DNA from: Branchiostoma floridae
Lineage: Eukaryota > Chordata > Leptocardii > Amphioxiformes > Branchiostomatidae
Assembly: GCF_000003815.2 (NCBI RefSeq)
Contig: NC_049995.1
Coordinates: forward strand, 2,144,296-2,208,295
DNA length: 64,000 nucleotides
Reading direction: 5' to 3'
In this document: positions 1 through 64,000 of the stretch, one piece after another
Position numbering within the stretch: position 1 is the stretch's first letter
Layout of the letters: each line of letters starts with the position of its first letter
Program-made: the position numbers and the translations under genes
The notes under the pieces: model-generated
Told to the model about the DNA's origin: nothing
Databases searched by the model: none
The model's input: only the letters and a program-made list of their open reading frames with translations

Positions 1-260
1 GCAGGGGTTGTCACATGTCATTGTGTATTTTAATTTGCACTCCGGGTCTATTGAGATAAATCCTTGTGTATAAAATGACAGCCTTGTGCATAGAGAATTA
101 CGCATATCAGAATATTTGGGACATACAATCATAAAGTGATATTCATGTTCAGTTAGCTCTGGACAGAATGGACAAACCCTCTGTTGGGTAGGATTTGTTT
201 GGAATCTCCCGGTTTCTTAATTTGATTTGTAACAGCCAATTCTGAGCTGTGTGATTGCCC
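1..260 (-). pseudogene. Non-LTR retrotransposon ORF2 3' remnant
   Basis: The minus strand reads as the C-terminal zinc-binding tail of a LINE reverse transcriptase: TGRFQTNP, then QQRVCPFCPELTEHEYHF and a later Cys (CxxC...H...C). The upstream LDIRRAITQLRIG stretch lies in another frame, so there is at least one frameshift and the element is dead. Assignment to the LINE class rests on this tail pattern; the family was not determined. Confidence 0.7.
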
Positions 261-420
261 TACGAATGTCTAGGCTCTTTACGGATGAGGTGTAATTTTC
301 TTGTTGGTAATGCTTATTCAAAGTAGAAAGAAACATGTTATATGGCAGAATTTAGTGGGCTGTACTAAGCGGCATAAATTATTCATACGTCGCTTTACCG
401 TAGTTTGTAACAAAAAGTGT

Positions 421-520
421 NNNNNNNNNNNNNNNNNNNNNNNNNNNNNNNNNNNNNNNNNNNNNNNNNNNNNNNNNNNNNNNNNNNNNNNNNNNNNNNN
501 NNNNNNNNNNNNNNNNNNNN
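421..520. other. Assembly gap (100 N)
   Basis: A run of exactly 100 N. The short reading frames crossing it are artefacts. From about 260 to 1,069 I see no supportable exon; upstream exons of the mosaic receptor may lie in or before this stretch. Confidence 0.95.
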
Positions 521-1069
521 ACCACAAACAACTGTTAGATGTTTCACAAGCTAAATGTTGATAAAACGATAATTAACACTGATTAACTGCGCTGTATAAA
601 CAGTAACACATATTCCCAGTACATGCAAAACTTATCTGTATATACGTGACGTCAGAAAAGCAGTGGACAGTCCATTCCTTGACAAAGACTGGGGTTGGAT
701 AGTTGAAAATTTGTGTAAGGCCACAGCAAGTACATTTTATGGATGGCATCCTCTGCACACTACAACAATGGTGAGATAGGGCAAAAAAACAAGATGTGCA
801 AAGAAAACAAGATGGCTAAATTTTCAAAATAGACAACTGACTTGGAGATCAAAATCAATGATAATTCTGTAGAAAGGGTTAGTTTTTTAAATATCTGTGT
901 TATTCTTAATTTCACCGATCACTTGGATGTAGTGTGCAAGATGTTGCAGCTTGGGTTTTGTTCTGTGAATATTATGTAAAATAAAGTTTAGACCCATTGA
1001 ATAGATCTATTAGTAAAAACTCCAAGCACTTGTTGGGATGGAATATCGTATTTTTCTTTCACGTTTCAG

Positions 1070-1147
1070 CCCCCGTCATCCAATCCCAGTTGTCGTATTC
1101 TGACAGTTACTACAACTTCTACAGCAATGACTACACTTATGAAGAAG
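1070..1147 (+). CDS. Linker exon before CUB (Tyr/Asp/Asn-rich)
   Basis: Acceptor at 1068-69, donor GTGAGT at 1148, phase 1 to 1. It encodes a Ser/Tyr/Asp/Asn-rich linker ([17 protein letters not shown]...) ending in Glu-Glu that joins in frame to the CUB exon. No domain is recognised; it may be the stalk following an unseen upstream exon. Confidence 0.6.
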
Positions 1148-4100
1148 GTGAGTAGCAAACCTAGTAAGAGTTAACTACTAGAAAGTCTAGATGGTTGCAC
1201 ATTAACTTATCACGAGTTTTATCTGATGAGTATTATTAGTCAGCAAACTGTGTACATGTACAGTTTTTTTTTCACATGAGTAACAAGAACCATGCTTTTG
1301 TGTTTTCAAGTATTTTCTTCGTTCGTCACAGCCAAGGGGGGGGGGGGGGTATTGATGTGGATTCATAACAGTCTTCAGGAAAAGATTTGGCCCTTTGCTC
1401 ATAGAGATGAAGTAACAATCCAGTCATTTCACCATTTGCTATTTCTATGAAATTTGATAAAGCGGCTGCGTCCATATACCTCCATCTTCATGGACCAACT
1501 GACCAAATTATTCTTATTACTGTCTTACTACAGTCTCCTTCCACACAAATGATTGTACTTTCCCTTGATAGATTGGCATATTTTCAAACTTTGCTGACTT
1601 CGATTTCAACAATGAGGTTTTATTGCTACTTCAAACCCATTTCTTTACATCAATTAGATCTTATATTATTCAATGCATTTCCATGATTCAATATTCATAA
1701 ATGATGCTGATCTGATGACGTCATTGGTCAAAATCCAAGATGGCGGACCATATGATCAGCTCAAGGATAACAAGGTCCCTTGAATTATCGTCAGTACCTT
1801 GTATTTTAGTCTATATCGATTGTTTTTTGGGGGTTCTTTGTGGAAAAAATATTTCCGAAAATTCAAGATGGTGGATCCAAACGTGGCGGATCGCAGTTGG
1901 TAGCTTAAATATGAATGACGTCATGTTATGACAGTTAAGCCCGGTCTATATAGGGTTATTGTACGTATCTCTCATTCTTTAGAGCCCAGTACTCCCGACT
2001 GTGGAGAAAACCTGTTTGCCCCCTCTGGAGGCCCTGTGACGTCACCGAACTACCCCAGTAACTATGGCAACAATGAGAACTGTGAGTGGAGCATCACGGT
2101 ACCAGAAGGAAGCATCATTCGTCTTATGTTTGACAGTTTCAACATTGAGCACAGTTATGACTTTCTAACTATCTACGATGGAGCCAACGATAGTGCTCCG
2201 CAGTTACAAAGGTAAGGTAGTAAATACATAAACAATACATTTCTAGCGCATAATAATGTGTGGGACATTGAAGTCCTCTATTTCAAATCATTCTGGATAC
2301 CAGAAGGAAAAGAGGTTAAAAACGTAAGCACAGTAAATATAACCTGGTTGTGTACAAGAATTCTCCTATACCCTATATGCTACCAACCCGATGAAATTAT
2401 TTTTCGGACGTTTAAAACCACACAATATTTTGGAACGTGCAATTTTTACTATTTTTTCCTCGCTGACCAGGTTAACAGGCCAGCAGCCAGTCAGCCCTAT
2501 CACCAGCACATCTAACATGATGTTCTTCAGGTTTACATCTGACAGAAGTGAAACTCGTCAGGGGTTCCAGTTCTCCTACATAAGTAAGGTCTTCATTACA
2601 CTTCTCACAGTAATTATGTTCTCAGTAGTAATATGTGCTTCAACAACAGGCTTAAACATCAACCTTGTCTTCCTTATGTTTAATATTGTACTATCTAACC
2701 TTGTCCTTACCTCCTTTGCATATCATGCATGGCTAGTGTATAAAACCTGCTCAGTGTCACAGATGAAAGGTAGTGGATGCTACCTAAAACGTCTGACTGT
2801 TTCCAAAATCATATCCAGTTGCTTGAGTAACTGCTATTTGGCATATCCTATTACCTGGATAACCTCCATCGACGTAATAATGCTATCCTTCGATATTCTG
2901 TACATTATAAACTTGCTTTCGGTTTCCTTTTGGAACTGCATGATATCCTACAGGAAATAAAGGAATGACGATCCAGTCACGGCGAGGAAGGAGATTCAGA
3001 ACTTTTGTATGGTTCTTGTTTCAGGCAGTACCCCAGGTCATTGCTGGGATCCTGGTGTGTCGACCAATGGTTACAGGGATAACAACAGTAACTTCACATC
3101 AGGACAGACCGTCAGGTACAGCTGTATGGCCGGGTACCAGGTGTGGGGGAATGCCAATATCACCTGCCGGACGAACGGGACATGGAGCGATGCTACACCG
3201 ACTTGTAAAAGTAATACAAAAATCTTCAACAACCGATCAATCTCTACAATCGGATACGGTTTGGCGTCCATCAGTCTTCTTAACAACTGGAAGAACCAAT
3301 CAGGTCTAGAAGAGTGATGGATGTCACTCGAAACGTCCGGAAGTAATATCCGAACATTATCCAGTTGTAGAGATCGAACCGTATTGAAATATTTGGCGTC
3401 TAACCTTCGTAAATGTAACACAAAGCCAAATAAAAGGTTTAGGTGTATATGGTGATTTATAACGCCATTTGTAATAACCACAGAATTAATCATTTTGAAG
3501 TGGTTTATGCCAAAAAAACATTATTACACATGGATCCTTTGAATAAATATCTAATGCAACCCTATATCAAATTTCATGTGTTTTGGTTGTAATACCAGGG
3601 TGCAAGGGGACAAAATATACATATCGGTCTGCGAATGACCAAGAAAACTCCATAAAATCCGGGGTACGGCCCACCACAATTGTGATGAATTGCAGGTCAT
3701 TCGGCCCACAAGGACAGAGATGAATCGATCCAAAGATTAATGACAGGAGAATAAAAAAAACAGGAGAGGCAAGATATTTCAAACCATACCTATGATGTAA
3801 ATGTTCATTATATAACAGCCCTGAGGAGAGTCCGTCTTGTTGGAGGTTCCGTGCCGGCTATGCCGAACGAAGGACGTGTGGAGGTCCGGTCAGAAGACGA
3901 CTTCAACTGGGGCACAGTCTGCGTCGACCATTTTGACATGGGGGATGCAGACGTTGTTTGCAGAATGTTGGGGTATCTGAGAGCCAGCCGATTCTATGAA
4001 GTTTCCTTCGGTAAAATGTTATCTTCTGTTGCCTCGTGTGACGACTTCTTTTCATATTAGTATTGTGAAACAAATCCAGGGAGGTTTGTTATGTTTTCTA

Positions 4101-7100
4101 ATGACTAAATGACATTAGAGTTTCCTTTTACACAGCCAGTTCTGTCTCTCACCTAGCCTGGCCAAGCGTCGATGTCTATCAGACATCTTACTCGGAGCTT
4201 CTAACAGGAGTTCTGTTTCTCACCGCTTTATGTGGCGATCTTGCAGCGTGAACACAATCCCAAACGTGGCTAAATTTGTATCCCCCCTCGTCCCGGTTCA
4301 TCACAGGGGGTGACTTTCTTATCCAGACGGCATCCTTGAACGTAAGGAGGTGAGAGACATTTCTGGTTAATAAAAGTAAAGGAATACTCCAATATCTTAT
4401 GTCCAACCAACCTGAAATTATATCAGAATGTATAAATATACTTTTGTAATATTCCAACTTTGAAGAAAATATAGGAACAGGGCCGATCTTCATGGATGAC
4501 CTAGGATGTGCAGGGAACGAGAGTAGCCTGTTTAACTGCTCGTACCCAGGATGGGGGATTCACGACTGTCGTCATAGCGATGATGTCGGAGTTGTCTGCG
4601 GTATGTTGATGCAACATTTTGTTCATTTTAGTATCATTTCAGAACAAACACCTGCTTAACGGTAATAGGAATAATTTAGAATAGACTGCGACGATTAAAA
4701 CTAGACCAAAACTCACCCAATTTGATAAGGCATTTTGATCAAAACATTCTACCATTTCTGTTGTTAGACGCACATAACAAGAATTGTTAGAAACAATGAG
4801 AAATATATGTAAACTGTGGAAGTTACGGTAGACCAAAGATTGTCTAAATTAGAAAAGACTAAGGCCTTCAAAGGTTCAAAGAAATCTGTCATTTAAAAAC
4901 AAATGGCCGGTGATTACCGACGAAAAAAAACTTTGTTGATAGTTTGGACCAAGGCAATTTGTTCTTAACCTTTATATTTTTTTGCATCTTTAGCTTTATT
5001 TTTTTTCTTATTTTTCGCTTGGTTTTTACAAGATAATGTGCTTAGATCCCAGCAGAATCCGTCTCATCGTAGGTTCCAGTGAAAACGAAGGCCGTCTGGA
5101 GGTCCGGCCGGACAACAGTTTCACCTGGGGCACGGTTTGTCAGGACCAGTTTGACATGAGGGATGCTGACGTGGTCTGCAGAATGCTGGGTTATCCCGAG
5201 GCTGACCAGGTTCGCACTGATGCCAACTTCAGCCAGGGTAAGATAGTGTTTACAGATGTTTATGTATATATTACACTCCTTTTATGTTTGGGACCGCATT
5301 GTAAGCATAGTTTAAAATTCATGATATACTGTGTTCGTGGGGATTTAAAAAGAACTTTTCGCGGTGGTTTTAAGTTCGCGGTAGCACCATGCACTATAGT
5401 CTCTTACTGCCATGGAAAAATAGTCACGGTGGGTTTAAGTTCGCGATGAAGCGGCCACCGCGAAAATCGCGAACATTAAACCACCGCGAAAGTTTCTGCA
5501 TTTACAGCATATTATTACGTAAAACTAAGTTTAGGACCGTGCGTGAGCTGACCCCCGCATGTTCTAGTGTAATGTGAACCAGTCAGTATTGTCAATCTTG
5601 AGGGGTGACAGTCACCGATATGTCCGTTCCAATAAAGTAATCTTTTTTTATAAACTTCTACAATGAGTCATATTATGTTTTCATGAGCCATATTTGACGA
5701 AATACTAATTCGTACTGTTCCAAAACAGGAACAGGACCCATATACATGGATGACCTACAATGTGCTGGGAACGAGAGTAGCCTGTTCGACTGCTCGTACC
5801 CAGGATGGACCATTCACGACTGTGACCACGCCCAAGATGTAGCCGTGGTCTGTCTTACAAGTATGTTAGAATAAAAGCTTCAAAATAACAAGCTTCAAAA
5901 CATGGTCAAATTGGATTGATGCATTGAATTTACCCTGTGTAACGTAATAGTAAAGAATGAAAGCAAACGTAAAAAATATGTAACAAACAAACAAACACTT
6001 TTAAAATTTGTAAACGAAAAAAATCAAACAAAATCTAATATGGTAACATAAAAGTGAGCAGGAGAGGTCAGATGTCATCATAGAATAATGGAAACATATA
6101 TAGTCAGGGCTAATATGAAAAGAAACTCAAAGTAATGATATTGGACAAAATTGAATTATCTTTTAACTTCATCAAATTCAAATGAGTGGACAATTAGCAA
6201 TACTGACTAATTCTTGTATATAGTAGTGAAGTATCATCAAAAATGACATTTCATTTCTAGATTCCAGTAGAATCCGTGTTACCGGAGGCTCCGGCCCGCA
6301 CGAAGGACGAGTGGAGGTCCGACCGTCTGACAGCTTTAGATGGGGAAGAATTTGTCTCGACCATTTCGACCTGAAAGATGCGGACGTTGTTTGTAGAATG
6401 TTGGGCTACCCAAGCTCCCAACAAGTTCGCCATGCGGATAAATATTTTGGCAAAGGTAAGATTCACGTCTACAAGTAAGATCATGTTGATTTGATTCTGT
6501 ATGCCCTGGGTACCAGACAGAGTCGGGTAGCTAGCGAGTTTCGTTCGGGGACGCATGGCAGTCAGCCCGCCGATCTCACATTAGCGCTAATAGGAGATCG
6601 GCGGGCCTAACTGTCTTGGGCCGCCGAATAAACTGCCCTAGCTGCCCGATCCCGGCTGGCCCCCAGGGTAGATTGATGACATCCACGTGCGCATCGATTT
6701 TCATTTGTTATCACAAAAAAGAGAAATGAGAAAAGTTTTCGATCATGTAGAAAATCGTACAAAGAAGTAGTAAAATGAGCAAAAAGTATGCGAAAACAAT
6801 ATCGGAAAACGTCTAGTCACGAGGGTGATGATGTTTGGAAATAAAGTCCATACCATTTGTCAGTTTTTTATTGAATTTACTCCATCCATTTTATGAACTA
6901 AAGCATACTTTCTGTTTTAGATTTCGGAGCAGCGCCAATGTACATGGATGAACTGCGCTGTGATGGGACCGAGAACAGCCTGTTCAACTGCTCGCACGAA
7001 GGGTGGAGGATTCGTGACTGTGTCCGACATGTCGGAGTTGTTTGTGGTACAAATACATGTTCAGTTTGTTGTCATATCCTGGCATGTCTCTGTGGCCGAG

Positions 7101-10100
7101 TGGTTAAGCATCCCCGCTGTTCGGTAATTTGGATCCAATTCATTGGCCTGAGTTCGATCCCAGGGTCGGCTCAGCTCGGACATGTTGTATGGGATTGCAT
7201 TCGTCTTTCGAAAAGGGCCTAAACTGGGGGTCAGTTCAGTTCAGTTTAGTTTATTAATGACAGCAGTTTTGCAAGTAGCCAAGGCTACTTGAATTGCACT
7301 GTAGTTTACACTAAACAAGGCATTACCATAATCTGTACATTAGCAGCAAACATTCTATTGTTTTAAAATCATACAAAAACATTTACTAATCTTAAACAAC
7401 AAACCATATGCATCATGTATCAAGTTGGCAGATCGTCATGTTTTTTGGTATGTAGGCAGCTTACATGATGCCGCGATTTTTAATGTTGGCTAGATTCTCT
7501 TATGCCGGGAAAAAGAGTTTGCCTTGGAAGGGAGTTTGCCTTGGAATGTAGTTTCGCCCCGTTGCACAGCTTTACAATTCACTTATTTACTATAAACTAG
7601 CTTATTAGTTAATGTCATTACCTACGGCATATATTTGCCCTTTTTACAGCTGCTTTGTGGGACTTGCAAAACTTTTTTGGGGTAACGGCCGAAAATTGAT
7701 GTGCTCGCATCCATATAATCAAAGCAACATGGCCTAACAAAACTACATGTACATGTTTAGATCCCAGCAGAATCCGCCTTGTCGGAGGTTCCGGGCCAGA
7801 CGAAGGACGTGTGGAGGTCAGGCAAGATGGCGGTGTGACCTGGGGGACGGTTTGTCACGACCAGTTTGACTTGAAGGATGCAGACGTTGTCTGCAGAATG
7901 CTGGGCTACCCAAGTGCTCAGGCAGTTCGTAATGACGCCTATTTCGGCCAAGGTAAGATTTACCGGAACCCTTGTGTTGTTTTCTGTAATTTTCTTGTTT
8001 GATATGATGTATGAAACATGTTCTTTACTAATTATATAAAAGTTGTCAGGTCATGAGCGATACATTGACATTAGGATGAAAGAACAAGCTTTTCGAAACA
8101 ATAGCAACATTATTCCCAAGCTTTCGCCAGCTAGCAGACCTACAAAAACAAATTTTTAATAGAACCACAAAACCCACTAGCCATAAAAAATATGGGACTT
8201 GTCCCATATAGTTCATGCAGATTTGCATAATTAATGACAAACATAATTAATACACCTGTTGGATAGGTAAAATCATTTAGCGAAGGTATAATGTCATGGA
8301 ACTATAGTTACTATGTGAATTCTATGATCATCTCTCGTCATATTTTTGTATTTACTTTCTTATCATGCTTCTAAAAGGACAAGGGGAGATCTTTATGGAT
8401 GATCTACGATGTGCTGGGAACGAGAGTAGTCTGTTTGAGTGCTCGTACCCAGGGTGGGGGATTCACGACTGTGATCGTACCCAAGATGTAGGCGTGGTTT
8501 GTGCAGGTATGTTCGCTAACATGGACTGTTTGATTTTTGTAGCAATGTTAACGTGTTTATTTGAAGACATAATGAACATAGAATCTTTTCGGCCTATTAG
8601 TATACGGGTTGTATTTGTCAGATATCGAATTTTTTTTATTTATGAAGACTCACAGAATGAGATCATTATCTTGTGGCTTGGTCCCTTGGTCAACAACAAT
8701 ACCCCATCCTCCTACGCAGGGACATCCAACAGCGAAACCGTCTAGCCTGTGGATGTACCCTGCTTTCTCAACCGTCACTCTTTAGTTCCTGTGGACGACC
8801 CCCAAAACCAGCTGTCAGCTAATCAGAGAATAGGCCTTTTAGTTTTCAAAAGGCCATATAAGGATATAAGGATATATAAGGATATATATATAAGGATATT
8901 AAGCTCATTAATATCTTTAAGCAGGGCGGTCAGGAACTAAGGGTGGCGGTTGAGAAAGCAGGGTGCATCAACAGGCGGTTTCGCCGTTGGATGTCCCTTC
9001 GTAGGAGGATGCAATACCCGGAGGCCTACTGACCATGATGCGATCCCAGGGTTGTGTCCTTTACATGGCCGGCACCTCCAGAGTACAGTTAACGACAAAT
9101 TAACCCTATCCAGACTGTGCTTTTTTGGCATTCCCTGGCCTGGGGGGTTGGGGGAGGGTGATGGGTTGGTTGCTCATTCGGCCCCCCTTCGTAATTTCAA
9201 AACGGCTTACTGTACGATCACCAAATTTGCAGGGGTTGATAAGCTCGTCAAGTTTTGTAATTCCTAATTTTTATACCATTATGACGTTATATGACGTAAT
9301 TATGACGTCATTAATTGATTTTTTGCTAAAACGGGTTGTTTGTTACTTAGGGAAATCTTTCCTGCTGGTTTCTCTCTTAACGAGTATTCTCGAATACGAC
9401 GGGTCAGAGGTCACTGTTACCGCATCAAAACTGCCCCGGATCTTCTCCCTGGACTACGACCCTGTAACTGAACTTGTGTACTTTATATCTAACGGGGGCA
9501 TCAGAAGGATTGGTCGTGATGGAAAAAGGATGGAGACCATTGTAGATAGAGTATTTGCCTGTGGGTGCCTTTCCTTCTTCCTTTCTGTTAATTGTTACCG
9601 TTCAGTATAACGTTGCAATATATACGTTTGTGAAGGTTATGATAAATAGATGATGGTTCAAACTCTTCTTCTGGATAATATCAAATTTTTTATCCAGTCT
9701 GGATAGGGTTAATTTGCCTTCCGAAACGTCTGGATAAAAATTTTGATATTATCCAGAAGAAGAGTTTGAACCATCATCTATTTGTTACAATATATCTTTC
9801 AAATATCTTTCAAATATTTCATCTATTAATGCTAAAGAAATAGATATCCATTGACATATAGTAAGATGCGCGCATTGTAAAATTGCTGGGAAACTTCAAT
9901 GCTACATAGCATTTTCTAAACGTTATTTAAAAAAACGTGTCTTTTCTTGAAATTTTCTTCTCTTTTTCTTACTGAAACTTGCGTACGATAATATGTTTTC
10001 AGCTGATGGCTTGAGGTTGGACCACGCTGGGGGGAATGTGTATTGGACCATGGTACGCACCATCTCAGTAGCCCGGGCGGCAGATGGTGAATCCTACGTC

Positions 10101-13100
10101 AAGACACTTCTGACTACCGACTCGCCTAGCGGTCTGGCTCTGGACCCCAGAAACGGGTACTTTCTACTCTCCAATCAGAGGTTGAGTCGTGTAGATATAG
10201 TAGTANNNNNNNNNNNNNNNNNNNNNNNNNNNNNNNNNNNNNNNNNNNNNNNNNNNNNNNNNNNNNNNNNNNNNNNNNNNNNNNNNNNNNNNNNNNNNNN
10301 NNNNNTGCCCAAAAGTTGGTTCGGCGTTTGCCGGATCCACCAGACTCACCCTCTGCTTGGAGAATAGGTACTTTCATCGTATAAACAAAAAGGATTACAA
10401 ATGTAAAAACCAAATGTATACGAGGGGAAGTCCTAAATGATAATGATAATAATCTTTATTGCACGTTCAGGCTAAATGCACAAAGGACTACTCTCCAAGC
10501 AGAGGTTAGGCTCCGGCTGTTTGTTTGTTTTTTGGTCGTTTTTATCGGGCTTTCTATTTTTTTATTTTATCTTGCTGTGTCTAAACTTAAGTTTGGCTGG
10601 CGTACTTCAAGAAAAATGACAAAAGAGAAAGCCCGATAAAAACGACTAAAAAACGGCCGGAGCCTAACCTCTGCTTGGATAGTAACAAAGGACCACATGT
10701 GGTCTAATGGATAAAAAGGAAGAACTAAAACTTATACAGTAATTTCAAACTAAACTAGATGAGAAATGAACTAAAACATCGTGTATTTTTGTAGAATACG
10801 TCATAAACTATTGTTAACCGCTACATCCAATATTTTAAAACACGTGGAGATCATGATAAAGCAAAGCCATTAAATTCATAACAAGTTCATTTTTTAATCA
10901 AAAGTAAGTTTTTTTTCGTCAATCAAGGATGCAGTCTTCTCCAAAGAAGAAAGGCCATTTGAAACTGATAAAGAAAACTGCAACTTTATCCCGAAACCCT
11001 GGAATTGTTATCGGAGAAATCAAGTTTTTTTTCCTTGGAGAAATCTACATCGAAATTAAACAAAACGCACTCTTCATTTGTTCTTCATTCAGTTCTTAGA
11101 TAAGAATATGTTCTATTACCTCATGTTTATGACTGGTGTATTTTCATAGACTGATGTACTGGACGAGCGACGGTGGTAACGCCAGAGTTGACCGTGCTGC
11201 GATGGACGGTAGCAACCATACTACCCTTATAAGGGGCCTGCATAGACCCCGGGCCATTACAATAGACTATACAGGTGGGAAAACGAACATCAGTGAAACA
11301 TAAATTCTGGTAAGGTTGCAGGAAGTCTATGGCATCCGCTGTCTCTGTTCAGGGATGGTTGTAAAGCTCTGATGTAGATGGCTTCTTTGATCCCTCTAGC
11401 GAAAATGTCTGGTTCTATGTATAAGATTTTAACTTTGTCCAGTGAGACTAAATGACCCGTTCGCATGGGCGCCATATTCGAACTTATGATCCACTGCTCA
11501 CTGAGTCACATGTTCTATCTGCATAACGTTGTTAGTTTTGAACAGTGTGATGCACATGTGCATTTGCACATAAAGTAGGCCGCCCCCAATTATTCAGCCC
11601 CACTTCGTGCAGCACCCTTCAGCTGCCATTACCTGCTGCAGATGGAACGGTGGCCAGTCATAAGCTTCTGGCAGGACTCTTTGCAATTTGGGTCCATTCC
11701 TCGTGGGCAATACATAATGGTTTCCATCTCAGCAATGTTATGCGGTCTACAAGTACATGCCGCACCAGCTTTCTTCAAATCCAACTAGGGCCTCAGCCTG
11801 CATACTGTGATGGCTACTCAAGAACCTCCCATTTCTGCTCTATCCAAGCCTTATATCACCATATGATTTGATAATGATATGCAGCTAACGTTGTAATGTT
11901 CCTCATTTTGCCCAAATAGCCATAATGTGGTGTAATTTTGCATGCAACCTGTGTGTGTGTGTGTCTTTGCAAAATGTAAATGTATTGTATTCATCCCTTT
12001 CAGAGGATCGATTGTACTTCTGTGATGGTTACAAAATCTACAGCTCAGACCTCCAGGGCAATTACACACTGTTCCAAAACGATATGACTTATAAAGTCGG
12101 AATTGCGGTGGATGATAACTACGTTTACTGGGGGTCAATTTGGGAGGAACGTGGAATCCGAATGTGAGAAATCTTCTTCACCTTTGAAATTTCTCCTTGT
12201 AGCATATCAGTAATCAAGAAATGGAGATCATTTAATCTTATAAGAAGAGGAAGCAGTCGTTATGTGCGTTTTCCCTTTGTCCCATCGCCAATGTTGCTAA
12301 CATGTGGTTTGCTACTATATAACGCTAGTTCACCTTTATCTGCGGGGTAACCTATATCCGTTACTTTTGGCAAAAAAAAACATACCTAGGAATATCACGT
12401 CGACGGACGGTGGTTTCAAACTACAATATATTTGTAACTTGAAAAAATTCAAAACCACCGATTTGACATCCCTAAACACGCTGTTTTTTAAAACAACGGA
12501 TTTCGGTTACCCCGCGGATAAAGGCGAACTAGCTTTACCACATTTCCAGGAAATCCAAGTCCAGCACCAATCAGACTTTTACTACTATTATGGCTGATGA
12601 CGTTTCACATCCTGTGGACTTCTACGTGTCCACGGCGTCGCGTATTAACACAACCAATCATGGTAAATACTAGCGTTTGTGCGCTTAGTTTGTTTGTTTG
12701 TTTATTGAGATCTCCATTAGACTATTATTTATTGTTTTCTTGCGTTTGTGTGTAACAGTGTGGGTTTGTGGTTAAACCGCAAGCACAATCATAGTCGATC
12801 AATTTTAGGTTTTGTTCTATCCAGATCACATCCTCACTCCCTGAGGCTTCCTCCCAACTTGGCTATACAATCTGTCTTACATATGTTTTTACGTTAGGGT
12901 GTTCTTCCTTCAATGGAGGGTGTCAGGAGCTGTGCCTTTCGCATCCGGAGGGAATCAGGTGCGCCTGTCGAGACAACTGGGAACTGCAGAAAGATGGAGT
13001 AACATGTGAGTATCTTGTCTCTGGTATCAGCGGTCGGATGATGATTTTTTTTTTCTATTTTGCTTTTGGGCAGACGAGGACAATGTGGCACTGAACTCAA

Positions 13101-16100
13101 GTTTGTTACTTATATTGCCACATACACAGAACTGACAAAAGGTAAAGGTACTAGTCTTTTCGTTCTTCTACCTCCCCGACCGAAGTCAAGTACCCATTGG
13201 GTGAAGTGTCCTCGTGTAGAATGCCTCTTTCAAGAACACACGGCGGGTATCGAACTTGGGACCTCTAGATTCCGAGTCGAATGCCCTGCTGGGGGCGAGT
13301 ACAAGCCTCCCGGCATACATTTCTTTCCCGGCATTTTTCCTTTCCCGGCATATTTTCCTTCCCGGCATATTCTCAGTTAAAAATCGCGAAATGACCTACC
13401 CGCCAATGCCCCCTGAGAGGCCTGTGAAGGAGGGCTAACCAGTTGTGCCACACACGATCCCATTTGCACCGGTGCCCATTGGGGATGCAGTCCCGACCGG
13501 GCTCCGAAGCCACAAATTTGTCTCGGTGGACTGCCGTGCTAGGGGAAAACCTTACCGTGATTTCTCGATTAGGTCATGGTCTGTAAACAAAGTTTCAAAG
13601 TAAGGCTCGACAAGTTGATGGAGAACCACCCAGTTTTGTACGACTATAAAGCCTTGGACGACCCTCACAAACCAACCATCACAGTCAGCTGAACGCAGAG
13701 TGAAAGAAGCAGTTTATGATGAGCCGTTCCATATGCATGGGGTGTGAACTCCTTCTCAACCGAAAGAAGTTTACTCTACTCTACTCTTGTTACCGGGTCC
13801 GGGGTTGATTTTAACAGTGATATAGAAAGCCAGGGACCCAGCCGGGCCCTAAAATAGCCCAGGAGCCTCAGGGTTTTCCAAGGGGCCATGTAGGGGTCAC
13901 GCCCGAAAGTAAAGAAAAACAGCCCCTAAACTATCCGGAGGGACCCCTTTCCTCAGCCCCCAGCCAAAGTCACGTATACACCTTTGTGTAGTGAGGAAAG
14001 CCGGGTAAAGTGCATTTCCAGATTCGAACTCGAAACCTCACGGTCATGAGCCAAATACGCTGCCGCTGCGCCGCGCGATCTCACTTATGGCACAATAGGC
14101 TGGCTATTAAGTAGAATTCCACTGGTATAATGTATTAGAAAGTTATCAGCGTGGATTAAATAGTGTACATGACGGATAAAACCAACATAAATTCCATTTC
14201 TAAAGCAAAACGTACCTTTGTTGTCATAGGCTGTCTTTCTGGCTACACCACATACGCTGGTGCATGCTTCAAGGCCTTCAACCAAGAAAACACCTACGAC
14301 AATGCAAGACAGGTGTGTGAAGCGGACGGGGGGATGCTGGCCTTGCCGAAAGACAAAGACGTGAGCAACTTCTTAAGAGATCTAAAGAATGCCGTCAGTG
14401 AAAGCTCACGTTTCTGGATCGGCCTGAGCGATCAGAAGGACGAGGGTGAGTGGATGTGGGAAGACGGGACTCAACACGACACCATCGGGGACTGGAGCAA
14501 CTGGCAGCCGGGAGAACCTAACGATAACCAGGGAGTAGAAGACTGTGCGAACTACGGTGGTTCCGGATGGAATGACGCACCGTGCTCCTCTACTTATAAG
14601 TTCATCTGCCAAATGGAAAAAGGTATTCCACGAAACGTTTTGTAAAATTTTACATTGAAGGTTTTGAGGCTGGATTTGGTACATTTGCTTCTTTAATTTT
14701 ACTGATACGTTGATGAATTGTTTCTGATCCTACCGTCAAAGTGTGTGATTTCGACTGGTCTAAATGATAAGAATGATTGATTTTAAACTTACGTCTCTAT
14801 GTAAATCTGCATGTAAGTGTCCTGTTGTTGTCCAGATGGAGCATAATTGATTAGAACAACCCTAAATAACTCATTTGTGGACTATGTCCGTGCACAGCAA
14901 TAACCTGCTCTCTGGGATACTTCCGCTGTGGCCACGGTCGCGCGTGTATCCTGTCATGGAAGCGGTGTGACGGGATCTCTGACTGTACGGATGGGAGTGA
15001 TGAAGTGGGTTGTGGTAAGTCACTGTCAAGGGGTGATCCGGTGATGTTTTAAGTTAAAGTTGCCGGTGCATCGCAGATGCTTAAGGTTGAACCCATCTCC
15101 ATTTCTGTAGCCCGTGGGCCACACAATTGTGCAAGTCACTACAGCAGGGGGCTGGTCCACTGGTAGTGATGTGTGTTTAACTTCCATACTCTGCCTCATT
15201 AGTGCTGAGTGCTAAGTGGATAAAGCATCATGTACCATCTTTTAAGTCTTAGGTATGACTTGGCTGAATGCAAGACGAACACTCTACTGTCTACCCAATC
15301 GGCAATTGCAATAGTCCATTGAATGATGCACGATGTACGTATACGGTCTTCACAGACAAAACAGACGGCCGATATCAACTAATGTCTTTCTTTCCTATGT
15401 TGCAGCTACCTACCGTTCAGAATCTCTGTCTTCTAATCAGTATCAAAACCAGTGAAATGGCATAATCCATTTCTTTGCCAACTTTTCAGTATGTCAGCCA
15501 ATACCTGGAGATTTTCAAATCGACATCAGACTGGCCATGCTGCCGAATCAGCTGGGCCAGACGACGTTTGAGGAGGTCCAGAACTCCTCTGTGGTGGAGC
15601 TGCTCAATAGTTCGTACAGCAGCTCCGGAAACTACCACCCGGAGTTACGGAAATTCGTTTCGACGGTCATTTTCCCGCAATGCAATGTCACAGTACAGAA
15701 CAATACCGACTGCTATTCGTCTTCAAATGTAACCAACATGATCTCGTGCATGTAAGTAGGAAAATATTATGGGAAAGATGTTCTAAAATAACGTTTTAGT
15801 TTTGCTTTAGGAAAGTAACAAGTTTAACATAAGCCTCTAATGCCACTTGATCATTGTCGTATTGAAACGTATACGGTCACTTGAATGAAGCCAGAAACAT
15901 ATGCATCAGCAATACTAAGTCGGTTATCACACTTGCTTGGTAGTAACAAACACCACGTTTTCAGGTGGCGGCGTGCCAATACGTATATACGTTGATCTCC
16001 AAGCAGATCCTACGGTCGCATAAGATGGTATCAAAAACTGGCAAAGTGGTGTAGCCAACATTGGAGTGTGCATTGGCTCCAAGACCGGCTACACTCCTTT

Positions 16101-19100
16101 GCGAGCTTTTGCTACCGTAGGATCTGCGTGGAGATTATCGGTACTTTATTTACTTATTAGGGGTCTGCAATACAGTGGAAGGTATGAAGAAACAGGTGTT
16201 TCTGGCTAGTATACCCATTTTCAAGGCTGCCATACGTATGCTAAATCCGTAAATGTTTCATAGGGGAAACGTCACGGGCACACAACTGGTGCCATGCCGC
16301 TCTTGGTGTGAAGAGGTCCTCAACATGGCCGCTGACTGGATGAAAGTCCTGCTGCCTCGATGCAAGCTGTTTCCATCGTCCAAACACGGCTGCTGGAATC
16401 CTACTTCAGCCAAGCTGGGAAACAAAGGTGAAAGTGAACACTTTCATCGGTAACTTTTACGCGAAGTAGTATTTGACTGCCATGACTGGATATATCTAGC
16501 TTAATGCGCGGCCGGCCATCTCTTGTGGTAGCGAAATTCCCCTGGCAATTTTGTCTCCCAATATTAGCCAGCTTAGTCAGTCTGGTAGAGACTAGAATAT
16601 ATCCGACAAACAGATATATGCCGCTGTGTGCCTCGACCGGGTATAACCGAGATAGAGTGTTCCCCTGAAGATAATTAAACACCATTGCCCACGTGTAGCG
16701 CCCGAAACTACTTAGTATCACCTACCGATACTTGTTCGCTTGTCTTTCATAGTTTGCTACCATGGCAACGGCATAAACTACCGTGGCACATGGAGTAAAA
16801 CTACATCCGGGGCAGATTGTGTGGAGTGGTTGGCTGAGCAATCTGGTTACTACAAGACAGAGTACCCCTGGGCTAACCTGGATAACAACTACTGCCGCAA
16901 CCCGACCGGGCTCGATCGGCCATTTTGTTTGACAGACGACGGTAGCCAGGAGGACTGTGACGTCATTCCTTGTGGTAAGGTGTCTCATGAGGAAAGAGTG
17001 ATTGAAATACTTGCGATCATAACATGACACATGTATATTGAATGCATACTGTATATGCATTTAAGTTCGCTGGGATTTGATTTCGCGGTGCCGGGGAAAT
17101 GGAGTGTTCGCGGTGGTTTTGAGTTAATTCACGTTAGCTTCATCAGTGAACTTAAATGGCTTTACAGTTCTGTACTTTTACTCTCCAAGCAGAGGTTAGG
17201 CTCCGGCTGTTTTTTTCGGGCTTTCTATTTTGCACTGAAATCTTGATAACTCGCGGTCGGAACCTAACCTCTGCTTACATAGTACTGTACGGTAGTCGCG
17301 TACTGTAATAGAACACCCGGCGCCTCTGCGAACTGCCGAACTGAACACTTCTTACTGGCTACTCGGCAAGGATGCTTCAAACAGACAGAGCATAAAAAGA
17401 ACTCGAACATAAAACCACCGCGCAGTTTCTGCATTTACAGTATCTAATCAATGATGATTTTGCCACTTTCTGTCACGTGTTAATACATTAGATGCCGATG
17501 GCTGTTGGGACAGAGGCCCTCCAAACTATGGCAAGAGAAGCCCAAGCAAGAGCTTCTACTTCGTGGACGAAAGAGTCACGTACACGTGCAACGAAGGCTA
17601 CACACTGAAGTCCGGTTACACCAGTGAAGCGAGGTGCATGTTAGGAGGCGATTGGCAATATGACAAGCCCAGTTGCTCAGGTGGTTGATTTGTAGAGTGT
17701 CATCTTTTGCAACATATGAATCCTATACAACTTTATTCAAGCCTAAGCCTGTTTTAGTTTGCAGCTGCAAAATGTTATTGGCATATCAAGGGTTAAATGG
17801 AAGACGAATATGCCAAAGACTAAACCAACCCTTTGTCAAGCGTTCTCCTAACATGTTTGTTTAACTAAACATGGAATTTTATGCAAGATTAGAAATACTA
17901 CAATGAGGACTTGTGCACTATTTCAAAATATTTTTCTCTTCCCGTGTGTATAAGGCAACATATTCTTATGGGTTCAAAAGAATGTCGCTTTCAATCTAAA
18001 ATTGGACTAGTTTCCGCATAATGATTTTCCTATTGACTTACACACTTACATTGATGCAGTAAACCATCGACGAAGGCTGCAAGAGGAGCTACTGGAGATT
18101 TACAGTGCCAGCCTTGCACCTGAGAATGTCGTCATCAACTTCACTGGATCTGTGGAACAGATAGTCGACTTGGCAAGTACTTTATCTGTTACTCACTCAA
18201 TACCCCGTTATAATATTGGCATGGAATTACTTCTTGGAGCAAAATGCATATCTAAATCCATGTTGTAACTTTCATTTCAGGATGAAAAGAAGGAGCAGCT
18301 GGTTGCATCTGTCGCCATCGACTTCGTAAGTTGGCACAATTATGAGAGCTTTACTTTAAATACTTTTGTCGTTAAGTTCTTTTGCGTAGTTTGTCATAGT
18401 CTGGAATAGACTGGCTGACATAGAGACTTTAAACACCCCAGTAATACAGATGATCAATGTTTTATTGCAAATGTATGATCATGGGGATAACTGCAAGTGA
18501 ATAAAATCAAAATCTAACTTACTAACATAAAGTAATTGAATATGCGGGCTAACTACAAGTGATAATGACCAGACCCTGTCGATATTAATCCGGATAACAA
18601 AACTATGGACTTCAGTATGACAGCCGTGCGGTTTAGATCGGTGGAGATTTCTCTAAGACAGTTTACCAAGTACAAGTTACTCTTCAAGTCGCCTTTTAAA
18701 TATACAGACAATAGATAAGAAATTGTATGATGACTGCACATAAAGAACTTTTTTCCCCAGAGGTCTTTCAGACACCGTGGGAAACTTTGATGTCATTTCG
18801 ATCTTGAGACGTTGACATCTTCTTTCATGATTGTTCCTTTTCTTAGACATGGCAAGACAGCAGACTGAGTTGGGATCCGAAATACTACGATGACATCACG
18901 TCACTCAACATTCTGGGCGACAGCATTTGGACCCCAATATTGACCTTGAAGAGAAAGTAAGTTATCGCTTGTATTCAATTTCCCCATTTTAGATTATTCA
19001 TTGTATGCATCACATGTACAATATACATATCTAGGCGCGGTTTTTGACCGTTAACTGAACTGGGAGGACCAAGTGAAAGCCATATTAAAGGAAACTGAGG

Positions 19101-21801
19101 AATTCAGTAATTATGATGAAACAGCTTAAAGTAACAGAAACAACCAAAACGAACGGACTCGAATCATGTAGCACATGTTACATACCATGTATATGTGAAA
19201 AAATAACCAAAGACATGTTGGTTACTTCGCAGTGCCAATCCACACAGCCTACAAAATGATGTCCCGGTCCGAGTGAGCAGCAATGGCCAGGTAGCCTGGA
19301 ACGTAGAAACCCAGACCACCACCGTGTGTGATGCAGACCCCTTCTACTTCCCTGCAGACACCATGGAATGCCACATCTGCTTGTCTGCGATCGCAGCAGT
19401 GGAGCAAACTATTCGTAAGTTCTGTGAATAATTATTACCTATTCAAACGATTCACGAGGCTTCTAAATTTTCGTTCCATAGGCAATATTTCTAAAAGATA
19501 TAAGCTATAACTATAAGCTGTGCATTTGTGGGCAAGAGAAGAAAATTATTCAACAAGTGGAGACCAGATTTCGCAATTCTAATATCTGGTACATATTATA
19601 TCCTGATGACAATATAAAAAAGTAATGGGGGAACCATTTTTACCTTCGTCAAAAGGTTATATTTTGAGCGTATTTATCTGTGCGTGTGCCTTTGATGGAT
19701 CCTGCAGGCCTGATGATATTTGGTAGGTTGGTAGGGGTCAGAAAACCTAAACTCAAGTTCGATAGTGGACCTCTAGAGGCTTTCTAGGGTACTGCAGTGC
19801 AACTATGTATGACATCTCGTGTTCTGGACATGCTGTTTTAATGATTTGGAAAGGGAATAAGTGTGGTAGGTTTGGGCCCCCTAGCGGCGTTTTTAGAACT
19901 GCAGTTCCTAATTGTCTTTCAAACTTTGAACGACAATAACTCAAGAACTCATTGACGGATTGTCGTGAGTTGTGAGTCGTGTTTTGAACAAATAGAATGC
20001 CAAGGAGCAGACAAGGGGAACAGTCCATGCAACTCTTACTCTGATGTAACAACGGAGGGTGAATGGCGTAGAAATGACCAGATATTTGCGAAAGACAACA
20101 GAGAAGCTTGCTTTGTTGTCCATCTAAAGAGGATCCCCCTGCTCCACATCGCCACCACTGTTGGACCCTGCATCATCCTGGTTGTCTTGATGACAATCAC
20201 ATTCGTCATGCCCCTGGACAGGGGAGACCGGATCTCGTTCGGACTGACCATTCTGCTCTCCATGGTCGTGTCTCTTGTATTTGTGACGGACGTTCTTCCT
20301 GTTAAGGGGGCTCTGCCATTTTTCGGTGAGTAAAATAGATATAAACCTACTGCATTGTTTTTAGGATGTTTTTAAGTGTCACTTAAGGTTGTTCTGATGT
20401 CGCTTTCTCAGCATTCTGGTAACTGTTTGCCATTGTGACAAACTAAACATTCCCTAACTACCACCAAAGAAAGTTGGGACTTAGCTGAATTTTCGGATGA
20501 CTCCGTCGGCCTTCTTCACGGAATGAACCCATCTACTGCAGTTTCCGGGACGTGGCGTCGAAAACACGTGACTGCGGCAGCCGGTCATTAGTGCCAGATA
20601 ACCTATGTCACCCCCCGTCTCTGTGTAGTGCTGGACGGCGAGCTCGTATGTCATGTTCCGGAAGCTGTAGTAGACAGGTTGTCAGCGCAAAAATTGGGTA
20701 AATCCCAAGTGTTGGTTGGGTATTTAAAGTTAGTATGATATGTCATTTACCAACACAGATCGCGATCGATTAACGTTGATGCTACTTTTTTGCCATAATG
20801 TTACAGCTACGCTGATCATCGTGTGCATGGGGCTGATGGGAGTTTTTCTCCTTCTCACCATGGCCGTTATCGTTATTCACGACCGAGAGGGCAGCCTGCC
20901 TCCGACGGTGAAGGTTATTTTTTTCCGACACATTTCAAAGTAATTACTATTCGTTACAACATTTCTTATCATTATTTCGGCGATATCTTTCTAACCTCGA
21001 AATACATTCGTTTATCCCAACCCCGTGATTCGACAAAGTTTCACATTCACTTAATGGCATTCTCTAATGAGGATTTTACATTACAATCTAGCTTTCTTTA
21101 TATCTGGACATGCTATGGTCAAGATTTTCAAGCGGTCAGTAGTTCTTGAGAGGAAGAGGAAGTAGTTTGAGTCCCCTGGCGACTTCTTTCGGGGCCCAAT
21201 TTTGTTTCAATGTTTGAAAGAGAAAATAACGTCATGGAGAATTGTATGATCGTCATGAATTTTGGTTTACAGAAAGCACAATTAAAAACTTTCCGTTGGC
21301 GCCGTTCAATTCACGTCCTTTTTGTTATTTAGAATACTGCTGTTGGGTGATCTAACAGAAAAGAAGCGCCCCTGTGATGAAGAGGCCGACCTGACTGACT
21401 TCCCTGCCACAGAGTTGGAGGCCGACCTGACTGACTTCTCTGCTATAGAGTTGATCAACAACGCTTTTCAAACCCATGACAAGGCGGAAGTCAGCGACGA
21501 AAGACCCTGTGATGGCAGTGAGACAACCAGGCAGCCATCAACTCTTCTCGCTGGTCTGGTACCCACCCGTTCAACCGCCCTTCTTGAGTTGATTCTTAAT
21601 CTTAAAGGGGTAAAGAACGAAGTCAAAGATCTCGCAAAGGCGGTTGATAACAAGAGAGAGGTGCTTAAGAAGGTTATGATGAGTGAGGATGAGGTGTCTG
21701 AATACATCCTGTTGGCTAAAGTCCTGGACAGGCTGTGTCTTGTTCTGTACATCATCAGCATCGCGGCAGCCGTTCCCATGACTATGTATTTAGGGAGGTA
21801 A
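1070..21801 (+). CDS. Mosaic ectodomain fused to a nicotinic-type Cys-loop channel subunit (31 exons, 5' partial)
   Basis: The 31 exons listed below join without a frame break into about 1,828 codons ending at TAA 21,799-21,801. In-window residues: linker 1-26, CUB 27-140, Sushi 141-202, SRCR x4 203-630, LDLR-type propeller 631-884, EGF 885-920, C-type lectin 921-1051, LDLa 1052-1090, Frizzled CRD 1091-1232, kringle 1233-1306, Sushi 1307-1369, Cys-loop receptor 1370-1828. Nearly all ectodomain modules are bounded by phase-1 introns, the signature of exon shuffling, while the channel part keeps the 45-nt and 110-nt exons of nAChR genes. The start codon and signal peptide are upstream. By family knowledge the product would be a plasma-membrane pentameric channel subunit with a very large extracellular part; its ligand is unknown. 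No signal-peptide exon is visible between the last Sushi and the channel exons, which argues against two separate genes. Confidence 0.85.
1983..2583 (+). CDS. CUB domain (two exons)
   Basis: Exons 1983-2211 (phase 1 to 2, donor GTAAGG) and 2471-2583 (phase 2 to 1). Diagnostic text: [38 protein letters not shown], and [18 protein letters not shown]. The first disulfide pair is present, but the second CUB cysteine pair is missing. CUB domains bind proteins, often through calcium. The intervening intron has no other feature. Confidence 0.92.
3025..3210 (+). CDS. Sushi/CCP domain 1
   Basis: Single phase 1-1 exon. The four Sushi cysteines and the late Trp are present ([32 protein letters not shown]). 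Symmetric phase makes it a shuffle-competent module. Confidence 0.93.
3819..4600 (+). CDS. SRCR domain 1 (group A, two exons)
   Basis: Exons 3819-4010 and 4475-4600, each phase 1-1. First half has [24 protein letters not shown] and [11 protein letters not shown]; second half has [27 protein letters not shown] and ends DVGVVC. A domain split between two exons is typical of group A scavenger-receptor cysteine-rich modules, which bind proteins or polyanions. Confidence 0.93.
5046..5860 (+). CDS. SRCR domain 2 (group A, two exons)
   Basis: Exons 5046-5237 and 5729-5860, phase 1-1. Motifs: [34 protein letters not shown], then [19 protein letters not shown] and DVAVVC. The intron between them carries a MITE at 5333-5511. 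Confidence 0.93.
5333..5511. mobile_element. CGCGGTGG MITE copy 1
   Basis: Contains CGCGGTGGTTTTAAGTTCGC and its imperfect inverse, ending TTTCTGCATTTACAG. A hairpin-forming, non-coding short element; four copies occur in this window. Confidence 0.75.
6261..7046 (+). CDS. SRCR domain 3 (group A, two exons)
   Basis: Exons 6261-6455 and 6921-7046, phase 1-1. Motifs: [37 protein letters not shown], then [16 protein letters not shown] and VGVVC. It is the most diverged of the four copies (Gly-Arg-Ile in place of Gly-Thr-Val before the first Cys). Confidence 0.92.
7084..7250 (+). repeat. tRNA-derived SINE
   Basis: Intronic. A-box-like TGGCCGAGTGG at about 7,092 and B-box-like GAGTTCGATCCC near 7,151 are spaced as in a Leu/Ser tRNA. 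The acceptor stem does not close and a T-rich tail follows, so this is a SINE head and not a tRNA gene. Confidence 0.6.
7761..8506 (+). CDS. SRCR domain 4 (group A, two exons)
   Basis: Exons 7761-7952 and 8378-8506, phase 1-1. Motifs: [37 protein letters not shown], then [19 protein letters not shown] and DVGVVC. Nearly the same as SRCR 2 at protein level, so probably a tandem exon-pair duplication. Confidence 0.93.
8707..9012. mobile_element. Foldback MITE
   Basis: Inverted arms of roughly 85 nt (8,707-8,795 and 8,929-9,012) read ctcctacg...ggacatccaacag...gcaggg and its reverse complement. The loop includes an AT-rich AGGATATA tract at 8,860-8,897. No coding sequence. Confidence 0.7.
9351..12662 (+). 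CDS. LDLR-type YWTD beta-propeller (five exons)
   Basis: Exons 9351-9560, 10003-10156, 11150-11274, 12004-12163 and 12550-12662. Blade motifs run LVYFIS, NVYWTM, LMYWTS, RLYFCD, YVYWGS, each with an upstream LALD/ITID-type strand ([24 protein letters not shown]). That is five YWTD-like blades plus a closing segment ending NTTNHG, as in LDLR/LRP propellers, followed directly by an EGF. The donor of the first exon was set at 9,561 (GTGGGT) because it is the one giving phase 1 with the next exon. Such propellers bind extracellular ligands. Confidence 0.88.
9645..9783. repeat. Near-perfect palindrome (intronic hairpin)
   Basis: Arms containing GATGGTTCAAACTCTTCTTC and its reverse complement, continuing through ctggataatatcaaa, surround a loop of roughly 30-40 nt. 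It lies between the first two propeller exons and is probably a foldback or palindromic MITE. Confidence 0.75.
10206..10305. other. Assembly gap (100 N), intronic
   Basis: The gap begins 50 nt after the splice donor at 10,157 and does not interrupt the propeller coding sequence. Confidence 0.95.
10488..10684. mobile_element. Foldback element, family A
   Basis: Terminal inverted arms read ctccaagcagaggttaggct at the left and its reverse complement at the right, with inner matches gggctttct / agaaagccc. A shorter copy is at 17,181-17,284, and elements with related ends lie at 15,995-16,137 and 25,217-25,373. Confidence 0.75.
12320..12537. mobile_element. MITE, TAACGCTAGTTCACCTTTAT family, copy 1
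   Basis: Begins AACGCTAGTTCACCTTTATC and ends with the inverse form GATAAAGGCGAACTAGC; an internal stem (accaccg / cggtggt) is also present. Diverged copies lie at 28,259-28,446 and 51,214-51,433. All three are intronic. Confidence 0.75.
12898..13005 (+). CDS. EGF-like domain, LDLR/LRP type
   Basis: Phase 1-1 exon: [31 protein letters not shown]. Six cysteines with the NGGC...LC pattern characteristic of the EGF that caps LDLR/LRP propellers. Confidence 0.93.
13150..14095 (-). repeat. SINE-like repeats, minus orientation
   Basis: At 14,025-14,090 the minus strand shows a tRNA-like head (box A near GCGCAGCGGCAGC, anticodon-loop-like CTCATGA, box B GGTTTCGAGTTCG). It also contains the GAGGAAAGCCGGGTAAAGTGC motif (reverse of a stretch seen near 47.2 kb). 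A second similar B-box lies near 13,250, and a short CCCGGCAT tandem repeat spans 13,308-13,372. The region is a cluster of nested repeats with no gene. Confidence 0.5.
14230..14622 (+). CDS. C-type lectin-like domain
   Basis: One phase 1-1 exon of 393 nt. It has [35 protein letters not shown] and [10 protein letters not shown]. The EPN triplet and WND are the calcium and mannose-type sugar ligands known from this family, so sugar binding is plausible. An upstream in-frame ATG at 14,163 lies before the acceptor and is not the start. Confidence 0.95.
14898..15014 (+). CDS. LDL-receptor class A domain
   Basis: Phase 1-1 exon: [37 protein letters not shown]. Six cysteines and the calcium-binding DxSDE motif are intact. 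Confidence 0.96.
15490..16427 (+). CDS. Frizzled cysteine-rich domain (two exons)
   Basis: Exons 15490-15751 (phase 1 to 2) and 16264-16427 (phase 2 to 1). Motifs: [47 protein letters not shown]. Several N-glycosylation sequons (NSS, NVT, NNT) are visible. In other proteins this fold binds Wnt-type ligands; here the ligand is unknown. The intron holds a foldback element. Confidence 0.95.
15995..16137. mobile_element. Foldback element, family B
   Basis: Arms ctccaagcagatcctacggt / accgtaggatctgcgtggag with inner gtagccaac...ttggctccaagaccggctac. Related to the element at 25,217-25,373. Confidence 0.65.
16753..16974 (+). CDS. Kringle domain
   Basis: Phase 1-1 exon: [55 protein letters not shown]. 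Six cysteines are present; Phe replaces the usual Trp before Cys 5. The Frizzled-kringle order resembles ROR kinases. Confidence 0.95.
17047..17445. mobile_element. CGCGGTGG MITE copy 2 with nested foldback element
   Basis: Ends are TATGCATTTAAGTTCGC and TTTCTGCATTTACAGTA, as in the copies at 5,333-5,511, 25,791-25,998 and 42,712-42,849. A family A foldback (17,181-17,284) is inserted inside it. Confidence 0.7.
17492..17680 (+). CDS. Sushi/CCP domain 2
   Basis: Phase 1-1 exon: [41 protein letters not shown]. Four cysteines and Trp are intact. It is the last ectodomain module before the channel; the next intron is only 379 bp with no visible signal-peptide exon. Confidence 0.93.
18060..19414 (+). 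CDS. Cys-loop receptor ligand-binding domain, N-terminal part (four exons)
   Basis: Exons 18060-18172, 18281-18325 (45 nt), 18847-18956 (110 nt) and 19233-19414. Reads [62 protein letters not shown], then the Cys-loop [15 protein letters not shown] (13 residues between cysteines, F-P-x-D kept) at 19,327-19,371. Exon sizes of 45 and 110 nt and the break before DEK match nicotinic receptor genes. The first intron needs a GC donor (GCAAGT at 18,173). The loop B aromatic motif of nAChRs (WTY) is not present after the Cys-loop. Confidence 0.93.
19996..20325 (+). CDS. Channel exon: loop C, M1 and M2 pore helix
   Basis: Phase 1-1 exon. Encodes the end of the binding domain (no vicinal Cys pair in loop C), M1 ([18 protein letters not shown]..., about 20,137-20,209, with the family Pro) and M2 ([20 protein letters not shown], about 20,225-20,300). 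M2 aligns with nAChR alpha7 without gaps: acidic residue at -1', Leu at 9', Val at 13', Asp at 20'. These features predict a cation-selective pore. Confidence 0.95.
20807..20939 (+). CDS. Channel exon: M3 helix
   Basis: Phase 1 to 2. M3 is [20 protein letters not shown], followed by [20 protein letters not shown], the usual post-M3 start of the cytoplasmic loop. The donor was set at 20,940 (GTAATT) because only this choice keeps the last exon open; the donor at 20,908 would give an immediate stop. Confidence 0.88.
21333..21801 (+). CDS. Channel terminal exon: cytoplasmic loop and M4
   Basis: Starts in phase 2 ([14 protein letters not shown]), contains a duplicated acidic 12-mer ([12 protein letters not shown] / [12 protein letters not shown]), a charged helix before M4 ([18 protein letters not shown]), then M4 ([20 protein letters not shown]) and ends MYLGR-stop at 21,799-21,801. 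A short extracellular tail after M4 is normal for the family. Confidence 0.92.
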
Positions 21802-22395
21802 TGATGTCTGGCATCTAATGATTTCAGATGATGGTCTTCAAGCTAAGTTAAACTTGTACACTCACTGATCTCAAGACAGAGGTGCATGCAGCAAACCAAC
21901 GTTTGCCCTAAGCCTGGCTCTTTCATGAGGTACTTGCATGTATGCTGTTCTTTTTCCGAAAACGATGAAACAGGCAACCAAGTAAGTCAGTACTATTATT
22001 GATTGTCATAATTGGCAACACGAAGTCAAATATGACATGTGTTTGGGCATTTCAGTCTTTGGCTTAATGTAAAAGAGGGAACAAAATCATTGATAAGCGT
22101 TCTAAGAAACTTTCAAGGATGCTATATATTATAGAACCGAAATACTTTCCTTTCTTTGACATAGTTAAAACTGCCATTCTTTTCTTACGATACACTTTTA
22201 CAACTTTAATCGAATGTATAATAACTTGTTTATCGTCTACGTATAATTCAGTAACGTTACAACACTGGCAAAGTCTATGCTGTAAAGAAGTGCGCATGCA
22301 GTTGTGCCTTCCCGTTTTGATATGTAATCTGTGCAACAGATCCGGAGTTTACTTTCAGCCACTCTTTTAGGCATAAGGCTTGTCGTTAGGTATTC

Positions 22396-22502
22396 CTATT
22401 ATATTATATTACATTACATTACATTGTATTATATTATATTGTATTGTATTATATTGTATCGTATCGTATCATATCATATCATATCATATCATATCATATT
22501 AT
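22396..22502. repeat. 5-bp microsatellite (TATAT/TATCA-type)
   Basis: Tandem pentamers drifting from TTATA through TTACA to ATCAT, in the 3' region of the receptor gene. No coding value. Confidence 0.9.
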
Positions 22503-22737
22503 AGTCTTAAAAATCGATACGTCCGTCGTTTGTTCCTAGCTAGAAGATCTATTCCTGTTACCATCGTGGTTTTCGTCTAAGAATATTTGAATATAAATAT
22601 CTTTTCATCATTAGCTAATGGAATTAACTATTAGATATAAGTTTGCACCTAGAGATACATGTGGGTGCCATACATAGTCAAAACCGCGCTGTGCAACGTG
22701 CGTGTAGTATTGCTGTAAAAAGGGTGAATCAACAAGA

Positions 22738-22743
22738 AATAAA
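22738..22743 (+). promoter_or_regulatory. Candidate polyadenylation signal AATAAA (mosaic receptor)
   Basis: First clear AATAAA downstream of the stop, giving a 3' UTR of about 940 nt. Usage is not proven. Confidence 0.45.
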
Positions 22744-23193
22744 CTTGTAAATGTAAAAATTCCCAGAAATATTTTGTGATATTTATAACATACCTGTATT
22801 TTTCTTTTCTTTAAGACTCGTAAGGGAGTGTTCTATTGAAAAAAAAACTCAGTTATAAATCATTTCGAAGAAAAAAAGGTAAGGTCTACTGGTATAACAA
22901 ACATTACCGGTAACAATTGTTACCTGCCCCGTAATACATAACCAATGGGTACAAAAATAATAAGTTGACACTTTTTATGGTCAAAATAGGACTTTTCATA
23001 AACAAGTAGGTAGTTTTGACTGCATGAAAAGGGAGATGATTTATTTTTCGCATTTGGGACAAGACACAGAAGAAGTACATATCAAACAACTACAGAAAGG
23101 CTGTGCTTTATTCAAAGCATCTAACATTAGCTATTCTGGACACAGGATACATCTATCAGCTTTCGTGAGCTTTGCTGGTTTATGTCCATCGAG

Positions 23194-23199
23194 TTTATT
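23194..23199 (-). promoter_or_regulatory. Candidate polyadenylation signal (Kazal gene)
   Basis: TTTATT on the + strand, AATAAA on the minus strand, about 200 nt past the Kazal stop. Further copies lie at 23,107-23,112 and 23,040-23,045. Confidence 0.5.
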
Positions 23200-23401
23200 T
23201 AAAATTTTTGTTTCCTAAACATTCAAAACAGCGTATGTAGAAAATAAATGATTTTTAAAAGTCCAGTGAGACAAAGTGAAAAACAATCATCAACAGAAGC
23301 GTCTTTGACGCAACAACTACACAGAAACGCGACTTTGAGGTTAAGATTTACAGCTCTTGGGTCCACAGTGTGGACTGAATCTTTGCTACGTTCTGCTGCG
23401 C

Positions 23402-23480
23402 TCATGACGGCACAGGCCAGGGGTTACCGCACTCTCCGATGTACTCGGCTGTGATGGCAGGCGCGTCGGATTGGATGGCA
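23402..23480 (-). CDS. Kazal gene terminal exon (end of domain 8)
   Basis: Enters in phase 2, reads [19 protein letters not shown] and stops shortly after (TGA at 23,404-23,402). It supplies the sixth cysteine of Kazal 8. Confidence 0.9.
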
Positions 23481-26400
23481 CTGCAAATGTGAGAAAACAA
23501 GAGTAACATAACGTCAGTGTTTTGTAATCTTCGTTTAGAATTGAGAATTTTCACTGTAATGGCATAGCACTAAAAGCTGATGAAAAGTTACCACTGCACA
23601 GAGGAATTACATCCTGGTTCTAAAACATTTCTAGTATGGAGTGTACAATGCAGTTAATATCAACATAAATTTCAACTTGGATTCCGACCCCAAAATTGAT
23701 CTTGTATCTTCAGTGTAAAAAAAATAATCTAAATGTATGACACTTTGGCAATAAACTACACATCTTTTGACGGTTATTTTGACGGCTCAAATAAAGTTCC
23801 ATTGCAACGAAGATAGAATGTGAGAAGCGTCAAGTGTGTCTAAATCGGACGTCAACAATATGTAGACGCAGTCGGGCAGCTGTTTGTGTGGTTTTTAGTT
23901 TGGATTTCGATTCTAAAAGTGTCCAAGGACAGTTACGCATCTAAACAGGATGTGGCCCACCTGAGAACGCATCAAGCAGTTGTTTTGGGGGGGTTACCGG
24001 TTTTCATTTTAGATCCTGATTCTAAAACCTTGCCTGAAGCATCTACACCAGATGACGTCTATAGCTGCCAGTTGTTTTTGTGGTTTTCATTTTAGACTCT
24101 GAATTTCTCACTCTGAAACCGTCATAAGATCGTGTCTAAAGCATCTAAGCCTACCTGAGTCACCTACCTGAGAACATAGCTAGCAGCTGTGGTGGTGGTT
24201 TTCAAATTTAGACAGATAAATTATACATTCTAACCATTATAGGATTATAGACCATTAAAAGATCTTGTCTGAAACATCTAAACCGGATGTGTATGTGGCC
24301 TACCTGAGCACGCAGCTGGCCTGGTCCATGAGGCAGGTGTTGGTGTTAGTCTAAACCGGATGTGACGTACCTGAGCACGCAGCTCACCTGGTCCATGAGG
24401 CATGTGTTGGAGTAAGTCTAAACCGAATGTGACGTACCTGAGCACGCAGCTCGCCTGGTCCATGAGGCATGTGTTGGTGATTGTCTAACCGGATGTGACG
24501 TACCTGAGCACGCAGCTCGCCTGGTCCATGAGGCATGTGTTGGAGTAAGTCTAAACCGAATGTGACGTACCTAAGCACGCAGCTGGCCTGGTCCATGAGG
24601 CATGTGTTGGTGTAAGTCTAAACCGGATGTGACGTACCTGAGCACGCAGCTGGCCTGGTCCATGAGGCATGTGTTGGTGTTAGTCTAAACCGGATGTGAC
24701 GTACCTGAGCACGCAGCTCGCCTGGTCCATGAGGCATGTGTTGGTGTTTGTCTAACCGGATGTGACGCACCTGAGCACGCAGCTGGCCTGGTCCATGAGG
24801 CATGTGTTGGTGTTTGTCTAACCGGATGTGACGTACTTGAGCACGCAGCTCGCCTGGTCCATGAGGCATGTGTTGGTGTTTGTCTAACCGGATGTGACGT
24901 ACCTGAGCACGCAGCTCGCCTGGTCCATGAGGCATGTGTTGGTGTAAGTCTTCCCGTCGCTAGCGCACACAGGCAGGTACTTCCGCCCGCACACCTCCTC
25001 CAGACACGTCAGGATCGGGTCCACTGTCTGCTGTTGGTCTTCCTCACGGGGCTCTTCTTCTTCCATCTGACGCAAGAGGCGGGCTACGTCATCTATAGGA
25101 AACATGGGAGGGTATTATATATAATTGATCCGAAAATACATAAGATTTCAACAGTTGATTAGGACCGATGTTGTGCCCTTCGAAAAATGTAAAATACCAA
25201 TGCATGTGTTTTGTTAGTCTCCAAGCAGACCCTACGGTGCCTTAGAAATAGTATCAAAGCTGGCAAGGCACCCGTTTGACTCCCTTAGCCGGCTATCTCC
25301 CATTGGCCGGCTATAACTCCTTTGCCAGCTTTGATATTGTTTCCAAGGCACCGTAGGGTCTTCTTGGAGACTAGTGTTTTGTTACAAGGCGATTCACCTA
25401 ACTACAAACAGTAGTTATTTGGAAGGGAGGCTAGGGTACTTAGAATGCGTTGGGCAAATCCCTGTCCTTGGTGCTGAAGACCATCAAATGCCGCTGAAAG
25501 TTAGAATATATGTAACCCCGTTCAACCTGCTTTTAAGTTCTTTGTTAATAGAGTTTCTTCTGAACCAAAGCTTAGCAAGGGCTGTCATTACTGCAATATG
25601 TTTTTTTAAAGACTAGTTACTATGAGACTATACGTCGATGAAGGTTAGACATGCAGGTAATTAGTTATGATTTTAGGTAGCAGCCAATAATTTCAATAAT
25701 TTTGCTGCCTGAAACGTCTGACGTTTCATTTCCGAACTCTCTCCAGTTGCTTAAGTAACTGTCATTTTGGTGTGTGACATAATATTATATACTGTAAATG
25801 CAGAAACTTTCGCGGTGGATTAATGTTCGCGGTTTTCGCGGCGGTCTCCTCACCGCGAATTTAAAACCACCGCAAACATTTTTCCATAACAGTAAGAGAC
25901 TACAGTGCATGGTGCTACCGCGAAATTAAAACCACCGCGAAAAGTCCATTTTCCCGCTACCGCGAAATTAAATCTCCGCGAACTTAAATGCATTTACGTT
26001 AGATTGTTTTTAGTAAAGCCGGTCATACCGATGGCTTTCTGCAGCTTGTTCTGCTGCTGCTGCTCCTCCTGCTCATCACAGCTTCCCTTACTCACGATCG
26101 TCAGCTCGGGTGCAGAGGGATCCGCCGTCCTGGAACAACAGGGGTATGGTCAGTGAATGAATAAACGAGTGAGAGTGTAAATGAGGGCTGAAGGGTGGAT
26201 GGTTGGGAGGAACGTAGTAGATGAATGAGTGAATGAGTGAGTGAGTGAGTGTAGGGATGAGTGAGGGAGTGAGGGAGGCATGGAGGGAGTAAATGAGTGA
26301 GTTAATATCTGTGTGTGAGAGAGAGAGAGTGAGTGAGTGAGTGAGTGAATGAATGAACGAGTGAATGAGTTAGTGGGTGTGAGTGAGTGAGTGTGTGTGT

Positions 26401-29400
26401 GTTTGAGTCAATGAATGAACTAGTGATGGAATGAGGGAGATATAATGACTTAGGAAGTTGTTGCCCGCTATGAGGGACACAAGCATTCGAGGAACTATAT
26501 CTATACCTCACAGGAGTAATCCGGGAGAAAGGTTGTACACACTTACTTGCTGGCGCATGCGGCCTGCTGAAACAGACAGGTGTTGTCGTAAGTCTTTCCG
26601 TCGCTGCCGCAAACCGGGAGGTAGATCCGGGGACAGCCCGGTTTGAAGCATGTCGTAACATCATCTGGCTCCTGTTGTTGTTGTTCCATTTTAGGCTTTG
26701 ATGCGATCAACTGTGGGACAGGTTCGGGTTCCTCGTCACATGCGCCCTTGTGGTCGACAGTCAGTTCTGGCGCTGTAGGATTCTCAACACTGGAAAGGGC
26801 AACATGACAGTCTTGTTCGATTAAACTTGGCACAGAATACATCACTTCTGTTCATTTTGAGAACGAAAGTTGTAATTTCTGACAAATATGACATGATTTT
26901 GGATGCTCATGGAACTAAGGATTCCGGAAATACTTTTTACTTTGGGCAAGTTGGAATAAGTATTGCTAGTGTTTTTTGTTTGTTTTAAATACACATGAAT
27001 TTATTCTCTTTCTATGCTTTAGCCTAGTTTTATAGGAATTCAGGAAATTGGCATCGAAAGATTGGTAAGGATCCCCATGAACACCAAAAGGAAACATAGC
27101 ACCCTATATCAAGATGTCATAATCCAGGCTAACGTACCTGGCAACACAGGCTGCCTTAGCCAAGAGACAGAGGTTCGGGTAGGTCTTCCCGTCACTGCCG
27201 CAAACCGGCTTGTACAGCCGGGGACATACGATAGAGTTGCATGTCTTAATATCTAGATCCTCTTCTTGCTTCTGTTGTTCTTCCTTTTTGGCAACTTCTT
27301 TCTCTTCTTCGTTTTGTTCTTTCTTGGGCTTGGTTTGAATCAACTGCGGAACGGGTTCGGGATCACTGTCGGAGTCACACTCCCCCTTACTGGCAATGGT
27401 GAGTTCTGGTCCGGAAGGATTCTCGGCACTGTATAAAACATGACAAGACGTTTTACCCCACAATCGATGAAAATCAAAGTTCCATACGTATTACTCTGTG
27501 GGTATAAGAGTAATACGTATGCTCACAGTATATCCCTAATCATGAACATTAAGAAATTGTTTATGACAAAGGAAGCCGTACAAGTCTAAGCTAATAAGAT
27601 ATTCGTTACCATTCTACTATTGGAGCAACAGAAGTAAGAAAACAATAGAGGTAAAAATCTTGTTTATTTATCTAGCACGACTTACCTGACAATACAGGCT
27701 TCCTTAGACAGGAGACAGAAGTTTGGGTAGGTTTTACCGTCACTGCCGCAAACCGGGAGGTAAAGCCGGGGACATACGATAGACTGACACATCTCAAGAT
27801 CCTTCTGCACTTGCCGTTCTTCCTTCTGTTCGGTTTGTTCTTTCTTGGGCTTGGTTTCAATCAACTGCGGAACGGGTTCGGGATCACTGTCGGAGTCACA
27901 CTCTCCCTTACTGGCAATGGTGAGTTCTGGTCCGGAAGGATTCTCAACACTGTAAAACACATAACGAGAAATTTTAACCCGACAAAATGAAAATTGAACT
28001 CCCGCACATATCACCCGATGGCTATCATTAACGTATGTTAACGCACACTCCTTATATAAAGAACAACCGTTGTTGGGGACAAAACATGCCGTTTAGTGTT
28101 AGGTAGTGGGGGCTTCGTTGTCGACATTCTTCTGTGCCTGCCAACAGATTTTTGGAAGTCAACATCATCGGCAACCCTTTAACCAGGATAATGCTTCATT
28201 CTCCTTTACTGCGAGATAGTCCTTGGCACAATACGAAGATAAAAAAACGAACATGTTGTCTAACGCTAGTTCACCTTTATCTGTACGGTAACCTATATCC
28301 GTTGTTACAAAAGACAGGTTTAAGGATATCGAGTCGACAGACGCTGCAATATTTTGAAAACATTTTGAGAACATTGTAATCTAAAACCACTGTTTTTAAA
28401 AGCTAAGGATTCAGGTTACCCCGCGGATAAAAGTTAACCAGCGTTACATATCTGGCACGTCATACCTGGCAACACAGGCTACCTTAGCCAAGAGACAGAG
28501 GTTTGGGTAGGTCTTCCCGTCACTGCCGCAAACCGGCCTGTACAGCCGGGGACATACGATGGTCTGGCACGTCTTCAAATCCACCACCTCCTCTTCTTCT
28601 TCTTGCTGCTGTTGCTCTTCCTTCTTGGCTACTTCTTCTTTTTGCTCTTTCTTGGGCTTGGTCTCGATCAGCTGTGGGACTGGCTCGTCGGTAGAGCCAC
28701 ACTCCCCCTTGTGGTCGATGCCGAGTTCTGGTCCGGCAGGGTCCTCCACACTGGAAAAATAGAAATTATTATTTAATCTATAATTTTGATATCTAATAAT
28801 TATCATGTTATTATTTGATACCATTTACTCCCTCCAGTACGAGTCCTTGTTTGCTCCATATTTTGGGTAAATGTATCTGAAAATGTGCGAATAATCAAAA
28901 TGAATTTTTAAAAAATCTAATAAAAAAATCAAATAACAGTCAGACTCCCGACACCTTTGACCCACTAGGGTCACGTGATCGAAACGGTGGGTCATTCGTG
29001 TTAACGAAGGCTGAACGATTGACAAAGACTTCCTTCAAAAGACATAAATTCTGTCCATGTTTGAGACAATGCTAGGCAACTGAATACAGGATTTGTAACA
29101 CGGATTTATATCATATCTGTTTGAAGTTTGAGAATGTCGTATACAGAAAGAAATGCGCTTCATTTTGTGCAAACTCCATTGCTTGACATTATGAGGTCTT
29201 GTTGTTTTTTTGTTAGGACGACACCATAGCTAAGAAAAATGTAGAAATGCAGCACTATCATCTACATACCTGACTACACAGGCTGCCTTCGCCAATACAC
29301 AGATGTTCGAATAAGTCTTCCCGTCAGTGCCGCAAACCGGCGCGTACATCCGGGGACATGCGATGGAGTAACATGTCGTAATATCCGCCACCTCGTCCTG

Positions 29401-32400
29401 CTGTTGTTGCTGCTCCTCTTTCTTCTCAGCAGCACCTTCTTCGTCTGCGGCTTCCGGACACGGACCCTGGTTTACTATCGTAAGTTCCGGCGCTGAAGCA
29501 TCTGCCGCACTACAGAAAAAGGTTTTTTAAAAATATAGATTTAAGACCATGTTGATGAAGGTTAGACATTCAGGTAGTAAGATATCAAAGGTCACGGTTG
29601 CTGAAACCCCTGGGTAGAATTGAATCGGTATGAATTCTATTGATTTCACTTTTTAAGACAGAACGTCTTTTGAAAAAAGCAAACAAGGAATTCCTCACAA
29701 GCCTACATGTGCGACCACCGACAAATATTCACCAAAATAAATGACCCTCTGGAGATGGAGCATGCTAAATCTCGAATTGCTAGTTGTTAAAAAAGTCGTT
29801 GTGCTCTAGTCACTTTAGAAGGTAATCTAAAAGAATATGCCAGTGGTATGTTTTCAACACGAAATCTGTGAAATCATCACATTGGGTATAATTTACATGA
29901 ATAAATACATCCACAAAAAGATTCTATTTTTTTTTTCCTCAAAAGTCAAAACAGTTTTTTGTTGTGCTGAAATTTTCAACACAAATGTTTTTAAAGAAAC
30001 AGCATAACTTAAAAGATATCCGTACCTTAGGGCACACACGGCCTGCTTGAAGACACAGTCGTTGGGGTAAGTCTTGCCGTCGCTGCCGCAAACCGGCATG
30101 TAGATGAAGGTACAGAAGGTCTGGTAGCAGGTGTTGACGTCACCGATTTGGGTCTGTTCCTGCAGCTGTTCTATTGCAGGGGCTGGCTCCGGGCTACAGT
30201 CTCCCTTGTGGACTATGGTGAGCTCAGCAGCTTTTGGGTCCGTCACGCTGGAAGGAAATTAATTAGTTTAGAGTATGTAGTAATGACCATCAAAATATAA
30301 TCAAACCTCAACAAAACTGGACAACAAATTTATGAAGAACATTGAGCTGCCAGACTATGCATTGTCATGTCATCATCAATTTAATAATATATATATATAT
30401 ATTTAGAAATAATTCTAAACATGGCATCCATGGACCTGACAGAAAACAAAATGGCGCAGGCGTGACGTCAAAACCCATCGAGAAACAAGGTGGCGCCTGA
30501 ATGACGTCAATGTCTAACATGGTGTCGCCCATAACCGTTTCTGAAAACAATACATGTTTTGCTATGGCAATAACCTATCGCAACTCTGGAAATATTCACA
30601 TAATATTTGGTTAGGCGTCGCTTAGAGCCGATTTGCAAAACTATTATAAACTCAATTACGATAGGAATATGTCGTTACTACCATAAGGCTTGTCATCCTC
30701 GCATTCAAAAGAGAAAGTGGTATAGATCTAAAGAAATGACTCAACAAAATCAGCGCACGCTTTCGCGTTAAACGTGACATGTAAAGTCAACTTCCTGTCG
30801 CCCTACCCATAAGTGTACGCAGTTGCAAGCACGAACGCGACCAGCCCAAACTGTACAAACATGATCGAACTTGCCATGACCCGCACAGACTTTTGGTAAT
30901 TTATGGCACAACGACAGTTTAAACGTGGCTGTTGAGTGCACAATCAACATCTGTGGGTGAACTTTTTCATTTATTTGAAGCCGACAAAGAAAGTTCAAAG
31001 CACCATGAGACCAAAGTTCAAAAACTAGTACACCAACTGTTAAAGGGAAAAAAGACAATTCCCATAGCAGATTAAAGACAGTCTAAAGAAAAAGGAACAA
31101 GTATCCACAACCTCCAGTCTCAATGGAGTGAAAAGTATGCACAGAAGAATGAAGTAAACCTAATGGAAAAGAACAAACAAGAACGATCACGCTCACACAC
31201 ACACAGAGACACACACAGCACACACACGCATACACACACACACACACACACAGACACAGACACGCACACACAGGCACATACACACACACACGCGCACACA
31301 CACACACACACACACACATACACAAACACACGCATGCACACACACACAAACACTTCTTTTATTTTTTTGCAGGTTATCTAAGCTTATGAATTCCTGCCCT
31401 TCGCAACAAAACATTTCAAAAGCTACGATATGTTTCCGCTCACACCTTTGGCAATAAAAAGTATTCATTTTCTTCTTTTGTCTTCTATTGACATTCATGC
31501 TGTCCATCATATTTGCTTGTTATTTCTCACCCAGCGATGCATGCCGCCTGTCTGAAGCGGCAGGGGCTGGCGTAGGTCTTGCCGTCGCTGCCGCAGACCG
31601 GGTCGTAGATGCGGGGGCAGCCCATCTTGTAGCAGTCCGCTACTGCCAGCAGTTCCTCACGGAGAACCATGGCGGCGCTTCCTGGACAAACATCGGGAAG
31701 GGTAAACGTATGAGGTACATGTTAAATCTCCCAACAGGTCCTACGATGGCGAACGATGCTGACATTATAATCTATATAGAAGGTACATTCCCTCACGTTA
31801 GACATATGACATGCGTTTGGAAGAAAAATTGATAAACAAACCCATACATTTTTCACCATTTACGAAGAAGCGAGATAAAGCCAAACATCTGTGTTGGACT
31901 AGAGCTGTGATACTTTTATATGCATGTTTCGCATTTGATGTGACCTGTACTTCATCCATTCATTCATTCACAAAGCTGGTCATGGACTAGAGTTTAGCAG
32001 ACCAAGGAGTGTCATTTTCCAACCGGACACTCCTAGGCCGACTAAACTCCTTGCCCTTGGTCAGCTTAATGATACTATGCTAGTATCGTATGCCACTTAT
32101 GGTACTGCTGGGGATTAGGTAGATGTTTTGGCTTTACGCTTGTGAAATCACGATACAAGGATAAACGTATAAAGGGTCCATGACTCTGAATCTGGACCAA
32201 ACTTTGAACGTTTCGGCCTTGCATTTGGTCCAAAGAATACCAACGTGCTTGACAGTTGGTGTGATGTGGTAATCACCTGTCTTTGACAGGGTTTTTATTT
32301 CGACGCCGTTTGCAACGATCTGGTACTAAATCTAGAGTTTGTTTATATCGACGTAGACTTGTCGACTTAGCTGTGTCTGTATTTTGATAACATGGCTAAG

Positions 32401-32936
32401 CAAATCTATCTTCTTGACAATACACAAAACAGTCATCACTACCGTCAAAACGCCAATAAAAGTTTACACAATGTCAGAAAGAAATGCTAATGTTTCGTTT
32501 AGAATACTCTCAACAACATAGCCTCCTTCACAGATCGACTTCTAGTAACACTGGCTTTGATTTTTTGCGGGAAACGTTGATTCACGAATCAACCATAGTG
32601 AACTACCTATTGCTAACGGGGAATCTTAGAACCATTTTTTTGGCAACGAGCTTTGCTTTTGACCCAAAAAAACTAAATCTAACACACCTTATACAGTACC
32701 ATATTCCTTTACCATCTTATACGTGTATGACCTTTCAGTGTAAGGTGTCAACAATTTACATACCGTCACTCCTTTAGAAAACACAAATCCTAAATCAAAC
32801 TTATCTAATTCCAGAGGGGTCAAAAGAATATGTCTTTTGCCATTTCAAACCGAGATTGAACAAGATTTGAACATAAAAATCACTCACCTGCTACGAGAAG
32901 AGAAAACGTGCAAAGTAGAAAACTTCTTGTAGCCAT
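23402..32936 (-). CDS. Secreted eight-domain Kazal serine protease inhibitor (complete, 11 exons)
   Basis: Exons (minus): 32936-32888, 31681-31531, 30247-30026, 29509-29270, 28750-28466, 27949-27686, 27428-27138, 26789-26547, 26129-26029, 25092-24903, 23480-23402; together 704 codons plus stop. It begins with signal peptide [16 protein letters not shown]. Each Kazal domain has its first five cysteines (C...[20 protein letters not shown]...AxC) in one exon and the sixth (PELTIxxKGEC) in the next, joined by a phase-2 intron. Glu/Lys/Gln-rich linkers of 20-50 residues separate domains. Using the family rule (P1 is two residues after Cys 2), P1 is Arg in seven domains and Phe in domain 2, so trypsin-like targets are expected with one chymotrypsin-like site. 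It is convergent with the mosaic receptor gene. Confidence 0.93.
23930..24960 (-). repeat. 65-67 bp minisatellite copied from an exon end and splice donor
   Basis: Ten units run from 24,300 to 24,903, the first being the true end of the Kazal 8 exon. Each carries, on the minus strand, the coding end ([13 protein letters not shown]) and the donor AG|GTACGTCAC. Unit junctions lie near 24,306, 24,372, 24,439, 24,506, 24,574, 24,641, 24,708, 24,773, 24,839 and 24,903. More degenerate copies seem to extend to about 23,930. Confidence 0.9.
24903..26129 (-). CDS. Kazal exons: end of domain 7 and start of domain 8
   Basis: Exon 26129-26029 closes Kazal 7 ([17 protein letters not shown]) and holds a Gln-rich linker; an extra phase-1 intron then splits the linker before exon 25092-24903 ([20 protein letters not shown]1 Arg). 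This is the only inter-domain linker interrupted by an intron. A CGCGGTGG MITE ends 30 nt from the donor at 26,028. Confidence 0.9.
25217..25373. mobile_element. Foldback element, family B copy
   Basis: Arms gtctccaagcagaccctacg / cgtagggtcttcttggagac and inner tatcaaagctggcaa / ttgccagctttgata. Intronic in the Kazal gene. Confidence 0.75.
25791..25998. mobile_element. CGCGGTGG MITE copy 3
   Basis: Starts ACTGTAAATGCAGAAACTTT and ends AACTTAAATGCATTTAC, with repeated CGCGGTGG/CCACCGCG stems. It lies immediately 3' of the Kazal exon at 26,029. Confidence 0.8.
26150..26430. repeat. GAGT/GAAT-rich microsatellite
   Basis: Imperfect tandem GAGT, GAAT and GTGT tetramers in the intron between the exons at 26,129 and 26,547. 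Reading frames over it are repeat artefacts. Confidence 0.85.
26547..26789 (-). CDS. Kazal exon: end of domain 6, most of domain 7
   Basis: Reads [15 protein letters not shown], linker [17 protein letters not shown], then [20 protein letters not shown]1 is Arg. The donor GTAAGT at 26,546 gives phase 2 and a Lys codon across the junction. Confidence 0.92.
27138..27428 (-). CDS. Kazal exon: end of domain 5, most of domain 6
   Basis: Reads [15 protein letters not shown], an acidic/basic linker ([17 protein letters not shown]) and [20 protein letters not shown]1 Arg. Very similar to the two neighbouring exons, indicating recent duplication. Confidence 0.93.
27686..27949 (-). CDS. Kazal exon: end of domain 4, most of domain 5
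   Basis: Reads [15 protein letters not shown], a shorter linker, [19 protein letters not shown], then SKEACIV. P1 Arg. Its first third is almost identical to the exon at 27,138-27,428. Confidence 0.93.
28259..28446. mobile_element. MITE, TAACGCTAGTTCACCTTTAT family, copy 2
   Basis: Starts TAACGCTAGTTCACCTTTAT and ends GCGGATAAAAGTTAACCAGC; located 20 nt from the splice donor of the Kazal exon at 28,466. Confidence 0.7.
28466..28750 (-). CDS. Kazal exon: end of domain 3, most of domain 4
   Basis: Reads [15 protein letters not shown], an E/Q-rich linker and [20 protein letters not shown]1 Arg. Confidence 0.93.
29270..29509 (-). CDS. Kazal exon: end of domain 2, most of domain 3
   Basis: Reads [16 protein letters not shown], linker [36 protein letters not shown]1 Arg. 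It contains no ATG, so it is easily missed in ORF scans; splice phases (2 to 2) fit its neighbours exactly. Confidence 0.92.
30026..30247 (-). CDS. Kazal exon: end of domain 1, most of domain 2
   Basis: Reads [17 protein letters not shown], linker, [19 protein letters not shown]. Here C-T-F replaces the C-P-R seen in the other domains, so P1 is Phe and specificity should differ. Confidence 0.93.
31185..31350. repeat. (CA)n microsatellite
   Basis: Long imperfect CA dinucleotide tract in the intron between the first two Kazal exons. Cys/Val and Thr/His reading frames over it are spurious. Confidence 0.95.
31531..31681 (-). CDS. Kazal exon: mature N-terminus and most of domain 1
   Basis: Enters in phase 1 after the signal exon ([20 protein letters not shown]), then [20 protein letters not shown] and [10 protein letters not shown]1 Arg. 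The donor GTGAGA gives phase 2. Confidence 0.92.
32888..32936 (-). CDS. Kazal gene first coding exon (signal peptide)
   Basis: ATG at 32,936-32,934, [16 protein letters not shown], donor GTGAGT after a phase-1 Gly codon. It is the only ATG with a hydrophobic leader downstream of the TATA box. Confidence 0.9.
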
Positions 32937-33040
32937 CGTTGAAGAGTTTGGAAGTACGGAAAGTTGAAGAACCAGCCCGAAGTTGTTTCTCTCTCACGAA
33001 GGTGTGGATACTACTGGTGGTGAGGGCGTGACTCTTGGTC

Positions 33041-33048
33041 CCTTTATA
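33041..33048 (-). promoter_or_regulatory. TATA box of the Kazal gene
   Basis: TATAAAGG on the minus strand, about 105 nt upstream of the ATG, which implies a 5' UTR of roughly 70-80 nt. Confidence 0.75.
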
Positions 33049-33784
33049 ACCACCCTCTGACCGAGTGTTGTTTTAGTCCACACACGTCAACCTACTTGAT
33101 AGGCGCGGCCTTCGATGGGAGAGGTTCGATAGAACAATAGAACCAGCACGTCACCTCTGACGGAAGCCAACCCTTAAACCTTAAGTCTCACTGACAAAGA
33201 ATTTGGGTCATAAAACTCAAAACACCACGTTGCTTTGTCTGTAGCTTTCGGGGAACCTTCGCAATCCTGGATCACAAAGCGCATTAGGAAATGACGAATT
33301 ATAAAGGAATGGCCTGATAACGTCCATACAGGGGTTATAAATGCCCAGGAACGATAAAGATCCCAATATATCACAAAGTATTGACGCAACAAACAATGCA
33401 TTGTGAGCTCCACCCTCTTGTACCCATCTCATCTATCACACTTTAAATGAAGTCAATTAAGAAAAATATGGAATCAAAATCGATAGATATTATTTAGTTA
33501 GCCCTAAGATTATATATCGTTGACCAAAATCACAAAGAATTATCAATTTTTGTGATAAGAAATCTAGACGTAGGTGTGGGTGTTTACTTCGCACCTTGCG
33601 GGTTGTGTTTGCGGGGGAGGGACGTGTTTAGTAGGGTAAGACAAATATAATCAGCACGCACATGTGTGCTCTGACGTGGTCCGTCTAGCCTGGAGAATGG
33701 GACGTGAAAGGTCAGACTGCTGATCTGACGGCACACACGGCAAACAGGTGTAATTAGATTACAGGGGGAGGGGCTGGTTTTTAC

Positions 33785-34085
33785 ATACATTGGGCCCTTT
33801 GCCCCGTTCGGAGCACAGGCCACCGATGATGGTTCTCCACTGTACACGTCTCCGGGCCTTCCTTCTCAGGTCGTGTCAGCCGTTACTCAATTATTTGTAT
33901 GCTCCTCATCTCTTCCTCAGTGTCCCTTCTCCAGCTGTTCTTAGGCCTTCCCTCTTTCGTTTGCCCTGTGGGTTCCAGGTTAGGGCCTGTTGTGTGATGC
34001 TCGTTGGTGACTTCCCGAGTGTGTGCCCTATCCAGGACCACTTCCTCTTGAGGATCTGGCTTTCCACTGGTTCTTGCGGCTGGTT
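33785..34085 (-). pseudogene. Non-LTR retrotransposon ORF2 C-terminus remnant
   Basis: Minus strand reads [30 protein letters not shown], then after a one-base frameshift [15 protein letters not shown], the classic tail of many LINE ORF2 proteins. It is inactive and abuts the (GGAT)n array. From 33,050 to 33,785 I see nothing supportable. Confidence 0.85.
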
Positions 34086-34193
34086 TAACTTGTGTTAATC
34101 TTAGCCGGAATGAATGAATGAGTGAATGAACGAACGGATAGAAGGATGGATGAATGAATGAAAGAATGGCTGGCTGGCTGGTGAAATAAATAT

Positions 34194-34340
34194 GTGAATG
34201 GATGGATGGATGGATGGGTGGGTGGATGGATGGATGGATGGATGGATGGATGGATGGATGGATGGATGGATGGATGGATGGATGGATGGATGGATGGATG
34301 GATGGATGGATGGATGGATGGATGGATGGATGGATGGATA
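34194..34340. repeat. (GGAT)n microsatellite
   Basis: About 36 nearly perfect GGAT tetramers, flanked by GAAT-type variants at 34,110-34,193 and 34,341-34,390. It could be the expanded tail of the adjacent LINE copy. Confidence 0.95.
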
Positions 34341-34859
34341 AATGAATGAATGAATGATTGAATCAATGGATGGATGAATGACCGAATGAATCAATACATG
34401 ATTTTACGAGATGAGCATGTGCAATGACACCACAATTGTTCAGACTGTATCATTTGGTTATAGGAGGTTATATATTAGGACTAGAATACATCCTTGCTTA
34501 ATGAACCCTGGGCACAAGAATGACCTAACGAACTAATGGTTAAATGGAAAAAAACGAATAGTTGAATCAAGGGTGTATTATTATTATTATTCTACAGCTG
34601 CATGCGGACTGTGGTCATTTAAATATTTTATATATTTCTTTTGGCTCATTAGTGATTGAACGAAAGAGCAATCGAATAACTGAATCATGGGCGCTCTTTT
34701 CTTGATGGAATGGGAACTACGCATTCGAATAAAATACTAGAGTCAACTTTTAAGAACAAGGTAAAACGAAGTACCATACGCAGAGGCAAGACTACCATTG
34801 CACAAAACGTTTAAATGGCCATGGGGTCGTTGACTCTTCTGTCGTCAGCAATTCGGTTA

Positions 34860-35170
34860 CGTGTAGTACACGACATACTCACCTCGGTCGTGTGTGAAAG
34901 TTTGATCTTTTTTTCAATCGACACAATCAAGGAAATGCGTTCTTTACAGGTTGGTGAACCGGAAATCCCTGTTCTACTGCTTAACGGATCCGGAGTTATT
35001 GGAAATGTCAGGCTTGTAGTAATGTGCACAAGGTAAAGTCACCTCGGTTGTGTGTGATTTTTTTTTCTTTCAGTCGACACACCCGAGGAAATACGTTCTT
35101 TGCCCTCTGGCAAACAGGCAATCCCTGTTCTCTTGAGTTAGTGGAAATGCCTCACCGAGCTGTAGCTATC
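34860..35170. repeat. Diverged tandem duplication (~155 bp)
   Basis: The stretch from CACCTCGGTCGTGTGTG at about 34,880 through AATCCCTGTTCT recurs from about 35,041 (CACCTCGGTTGTGTGTG). No gene is recognised between 34,400 and 36,170; a 120-codon frame at 35,489-35,851 has no family features. Confidence 0.6.
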
Positions 35171-36175
35171 CGGAAACCGGAACAAGGAAATGCAATAAGG
35201 TGTTCTATGCATAATGGAAATCCATCGTGATCGTTGGTTTGCAATGCTGATATTTCAATTTCCAAGAAGATCTTCTGAATATGTTGCTATCACATTCCTA
35301 ACAGTTCCTTTTTTGAATGACGATCATCTTACAGTGCCTTTTTGTCGTCAGGTAGCAAACTTAAGATATTAATTCTATTCTGAAAAAAATAATCCCTCTT
35401 TAGACCGCTGATTCGCTTTGTTGTAATATTTTCGACTTGTAAACCTCACGACTAGTTTAGGTGAACCTCTGGCGTCTGACTTGAGGGAATGTCTGTTAAA
35501 AAAAAGGACAGTCCCCGAAAATCCATGCCTCCCTCACTGAAAATAACAAGTTACTTATATCCAAATTCCTACTCTGATGGCCACAAACACCCACACATAT
35601 TCGACATGTTTCTGTACGGTATTTGTTTGGACTTTCGCCTTCAGAGAGAACATATTTGTATAAGATCTCTAGTGATCTCTAGCGGATTGGAGGGCAATGT
35701 CACGTCGTTCCTACCGCAGTTCACAAACACATCGGCAGGTGGCACTAGTTGTAAAGTGTCGCGATGTTTTATCATTCTCTGTGGTCAAGCAGCTAAGAAT
35801 AAAGTACATACAGAAGAAGATTGTATAACTGGTGCAATGTGTTTTTATTGAATGATATATATACTATCTCTGTTATTGTTGAGTGTAATGAAAAAATCAA
35901 GTCGGTCTTTTATTAATGTCATGTGGCCCGAATGTAGTTGTGACGTCAGCAATGGGTCAAAAATGTCATGTGGTCTTTAATTTGTCTAAAATGAAGTCGT
36001 CAAAACAAGTCTACACGAGCACGAACTGAGGTATTATTTATTGGTTCCATTCACAATTACAATCACTACTTTATTTCCGTGTATGATGAGCCAAACGTAA
36101 AATACAGGGAATTCTAACATAACGTTATAACGTTAGCAACCGAACTCGAAAACTGGTAATTTGAAAAGTTTATTT

Positions 36176-36391
36176 CAGTTAAAAGATAGCATCCATAGCA
36201 GGCTCTCTGGATCTTTGGGGGGCTTACAATACTCTTTGCTGATGACTTCTTAACGGGCTGGATTCATTAACGACCCAATAAAAAAAGGAATCCATCATTA
36301 AAAAAAAACCAAAGTGATGAATACAAATAAACAAATAACCCCCGTCCAAAAAAGCCCAGAGAGCCTGCTGATGATGCTATCTTTTAACTGT
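36176..36391. mobile_element. Foldback element, family C
   Basis: Arms agttaaaagatagcatc...agcaggctctctgg and ccagagagcctgctgatgatgctatcttttaact. The inner end resembles the foldbacks at 57,638 and 62,611. Confidence 0.8.
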
Positions 36392-36525
36392 AATATACTT
36401 GAAATAAACGTTACATGTTCAAAATACTAGTTTTCATTGAGAGCCCGCAATGCATATGGAGGCTACTCTACTTAAAAGAGAAGTTTTGACTTAGCCTCCT
36501 TTGCATACTTCGAGTGGGGCTGTCT

Positions 36526-36531
36526 TTTATT
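36526..36531 (-). promoter_or_regulatory. Polyadenylation signal of the Gla gene
   Basis: AATAAA on the minus strand about 62 nt after the TAG of the Gla exon. Confidence 0.7.
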
Positions 36532-36592
36532 CTATGTTACTGGTTCGCGATTTTTCGCTGGAACTCTGCGAAGGAGGCTAGTTTGGACACTC

Positions 36593-36736
36593 CTATATCA
36601 TTTTCTCGTCGACCGCTTCCCACACTTCCTCCACTTCCTCTGTGTCACACCCTTCCCGGCATTCCTCCCAGAGACCACGTCTGGTCCGTTTGGCCTGAAG
36701 GAAGATGCTGGCTTCCTTGTGTGGCAAAAACAATGC
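36593..36736 (-). CDS. Gla gene exon 3: propeptide and Gla domain
   Basis: Acceptor with a strong T-rich tract (TTTTTTTTCATAG), phase 0, ending VDEKMI-stop at 36,593. The Gla segment has nine Glu residues and a two-Cys loop. Confidence 0.82.
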   Translation of the reverse strand, partial: ALFLPHKEASIFLQAKRTRRGLWEECREGCDTEEVEEVWEAVDEKMI

Positions 36737-39700
36737 CTATGAAAAAAAAGGAAAGCAAAACAAATAGTGAAACATTCTCTGGTTTCATCAGTTTGGTACG
36801 TCACTGAAGAAAGAAATTATTTACACAACCACTACTTTATTTCTACCCAATTATAGTGCAACACAAAACTGGACTTTCAATTGCATTGCACAAAAACAAC
36901 AAAAGCTTTATGTAAACTTTCTTATTTGATAATAACCAAGTTTTCATTTTTGTACCTCTGGGTCTCCATTGACCGTCATTCGCTCGATGTTCTTGTTTTC
37001 GTCCTTCTTTGCAATGGAGACAGACTGAAACATGCACACACAATCATTACGGTATTAGGCTTTATACAGCAGTACTTTCGTACACAAGATATAATGTCGG
37101 ACTGGTGACATGTTGATGTCTCAAAGGGCAAAGATTACTGTCCAGGGGTCACTGCACTAACACTAACACATTTTGTTTAGCGAATTCTTGCCGCGGTGAT
37201 ATAACGATATCAAAGTCCTAAAAACTGTTATATGACAGAAATTGTAGGAAGACCACAATCAGTCCAAGTCTCTAGTCTGCTTTGCACATTTCACATTTTC
37301 ATGTGAGCTATATCTGAAGACCGTGGATTGATGAATTCCACAGCTGTGATACTCATCACTTAGATGATGAATTCCACAGCTGTGGAATCATCAATAGTGC
37401 TGTGAGATTCATCGATCTACTGATGAACCCAACGCCACTTCCGTCCCTAATACTGGCGATCGGCCGTGGGATTCATCGATCTACTGATGAATCCAACGCC
37501 ACTTCCGTCCCTAATACTGGCGATCGGCCGTGGGATTCATCGATCTACTGATGAATCCAACGCCACTTCCGTCCCTAATACTGGCGATCGGCCGTGAGAT
37601 TCATCGATCTACTGATGAATCCAACGCCACTTCCGTCCCTTATACTGGCGATCGACCGTGAGATTCATCGATCTACTGATGAATCCAACGCCACTTCCGT
37701 CCCTAATACTGGCGATCGGCCGTGGGATTCATCGATCTACTGATGAATCCAACGCCACTTCCGTCCCTAATACTGGCGATCGGCCGTGGGATTCATCGAT
37801 CTACTGATGAATCCAACGCCACTTCCGTCCCTAATACTGGCGATCGGCTGTGAGATTCATCGATCTACTGATGAATCCAACGCCACTTCCGTCCCTAATA
37901 CTGACGATCGGCCGTGAGATTCATCGATCTACTGATGAATCCAACGCCACTTCCGTCCCTTATACTGGCGATCGGCCGTGGGATTCATCGATCTACTGAT
38001 GAATCCAACGCCACTTCCGTCCCTAATACTGGCGATCGGCCGTGGGATTCATCGATCTACTGATGAACCCAACGCCACTTCCGTCCCTAATACTGGCGAT
38101 CGGCCGTGAGATTCATCGATCTACTGATGAATCCAACGCCGCTTCCGGCCCTAATACTGGCGATCGGCCGTGAGATTCATCGATCTACTGATGAATCCAA
38201 CGCCATTCTCGTCCCTTATACTGGCGATCGGCCGTGGGATTCATCGATCTACTGATGAACCCAACGCCACTTCCGTCCCTTATACTGGCGATCGGCCTTG
38301 AGATTCATCGATCTACTGATGAATCCAACGCCACTTCCGTCCCTAATACTGGCGATCGGCCGTGGGATTCATCGATCTACTGATGAATCCAACGCCACTT
38401 CCGTCCCAAATACTGGCGATCGGCCGTTTGATTCATCGATACAGTCTTGGATTTTACTACTTAGGTTAATTAATGATCTCTATGTCATCAAATTTTTTAA
38501 TTTTTAGCCTCTCCACAGGGATGGATTTAACAGAGGCTTGATGAATTGCATGGCCGGAATCATTTCTAAAATTTAAAACTTACATACACATATATAAAAA
38601 TCACTCAAATCTTTAATACCACCCACTACCGCAATGACTGATGGGATAGCTTGGGTGCCATTTTGTTCCTTTGCTTTCAGTCACATGCTGAAGATTTTTG
38701 TTCACAAACGAAATTCCCTCTTAATATGCAGACATATGTTACTCAAAAGTAGCGAACAATATGGTAAATTAGGAATTCAATATGTGTAGCAGATTAGCCC
38801 TGTTTTGAAATATCGATTGTAGACTAATTAGGACAGTTTTATCATCGAAAAGATATAAGCGATGCCATTCTTGTCGTTATATGCTATTAAAATTTTGGGC
38901 ACTAGTATACCTTGCGATCAAAATGCGTAAATAAACTAACGATATGCTTATGGCTGCCCATTTCGTCCCGGGGTCCCATGATCACTAAAGTGTCCCACGC
39001 AGCAAAGAAGCCACACGTATGTTGATATTATTCAGTGGGCCGTGAGGTTTTTCTAGCAAGGAGCTTTTATAAAAGCTTTTAAAGTTTTATAAAAGCTCAT
39101 TGGATTCAACTCTCCCTTCTATTGCTAAAATAAACTCTCTCAATAATTCAACGATTGAGATCGTTACACTGTCTGAAGTCTTTCTTGTCAGAAATTAGGC
39201 CTATACAGGTAGGTGAGAATTCTCAAGTTTCCCTTCAATGACAAGACGAACTTTCCCAGCCAGAAAAGGCCAAGCTTGTTTTTCAATCACTCACAAACAA
39301 TACTAAACCAACAGACTGTATGCAAGAAAATTGCACTGCTTCCCAATGTTGTGCTTTGTGGCTTGGATGGTAAGGGATTATGACTTGTTTTGACCAATGC
39401 TCCTTTGTTTTTCAATCAATCACAAACAATACTAAACCAACAGACTACTGTTTAATTGATGCTCTATCTCAACTAACTATTCACCTTATGTAAAACAAGC
39501 TAAAGCCCCAACAAACCCATTACCAACTAAGTACATTTGGGATGATAACTCCAAACTCAAATTTACAGAGGCATTACAGGATCCTCCGATATAAAAAAAT
39601 CTTACAAAACTTTACTGCTAAGTCATTTTGTGACGTAGACAATGCAGTAAAAGAATTTTCTGATATACTCACACGTAGCTGATAAATGTCTGCGTAAAAT

Positions 39701-42700
39701 TACCCACAACAATAACAAGAAAAGAAAGAAGAAAAGTAAACCATGGTTCAACCATTCATGTGCATCTCTTAAACACAAAATAAAACAAGAGTTCGTAGAC
39801 CTCAGGCCTGCATGAAATGTATTGGGTTTCTGTAGACCTATTGGGTATTTTTGCCTTTTTGTCTGTGGTACGTGGTTGGAAAAATGAGCTTTTTACCGTG
39901 TTGGTTGTGCACCATGCAAAAGTCTGACTCTGAAATTCCATTTTCTGAATTTGTAAGTTTGGACATGGATGAACATTACTTATTTTGGATTTCTTAAGTA
40001 TGTAACCAACCACAGTACTTTGAAGTTGTTGAGACGCTACCTTTTTTTGTCTCAGATGGCCCATGCACATGTAGTTACTCTATCACATGATATACTAATA
40101 TCTTCCTATTTCAATGTACTGACCTAATGCAGCTGCTAAGTCTCCTTGGTTTGTGTTCTTCCAATGATATTCATTAAAGATTTATTTCTGGGGTGTTATT
40201 CACTTGACATCGGAATGTTACTTGCATAATTTGACCAATGATACTTTTATCTGTAGTTCCATAGACATTAGACAATATGAATAGTGGTAGCCCCCATGCA
40301 GCAGCAACAGTTAGTCCCCAGGGTGGTATGATATTTTCATTCAATCCATCCAACCCAAACCTAAATCTCCTGTAGTATCTAAGCCAAATTTAACAGCATA
40401 ATTTACTATGAAAAATGTCCTTGTCAATCCCATTTATAGATGGCAAGCTGCTGGCAATGTAGCCTGATTAAATCTCGCTTATAGCAGCCCGCCAAACATC
40501 CGCCGGCCCGCGGGGAGGGGCCAGTTACAGCCCTGGACAGCGGAGTTTGTGTTACACAGACTACTGGCAATGGAAGCTTTGAAAAGTTCAGAAGCTGTTG
40601 TAGTCAGAGCAAACACCCAGCAAACATCCCCGCAAACCAATGAGCAGTTGCTTAGAAGGGGAATTTCATCATATATTTGCCGCGACAAAATGCAACCGAC
40701 GATACTGAATTTAAAACAGAACAAAGCTAAGCCTCCACCACTTAACCCTGCCTGTACCATAGATTAAGCAGGCCCAAAAACCAAGCGAATATGACTAGCC
40801 CAAAACAACAAATTACCTGTATACAGTATGGAAATGGCATTACCAAAGAAACAAAAAGAAACACAGGACAAATCATACACATACCTTTCTCTTATGCCCA
40901 CACTCTATACAGTTCTCCTCCACATTAGAAAATTGCATCTTCTTCTGTTTAAGTTCAAGTTCAACCATGATTGCCAACAGGGTAAAGGAACTTGTACTGA
41001 AACTTAAAACTCAGTACTATACAGCTCTAGAAACACCACAAAGAGTAATAAGCAAACTCCAATTATACCTGACCAACAGATATATAATCTTGTACACTCC
41101 CGTCATCTGGCAAACTGTCAGTGCCACTGAGTAACCTGATACATTGAAGGTGGCCCAGGCCAGATGATGGTTCTACACCCAACCATAATCTGTTTTTAAA
41201 ACCAAGCAGATATTGGGAGGATGCCCCAACCACACAAAAACAGGATCAACCTATACAGTATCAAGTTCAAGCACTAGGAGGCCCAAAATCAAACCTGACC
41301 ACCAGGACACCACAAACAACTCACGTACCAAATAACAACACAATGGTACCTTGCGTTCCGGAGATACAGCGCACGCCCCGTGCCCGCACAAAAGGTAACC
41401 TAAAATGTCAAGTTCAAGCACCAAGGGCGCCAAAATCAAACTTGAGCATTATTCAGCCACCGCCGACACATGTGCCAAATATCATCGCGCCAGCACCAGC
41501 CGTTCAGAAGATATAACTCCGGAAACACCCCTCTCGGACACAAAATTCGACCTGCCGGGTCAAGTTCAAACATGGGCAATAGGCCTCGGAATTGTTGTTG
41601 TTGTTTTGCAACAAAGAGGAAATACAGTACAGTGGTGCGAAAATCAACGAAACTGGCACTCGATCCAATTCAAAGGCACCGATCCACCAGATAATGGCAC
41701 CCCGCTGCGCTCATAAACGGCCCCCGTCAGCCCTTCCGGTCATCCTTAGAGCAGAGCTAACCCTCCTTACTGGAAAAATCTCTCCGCTCGCTGGTCGCCT
41801 TCGGCGACCTTCTAGTGCTGGTCGCCTTCGGCGACCTTCGGGTGCCTTCGCTCGGAACTCGCCGACGTTTGGCACCCGCTCGGGTTATCCCGAGTACATG
41901 TACTTCCTTTAGAGCTAGCCACACTCGTAACATCATCCAGGCAGTATAAAAGCATGGGGGATCCGACAACAATTCCTTGGCCTACCGCCTATGGTTCAAA
42001 CGCGACAAGGCCCAAAGTCAATCCTAGGCAACAGGCAACAACCCCCACCCATGCACCAAAAATCGTCGCAATCGCGCGTATCGTTCCGGACACACAGCGC
42101 CAAAAGTGCCCCAAAAACACCAAAAATGCCACCTGCAATGTCAGGTTCAAACGCCAGGAGGCCCAAAATCAAACCTGAGTGTTAGGCTACCACCCCCAAC
42201 CCACGTACCAAAAATCGTCGTGCTCGCACCATCCGTTCACGAGATACAGCGCCCTACATCCCCGGCTACCGAAAAGTTCCCACCAGCATCAAAACCATAC
42301 CTGCATACATGCAGGTAACAATTAGCCACTCAGTTTTCTAAGTGCCTGTAGAAACTTGATGTTCGCCACGTATACTTCTGCAATCTGAAATTGTACAAGA
42401 AGAAAATCAAGACAGAGAAAAGACTCTTCAAAGAAATACAATTAAACAATCTCAGAAAACTTAGTAAGGAAAATCCACAAAAAATATAATCTTGGAGGGA
42501 AATCAAATCACTGTGACAGGAAGATAATGTTCAACAGAAGGATGATAATGCCATTAACCCAGAAGAATGTTTGACTCATTTCAAAACTTTAAACAATTTT
42601 GTTGATAATAAGGAGCCAAATAAAGACTTTATTCAACATGCTGCTCAAGAATGGCCTGAAAAATTTAACATATCAACAGATAACATGGACTTTTTGCGGT

Positions 42701-45591
42701 GTTTTTTATTTCACTGTAGCAACATGCACTATAGTCTCTTACTGTTATGGAAAAATGTTCGCGGCGGTTTTAAATTCGCAGTGAAGTGGCCGCCGTGAAA
42801 ACCGCGAAGTTCATTTAATCCACCGAGAACGTTTCTGCATTTACAGTACAGCATATTTCAGCCATCTCCCTCCCCATGCAACAATAGACCATTCCAAAAT
42901 CACCCATGTGCAAAAATGGAACACTTTTCTTTAAAAGTCACTTCTACTAATGACACTTTAGCCCAAAATTCCAGTGCAAGAATTTACTCTTCCAGTGCAC
43001 CCCATGTCACATGCTGAACAAAAATCTTCAGCATGTGACTGAAAACAAAGGAACAAAATGGAACACAAGCTATCCCATCAGTCATTGCGGTAGCGGGTGG
43101 TATTAAAGATTTGAGTGATTTTTTTCTTTCTACGCTGCGTTCGACTTCATCACAACATATTGATAAAGTCCACAGTCAATTGTCAGTATTAGCGACGGAA
43201 TGCCCGTGGATATTATCACTACATATTGATGACTGTAAGTGCAGGGTATTTTGTGTATATTGTGCAACTTTTGTTATTGGTCACGCAACAGGAGCAGTGC
43301 AACTCTATTACTAATTAGTATTGTGTGCAATTCTAGCATTTGTCAGCTCCATTTGTACAGGAATGTGTCCACAGGAATGCTAGTTCACGCCACGGTAATG
43401 TTTGGAATGTTATTACCTAGGAAAGGCTATCCAGCCATTAATTACTTGGTAATAGGTGGGTCCTGCAGGCCCTCAGGAGTATTATTTTGCAAATAAACAA
43501 TCAATATTATTCTAGGAAACAGCGACATTGTTACATGTGTCAGCCAAGTGGCTTTTTTGCGGGAGTCAATGTAAATAGTGTGTTATACATGTAATCAAAC
43601 AGAAAAAAAACATGCAGATAAAGATTTATATCAATTATACTGTACTGGACAGCTCACAACATGGTTAGCAATTCATTTGAATTACAAGTTGAAATGTTTA
43701 TGCCTCAAAGCTCAAAACTCCAAAATCAGCAAAAAAAAAAAAATCTTCCTTGCAGGAATTTCCAGATGATCATTGGTTTGATGATTGATTGTAACTTTAT
43801 TCAAATGTGTGCTAATATGAATATGTGACCAATAAATGCAAAGTTCTCAGTACACTTTTCACTTTTTTTCTTGCTCATTCAGCTGTCGATAAGTGCTAGA
43901 ATTTGTGAGTCCCACAACAAAGAATAGTACAAAAAATATTACAAAGCTATCTGTAGAAGCATCCGCACTGCCATAGACAGTAGATTTTATCATTAGTACA
44001 TAGATGAATCCGACGACCAAAGGCTTTATAGTATTTGTGACAGAATGGACGTTGGATTCATCAGTAGATCGATGAATCCCACGGCCGATCGCCAGTATTA
44101 GGGACGGAAGTGGCGTTGGATTCATTAGTAGATCGATGAATCCCACGGCCGATCGCCAGTATAAGGGACGGAAGTGGCGTTGGGTTCATCAGTAGATCGA
44201 TGAATCCCACAGCACTATTGATTAATTCCATAGCTGCGGAATTCATCATCTAAGTGATGAATATCACAGCTGTCGATCGCCAGTATTAGGGACAGAAGTG
44301 GCGTTGGTTTCATCAGTAGATCGATGAATCCCACGGCCGATCGCCAGTATTAGAGATGGAAGTGGCGTTGGGTTCATCAGTAGATCGATGAATCCCACGG
44401 CCGATCGCCAGTATAAGGGACGAGAATGGCGTTGGATTCATCAGTAGATCGATGAATCTCACGGCCGATCGCCAGTATTAGGGCCGGAAGTGGCGTTGGA
44501 TTCATCAGTAGATCGATGAATCCCACGGTCGATCGCCAGTATAAGGGACGGAAGTGGCGTTGGATTCATCAGTAGATCGATGAATCCCACAGCACTATTG
44601 ATTAATTCCATAGCTGCGGAATTCATCATCTAAGTGATGAATATCACAGCTGTGGAATTCATCATTTTCACAGCTGTGGAATTCATCATCTAAGTGATGA
44701 ATATCACAGCTGTGGAATTCATCATTTTCACAGCTGTGGAATTCATCATCTAAGTGATGAATATCACAGCTGTGGAATTCATCAATCCACGGTCTTCGGA
44801 TATACCTGTTTCATGTTGTACATTTCAATCCCCGGCAAATAAAACGCTCTAACCGTTCTATCATACCGACAGTATTATTGGTCCGTGCAATTGTGTCAGA
44901 CATGTACATATTAATCACTTAAGTATGGTGCAATTAACAACTGCAATATCCTCATTACAATATTACGACTGGTCCTACATAAACTATGTATGGAAATTAT
45001 CTAACTGTGATATAACTAAGAATACATTTTGATAATGATTATTGATAATAGATAGACATAGCAAGGATCTTGGACAGAGCAAACGTCTCCCTGAATAATT
45101 AAGCTTCTTCAACTATCAATTGAGCCTATGGATTGTAATGTCTGATTTATGAGATTTCCATCAGCTCTGAATTCAAGAGTCTGCTACTCTGCTAAATCCA
45201 AGTTTGCTATCATCTTCCCAATCACTTCTTGCTACTCAATGACAGTGTATTCAAATAACTACAGACAGATTTCTAACACAATCCGTTCGAGTTTAGCCTG
45301 ATTTAATTGCGCTTCTTAGGCCCGTCCTACATTGTCGCGGGGAGGAGCCTACCAGCTCCGGATAGCGGAGTTTGCTTTACACCGACTAGTTCGAGTTCAC
45401 GGAGGTAAAAAGATTGTGACCAGAGTCGGCTGCCAGAACATGTTGGTAAGACAGGTATATGAATAGCTATCATACGTACAACATATACAACATCACCATC
45501 TACGACAACATATAGAACATAATGCAATAGAACAGACCTGCGCACTGTAAACAAGGGCAACAACTGCCAGACAAAACACGACCAGCTTCAT
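36593..45591 (-). CDS. Small secreted Gla-domain protein (three exons, 88 aa)
   Basis: Exons (minus) 45591-45538, 37024-36956 and 36736-36593, all joined in phase 0. Exon 1 is a signal peptide (MKLVVFCLAVVALVYSAQ), exon 2 a charged 23-residue spacer (SVSIAKKDENKNIERM...), exon 3 a propeptide-like segment (LFLPHKEASIFLQAKRTRR) then a short Gla domain (GLWEECREGCDTEEVEEVWE). The FLxxxxA spacing and terminal Arg-Arg resemble the gamma-carboxylase recognition site of clotting-factor propeptides. By family knowledge the Glu residues would be carboxylated in the secretory pathway and bind calcium. The Cys-Cys spacing is one residue shorter than in clotting factors. No protease, EGF or kringle exon follows, so the protein seems to be only propeptide plus Gla. 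The 8.5-kb first intron contains a foldback transposon, so linkage of exon 1 is less certain than that of exons 2 and 3. Confidence 0.72.
36956..37024 (-). CDS. Gla gene exon 2: charged spacer
   Basis: 69 nt, phase 0-0, acceptor CATGTTTCAG and donor GTACAA. It encodes 23 residues ending NGDPE with no recognised domain. Confidence 0.65.
37404..38446 (+). repeat. 64-bp tandem repeat, left array (~16 copies)
   Basis: The unit starts GATTCATCGATCTACTGATG and ends GGCGATCGGCCGTG, with copies starting every 64 nt from 37,406. GATCGGCC and ATCGAT make each unit rich in short palindromes. Copies differ by only a few bases. Confidence 0.95.
39480..39795 (+). pseudogene. LINE ORF2 fragment, 5' part
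   Basis: Reads WDDNSKLKFTEALQD, DVDNAVKEFSDIL, then ADKCLRKITHNNNKK and KPWFNHSCASLKHKIKQ, the linker between endonuclease and reverse transcriptase in LINEs. Stops and frameshifts show it is dead. The homologous continuation resumes at 42,385. Confidence 0.78.
40460..40566 (+). repeat. Short repeat (TAGCCTGATTTAAT family), copy 1
   Basis: Runs from TAGCCTGATTAAATC to GGAGTTTGTGTTACACAGAC. Related copies are at 45,294-45,393 and 50,887-50,970. No RNA polymerase III boxes are clear; class unknown. Confidence 0.65.
41250..42300 (+). repeat. Diverged repeats sharing a GTTCAAGC...CCCAAAATCAAACCTGA motif
   Basis: Related blocks near 41,260, 41,405 and 42,140 each run from a TCAAGTTCAAGC-like start through GCCCAAAATCAAACC to a GAGATACAGCGCC-like end. 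Between them lie two copies of the hairpin GGTCGCC-TTC-GGCGACC at about 41,794 and 41,820. No gene is visible. Confidence 0.6.
42385..42690 (+). pseudogene. LINE ORF2 fragment, continuation
   Basis: Reads KRLFKEIQLNNLRKLSKENP, a stop, then NPEECLTHFKTLNNF, the stretch that follows KPWFN in LINE ORF2. The 39,795-42,385 segment therefore seems to have been inserted into the LINE copy. Confidence 0.7.
42712..42849. mobile_element. CGCGGTGG MITE copy 4
   Basis: Shares CATGCACTATAGTCTCTTAC and TTTCTGCATTTACAGTA with the other copies. It is nested in the foldback element interior. Confidence 0.7.
44046..44800 (-). repeat. 64-bp and 60-bp tandem repeats, right array
   Basis: About eight inverted copies of the 64-bp unit, interrupted once at 44,215-44,285. 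Three copies of a 60-bp unit (ATTCATCATCTAAGTGATGA... at 44,621, 44,681 and 44,741) with CACAGCTGTGG palindromes follow. Confidence 0.93.
45294..45393 (+). repeat. Short repeat (TAGCCTGATTTAAT family), copy 2
   Basis: TTTAGCCTGATTTAATTGCG through CTCCGGATAGCGGAGTTTGC. See the copies at 40,460 and 50,887. Confidence 0.65.
45538..45591 (-). CDS. Gla gene exon 1: signal peptide
   Basis: ATG at 45,591-45,589, 18 codons of leader with a VYSAQ cleavage-like end, donor GTCTGT in phase 0. The closest good TATA-like sequence on this strand (GATATAAAGG) is at about 46,045, so a 5' UTR intron is possible. Confidence 0.65.
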
Positions 45592-46342
45592 CTTGTGTCA
45601 GACTTGGGACCAACCGTCGCTGTTTAAAATCAATTGCGCTGGCAAAAGTTGTTCTCTGAAAACCTTTCAATTGTCTTGTAGGAAAAATCCTAGGGACGTC
45701 TCGTGATCTAGATAAGAGGTCAATGACCCCCCGCAATGCCTGTCGGGAAAGAAGGGCCCAAACAAAATTTCGCTTGCACGCGGTGGGGAGCTGCCAGGCA
45801 ATCCCTGGCCTACTGAAATGTACACAAAAGGCACAAGAAGACAGTGCCAATAACTCACCTTTCTGACGTTACCGACAAACAAACTTACCCTCATATGAAA
45901 GCCCATTGTCTCATCAGCTTGGATAAAGTCCCACTGTCATTAGAAGGTCTTAGAAATCTTACGGTGTGATTTGCAGAAAAACACACCAAAACCCTAATAA
46001 CCACCAACACGGGAAGGGGCCCTGGCACAACTAGGAAATAGTCCCACCTTTATATCCCCTGATAAACACCAGAAAAAATAGCTTTTTGTCCATAATCAGA
46101 AAGTAAAAACCCTCCCCAGTCACATTAACCCCAAAATTAAACTGCCAGAATTTCTACCCATTTTTCCAACTTGAAGAAAAAAATACTACATTTGAACACC
46201 ATCAATTGGCATGGTGAATAGCTGTACCCTGCTGTGCATTTTACTGTATAGTTTTGGTGACGGCACACAGCTGAAATACGACTGCTGTCTTCAAGAAATA
46301 TGTTTTGGTTCTAAAACCATCGCACCTTCCATTTCACCATTA

Positions 46343-46791
46343 GTGTATAGTAGGGCTGGGTACCGGTACAGAAAATTCAGGTCCAGGTCCGGTTCAGGTC
46401 CAAAGGATCAGGTCCAGGTCCGGACCTGAACCTGGACCTGATTCAGTATGATTCATACCAATGGCCCATTTCACTACAAAGAAATCTGTTGGGTGGAGTA
46501 TTAGACTTACACTGGCGTTTTAAAATCCTACAACGCTATTTGCAACTGTGTAATTGGCTGTAAAATTTAGTAGAAGTTACTATAAACTCTACTCTACTTC
46601 ACTCTTGTTATTTTCTTCCACCTACAAGCGCCAAAACGTGTGAATGCCTGATAAAATAAACTGTTAATTTTCTAATCGGTCCAACATCCGGTCCGCCTAA
46701 TTTTTTCAGGTCCGGTCTTTCTGGACCGGTTCAATAAGAAAAACCGGTTTTGTACCGGTTCGTTGTACCGATACCCATCCCTAGTGTATAG
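46343..46791. mobile_element. hAT-type MITE with perfect 8-bp target duplication
   Basis: The element spans 46,351-46,783 with ends TAGGGCTGGGTACCGGTAC and, inverted, TAGGGATGGGTATCGGTAC. It is flanked by GTGTATAG at 46,343-46,350 and again at 46,784-46,791. An 8-bp duplication plus TAGGG ends is diagnostic of the hAT superfamily. The interior is rich in GGTCCAGGTCCGG repeats and has no transposase. Confidence 0.92.
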
Positions 46792-47107
46792 TCAAGTGTT
46801 GCTTGACTTCTTTGCTTCTCCAATGTTGAGGATAAGACACATTTTCCACTAGACGCCGATCTCAGAACGACCGTACAGGGCCCAAAATTGGATTTGCGTA
46901 TCCATTGGTTTCTTAATTAAGATATCCTAAAAAAGTCCTAAATAGCAATATAACCGTAGCAGGCAAGATGGAAGCCTTCGCGACAAGCTAGATACAAACT
47001 TGGAATTATATCAAAAACGTTTACGTGTGTTCAAATTTTCGTGATAACGTGACGTTACTGTATTGTATAATTTCGTCAAAATTATATCTGGTAATACGAT
47101 TGTGAGA

Positions 47108-47530
47108 ACGCGTGGCGCAATCGGCAGCGCGTTGGGCTCAGGCCCAAGAGGTCCTTAGTTCGCCAATATCGGTGTCATCGATCTTGTGCCCTTGGGAAAG
47201 GCACTTTACACGGCTTTCCTCACTTGACTCAGGTGTAAATGAGTACCTAGCTGCGGCTAGTGACAGTGACAGGCCTGTGTGGCAGTGTCAGGTCATAGGG
47301 GCATGTTCGGGTATGTCGCACCCGCTATACACGAGTCGGGTAGGAGGAACCCCTTGCATCCTTGGTCGGAAGTCCTCCTAGGAGACGGAAACTCCAAACA
47401 ACAAACCTGCATCTGCTGGGGCCGTCTTACACGTTGCACGCAGTTCTTGCCCCTGTAGGACTTAGTATGCCAGTGGACGAGAGGGTGGAGAAGAATGTGC
47501 ACATCCCTCCTTCACCTTAAAAAAAGTGTG
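47108..47530 (+). repeat. tRNA-derived SINE
   Basis: The head has box A TGGCGCAATCGG and a Leu(CAG)-like anticodon stem-loop (TTGGG-CTCAGGC-CCCAA) with a degenerate box B. The body GGGAAAGGCACTTTACACGG has an inverted counterpart near 14.0 kb. The head lacks a paired acceptor stem, so it is not a tRNA gene. Confidence 0.7.
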
Positions 47531-48049
47531 CAGGCCAGGCAGACGGGTCGCCTAACCAACCCTGTCTGCCTACCATTGTCTTTCGAAACAAATGGATGCC
47601 AACGATATGACGCAAACCCCCACTATCATCCCACTAAATCAAGCGTACAGAAATTCCGTCTTACCTGGTAGGGTTGTCAGTATTGATAAATGTATAGTTA
47701 ATTATGATATGAAATAAGAGGGCAAACAGGCAAAGACCTTTTACTCCTGCAGACACGCGTACGACCGCTGGGAGGTGGCAATGGCAGCAGATTGGATAGT
47801 CATAAACATTTGACGGGCGACCAAAAGCTAATGATACAAAGGATTGCCAGAATGCTTGGACTTTTTTTTGGCAAATAAACACTCCCTTCTTTTGGCCTAA
47901 CCTGTACAAACATCTAAGGTGAGCCTGGCCAACCCTTCTCAGCAAAGTTAAATCAATCATCGTTAGAGACGCTGACTGAGCAAATTAGTACAAAGGTAAA
48001 GGATCATTGAAGTCAACACATAAACACTCTTTGTACACACATACCCAAA

Positions 48050-48303
48050 TTAAGGTGGTATCTCACTGCACTTGGGGTACCAGCGCGTCACTGCGGGGTT
48101 CGTTCACTGAGGCACTGTTTTGTTATTTTCTACGATGTTTTATAACTTAGATATTACGTAATACGTAAAGGTATGACTTATAAGACCAAACAAAATCACA
48201 AAACCTACGAAACTTCGTTCTTTATCTCTGAAATTCGATGACTCATCTACGAACCCCGCAGTGCCGCACCGGTGCCCCAAGTGCAGTGAGATGCCACCTT
48301 AAG
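48050..48303. mobile_element. MITE with ~50-bp inverted ends and TTAA flanks
   Basis: Left TTAAGGTGGTATCTCACTGC, right GCAGTGAGATGCCACCTTAA. The inverted match continues through the ACGAACCCCGCAGTG segment. TTAA at both edges fits a piggyBac-like element, though TTAA could also belong to the inverted repeat. Confidence 0.82.
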
Positions 48304-48837
48304 CACGTTCTTGTTGTCAATTGAGTTTGGATATCATGATCGTTTTGAGGGGTTTTGATAGAAAGAGGTACGATCTGCGTGCATATTTAAACTATATATT
48401 TAACATACATGCTGTTGCTTTGTAGTAACTACAAAACAATTATGTTTGTACAGGTTAGGTCAAAAAGTTAAATGTCAAAATAAGCACACCTGGTTGCGTG
48501 CAACATGACCTTAGACCTGACCAATTATCTATGCGCGTCAGACCTAGCAATTATATAAGCTACCTTGACATTTTCTGCATCGCGCCTAGATGATTATTTT
48601 AGTCGCAGATTTCTTGAGTGAAACACCTATCGACGAAGGTGCATCCACACGATAATGAGGTAGGGACTTTCTCTATTCTTTTTTTGTCATCTTAGCTTAT
48701 AAACATGTTTACCCTCATTTTGTGGAAATTTGACAGAACTTGAAACAGATTATGATTTACCGTCCGGGGACTTGAAACGTATCGAGACCAGTACTAAGCG
48801 TGTTTATGTCATACCTGGGCCGCGATAACGTTCGATA

Positions 48838-50035
48838 CAGGTGTTCCTGACCTAGTGATAAAAAGCTGTATCACACAGGCTTCGAGTTTGTATCACACAG
48901 GCTTCCATGATCCATTGAATAAGTCGAACGTACCCTGCCCACGTGCACGCCGATTGCGGCGCCGTCGAAAATTCGAATACCTGATTCGGACGTTGGAACA
49001 TTGATGTTGTAACACTTTTTGTTCGAGGGCACCAAACTTGTTCAACTTCTGGCGCATTTCGCATCAAAACATGGGTTTTCTCAGGTGGGTATGACATAAA
49101 TAAAATACAACTCGGTCCCAGCCCTCCCGCGGGTCGGATCACCCTCCGGCCTTCGGCTGTCGGGCGATCCGACCCGCGGTCGGGCTGATACCTCGGGTGA
49201 TACGGAATACACCGTGTTGTATTCTACATTTATATTTAGCTGCGTCATAACTAAGAAAAAACGTGAGCTGGAAAGATGAATGGATCTATGTTATACTTGG
49301 GCGGTGGTATCGTTTAATACGGTTGTTCCGGACCGGATGATTTTTTTTTTTTTTTTTGATACATTGGGTTATCAAATAGGGTTCTACTTGTAACGTTATC
49401 ACACGGATTTCCATCGAATGAATCGAACGCACACTAAGCAAAATTCAAAGACCGGATTCGAACGTTGGAATTATTGTTGTTACAACTTTGTTCGAAGCCC
49501 CAAAGTTTCTTGACTTCTGGCGCATTTCGCGTTGAAATATGTGTTTTCTCCGGTGGGTACTACATAGATATGATACAAAACTACATACTCCGTATCACCC
49601 TCGGTCCCAGCCCTCCCGTAGTAAGAAGGGAGGGTGATCCGACCCGCGGTCGGGCTGGTACCTCAGGTCGAAAATTCGAACATAATGATGTTGACAACAC
49701 ACTGTGATGTTAAGGGAGGGGATATTTGTAGCTGTTGGTTCACCAAGGGTAGAAATGGTGGTCTTATCCTCCTTGGTAAATTGATTCGTTCCTTTGTCCG
49801 TTTTTTTTTTTGTTCGAATTGACGAATGTCAACGCGACGTGTTGTTGATGTCACGTCTTTTGCTCTTTTTTCGCAATAATCTTGAGTTTTGTCGGGTTGG
49901 CACGATATAAATTTGAATAAGATACAACACGGGGTATTCCGTATCGCCCTCGGCTCGGCCCTCCTGTGGGTCGGATCGCCCTCCAGCCTTCAGTCGATCC
50001 TACCCGCGGTCGGGCTGTACCTCGGGCGATATACA
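48838..50035. repeat. Three diverged direct repeats with GC-rich hairpins
   Basis: Blocks ending near 49,200, 49,680 and 50,035 share CCCTCGGTCCCAGCCCTCCC-like text, then GGGTCGGATC / GATCCGACCC stems and GCGGTCGGGCTG. The first two also share a 300-bp upstream part (TTCTGGCGCATTTCGC). No gene is recognised. Confidence 0.7.
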
Positions 50036-50049
50036 TAATTGCGTTTGAT

Positions 50050-50437
50050 AATTGTGCCGTTTAGAATTAGGGGGAGTGGATAGTGAGATATTTTTCAAGA
50101 TATTTTCAAATTTTTCAGGCTTGCCGAGGTGTTTCGAAGATTTGATAAATGCGATGCAAATCTGTTTATCAATTCTTAGTACCTTCTTTATCAAGGGCCT
50201 ATTAAGGGCATTCCACTTAGGAATAGTTCTAGAAAACAAATGGAAATCTGTAGGTGTCCGTGTGGGTGTGTATGGTTTGGTATTTGGAACTTGTACATAC
50301 AATGTGTTAGCATATGTAGAGATGATAAGATACCTTTTTGTCAACATTGTACCTTATCACTAGCGCTACGACCTGTACTTAGCTTGTTTGAGCACAAATG
50401 TACAATAAAGGTCATTCATCTTCATTCATTCATTTAA
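50050..50437 (+). repeat. Probable LINE 3' UTR with ATTC tail
   Basis: Ends AATAAAGGTCATTCATC then CATTCATTCATTT, as in LINEs whose 3' ends carry short ATTC repeats. The body shows no intact coding text. Confidence 0.4.
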
Positions 50438-50573
50438 GGTGGTGGTCCCTGGGGTGCACCCTGGGATGCTTTGTAGACTCCGTGTACGTGTGTTTATAAC
50501 CTCCATGAAATGTCATGGAGGTTATGTTTTCGGGGAAAATTATCTGTAATTATACGCGGTAACGTTAGCGCCT

Positions 50574-50580
50574 TATATAG
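50574..50580 (+). promoter_or_regulatory. TATA-like box upstream of the TSP1 gene
   Basis: TATATAG about 100 nt before the first accepted exon of the TSP1 gene. The true first exon with the ATG is not settled. Confidence 0.35.
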
Positions 50581-50676
50581 TGGGATTTGACTAAATGCGA
50601 GTGGACAGGGTCAAAGTCTTGGGAAGGCCTTGGATGTTTGAAAACGGATTCACATTACTTTGTTTCTGTCTTACAG

Positions 50677-51137
50677 AGCTTGTGCTGGCTACGTTTTTCT
50701 CCTCGCAGTTTCGATCATTGTAAGCCCAGGTCTTTGCAGGAAGAAAAAGAAAAACCGTACGTTTAAGTTAATCATTTATTTACTCCTTTGCTCTATTTAC
50801 CATGTTATACCTTAACATGGTAGGTAAAGGTACAACATAGTAACATTTCTGTAATGAGCATTGATTTACCAAATGCTGTGGGAATAGCCTGATTTAATCG
50901 CGCTAGTCAGGCCCGTCGTACATTGCTACAAGCTCCGGATAGCGGAGTTTGCGTTACACAGACTACTGTGGGAAGTATTAAGCTATAAATAAAACCTATA
51001 GTTATAAAAAGAACGCACTCTTGAACCTGTGAAAACAACACATTGTTGTACTGGCCTGTTCCTGTTTCTTCTGTCAACAGCTAATGAAAAAAGAGACGAT
51101 AAACTGAGAGTAGCAGAATCTCAAAAACCGAATCTCG
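50677..51137 (+). CDS. TSP1 gene N-terminal exons (leader and spacer)
   Basis: Exon 50677-50756 (phase 2 to 1, donor GTACGT) encodes [20 protein letters not shown] then RKKKKN. Exon 51081-51137 (phase 1-1, acceptor TTCTGTCAACAG) encodes [18 protein letters not shown]. The second may be optional, since skipping it keeps frame. A candidate upstream ATG exon in phase 2 ends at about 50,559 but is weak. Confidence 0.5.
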
Positions 51138-54100
51138 GTTTATTGTCTTTTTTTGTCTTCTTTGGTGTTGTTATCGTTTTAACATATGCATTTGTGAAGT
51201 TTTATGAATTTTATATAACGCTGGGTCACCTTTATCCGCCGGTAAACCATATTCGGTTTGTTGAAAAGCAGGATATTTTGGGATATCACTTCGATGAATG
51301 GTAGTTTTAAACTGCAATATTTTGAAGATATTGCAGCTTGAAACCACCGTCCGTCGACTTGATATTCCTGAATATCCTGTTGTTTAGACGACTGATATAG
51401 GTAAGCAAGCGAATAAAGGGGAACTAACGTTACAAGATTGTGTAAGCGTCACAGACATGATCGACGTGGGAATTCTTGATCTGTTTGATTTTGATTTCCA
51501 CCACCACCTAAACCATAAAAATAGTTTCATTACATACCATGCAGTGAGATGTACCCCCCTGGATTTGACGAACGCGGATTGTACCGACTGCTATGACAAG
51601 ACTGGAGATGCTGTTCCCGTTCCATCGCCTACTGAAGGATACAAGAAGGGGACCACGTGCTACTGTAGGTGCAACTTTGGATGCGAGGAAGACAAGGGCA
51701 AGTCAAGAAGGACGTGCAGGCCTAGGTCTAGCAGACCGTGGAAAGGGGGACGTGGACTTAAATGCAACTGTGAGCAATTGACGACTCATTATTACTATCA
51801 TATATATATATAAGAGATTACCAGTGTGTGAAAGAATTTGTAAATATTGTACATCTAAAGCAGTGGGAGGCGAAACATATTTTATTTCAAAATGTCCATT
51901 CAACCAAACCGAAAGAATCACTCTGTTTAGAGAAGCCACAAAGACTTGTCCCAACTTCCCCACATTGAGAGACGAACAGAAAGCCACTTTTCTCTTGAAA
52001 TCGCAGAACCCACAAATTGTAGAAAAGGTGTGCCTTTTCGTCTCCCTCTGCTTCCAAAAAGAAGTCAAACCCAACCTGTTTAGAAATAGTCAACACTAGT
52101 ATTACAGTAGAATATTGTTCATAACTGTCATTTGTCACTTGTTTATACGGTGTACTTGCAAATAGCCCTCGGCACGAACTGAACTTGCAAATAAACTTCT
52201 TTATTATTTTCTTTGGGATTCTCCGTCGATTCGACAAATGAGCAGGCAACGTGTTTGCGTGACCTGCACATGACTTTTAATGGTGAAGGAGGGGTGTGTA
52301 ATTCCTTCTCCACCCTCTCGTCTACTGAAAGCAACGAGATACAAACACGTTCTATCAAAATCTTCTTTTAAGGTCGTCCTTGTCGCCCTCCGGGAATTCC
52401 AGCTACTTACGAGTCCAGCAACTGTACAGGACAAGATTTGTATCCGTCCGGAACAGTCTGCTTGCTCGAGTGCCCCGCCGGCTGTAGCTCTCCACCCGAA
52501 AGCAACAAGAGACAATACTGCAGAAACAGTCACTGGAGGGGGAATCCGATGCGATGTCCACAATGCAGTAGTAAGTCACCACGCCTTTACTTAGCACAAA
52601 TCGAGACGAAATGCACTCAGAGTCTCCATTTTAGTCTAGCTTTTAAAGGTTCTCCAAAGTGCCAAAGACCAAGATCTTAAGAGTCGTCATTTTTATTCCC
52701 AAGTAGTATCTAAAATGTTATTTCCTGATCACCACGTATAAACAATGCAAAAAAACCTTTCAATTCCAAGTTACCACAAGCCGGATTTTAGATAATACTT
52801 GTAATAAGTCTGAACTACGTCAAATTAAAGAATATTGCAGTCACGATATTCTTCAATTGTCCAAAAGGGTTAATAAGTTAACAGCAGTTCTGTCCTACTT
52901 TGCAAAGTCTTCCCTTTTGTTGATAATATGGACAGTAGCTTCACTAATTTGCGAGAACAAAGCTTGCCACAGTCATTCAAATCAAGGAGCTTTTATCAGA
53001 CTGATAAAACTGACTGATAAAAGCTCCTTGTTCAAATGCACCACGTATTTAAGGGTATAGAAAACATTATGCTCACAATTAATGCCATATCTTTCTCCCA
53101 TTTCTCGATGTCATGACGACTAGATGGTGGCTGGTCCGAATGGGTGGATGGGGACTGCAGTGTGACCTGTGGCGTTGGCGAGCAGACCCAAAGCCGTACC
53201 TGCAACAATCCGGAACCCGCCAACGGGGGAGCAGAATGTACGCTGGAGGACGGAACGATAGGACGGACCGAGGAAAGGATCGTACCTTGTGACCAAGGAC
53301 CGTGTCCGATAGGTACGTCTTAATGATCTAACATCATGCTTATTTGATTCCAACTTTATTCTTAGGCTTGCAGCGAAAACAATTTAAATACTAGAATGGC
53401 CGACATTTGCTCGTAAACAAATACAGCATATTTCAATCCATATTCAACCCCATGCGAAATGTAATGTTCCATATCAGCCTTTCTACAGAATTTGACCTAA
53501 AACAAAACATCATGATCAGCCCACCACAAAATTGATTTTAACTTATTTTTGCCCACTTATACCAGAATGGATTCTTCTGGACCACTCATATCTTTGCTAA
53601 ATAAACTGTTTTGTGTGACCCATGTTCCCTTCCTTTTTTTAATGATACAGCAGCCCCAAATATACATTTTCCAGCTTCATGATAATGGTTGCAGCGAAAT
53701 CAGTTTGCATATTAGTCAGATTTCCACTCACGCATGTTTTCTTGTGCTTCTCAATGTCATGACAACTAGATGGGGGCTGGTCCGAATGGGTGGATGGGGA
53801 CTGCAGTGTGACCTGTGGCGTTGGCGAGCAGACCCAAAGCCGTACCTGCAACAATCCGGAACCCGCCAACGGGGGAGCAGAATGTACGCTGGAGGACGGA
53901 ACGGCAGGACGGACCGAGGAAAGGATCGTACCTTGGCCTTGTGACCAAGGACCCTGCCCAATAGGTATATGGTTAACCAATCTAACAAAAAATTCACTTC
54001 ATTCCAGCTTAATACCGCATTTCCAATAGGATGGCGCTCACGCGGCGCTCTCTCTGCGACCTTAAATTTGACAGATCGCTCAACGAATTCTATAGAAAAG

Positions 54101-57100
54101 AAACTAATTTCTTTACACTTTGTGTGTTTTGTTGTCTTCTCAGTCACACTTTTACGTTTCGTAAAATATACCCAGTGTGAAAGCGAAGGTTACACATATT
54201 CTATTTAGGTCGCAGAGAGAGCGCAGCGCGATCGCCGTCGAGTGGAAAGGGGCCTATATGCTTGTAGCGAAACCAGTTTGCATATCGGTCAGATTTCCAC
54301 TCACGCATATTTCTTGTATTTCTCAATGTCTTGACAACTAGATGGGGGCTGGTCCGAATGGGTGGATGGGGACTGCAGTGTGACCTGTGGCGTTGGCGAG
54401 CAGACCCAAAGCCGGACCTGCAACAATCCGGAACCCACCAACGGGGGAGCAGAATGTACGCTGGAGGACGGAACGACAGGACGGACCGAGGAAAGGATCG
54501 TACCTTGGCCTTGTGACCAAGGAACCTGTCCGATAGGTACATCGTTAAGCAATCTAACAAAACAGTCACTTCATTCAAGTCTTCATTCCAGCTTAATACC
54601 GCCTTTCCACTAGGACGGCGCTTACGCCACGCTCTCTCTGCGACCTAAAGTTTGACAGATCGCTCAACGAATTGTATAGAAAACAAACTGGACTGACCGA
54701 GGAAAAGATCGTACCTTGTGACCAAGGACCCTGTCCGATAGGTACATGGTTAACTAATCTAACAAAACATTCACTTCAATCCAGCTTTATGGTAATGCTT
54801 GCAGCGAAATCAGTTTGCATATCAGCCTGAATATCAGTCAGTTTTCCAGTCACACATGTTTCTTGTGTTTCTCAATGTCATGACGACTAGATGGTGGCTG
54901 GTCCGAATGGGTGGATGGGGACTGCAGTGTGACCTGTGGCGTTGGCGAGCAGACCCAAAGCCGTACCTGCAACAATCCGGAACCCGCCAACGGGGGAGCA
55001 GAATGTACGCTGGAGGACGGAACGACAGGACGGACTGAGGAAAGAATCGTGCCTTGTGACCAAGGACCCTGTCCGATAGGTACATCGTTAAGCAATCTAA
55101 CAAAACATTCACTTCATTCCAGCTTTATGATAATGCTTGCAGCGAAAGCAGATTGCACATCAGTCAGTTTTCCAGTCACACATGTTTCTTGTGTTTCTCA
55201 ATGTCATGACGACTAGATGGGGACTGGTCTGAATGGGTGGATGGGGGCTGCAGTGTGACCTGTGGCGTTGGCGAGCAGACCCAAAGCCGTACCTGCAACA
55301 ATCCGGAACCCGCCAACGGGGGAGCAGAATGTACGCTGGAGGACGGAACGACAGGACGGACCGAGGAAAGGATCGTACCTTGTGACCAAGGACCCTGTTC
55401 GATAGGTATATTGCTAATAATCTCACACAACACGTATTTCTTTCCAGCTAAATAAGTTTGCTGGACAGTTCGCTTGGAAAGAGACCTTTTCTTTCTTGAC
55501 AGGATTGTTTCGTGGTCTCTTTTTCTCTTTAGCAGCCCAGTCCCAGGAGACCATGTTTTATGGTGTAAGTCTGTGAAAGCGTCACTCCTGGAATAATGTC
55601 AGAAAATATGAACATGGAAAGGACTTGAATGACTAATGCTTGATGATTTTCAAGATTCTGCCAATCAATCATAGGATAAATCTGTACGAATTCACAGCGA
55701 GACCTAAGCGGAAGATAATATGACGAATTCTGAATTCTGGCCAACTTTCCGTTTTGCTGTGCATCTGTAAAAACAATCTCTAGATACATTAACAGTATTT
55801 TAAGTAGCCTTGCTATGTTGGATTGTCAGTTTAATCTCGTATTAGATATATTCAGCTTTTCAAGTGGACGCATACAGTCTGAAGCAACATTATGGAGGTT
55901 ACAAATGCCATACTAACACTAACAAATCTTCCTTGTATTTCTTAATGTCATGACGACTAGATGGAGGCTGGTCCAAATGGGTGGATGGGGACTGCAGTGT
56001 GACCTGTGGCGTTGGCGAGCAGACCCAAAGCCGTACCTGCAACAATCCGGAACCCGCCAACGGGGGAGCAGAATGTACGCTGGAGGACGGAACGGCAGGA
56101 CGGACCGAGGAAAGGATCGTACCTTGGCCTTGTGACCAAGGACCGTGTCCGATAGGTACATGGCTAATAATCTCACATAACACTCAACTCATTCCAGCTA
56201 AATAAGTTTGCTTGACAGTTCGCTTTGGAAAAGACTTTTTCTTTCATGACAGGATTGTTTCGTGGTCTCTTTTTCTCTTTAGCAGCCCAGTCGACCCAGG
56301 AGACCATGTTTTATGGAAAAACACCCGAGTGGGGTCCGCGTAAATTTTGCAGTGCCATTTGAACATTTTTAATCTGAAGAAAAATTCCTTCCGTGACTTT
56401 GTCAGTCAATATCTGTTATACCTTCTCCTGCGTTTTGACGAAGATTGGTACAATACTGTGAAATCTATCAAGGGAAGTCTGTGTTCAGTTCGATGAATTG
56501 TCGCACTGTTTTCAGCTTCGTGAAAATATCATGAAGGGGACAAATAATTTCCACACTCGCAAGTTTCTTGTGTTTTTTAATGTCATGACGACTAGATGGG
56601 GGCTGGTCCGAATGGGTGGATGGGGACTGCAGTGTGACCTGTGGCGTTGGCGAGCAGACCCAAAGCCGTACCTGCAACAATCCGGAACCCGCCAACGGGG
56701 GAGCAGAATGTGTGCTGGAGGACGGAACGACAGGACGGACCGAAGAAAGGACCGTACCTTGTGACCAAGGACCCTGTCCAATAGGTACATGGTTAACCAA
56801 TCTAACAAAACAGTCACTTCATTCCAGCTTAATACCGCCTTTTTACTCGGACGGCGCTCTCGCCGCGCTCTCTCTGCGACCTAAAATTTGACAGATCGCT
56901 CAACGAATTCTATAGAAAAGAAACTAATTTTTTTACACTTTGTGTGTTTTGTTGTCTTCTCAGTCATACTTTCAGGTTCCCTATGATATACCCAGTGTAA
57001 AGCGAAGGTTACATATATTCTATGTAGGTCGCAGAGAGAGCGCAGCGCGATCGCCGTCTAGTGGAAACTGGGGGCCTGTGAATGCTTGCAGCGAAATCAG

Positions 57101-60100
57101 TTTGCATATCAATCAAATTTCCATTCACGCATAATTGTTGTATTTCTTGATGACATGATGAGCAGATGGTGGCTGGTCCGACTGGGTGGATGGGGACTGC
57201 AGTGTGACCTGTGGCGTTGGCGAGCAGACCCAAAGCCGGACCTGCAACAATCCGGAACCCGCCAACGGGGGAGCAGAATGTACGCTGGAGAACGGAACGG
57301 CAGGACGGACCGAGGAAAGGATCGTACCTTGGCCTTGTGACCAAGGACCGTGTCCGATAGGTACATGGCTAATAATCTCACATAACACTCAACTCATTCC
57401 AGCTAAATAAGTTTGCTTGACAGTTCGCTTTGGAAAAGACTTTTTCTTTCATGACAGGTTTGTTTCGTGGTCTCTTTTTCTCTTTAAGCAGCCCAGTCCC
57501 AGGAGACCATGCTTTATGGAAATACACCCGAGTGGGGTCCGTTTGGACCCCAGGCGTAAATTTTGCAGTGCCATTTGAACATTACTAATCTGAAAAATTT
57601 CCTTCCGTGACTTTGTCAGTCAATATCTGCTATAGCCTCCATAGCAGGATTTCTGGGGCCTTTTTTTTTTGCTCATAATACTTTCGGAGGCCGGCAATCA
57701 GAAAACGCCAGCAATCAGCGACCGAGTACAAATAGAAATGGCCAGCACAAGTGTTTCATGAGCCAAAAAAGGCCCCAGAAAGCCTGCTATGGAGGCTAAT
57801 CTGCTATACCTTTGCCTGCGTTTTGACGAAGATTGGTACAATACTGTGAAATCTATAATCCTATAAAGCCGGGAAGTCTGTGTTCAGTTCGTTGAATTGT
57901 CGCACTGTTTTCAGCTTCGTGAAAATATTATGAAGGCGATAAATAACACTTTTCCACTCACGCAAGTTTCTTGTGTTTTTTAATGTCATGACGACTAGAT
58001 GGAGGCTGGTCCGAATGGGTGGATGGGGGCTGCAGTGTGACCTGTGGCGTTGGCGAGCAGACCCAAAGCCGTACCTGCAACAATCCGGAACCCGCCAACG
58101 GGGGAGCAGAATGTACGCTGGAGGACGGAACGACAGGACGGACCGAGGAAAGGATCGTACCTTGTGACCAAGGACCCTGTTCGATAGGTATATTGCTAAT
58201 AATCTCACACAACACGTATTTCTTTCCAGCTAAATAAGTTTGCTGGACAGTTCGCTTGGAAAGAGACCTTTTCTTTCTTGACAGGATTGTTTCGTGGTCT
58301 CTTTTTCTCTTTAGCAGCCCAGTCGACCCAGGAGACCATGTTTTATGGTGTAACACCCGAGTGGGGTCCGCGTAAATTTTGCAGTGCCATTTGAACATTT
58401 TTAATCTGAAGAAAAATTCCTTCCGTGACTTTGTCAGTCAATATCTGTTATACCTTCTCCTGCGTTTTGACGAAGATTGGTACAATACTGTGAAATCTAT
58501 CAAGGGAAGTCTGTGTTCAGTTCGATGAATTGTCGCACTGTTTTCAGCTTCGTGAAAATATCATGAAGGGGACAAATAATTTCCACACTCGCAAGTTTCT
58601 TGTGTTTTTTAATGTCATGACGACTAGATGGGGGCTGGTCCGAATGGGTGGATGGGGGCTGCAGTGTGACCTGTGGCGTTGGCGAGCAGACCCAAAGCCG
58701 TACCTGCAACAATCCGGAACCCGCCAACGGGGGAGCAGAATGTATGCTGGAGGACGGAACGACAGGACGGACCGAAGAAAGGACCGTACCTTGTGACCAA
58801 GGACCCTGTCCAATAGGTACATGGTTAACCAATCTAACAAAACAGTCACTTCATTCCAGCTTAATACCGCCTTTTTACTCGGACGGCGCTCTCGCCGCGC
58901 TCTCTCTGCGACCTAAAATTTGACAGATCGCTCAACGAATTCTATAGAAAAGAAACTAATTTTTTTACACTTTGTGTGTTTTGTTGTCTTCTCAGTCATA
59001 CTTTCAGGTTCCCTATGATATACCCAGTGTAAAGCGAAGGTTACATATATTCTATGTAGGTCGCAGAGAGAGCGCAGCGCGATCGCCGTCTAGTGGAAAC
59101 TGGGGGCCTGTGAATGCTTGCAGCGAAATCAGTTTGCATATCAATCAAATTTCCATTCACGCATAATTGTTGTATTTCTTGATGACATGATGAGCAGATG
59201 GTGGCTGGTCCGACTGGGTGGATGGGGACTGCAGTGTGACCTGTGGCGTTGGCGAGCAGACCCAAAGCCGGACCTGCAACAATCCGGAACCCGCCAACGG
59301 GGGAGCAGAATGTACGCTGGAGAACGGAACGGCAGGACGGACCGAGGAAAGGATCGTACCTTGGCCTTGTGACCAAGGACCGTGTCCGATAGGTACATGG
59401 CTAATAATCTCACATAACACTCAACTCATTGACAACTCACATGGAAATAGACTTTTGCTTCCTCGACACTAGAGTCGACAGGATTTTGTGCACTTACATG
59501 TCTCCATGAAGAAAGCCAATTCTGCAGAAATCTGGAGATTCCACCAGAATTCTGGCTGTGGGCCCTGCCTCCTGTGAATTATGGATCCCTGAACATNNNN
59601 NNNNNNNNNNNNNNNNNNNNNNNNNNNNNNNNNNNNNNNNNNNNNNNNNNNNNNNNNNNNNNNNNNNNNNNNNNNNNNNNNNNNNNNNNNNNNNNNNNNN
59701 NNNNNNNNNNNNNNNNNNNNNNNNNNNNNNNNNNNNNNNNNNNNNNNNNNNNNNNNNNNNNNNNNNNNNNNNNNNNNNNNNNNNNNNNNNNNNNNNNNNN
59801 NNNNNNNNNNNNNNNNNNNNNNNNNNNNNNNNNNNNNNNNNNNNNNNNNNNNNNNNNNNNNNNGTCATTTTCGGGGCAGGCGAGCTCGTCGTGGGACAAA
59901 CACACTGTCACGTTCATCGCCAGATTTGTAGATAATAATCACATGTGCTCACGGCACAAGACGAGCATGATTCAACAGCAATCTTGAATTTCTTTTGGTG
60001 ACCTACAACTCGTGTAAAAGTGTGAGGAACCGTTGCATTATCGCCCGGATCTACGGCTGAATGGGTCAAATTGAACGTACGCCGCCATTTTCCCGCCATT

Positions 60101-63100
60101 TTTAATGCTACGGCCAGCAGTAAAGTTTTACGTCATAGCGGTTGTGACGGACCAAAATTAAATGAAAATTCTTGTCAGTATACGCCCATTTTCTCATGAC
60201 TTTTTGTATGCTCATGCAGATTTTTGTTTTGTGCAACTACTAACGGGAAAGAAAGGAACAACAGAGGATGTATAAAGGGACATAGCGGCAGTTAATTGTG
60301 CCGTGTTTCGTTCGGCCGGTATAGTGCACCCCCTTCCAACCACGCGCCCGTTCTCCGTGCAATTCCGCGGTGTGTTCCAATTACGATATTATGTTTTTAG
60401 CAGGACCAGAGAGACAAAATAATTTACACAGAAGAAGTGGCAAAGGTAAGCTGTAACAGCAACATGTAACTGGAGAAAATGATGCGTTGATCATTTGCCA
60501 AATTAGCATTGCTTGAGAAATTGCAGTAAACCGACCGGTATTATGCCAATGGATGTTATTTCATCTGGCCAATCTATTTTGAAATTATTAAGGTTTTCCG
60601 GAATCAGAGTGTTTGTCCGTAATTAAACTGTCGCCTGTTTACTCACACATGTTTCTTGTGTTTCTCGATGTCATGACGACTAGATGGAGCCTGGTCCGAA
60701 TGGGTGGATGGGGACTGCAGTGTGACCTGTGGCGTTGGCGAGCAGACCCAAAGCCGTACCTGCAACAATCCGGAACCCGCCAACGGGGGAGCAGAATGTA
60801 CGCTGGAGGACGGAACGGCAGGACGGACCGAGGAAAGGATCGTACCTTGGCCTTGTGACCGAGGACCCTGCCCTATAGGTAAATGGTTAAGCAATCTAAC
60901 AAAATATTTACTTCATTCCAGCTTTATGGTAATGCTTGCAGCGAAATGAGTTTGCATATCAGCCAGAATATCAGTCATTTTTCTAGTCACATATGTTTCT
61001 TGTACTTCTCAATTTTATGATGAGCAGATGGGGGCTGGTCCGAATGGGTGAATGGGGACTGCAGTGTGACCTGTGGCGTTGGCGAGCAGACCCAAAGCCG
61101 TACCTGCAACAATCCGGAACCCGCCAACGGGGGAGCAGAATGTACGCTGGAGGACGGAACGACAGGACGGACCGAGGAAAGGACCGTACCTTGGCCTTGT
61201 GACCAAGGACCCTGCCCGATAGGTATATGCTACTACATGTTGTCTACAGCTAAATATGTTTGCTTACCGCCTGACAACTCACTTGGAAATAGACTTTTGC
61301 TTCCTCGACACTAGAGTCGTCAGGATTGTTATGGTAATCTCCAAGCACACTTTCGGTGGTTTAAGACAGTAACGTAAACTGGGGAAGGAGTTTAGCCGGC
61401 AGAGGAGTGAGTTTTATTCGATAAATAACATATTTCCATTGTTTTTCTTAATGTCATGACGACTAGATGGGGGCTGGTCCGAATGGGTGGATGGGGACTG
61501 CAGTGTGACCTGTGGCGTTGGCGAGCAGACCCAAAGCCGTGCCTGCAACAATCCGGAACCCGCCAACGGGGGAGCAGAATGTACGCTGGAGGACGGAACG
61601 GCAGGACGGACCGAGGAAAGGACCGTACCTTGGCCTTGTGATCAAGGACCCTGTCCGATAGGTACATGGTTAACCAATCTAACAAAACATTCACTTCATT
61701 CCAGCTTTATGGTAATGCTTGCAGCGAAATCAGTTTGCATATCAGCCAGAATATCAGACACTTTTCCAGTCACACATGTTTCTTGTGCTTCTCAATGTCA
61801 TGACGAACAGATGGTGGCTGGTCCGACTGGGTGGATGGGGACTGCAGTGTGACCTGTGGGGTTGGCGAGCAGACCCAAAGCCGTACCTGCAACAATCCGG
61901 AACCCGCCAACGGGGGAGCAGAATGTACGCTGGAGGACGGAACGACAGGACGGACCGAGGAAAGGATCGTACCTTGGCCTTGTAACCAAGGACCCTGCCC
62001 GATAGGTACATGGTTAACCAATCTGACAAAACATTCACTTCATTCCAGCTTTATGGTAATGCTTGCAGCGAAATCAGTTTGCATATCAGCCAGAATATCA
62101 GACACTTTTCCAGTCACACATGTTTCTTGTGCTTCCTTATGTCATGCCGACTAGATGGGGGCTGGTCCGAAATGGGTGATGCCGACTGCAGTGTGACCTG
62201 TGGCGTTGGCGAGCAGACCCAAAGCCGTACCTGCAACAATCCGGAACCCGCCAACGGGGGAGCAGAATGTACGCTGGAGGACGGAACGACAGGACGGACC
62301 GAGGAAAGGATCGTACCTTGGCCTTGTGACCAAGGACCGTGTCCGATAGGTACATGGCTAATAATCTCACACTCAACTCATTCCAACTAAATAAGTTTGC
62401 TTGACAGTTCGCTTTGGAAAAGACTTTTTCCTTCCTGACAGGATTGTTTCGTGGTCTCTTTTTCTCTTTAGCAGCCCAGTCCCAGGAGACCATGCTTTAT
62501 GGAAATACACCCGAGTGGGTCCGTTTGGACCCCAGGCGTAAATTTTGCAGTGCCATTTGAACATTACTAATCTGAAAAATTTCCTTCCGTGACTTTGTCA
62601 GTCAATATCTGCTATAGCCTCCATAGCAGGATTTCTGGGGCCTTTTTTTGCTCATAATACTTTCGGAGGCCGGCAATCAGAAAACGCCAGCAATCAGCGA
62701 CCGAGTACAAATAGAAATGGCCAGCAAAAGTGTATTATGAGCCAAAAAAGGCCCCAGAAAGCCTGCTATGGAGGCTAATCTGCTATACCTTTTCCTCCGT
62801 TTTGACGAAGATTGGTACAATACTGTGAAATCTATAAAGCCGGGAAGTCTGTGTTCAGGTCGTTGAATTGTCGCACCGTTTTCAGCTTCGTGAAAATATT
62901 ATGAAGGCGATAAATAACACTTTTCCACTCACGCAAGTTTCTTGTGTTTTTTAATGTCATGACGACTAGATGGAGGCTGGTCCGAATGGGTGGATGGGGG
63001 CTGCAGTGTGACCTGTGGCGTTGGCGAGCAGACCCAAAGCCGTGCCTGCAACAATCCGGAACCCGCCAACGGGGGAGCAGAATGTACGCTGGAGGACGGA

Positions 63101-63169
63101 ACGACAGGACGGACCGAGGAAAGGATCGTGCCTTGGCCTTGTGACCAAGGGCCCTGTCCTGTCCGATAG
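50677..63169 (+). CDS. Secreted Sushi-like / 17x TSP1 repeat protein
   Basis: Exons 50677-50756, 51081-51137, 51545-51769 and 52373-52570, then 17 TSP1 exons from 53,124 to 63,169, all phase 1-1 internally; about 1,280 codons in total. The N-terminus has a hydrophobic leader ([17 protein letters not shown]) followed by KKKKN, then two Cys-rich Sushi-like exons. The TSP1 unit reads [38 protein letters not shown], ending [12 protein letters not shown] fits the WxxW C-mannosylation motif and CSVTCGVG fits the CxxS/TCxxG O-fucosylation motif. By family knowledge TSP1 arrays act in extracellular matrix or guidance. The stop lies in the last TSP1 exon (TAG 63,167-63,169). The start codon exon is not identified. 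Confidence 0.82.
50887..50970 (+). repeat. Short repeat (TAGCCTGATTTAAT family), copy 3
   Basis: ATAGCCTGATTTAATCGCGC to GCGTTACACAGACTACTG. Intronic in the TSP1 gene. Confidence 0.65.
51214..51433. mobile_element. MITE, TAACGCTAGTTCACCTTTAT family, copy 3
   Basis: Begins TAACGCTGGGTCACCTTTAT and ends AATAAAGGGGAACTAACGTT, with an inner stem gcaatattttgaag / gatattgc. Intronic. Confidence 0.7.
51545..51769 (+). CDS. Cys-rich Sushi-like exon 1 of the TSP1 gene
   Basis: Phase 1-1. Reads [51 protein letters not shown]: ten cysteines. The RTC...W.G...C ending is Sushi-like, but the extra CxC and C..C pairs make it atypical. Confidence 0.75.
51813..52099 (+). pseudogene. LINE ORF2 C-terminal fragment
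   Basis: Reads [40 protein letters not shown] and [19 protein letters not shown]. This CxxC...C tail closes many LINE reverse transcriptases. It is intronic in the TSP1 gene and only about 90 codons long, so it is a 5'-truncated insertion. Confidence 0.85.
52373..52570 (+). CDS. Cys-rich Sushi-like exon 2 of the TSP1 gene
   Basis: Phase 1-1. Reads [48 protein letters not shown]. It shares the unusual extra-cysteine layout with the previous exon (C..C, xCxxxCxxGC, W.G....C..C), so the two are likely duplicates. Confidence 0.8.
52985..53031. repeat. Perfect hairpin before the first TSP1 exon
   Basis: AAGGAGCTTTTATCAG and its inverse CTGATAAAAGCTCCTT around a short loop. Function unknown. Confidence 0.75.
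53124..53312 (+). CDS. TSP1 exon 1 (189 nt)
   Basis: Phase 1-1, acceptor CTAG, donor GTACGT. Short form (IVPCDQ). A unique Ile replaces Thr in the DGT-G segment. Confidence 0.92.
53770..53964 (+). CDS. TSP1 exon 2 (195 nt)
   Basis: Phase 1-1. Long form with Trp-Pro inserted before the fifth Cys (IVPWPCDQ). Confidence 0.92.
54017..54254. mobile_element. MITE riding in the TSP1 array, copy 1
   Basis: Inverted ends TTTCCAATAGGATGGCGCTC...CTCTCTCTGCGACC and GGTCGCAGAGAGAGCGCAGC...GAGTGGAAA. Copies at 56,837-57,076 and 58,869-59,108, and a broken left end at 54,600-54,690. Confidence 0.8.
54342..54536 (+). CDS. TSP1 exon 3 (195 nt)
   Basis: Phase 1-1, long form. Thr replaces Ala in NPEPTNGG and Thr precedes Cys in QGTCPI. 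Confidence 0.92.
54690..54740 (+). pseudogene. Truncated TSP1 exon remnant
   Basis: Only the 3' end survives ([15 protein letters not shown] with its donor); the 5' part is replaced by the broken MITE end. No acceptor, so it is not expected to be spliced in. Confidence 0.85.
54891..55079 (+). CDS. TSP1 exon 4 (189 nt)
   Basis: Phase 1-1, short form, acceptor CTAG, donor GTACAT. Confidence 0.92.
55217..55405 (+). CDS. TSP1 exon 5 (189 nt)
   Basis: Phase 1-1, short form with DGGC in place of DGDC and QGPCSI at the end. Its downstream intron is nearly identical to that of TSP1 exon 9. Confidence 0.92.
55961..56155 (+). CDS. TSP1 exon 6 (195 nt)
   Basis: Phase 1-1, long form; Lys replaces Glu before the second Trp (WSKW). 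Confidence 0.92.
56596..56784 (+). CDS. TSP1 exon 7 (189 nt)
   Basis: Phase 1-1, short form; Val follows the fourth Cys (AECVLED). Twin of exon 10, 2,032 bp downstream. Confidence 0.92.
56837..57076. mobile_element. MITE riding in the TSP1 array, copy 2
   Basis: Same ends as the copy at 54,017; almost identical to the copy at 58,869 because of the 2,032-bp duplication. Confidence 0.8.
57166..57360 (+). CDS. TSP1 exon 8 (195 nt)
   Basis: Phase 1-1, long form; Asp replaces Glu in WSDW and Asn replaces Asp in LENGT. Acceptor GCAG. Confidence 0.92.
57638..57799. mobile_element. Foldback element, family C, copy in TSP1 array
   Basis: Arms gcctccatagcaggatttct...ggggcc and ggccccagaaagcctgctatggaggc. 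A second copy at 62,611-62,777 sits in the duplicated intron. Confidence 0.85.
57999..58187 (+). CDS. TSP1 exon 9 (189 nt)
   Basis: Phase 1-1, short form, DGGC and QGPCSI variants as in exon 5. Confidence 0.92.
58628..58816 (+). CDS. TSP1 exon 10 (189 nt)
   Basis: Phase 1-1, short form, Met after the fourth Cys (AECMLED). Twin of exon 7. Confidence 0.92.
58869..59108. mobile_element. MITE riding in the TSP1 array, copy 3
   Basis: Duplicate of the copy at 56,837-57,076. Confidence 0.8.
59198..59392 (+). CDS. TSP1 exon 11 (195 nt)
   Basis: Phase 1-1, long form, LENGT variant; twin of exon 8, offset 2,032 bp. Confidence 0.92.
59597..59863. other. Assembly gap (267 N)
   Basis: Gap inside the TSP1 array. 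The exon count across it cannot be trusted; copies may be missing or collapsed here. Confidence 0.95.
60271..60445 (+). promoter_or_regulatory. Possible internal promoter and alternative first exon
   Basis: TATAAAGG at 60,271-60,278, then an ATG at 60,391 ([18 protein letters not shown]) open to a donor GTAAGC at 60,446 in phase 1, which fits TSP1 exon 12. The same sequence could instead be an internal 45-nt exon (60,401-60,445, acceptor TTTTTAG, phase 1-1). Confidence 0.35.
60684..60878 (+). CDS. TSP1 exon 12 (195 nt)
   Basis: Phase 1-1, long form; Ala replaces the second Gly (DGAWSEW) and Arg replaces Gln in CDRG. Confidence 0.92.
61028..61222 (+). CDS. TSP1 exon 13 (195 nt)
   Basis: Phase 1-1, long form; Asn replaces Asp in VNGDC, Thr-Val in place of Ile-Val. 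Confidence 0.92.
61467..61661 (+). CDS. TSP1 exon 14 (195 nt)
   Basis: Phase 1-1, long form; Ala replaces Thr before the third Cys (SRACNN). Confidence 0.92.
61811..62005 (+). CDS. TSP1 exon 15 (195 nt)
   Basis: Phase 1-1, long form; WSDW and CNQG variants. Its flanking introns match those of exon 14 to 16 closely. Confidence 0.92.
62155..62349 (+). CDS. TSP1 exon 16 (195 nt) with compensated frameshift
   Basis: Phase 1-1. A one-base insertion and a nearby deletion change WSEWVDGDC to WSEMGDADC, removing the second Trp of the WxxW motif while keeping all six Cys and the frame. Confidence 0.92.
62611..62777. mobile_element. Foldback element, family C, second copy in TSP1 array
   Basis: Almost the same as 57,638-57,799 and inside an intron duplicated from that region. 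Confidence 0.85.
62970..63169 (+). CDS. TSP1 exon 17, terminal, with stop
   Basis: Same unit, but TGTCC is doubled near the end (63,154-63,165), shifting the frame to CPVR-stop at 63,167-63,169, just before the old donor. All six Cys are retained, so the domain should still fold; the protein most simply ends here. Confidence 0.85.
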
Positions 63170-63424
63170 GTACATCTTAATAATGATCTTACAACACGCT
63201 CATGTGATTCCAACTTTATTCTTAGGCTTGCAGCGATGTCAGTGGACTATCTTTGGGAAACATCTTGACTAGGCAAAACGTGCATGAAAACAGCTGAACA
63301 TCTATGGCGACTTCTAGTCTGTGTACTATAGCATGTCGTCTAAATTGTAGTTACAACAGTTGTGTGGTTGTGAACGCTGATACTCATAATCAATGGGAAA
63401 TATTCGTAAGGAGGATAACTTGAT

Positions 63425-63870
63425 AAGCATTTGTGTACGTGTGTGTACGTTACACTGTTTATGTGTGTCTAAGTGTGTGTGTGTAACACGTAACGTGTGT
63501 CTGTGTGTTTGTGTGTACATGTGCATGTGTCTCTGTGTGTGTACACGTGTGTGTGTATGTAAGTGTTTATGTATACATGTGTGTGTGTACGCGTGCACAT
63601 GTGTGTTTGTGTGTACCTACCTACCTACCTACATACATACATGTGTATGTGTGTGTGTATTTGTGTACATGTGTGTTTGTATGTACATGTGTGTGTGTGT
63701 GAGAAAGTATTTGTGTGTACATGTGTGTTTGTGTTTGTGTGTCTATGTGTACATTTGTGTGCACATGTGTATGTGTGTGTGTGAGTATTTGTGTGTACAT
63801 GTGTGTGTGTCACGGTGCGTATGTCTATGTGTACATGTGTGAGCGTGCGTGATGGGTGCGTGCATGTCTG
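63425..63870. repeat. (TG)n-rich microsatellite
   Basis: Imperfect TG tract with TACC/TACA patches at 63,616-63,643. Cys/Val-rich frames over it are artefacts. No further TSP1 copy is seen to 64,000. Confidence 0.95.
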
Positions 63871-64000
63871 TGTCCAGGCCACTTTGTTTCTTGCAACCAA
63901 GGATTGGGAAAACTCCATCTGAAGATCTCCCTAGATATATACACTTGATTTGTGATAGGACAGAAAGGCTTTAATGCGACGTTCTGCACTAGCTATTTTT

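Follow-up and report, generated by a model that had tools for sequence, protein, structure and literature searches.

The locus analysed here raises the question of whether a Cys-loop ion channel subunit is continuous, in one polypeptide, with a long series of adhesive and receptor-like modules, or whether two neighbouring lancelet genes have been misread as one. To our knowledge, the general view of animal Cys-loop receptors is that they respond to small ligands and have a signal peptide alone before the binding domain. We analysed a window (the whole stretch of 64,000 nucleotides of Branchiostoma floridae DNA, C17:2144296-2208295) and extended the searches to the 513-Mb assembly of this genome (431 contigs). 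We conclude with little doubt that one gene encodes a single-chain Cys-loop channel subunit, composed of a signal peptide, about 1370 residues that are mostly exon-shuffled modules, and a 460-residue channel beginning near the usual mature N-terminus. With the same assurance, we regard it as a member of a large family, represented in this genome by 43 best-scoring channel loci.

Gene model and ectodomain modules

Within the window, 31 exons spanning positions 1070..21801 of the forward strand splice into a single frame that encodes, in this order, CUB, Sushi, four SRCR, an LRP-type propeller, EGF, C-type lectin, LDLa, a Frizzled-like CRD, kringle, Sushi and the Cys-loop channel (Table 1). This confirms the exon number, the frame and the module order given in a preliminary description of this DNA, to which a signal exon outside the window has to be added. 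The first exon in the window opens at an acceptor, hence the start of the gene lies upstream, and the signal-peptide exon was located at C17:2143864-2143921 (L009:9569-9626 in the upstream sequence), 375-432 bases before the first base of the window. It encodes MAAHSLSWATVICWLMFAT, followed by |G, and ends with a phase-1 donor; comparison of the upstream DNA places the equivalent exon, MAAQLFTAGLIYWLMCVT, in an inverted paralog, the two differing by one in-frame indel of 3 nt. Another signal candidate, MAVSLGVLLIFLAA (L009:5156), fits in phase, but Kazal-like exons intervene between it and the gene, and it was rejected and replaced by the L009:9569 exon because the latter is conserved in the inverted paralog. 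Rebuilt exon by exon and spliced, the final model comprises 32 exons, 5547 coding bases and 1848 amino acids, with a single stop and zero N; 1388 residues (signal peptide counted) precede the 460-residue channel.

All introns are GT-AG except one GC-AG intron (18172|GCAAGT; 18172-18281), which lies within the first part of the channel's binding domain. At the position of this intron, AST is found in 5 of the 15 loci read (the window gene, L033, L034, L035 and L049), with a reading of the GT-donor type in the rest. An assembly gap of 100 N (10206-10305) is intronic, exon 14 ending at 10156; a GT stands at the same exon end in the inverted paralog (RNG|GT), and in many propeller matches elsewhere a stop is present at just this point. 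A frame read straight through the gap was rejected on two grounds: the paralog's exon ends at RNG|GT, and with the corrected junction a propeller blade is regained, which leaves the frame complete. The exon encoding the intracellular loop (21333-21801) contains an internal duplication of two successive 12-residue copies. Exons judged by eye to be Kazal-like inhibitor exons, several of them in tandem, flank the channel gene on both sides (window 27104-30258, minus strand; L009:1884-6838, plus strand). In the open reading frame list, sequence resembling thrombospondin type 1 was noted by eye at 61460-62390 (plus strand), in nearly identical units arranged in tandem.

Table 1. Parts of the channel gene, and the low-identity channel matches found elsewhere in the genome. 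Positions are those of the window unless a contig is named.
Feature	Position	Strand	Evidence
Exon 2, N-terminal linker directly after the signal peptide	1070..1147	+	Splice sites, frame; conserved in the inverted paralog
CUB, 2 exons (1983-2211, 2471-2583)	1983..2583	+	Pfam CUB 95 bits
First Sushi	3025..3210	+	Pfam Sushi 39.4 bits
Four SRCR, 8 exons, two per domain	3819..8506	+	Pfam SRCR 364.5 bits, 4 stretches
LRP/LDLR-type propeller, six blades by eye	9351..12662	+	Ldl_recept_b 35.1 bits; LRP6 propeller-EGF chains E 4e-29
Propeller exons (5)	9351-9560, 10003-10156, 11150-11274, 12004-12163, 12550-12662	+	
EGF-type module	12898..13005	+	Pfam FXa_inhibition 40.9 bits
C-type lectin, EPN and WND motifs	14230..14622	+	Pfam Lectin_C 79.3 bits; motifs
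LDLa, WxxCDGxxDCxDxSDE motif	14898..15014	+	Pfam Ldl_recept_a 39.5 bits; motif
Frizzled-like CRD, 2 exons	15490..16427	+	Pfam Fz E 7.5e-6, under cut-off
Kringle	16753..16974	+	Pfam Kringle 56 bits
Second Sushi, membrane-proximal, joins the channel	17492..17680	+	Pfam Sushi; phase-1 donor at 15/15 junctions read
Channel LBD, 4 exons (113, 45, 110, 182 bp)	18060..19414	+	Pfam Neur_chan_LBD 102.2 bits; Cys-loop with FPAD, aromatic box absent
Pre-M1, M1, M2, M3, 2 exons; cation-type M2	19996..20939	+	Pfam Neur_chan_memb 69.6 bits
Intracellular loop, M4, stop	21333..21801	+	Frame to TAA at 21799-21801
Low-identity channels without module match	C2:26.4 Mb (five), C13:11.6-11.7 Mb (four), C9:5.02, C17:13.1, C7:6.3 Mb		

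The Pfam profiles CUB, Sushi (two), SRCR (4 stretches), Lectin_C, LDLa, Kringle, Ldl_recept_b, FXa_inhibition, Neur_chan_LBD and Neur_chan_memb all score above their own cut-offs. The Fz profile reaches 26.9 bits against a cut-off of 32.1, so we term the CRD Frizzled-like only: the Frizzled CRD announced earlier stands as a Frizzled-like domain and not as a full Pfam match. By itself it has no match in the PDB at E 0.1; CRD and kringle together match a ROR2 chain across the domain boundary (phmmer), and the kringle alone scores highest against plasminogen. For the propeller-EGF unit, the matches are single-unit chains of LRP6 (about 4e-29) and LRP4 (about 3e-25). The lectin matches domains of the mannose-receptor and DC-SIGN types, and in the window gene it carries both EPN and WND, the signature of mannose-type C-type lectins, which we take to form a calcium and sugar site; EPN is present in all four genes read and WND in three, the fourth having WKD instead. 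The LDLa motif of the window gene presumably provides a calcium cage and a ligand site.

The gene family and the Sushi-channel junction

A query with the channel part gave 133 matches in the genome, of which the 76 reaching M1-M3 were used (the other 57 are other exons), and a query with Fz, kringle and Sushi gave at least 149, of which 136 were used and 13 matches to the second Fz exon left out (139 of 950 candidates scored). The two sets were paired by script, a module match having to lie upstream on the same strand at no more than 30 kb. An upstream module was found for 51 of the 76 channel matches, and those modules that are present always follow one another as Fz, kringle, Sushi (51/51); this accounts for 130 of the 136 ectodomain rows. 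All 43 best-scoring channel loci (E 1.8e-31 or better, window gene counted) have upstream modules, 38 of them all three and 5 fewer; the distance is 23-29 kb at C3:9265565 and C11:103892, and within about 11 kb at the remaining 41. Among the 33 weaker channel matches, 8 have an upstream module, the kringle only, and one of these pairings is doubtful (C11:19799051, 23 kb), the module probably belonging to a neighbouring gene. The 25 channel matches without a module match comprise 12 of low identity (22-33%; Table 1), which we take as ordinary channels, and 13 intermediate ones, two of these at 59-60% identity (C2:27934099, C16:1676169). Given that 139 of the 950 ectodomain candidates were scored, the lack of a module match means little, and 0 of 12 is a weak control.

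Conversely, two sets of Fz, kringle and Sushi matches have no paired channel (C5:4746163-4749092 and C8:9517020-9519578, both on the plus strand; 6 of 136 rows), the one on C8 sitting just upstream of another, channel-paired set; either a channel was missed or these are ectodomains that have lost it. More distant channel exons (about 41-64% identity) were seen at C11:19.75-19.80, C11:14.77, C230, C2:27.9, C10:11.26, C4:3.96, C2:13.25 and C16:11.37 Mb, and seven of them are preceded by a kringle at a distance of 2.6-6.8 kb; the fusion may thus be more ancient and more widespread than the count of 43 loci indicates. Some members are near-identical (L053/L054, at C8:17.3 Mb and C256; C16:2.04, 2.35, 2.41 and 6.83 Mb) and may either have been duplicated very recently or be haplotypes left uncollapsed, so that distinct genes would number somewhat fewer than 43. 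A tree of the M1-M3 piece sets 20 fusion rows apart from 6 ordinary rows with support 100/100 (74 columns, unrooted, near-copies included, bootstrap not settled), a topology compatible with a single origin of the fusion family and short of proving it.

The inverted paralog (C17, about 2.077-2.102 Mb) stands head to head with the window gene, their 5' ends about 42 kb apart, and retains the whole order CUB-Sushi-SRCR x4-propeller-EGF-lectin-LDLa-Fz-kringle-Sushi-channel. The gene at C17:6.53 Mb reads Sushi-lectin-LDLa-Fz-kringle-Sushi-channel, with neither SRCR nor propeller in the 10 kb examined. When 42 of the 43 loci were tabulated, all but C19:1374360, a lectin was found at at least 15, a propeller at at least 14 and an additional kringle at at least 5, these being picks by eye from the search rows (18 of 150 lectin, 23 of 69 propeller and 8 of 150 kringle rows). 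A Pfam kringle search of the genome listed mostly unrelated kringles and cannot serve to test the family. The Fz-kringle-Sushi stalk thus seems to be general, and the distal part to differ between loci. Against the inverted paralog, dN/dS ranges from 0.04 to 0.39 across all segments and subsets, with 0.07 for the Sushi and 0.17 for the binding domain on either side of the junction; the highest value in the three paralogs compared is 0.59, for part of the propeller in the C4 copy. In the pairs compared, both sides of the Sushi-channel junction are under purifying selection, and as no segment exceeds 0.6 the arm gives no indication of diversifying selection.

The junction itself was sampled at 18 loci (the window gene, L033-L035 and L046-L059), three of which (L057, L058 and L059) were left out with their first channel exon unmatched or partial. 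At all 15 junctions read, the intron begins with a phase-1 GT (mostly CAG|GTGATT) and ends at an in-phase AG acceptor. Its length in these loci is 98-844 bp, and in the introns of 98 bp (C17:6.53 Mb) and 124 bp (C14) a gene end followed by a new promoter and signal exon would be hard to accommodate. Hydrophobic signal-like ORFs starting with ATG occur in 6 of the 15 introns, two of them with a phase-1 GT (L033, L047), and AATAAA or ATTAAA hexamers in 5, so that extra short transcripts may be produced. KVSALLT is common to the ORFs of L033 and L034, which are close paralogs; in L033 the sole phase-1 GT of the ORF makes a poor donor (TTA|GTTTTA), and the L034 ORF has none. No signal-like ORF above threshold was found in the window intron (17680-18060), and the stretch that aligns to the L033 and L034 ORFs shows gaps and no such ORF. 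A separate mRNA starting within this intron with its own signal peptide, the observation that was to overturn the fusion, is consequently unsupported, with no signal-like ORF in this intron of the window gene and introns of 98 and 124 bp in paralogs.

In the ordinary nAChR-like gene L062, the likeliest acceptor before the first mature exon is in phase 1; the modules therefore sit where a phase-1 intron is expected. Their probable point of entry is a phase-1 intron that, in an nAChR-like gene, separated the signal-peptide exon from the first mature exon, and strong 1-1 phase shuffling has been reported for lancelets, in a passage of PMC4284660.

Could both parts still be adjacent genes, a secreted mosaic protein and then a channel, that were duplicated together and are misread as one? 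Lancelet gene-prediction chimaeras are documented, sections of PMC4967905 describing gene models that wrongly join neighbours, and the signal-like ORFs or poly(A)-type hexamers of some junction introns would suit such an arrangement. We nevertheless consider it highly improbable, since both parts occur in order at 43 of 43 best-scoring loci, the shortest introns could hardly take in a terminator, a promoter and a signal exon, all 15 junctions are in phase 1, and a conserved signal-peptide exon is located at the far 5' end. With the order shared by the 43 best loci and the phase by the 15 junctions, chance adjacency or a prediction artefact appears very unlikely from the genome comparison. The covalent attachment of the module types to the channel, as originally proposed, is borne out by the 43 loci, the 15 junctions and the single frame, and may be called well supported at the level of predicted genes. 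The same sections of PMC4967905 mention a Neur_chan_memb architecture of B. belcheri (269420_PRF0), its domains unstated there, that is apparently restricted to Branchiostoma, which is unproven.

Pore and transmitter site of the channel

Both signature domains of Cys-loop pLGICs exceed their cut-offs in the window gene (LBD 102.2 bits against 26, memb 69.6 bits against 28.1). The Cys-loop has 13 residues between its cysteines and carries FPAD, of the Y/FPxD type that a passage of PMC4795631 names as the best pLGIC marker. M1 to M4 are visible in the sequence, the Neur_chan_memb match extending to position 225 of 233, and Torpedo beta, 5-HT3A and alpha-7 are matched in the PDB at about 8e-31 to 5e-29. 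The alignment to muscle-type and alpha-7 chains starts at about residue 3-6 of the mature sequences, and the arm is thus attached near the usual mature N-terminus.

An acidic residue at both -1' and 20' of M2 characterises cation-selective pLGICs. The M2 of all 20 rows compared has D at -1', S at 2', T at 6', L at 9' and V at 13', and position 20' is D or E in 19 rows and G in one; the window gene has D at -1' and 20', and its pore is accordingly of the residue type predicted to be cation-selective. The nicotinic acetylcholine ligand site is made of an aromatic box (loops A, B, C and D), with vicinal cysteines in alpha subunits. Here both the aromatic box and the vicinal cysteines are absent: the loop D position is A, V or I in 23 of 23 rows, that of loop A is K or Q in 27 of 27, loop B has no W in 33 of 33 (one F), and loop C is shortened, some genes being counted in two rows. 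The ordinary gene L062 keeps W, Y and W at the loop D, A and B positions, and YACC. In the sampled paralogs, the classical neurotransmitter site is thus predicted to be dismantled and the cation-type pore nearly invariant. The label nicotinic-type, under which the channel had been introduced, holds for the pore and for overall similarity and fails for the ligand site, where the aromatic residues and loop C are lost.

Possible functions and comparison with known systems

We propose that the subunits assemble into pentamers that would display several arms around a cation-selective pore. Small transmitters would not open such a channel through the classical site, since that site is gone. Instead, a glycan or protein on a surface, in the matrix, or on a cell or microbe might bind the arm through the lectin, SRCR, LDLa or propeller modules, and the Fz-kringle-Sushi stalk might convey force or rearrangement to the upper end of the binding domain, from which the Cys-loop/FPAD coupling region, which is retained, would carry it on to the pore, whereupon ions would flow. 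Varying distal modules would confer different specificities, comparable to a contact-chemosensory or microbe-sensing repertoire; indeed, a repertoire of this size, with distal modules that vary, suggests that diverse targets are sensed. A single-chain subunit gated by macromolecules through its arm is the best overall explanation we can offer, and confidence and doubt about it are evenly balanced. As for the gating itself, it is plausible that these are subunits of cation channels opened by macromolecules bound to the arm, with the doubts slightly the heavier. We suggest only tentatively that this would amount to a new class of animal ion channels, a lancelet repertoire of some 40 cation channels in which arms of lectin, scavenger and LRP type would capture glycans or proteins and relay this binding to the pore, the transmitter site having been discarded; a use of such channels in contact chemosensing, or in the recognition of microbes and self, is equally speculative.

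Two other functions have to be weighed against gating by macromolecules. In one, the gene would encode a self-anchoring synaptic receptor, a single chain doing the job of LEV-10, LEV-9, LRP4 and MuSK by holding the channel at the synapse or matrix. The module types do overlap with those of these proteins, the propeller-EGF unit matching LRP6 and LRP4 chains and the CRD-kringle pair matching ROR2 across its boundary, and it is to this extent, the module type, that the parallel with clustering proteins drawn in the preliminary description stands; it does not extend further. Such a receptor would, however, be anchored with its transmitter site lost in every sampled row, and about 40 copies differing in their distal modules are hardly expected of it, so that we find it improbable. 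An accessory or structural subunit, co-assembling with ordinary nAChR-like subunits to supply an adhesive or regulatory arm while binding no ligand itself, would account for an aromatic box that is gone next to a pore that is intact, and an ordinary nAChR-like gene whose site is intact does occur in the genome. Yet the pore is nearly invariant across 20 rows, and so large a family, which the tree sets apart (100/100, on 74 columns with the bootstrap not settled), would need matching partners; on these indirect arguments we rate this role as rather unlikely. With about 40 genes, differing outer modules and an apparently erased transmitter site, ligand capture or sensing would fit better than synaptic self-anchoring.

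If gating through the arm is correct, a chordate family of about 40 genes would have kept the pore, dropped the transmitter site and added a recognition arm of some 1370 residues, and the channel fold could be coupled to macromolecular recognition. The family offers a concrete, expressible system in which to ask whether an attached ectodomain can gate pentameric channels. It also bears on the doubt, voiced in part of PMC4967905, as to whether such lancelet domain novelties are annotation errors.

With the nicotinic and 5-HT3-type Cys-loop receptors, the window gene shares the LBD and membrane domains, the Cys-loop with FPAD and the cation-type M2; its 45- and 110-bp channel exons are, we assume, as in nAChR genes. 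Unlike them, it has neither aromatic box nor vicinal cysteines, its loop C is shortened, and it adds about 1370 extracellular residues. ROR and MuSK receptors combine an Fz CRD and a kringle with a tyrosine kinase. As in ROR receptors, a Frizzled-like CRD is followed directly by a kringle in the window protein, but the kringle scores higher against plasminogen, the Fz domain falls under the Pfam cut-off, and no kinase is found among the Pfam matches, which sets it outside this class. LEV-10, LEV-9, LRP4 and MuSK are separate proteins that cluster receptors; some of their module types recur here, with a propeller-EGF unit resembling that of LRP4 and LRP6, but within the channel chain itself. 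Cephalopod chemotactile receptors are lineage-expanded, nAChR-derived channels for non-transmitter ligands and offer a parallel for the expansion of Cys-loop channels, in a different lineage; we know of no mosaic arm in them.

An added domain also precedes the binding domain in DeCLIC, a bacterial pLGIC described in part of PMC9897478, but the lancelet arm is an animal mosaic with about 13 modules and belongs to a large family of genes, in contrast to the N-terminal domain of a bacterium. Amphioxus Adhesion GPCRs, whose N-termini carry kringle, lectin, SRCR, CUB and LDLa according to a passage of PMC2246102, share with our family the lineage and the module types, placed on an unrelated membrane receptor, which has seven helices there and is a channel here. 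Domain associations of pLGICs are, in the relevant passage of PMC4795631, evidenced solely at the genome level; we found no description of such a module-channel fusion in the open-access literature, although it may have been reported elsewhere, and PMC6071037 contains no channel or module terms. Judged by its predicted domains, the window gene belongs, on its signature domains, with the Cys-loop channels; it is neither a nicotinic receptor by its ligand site, nor a ROR/MuSK receptor, nor a separate clustering protein.
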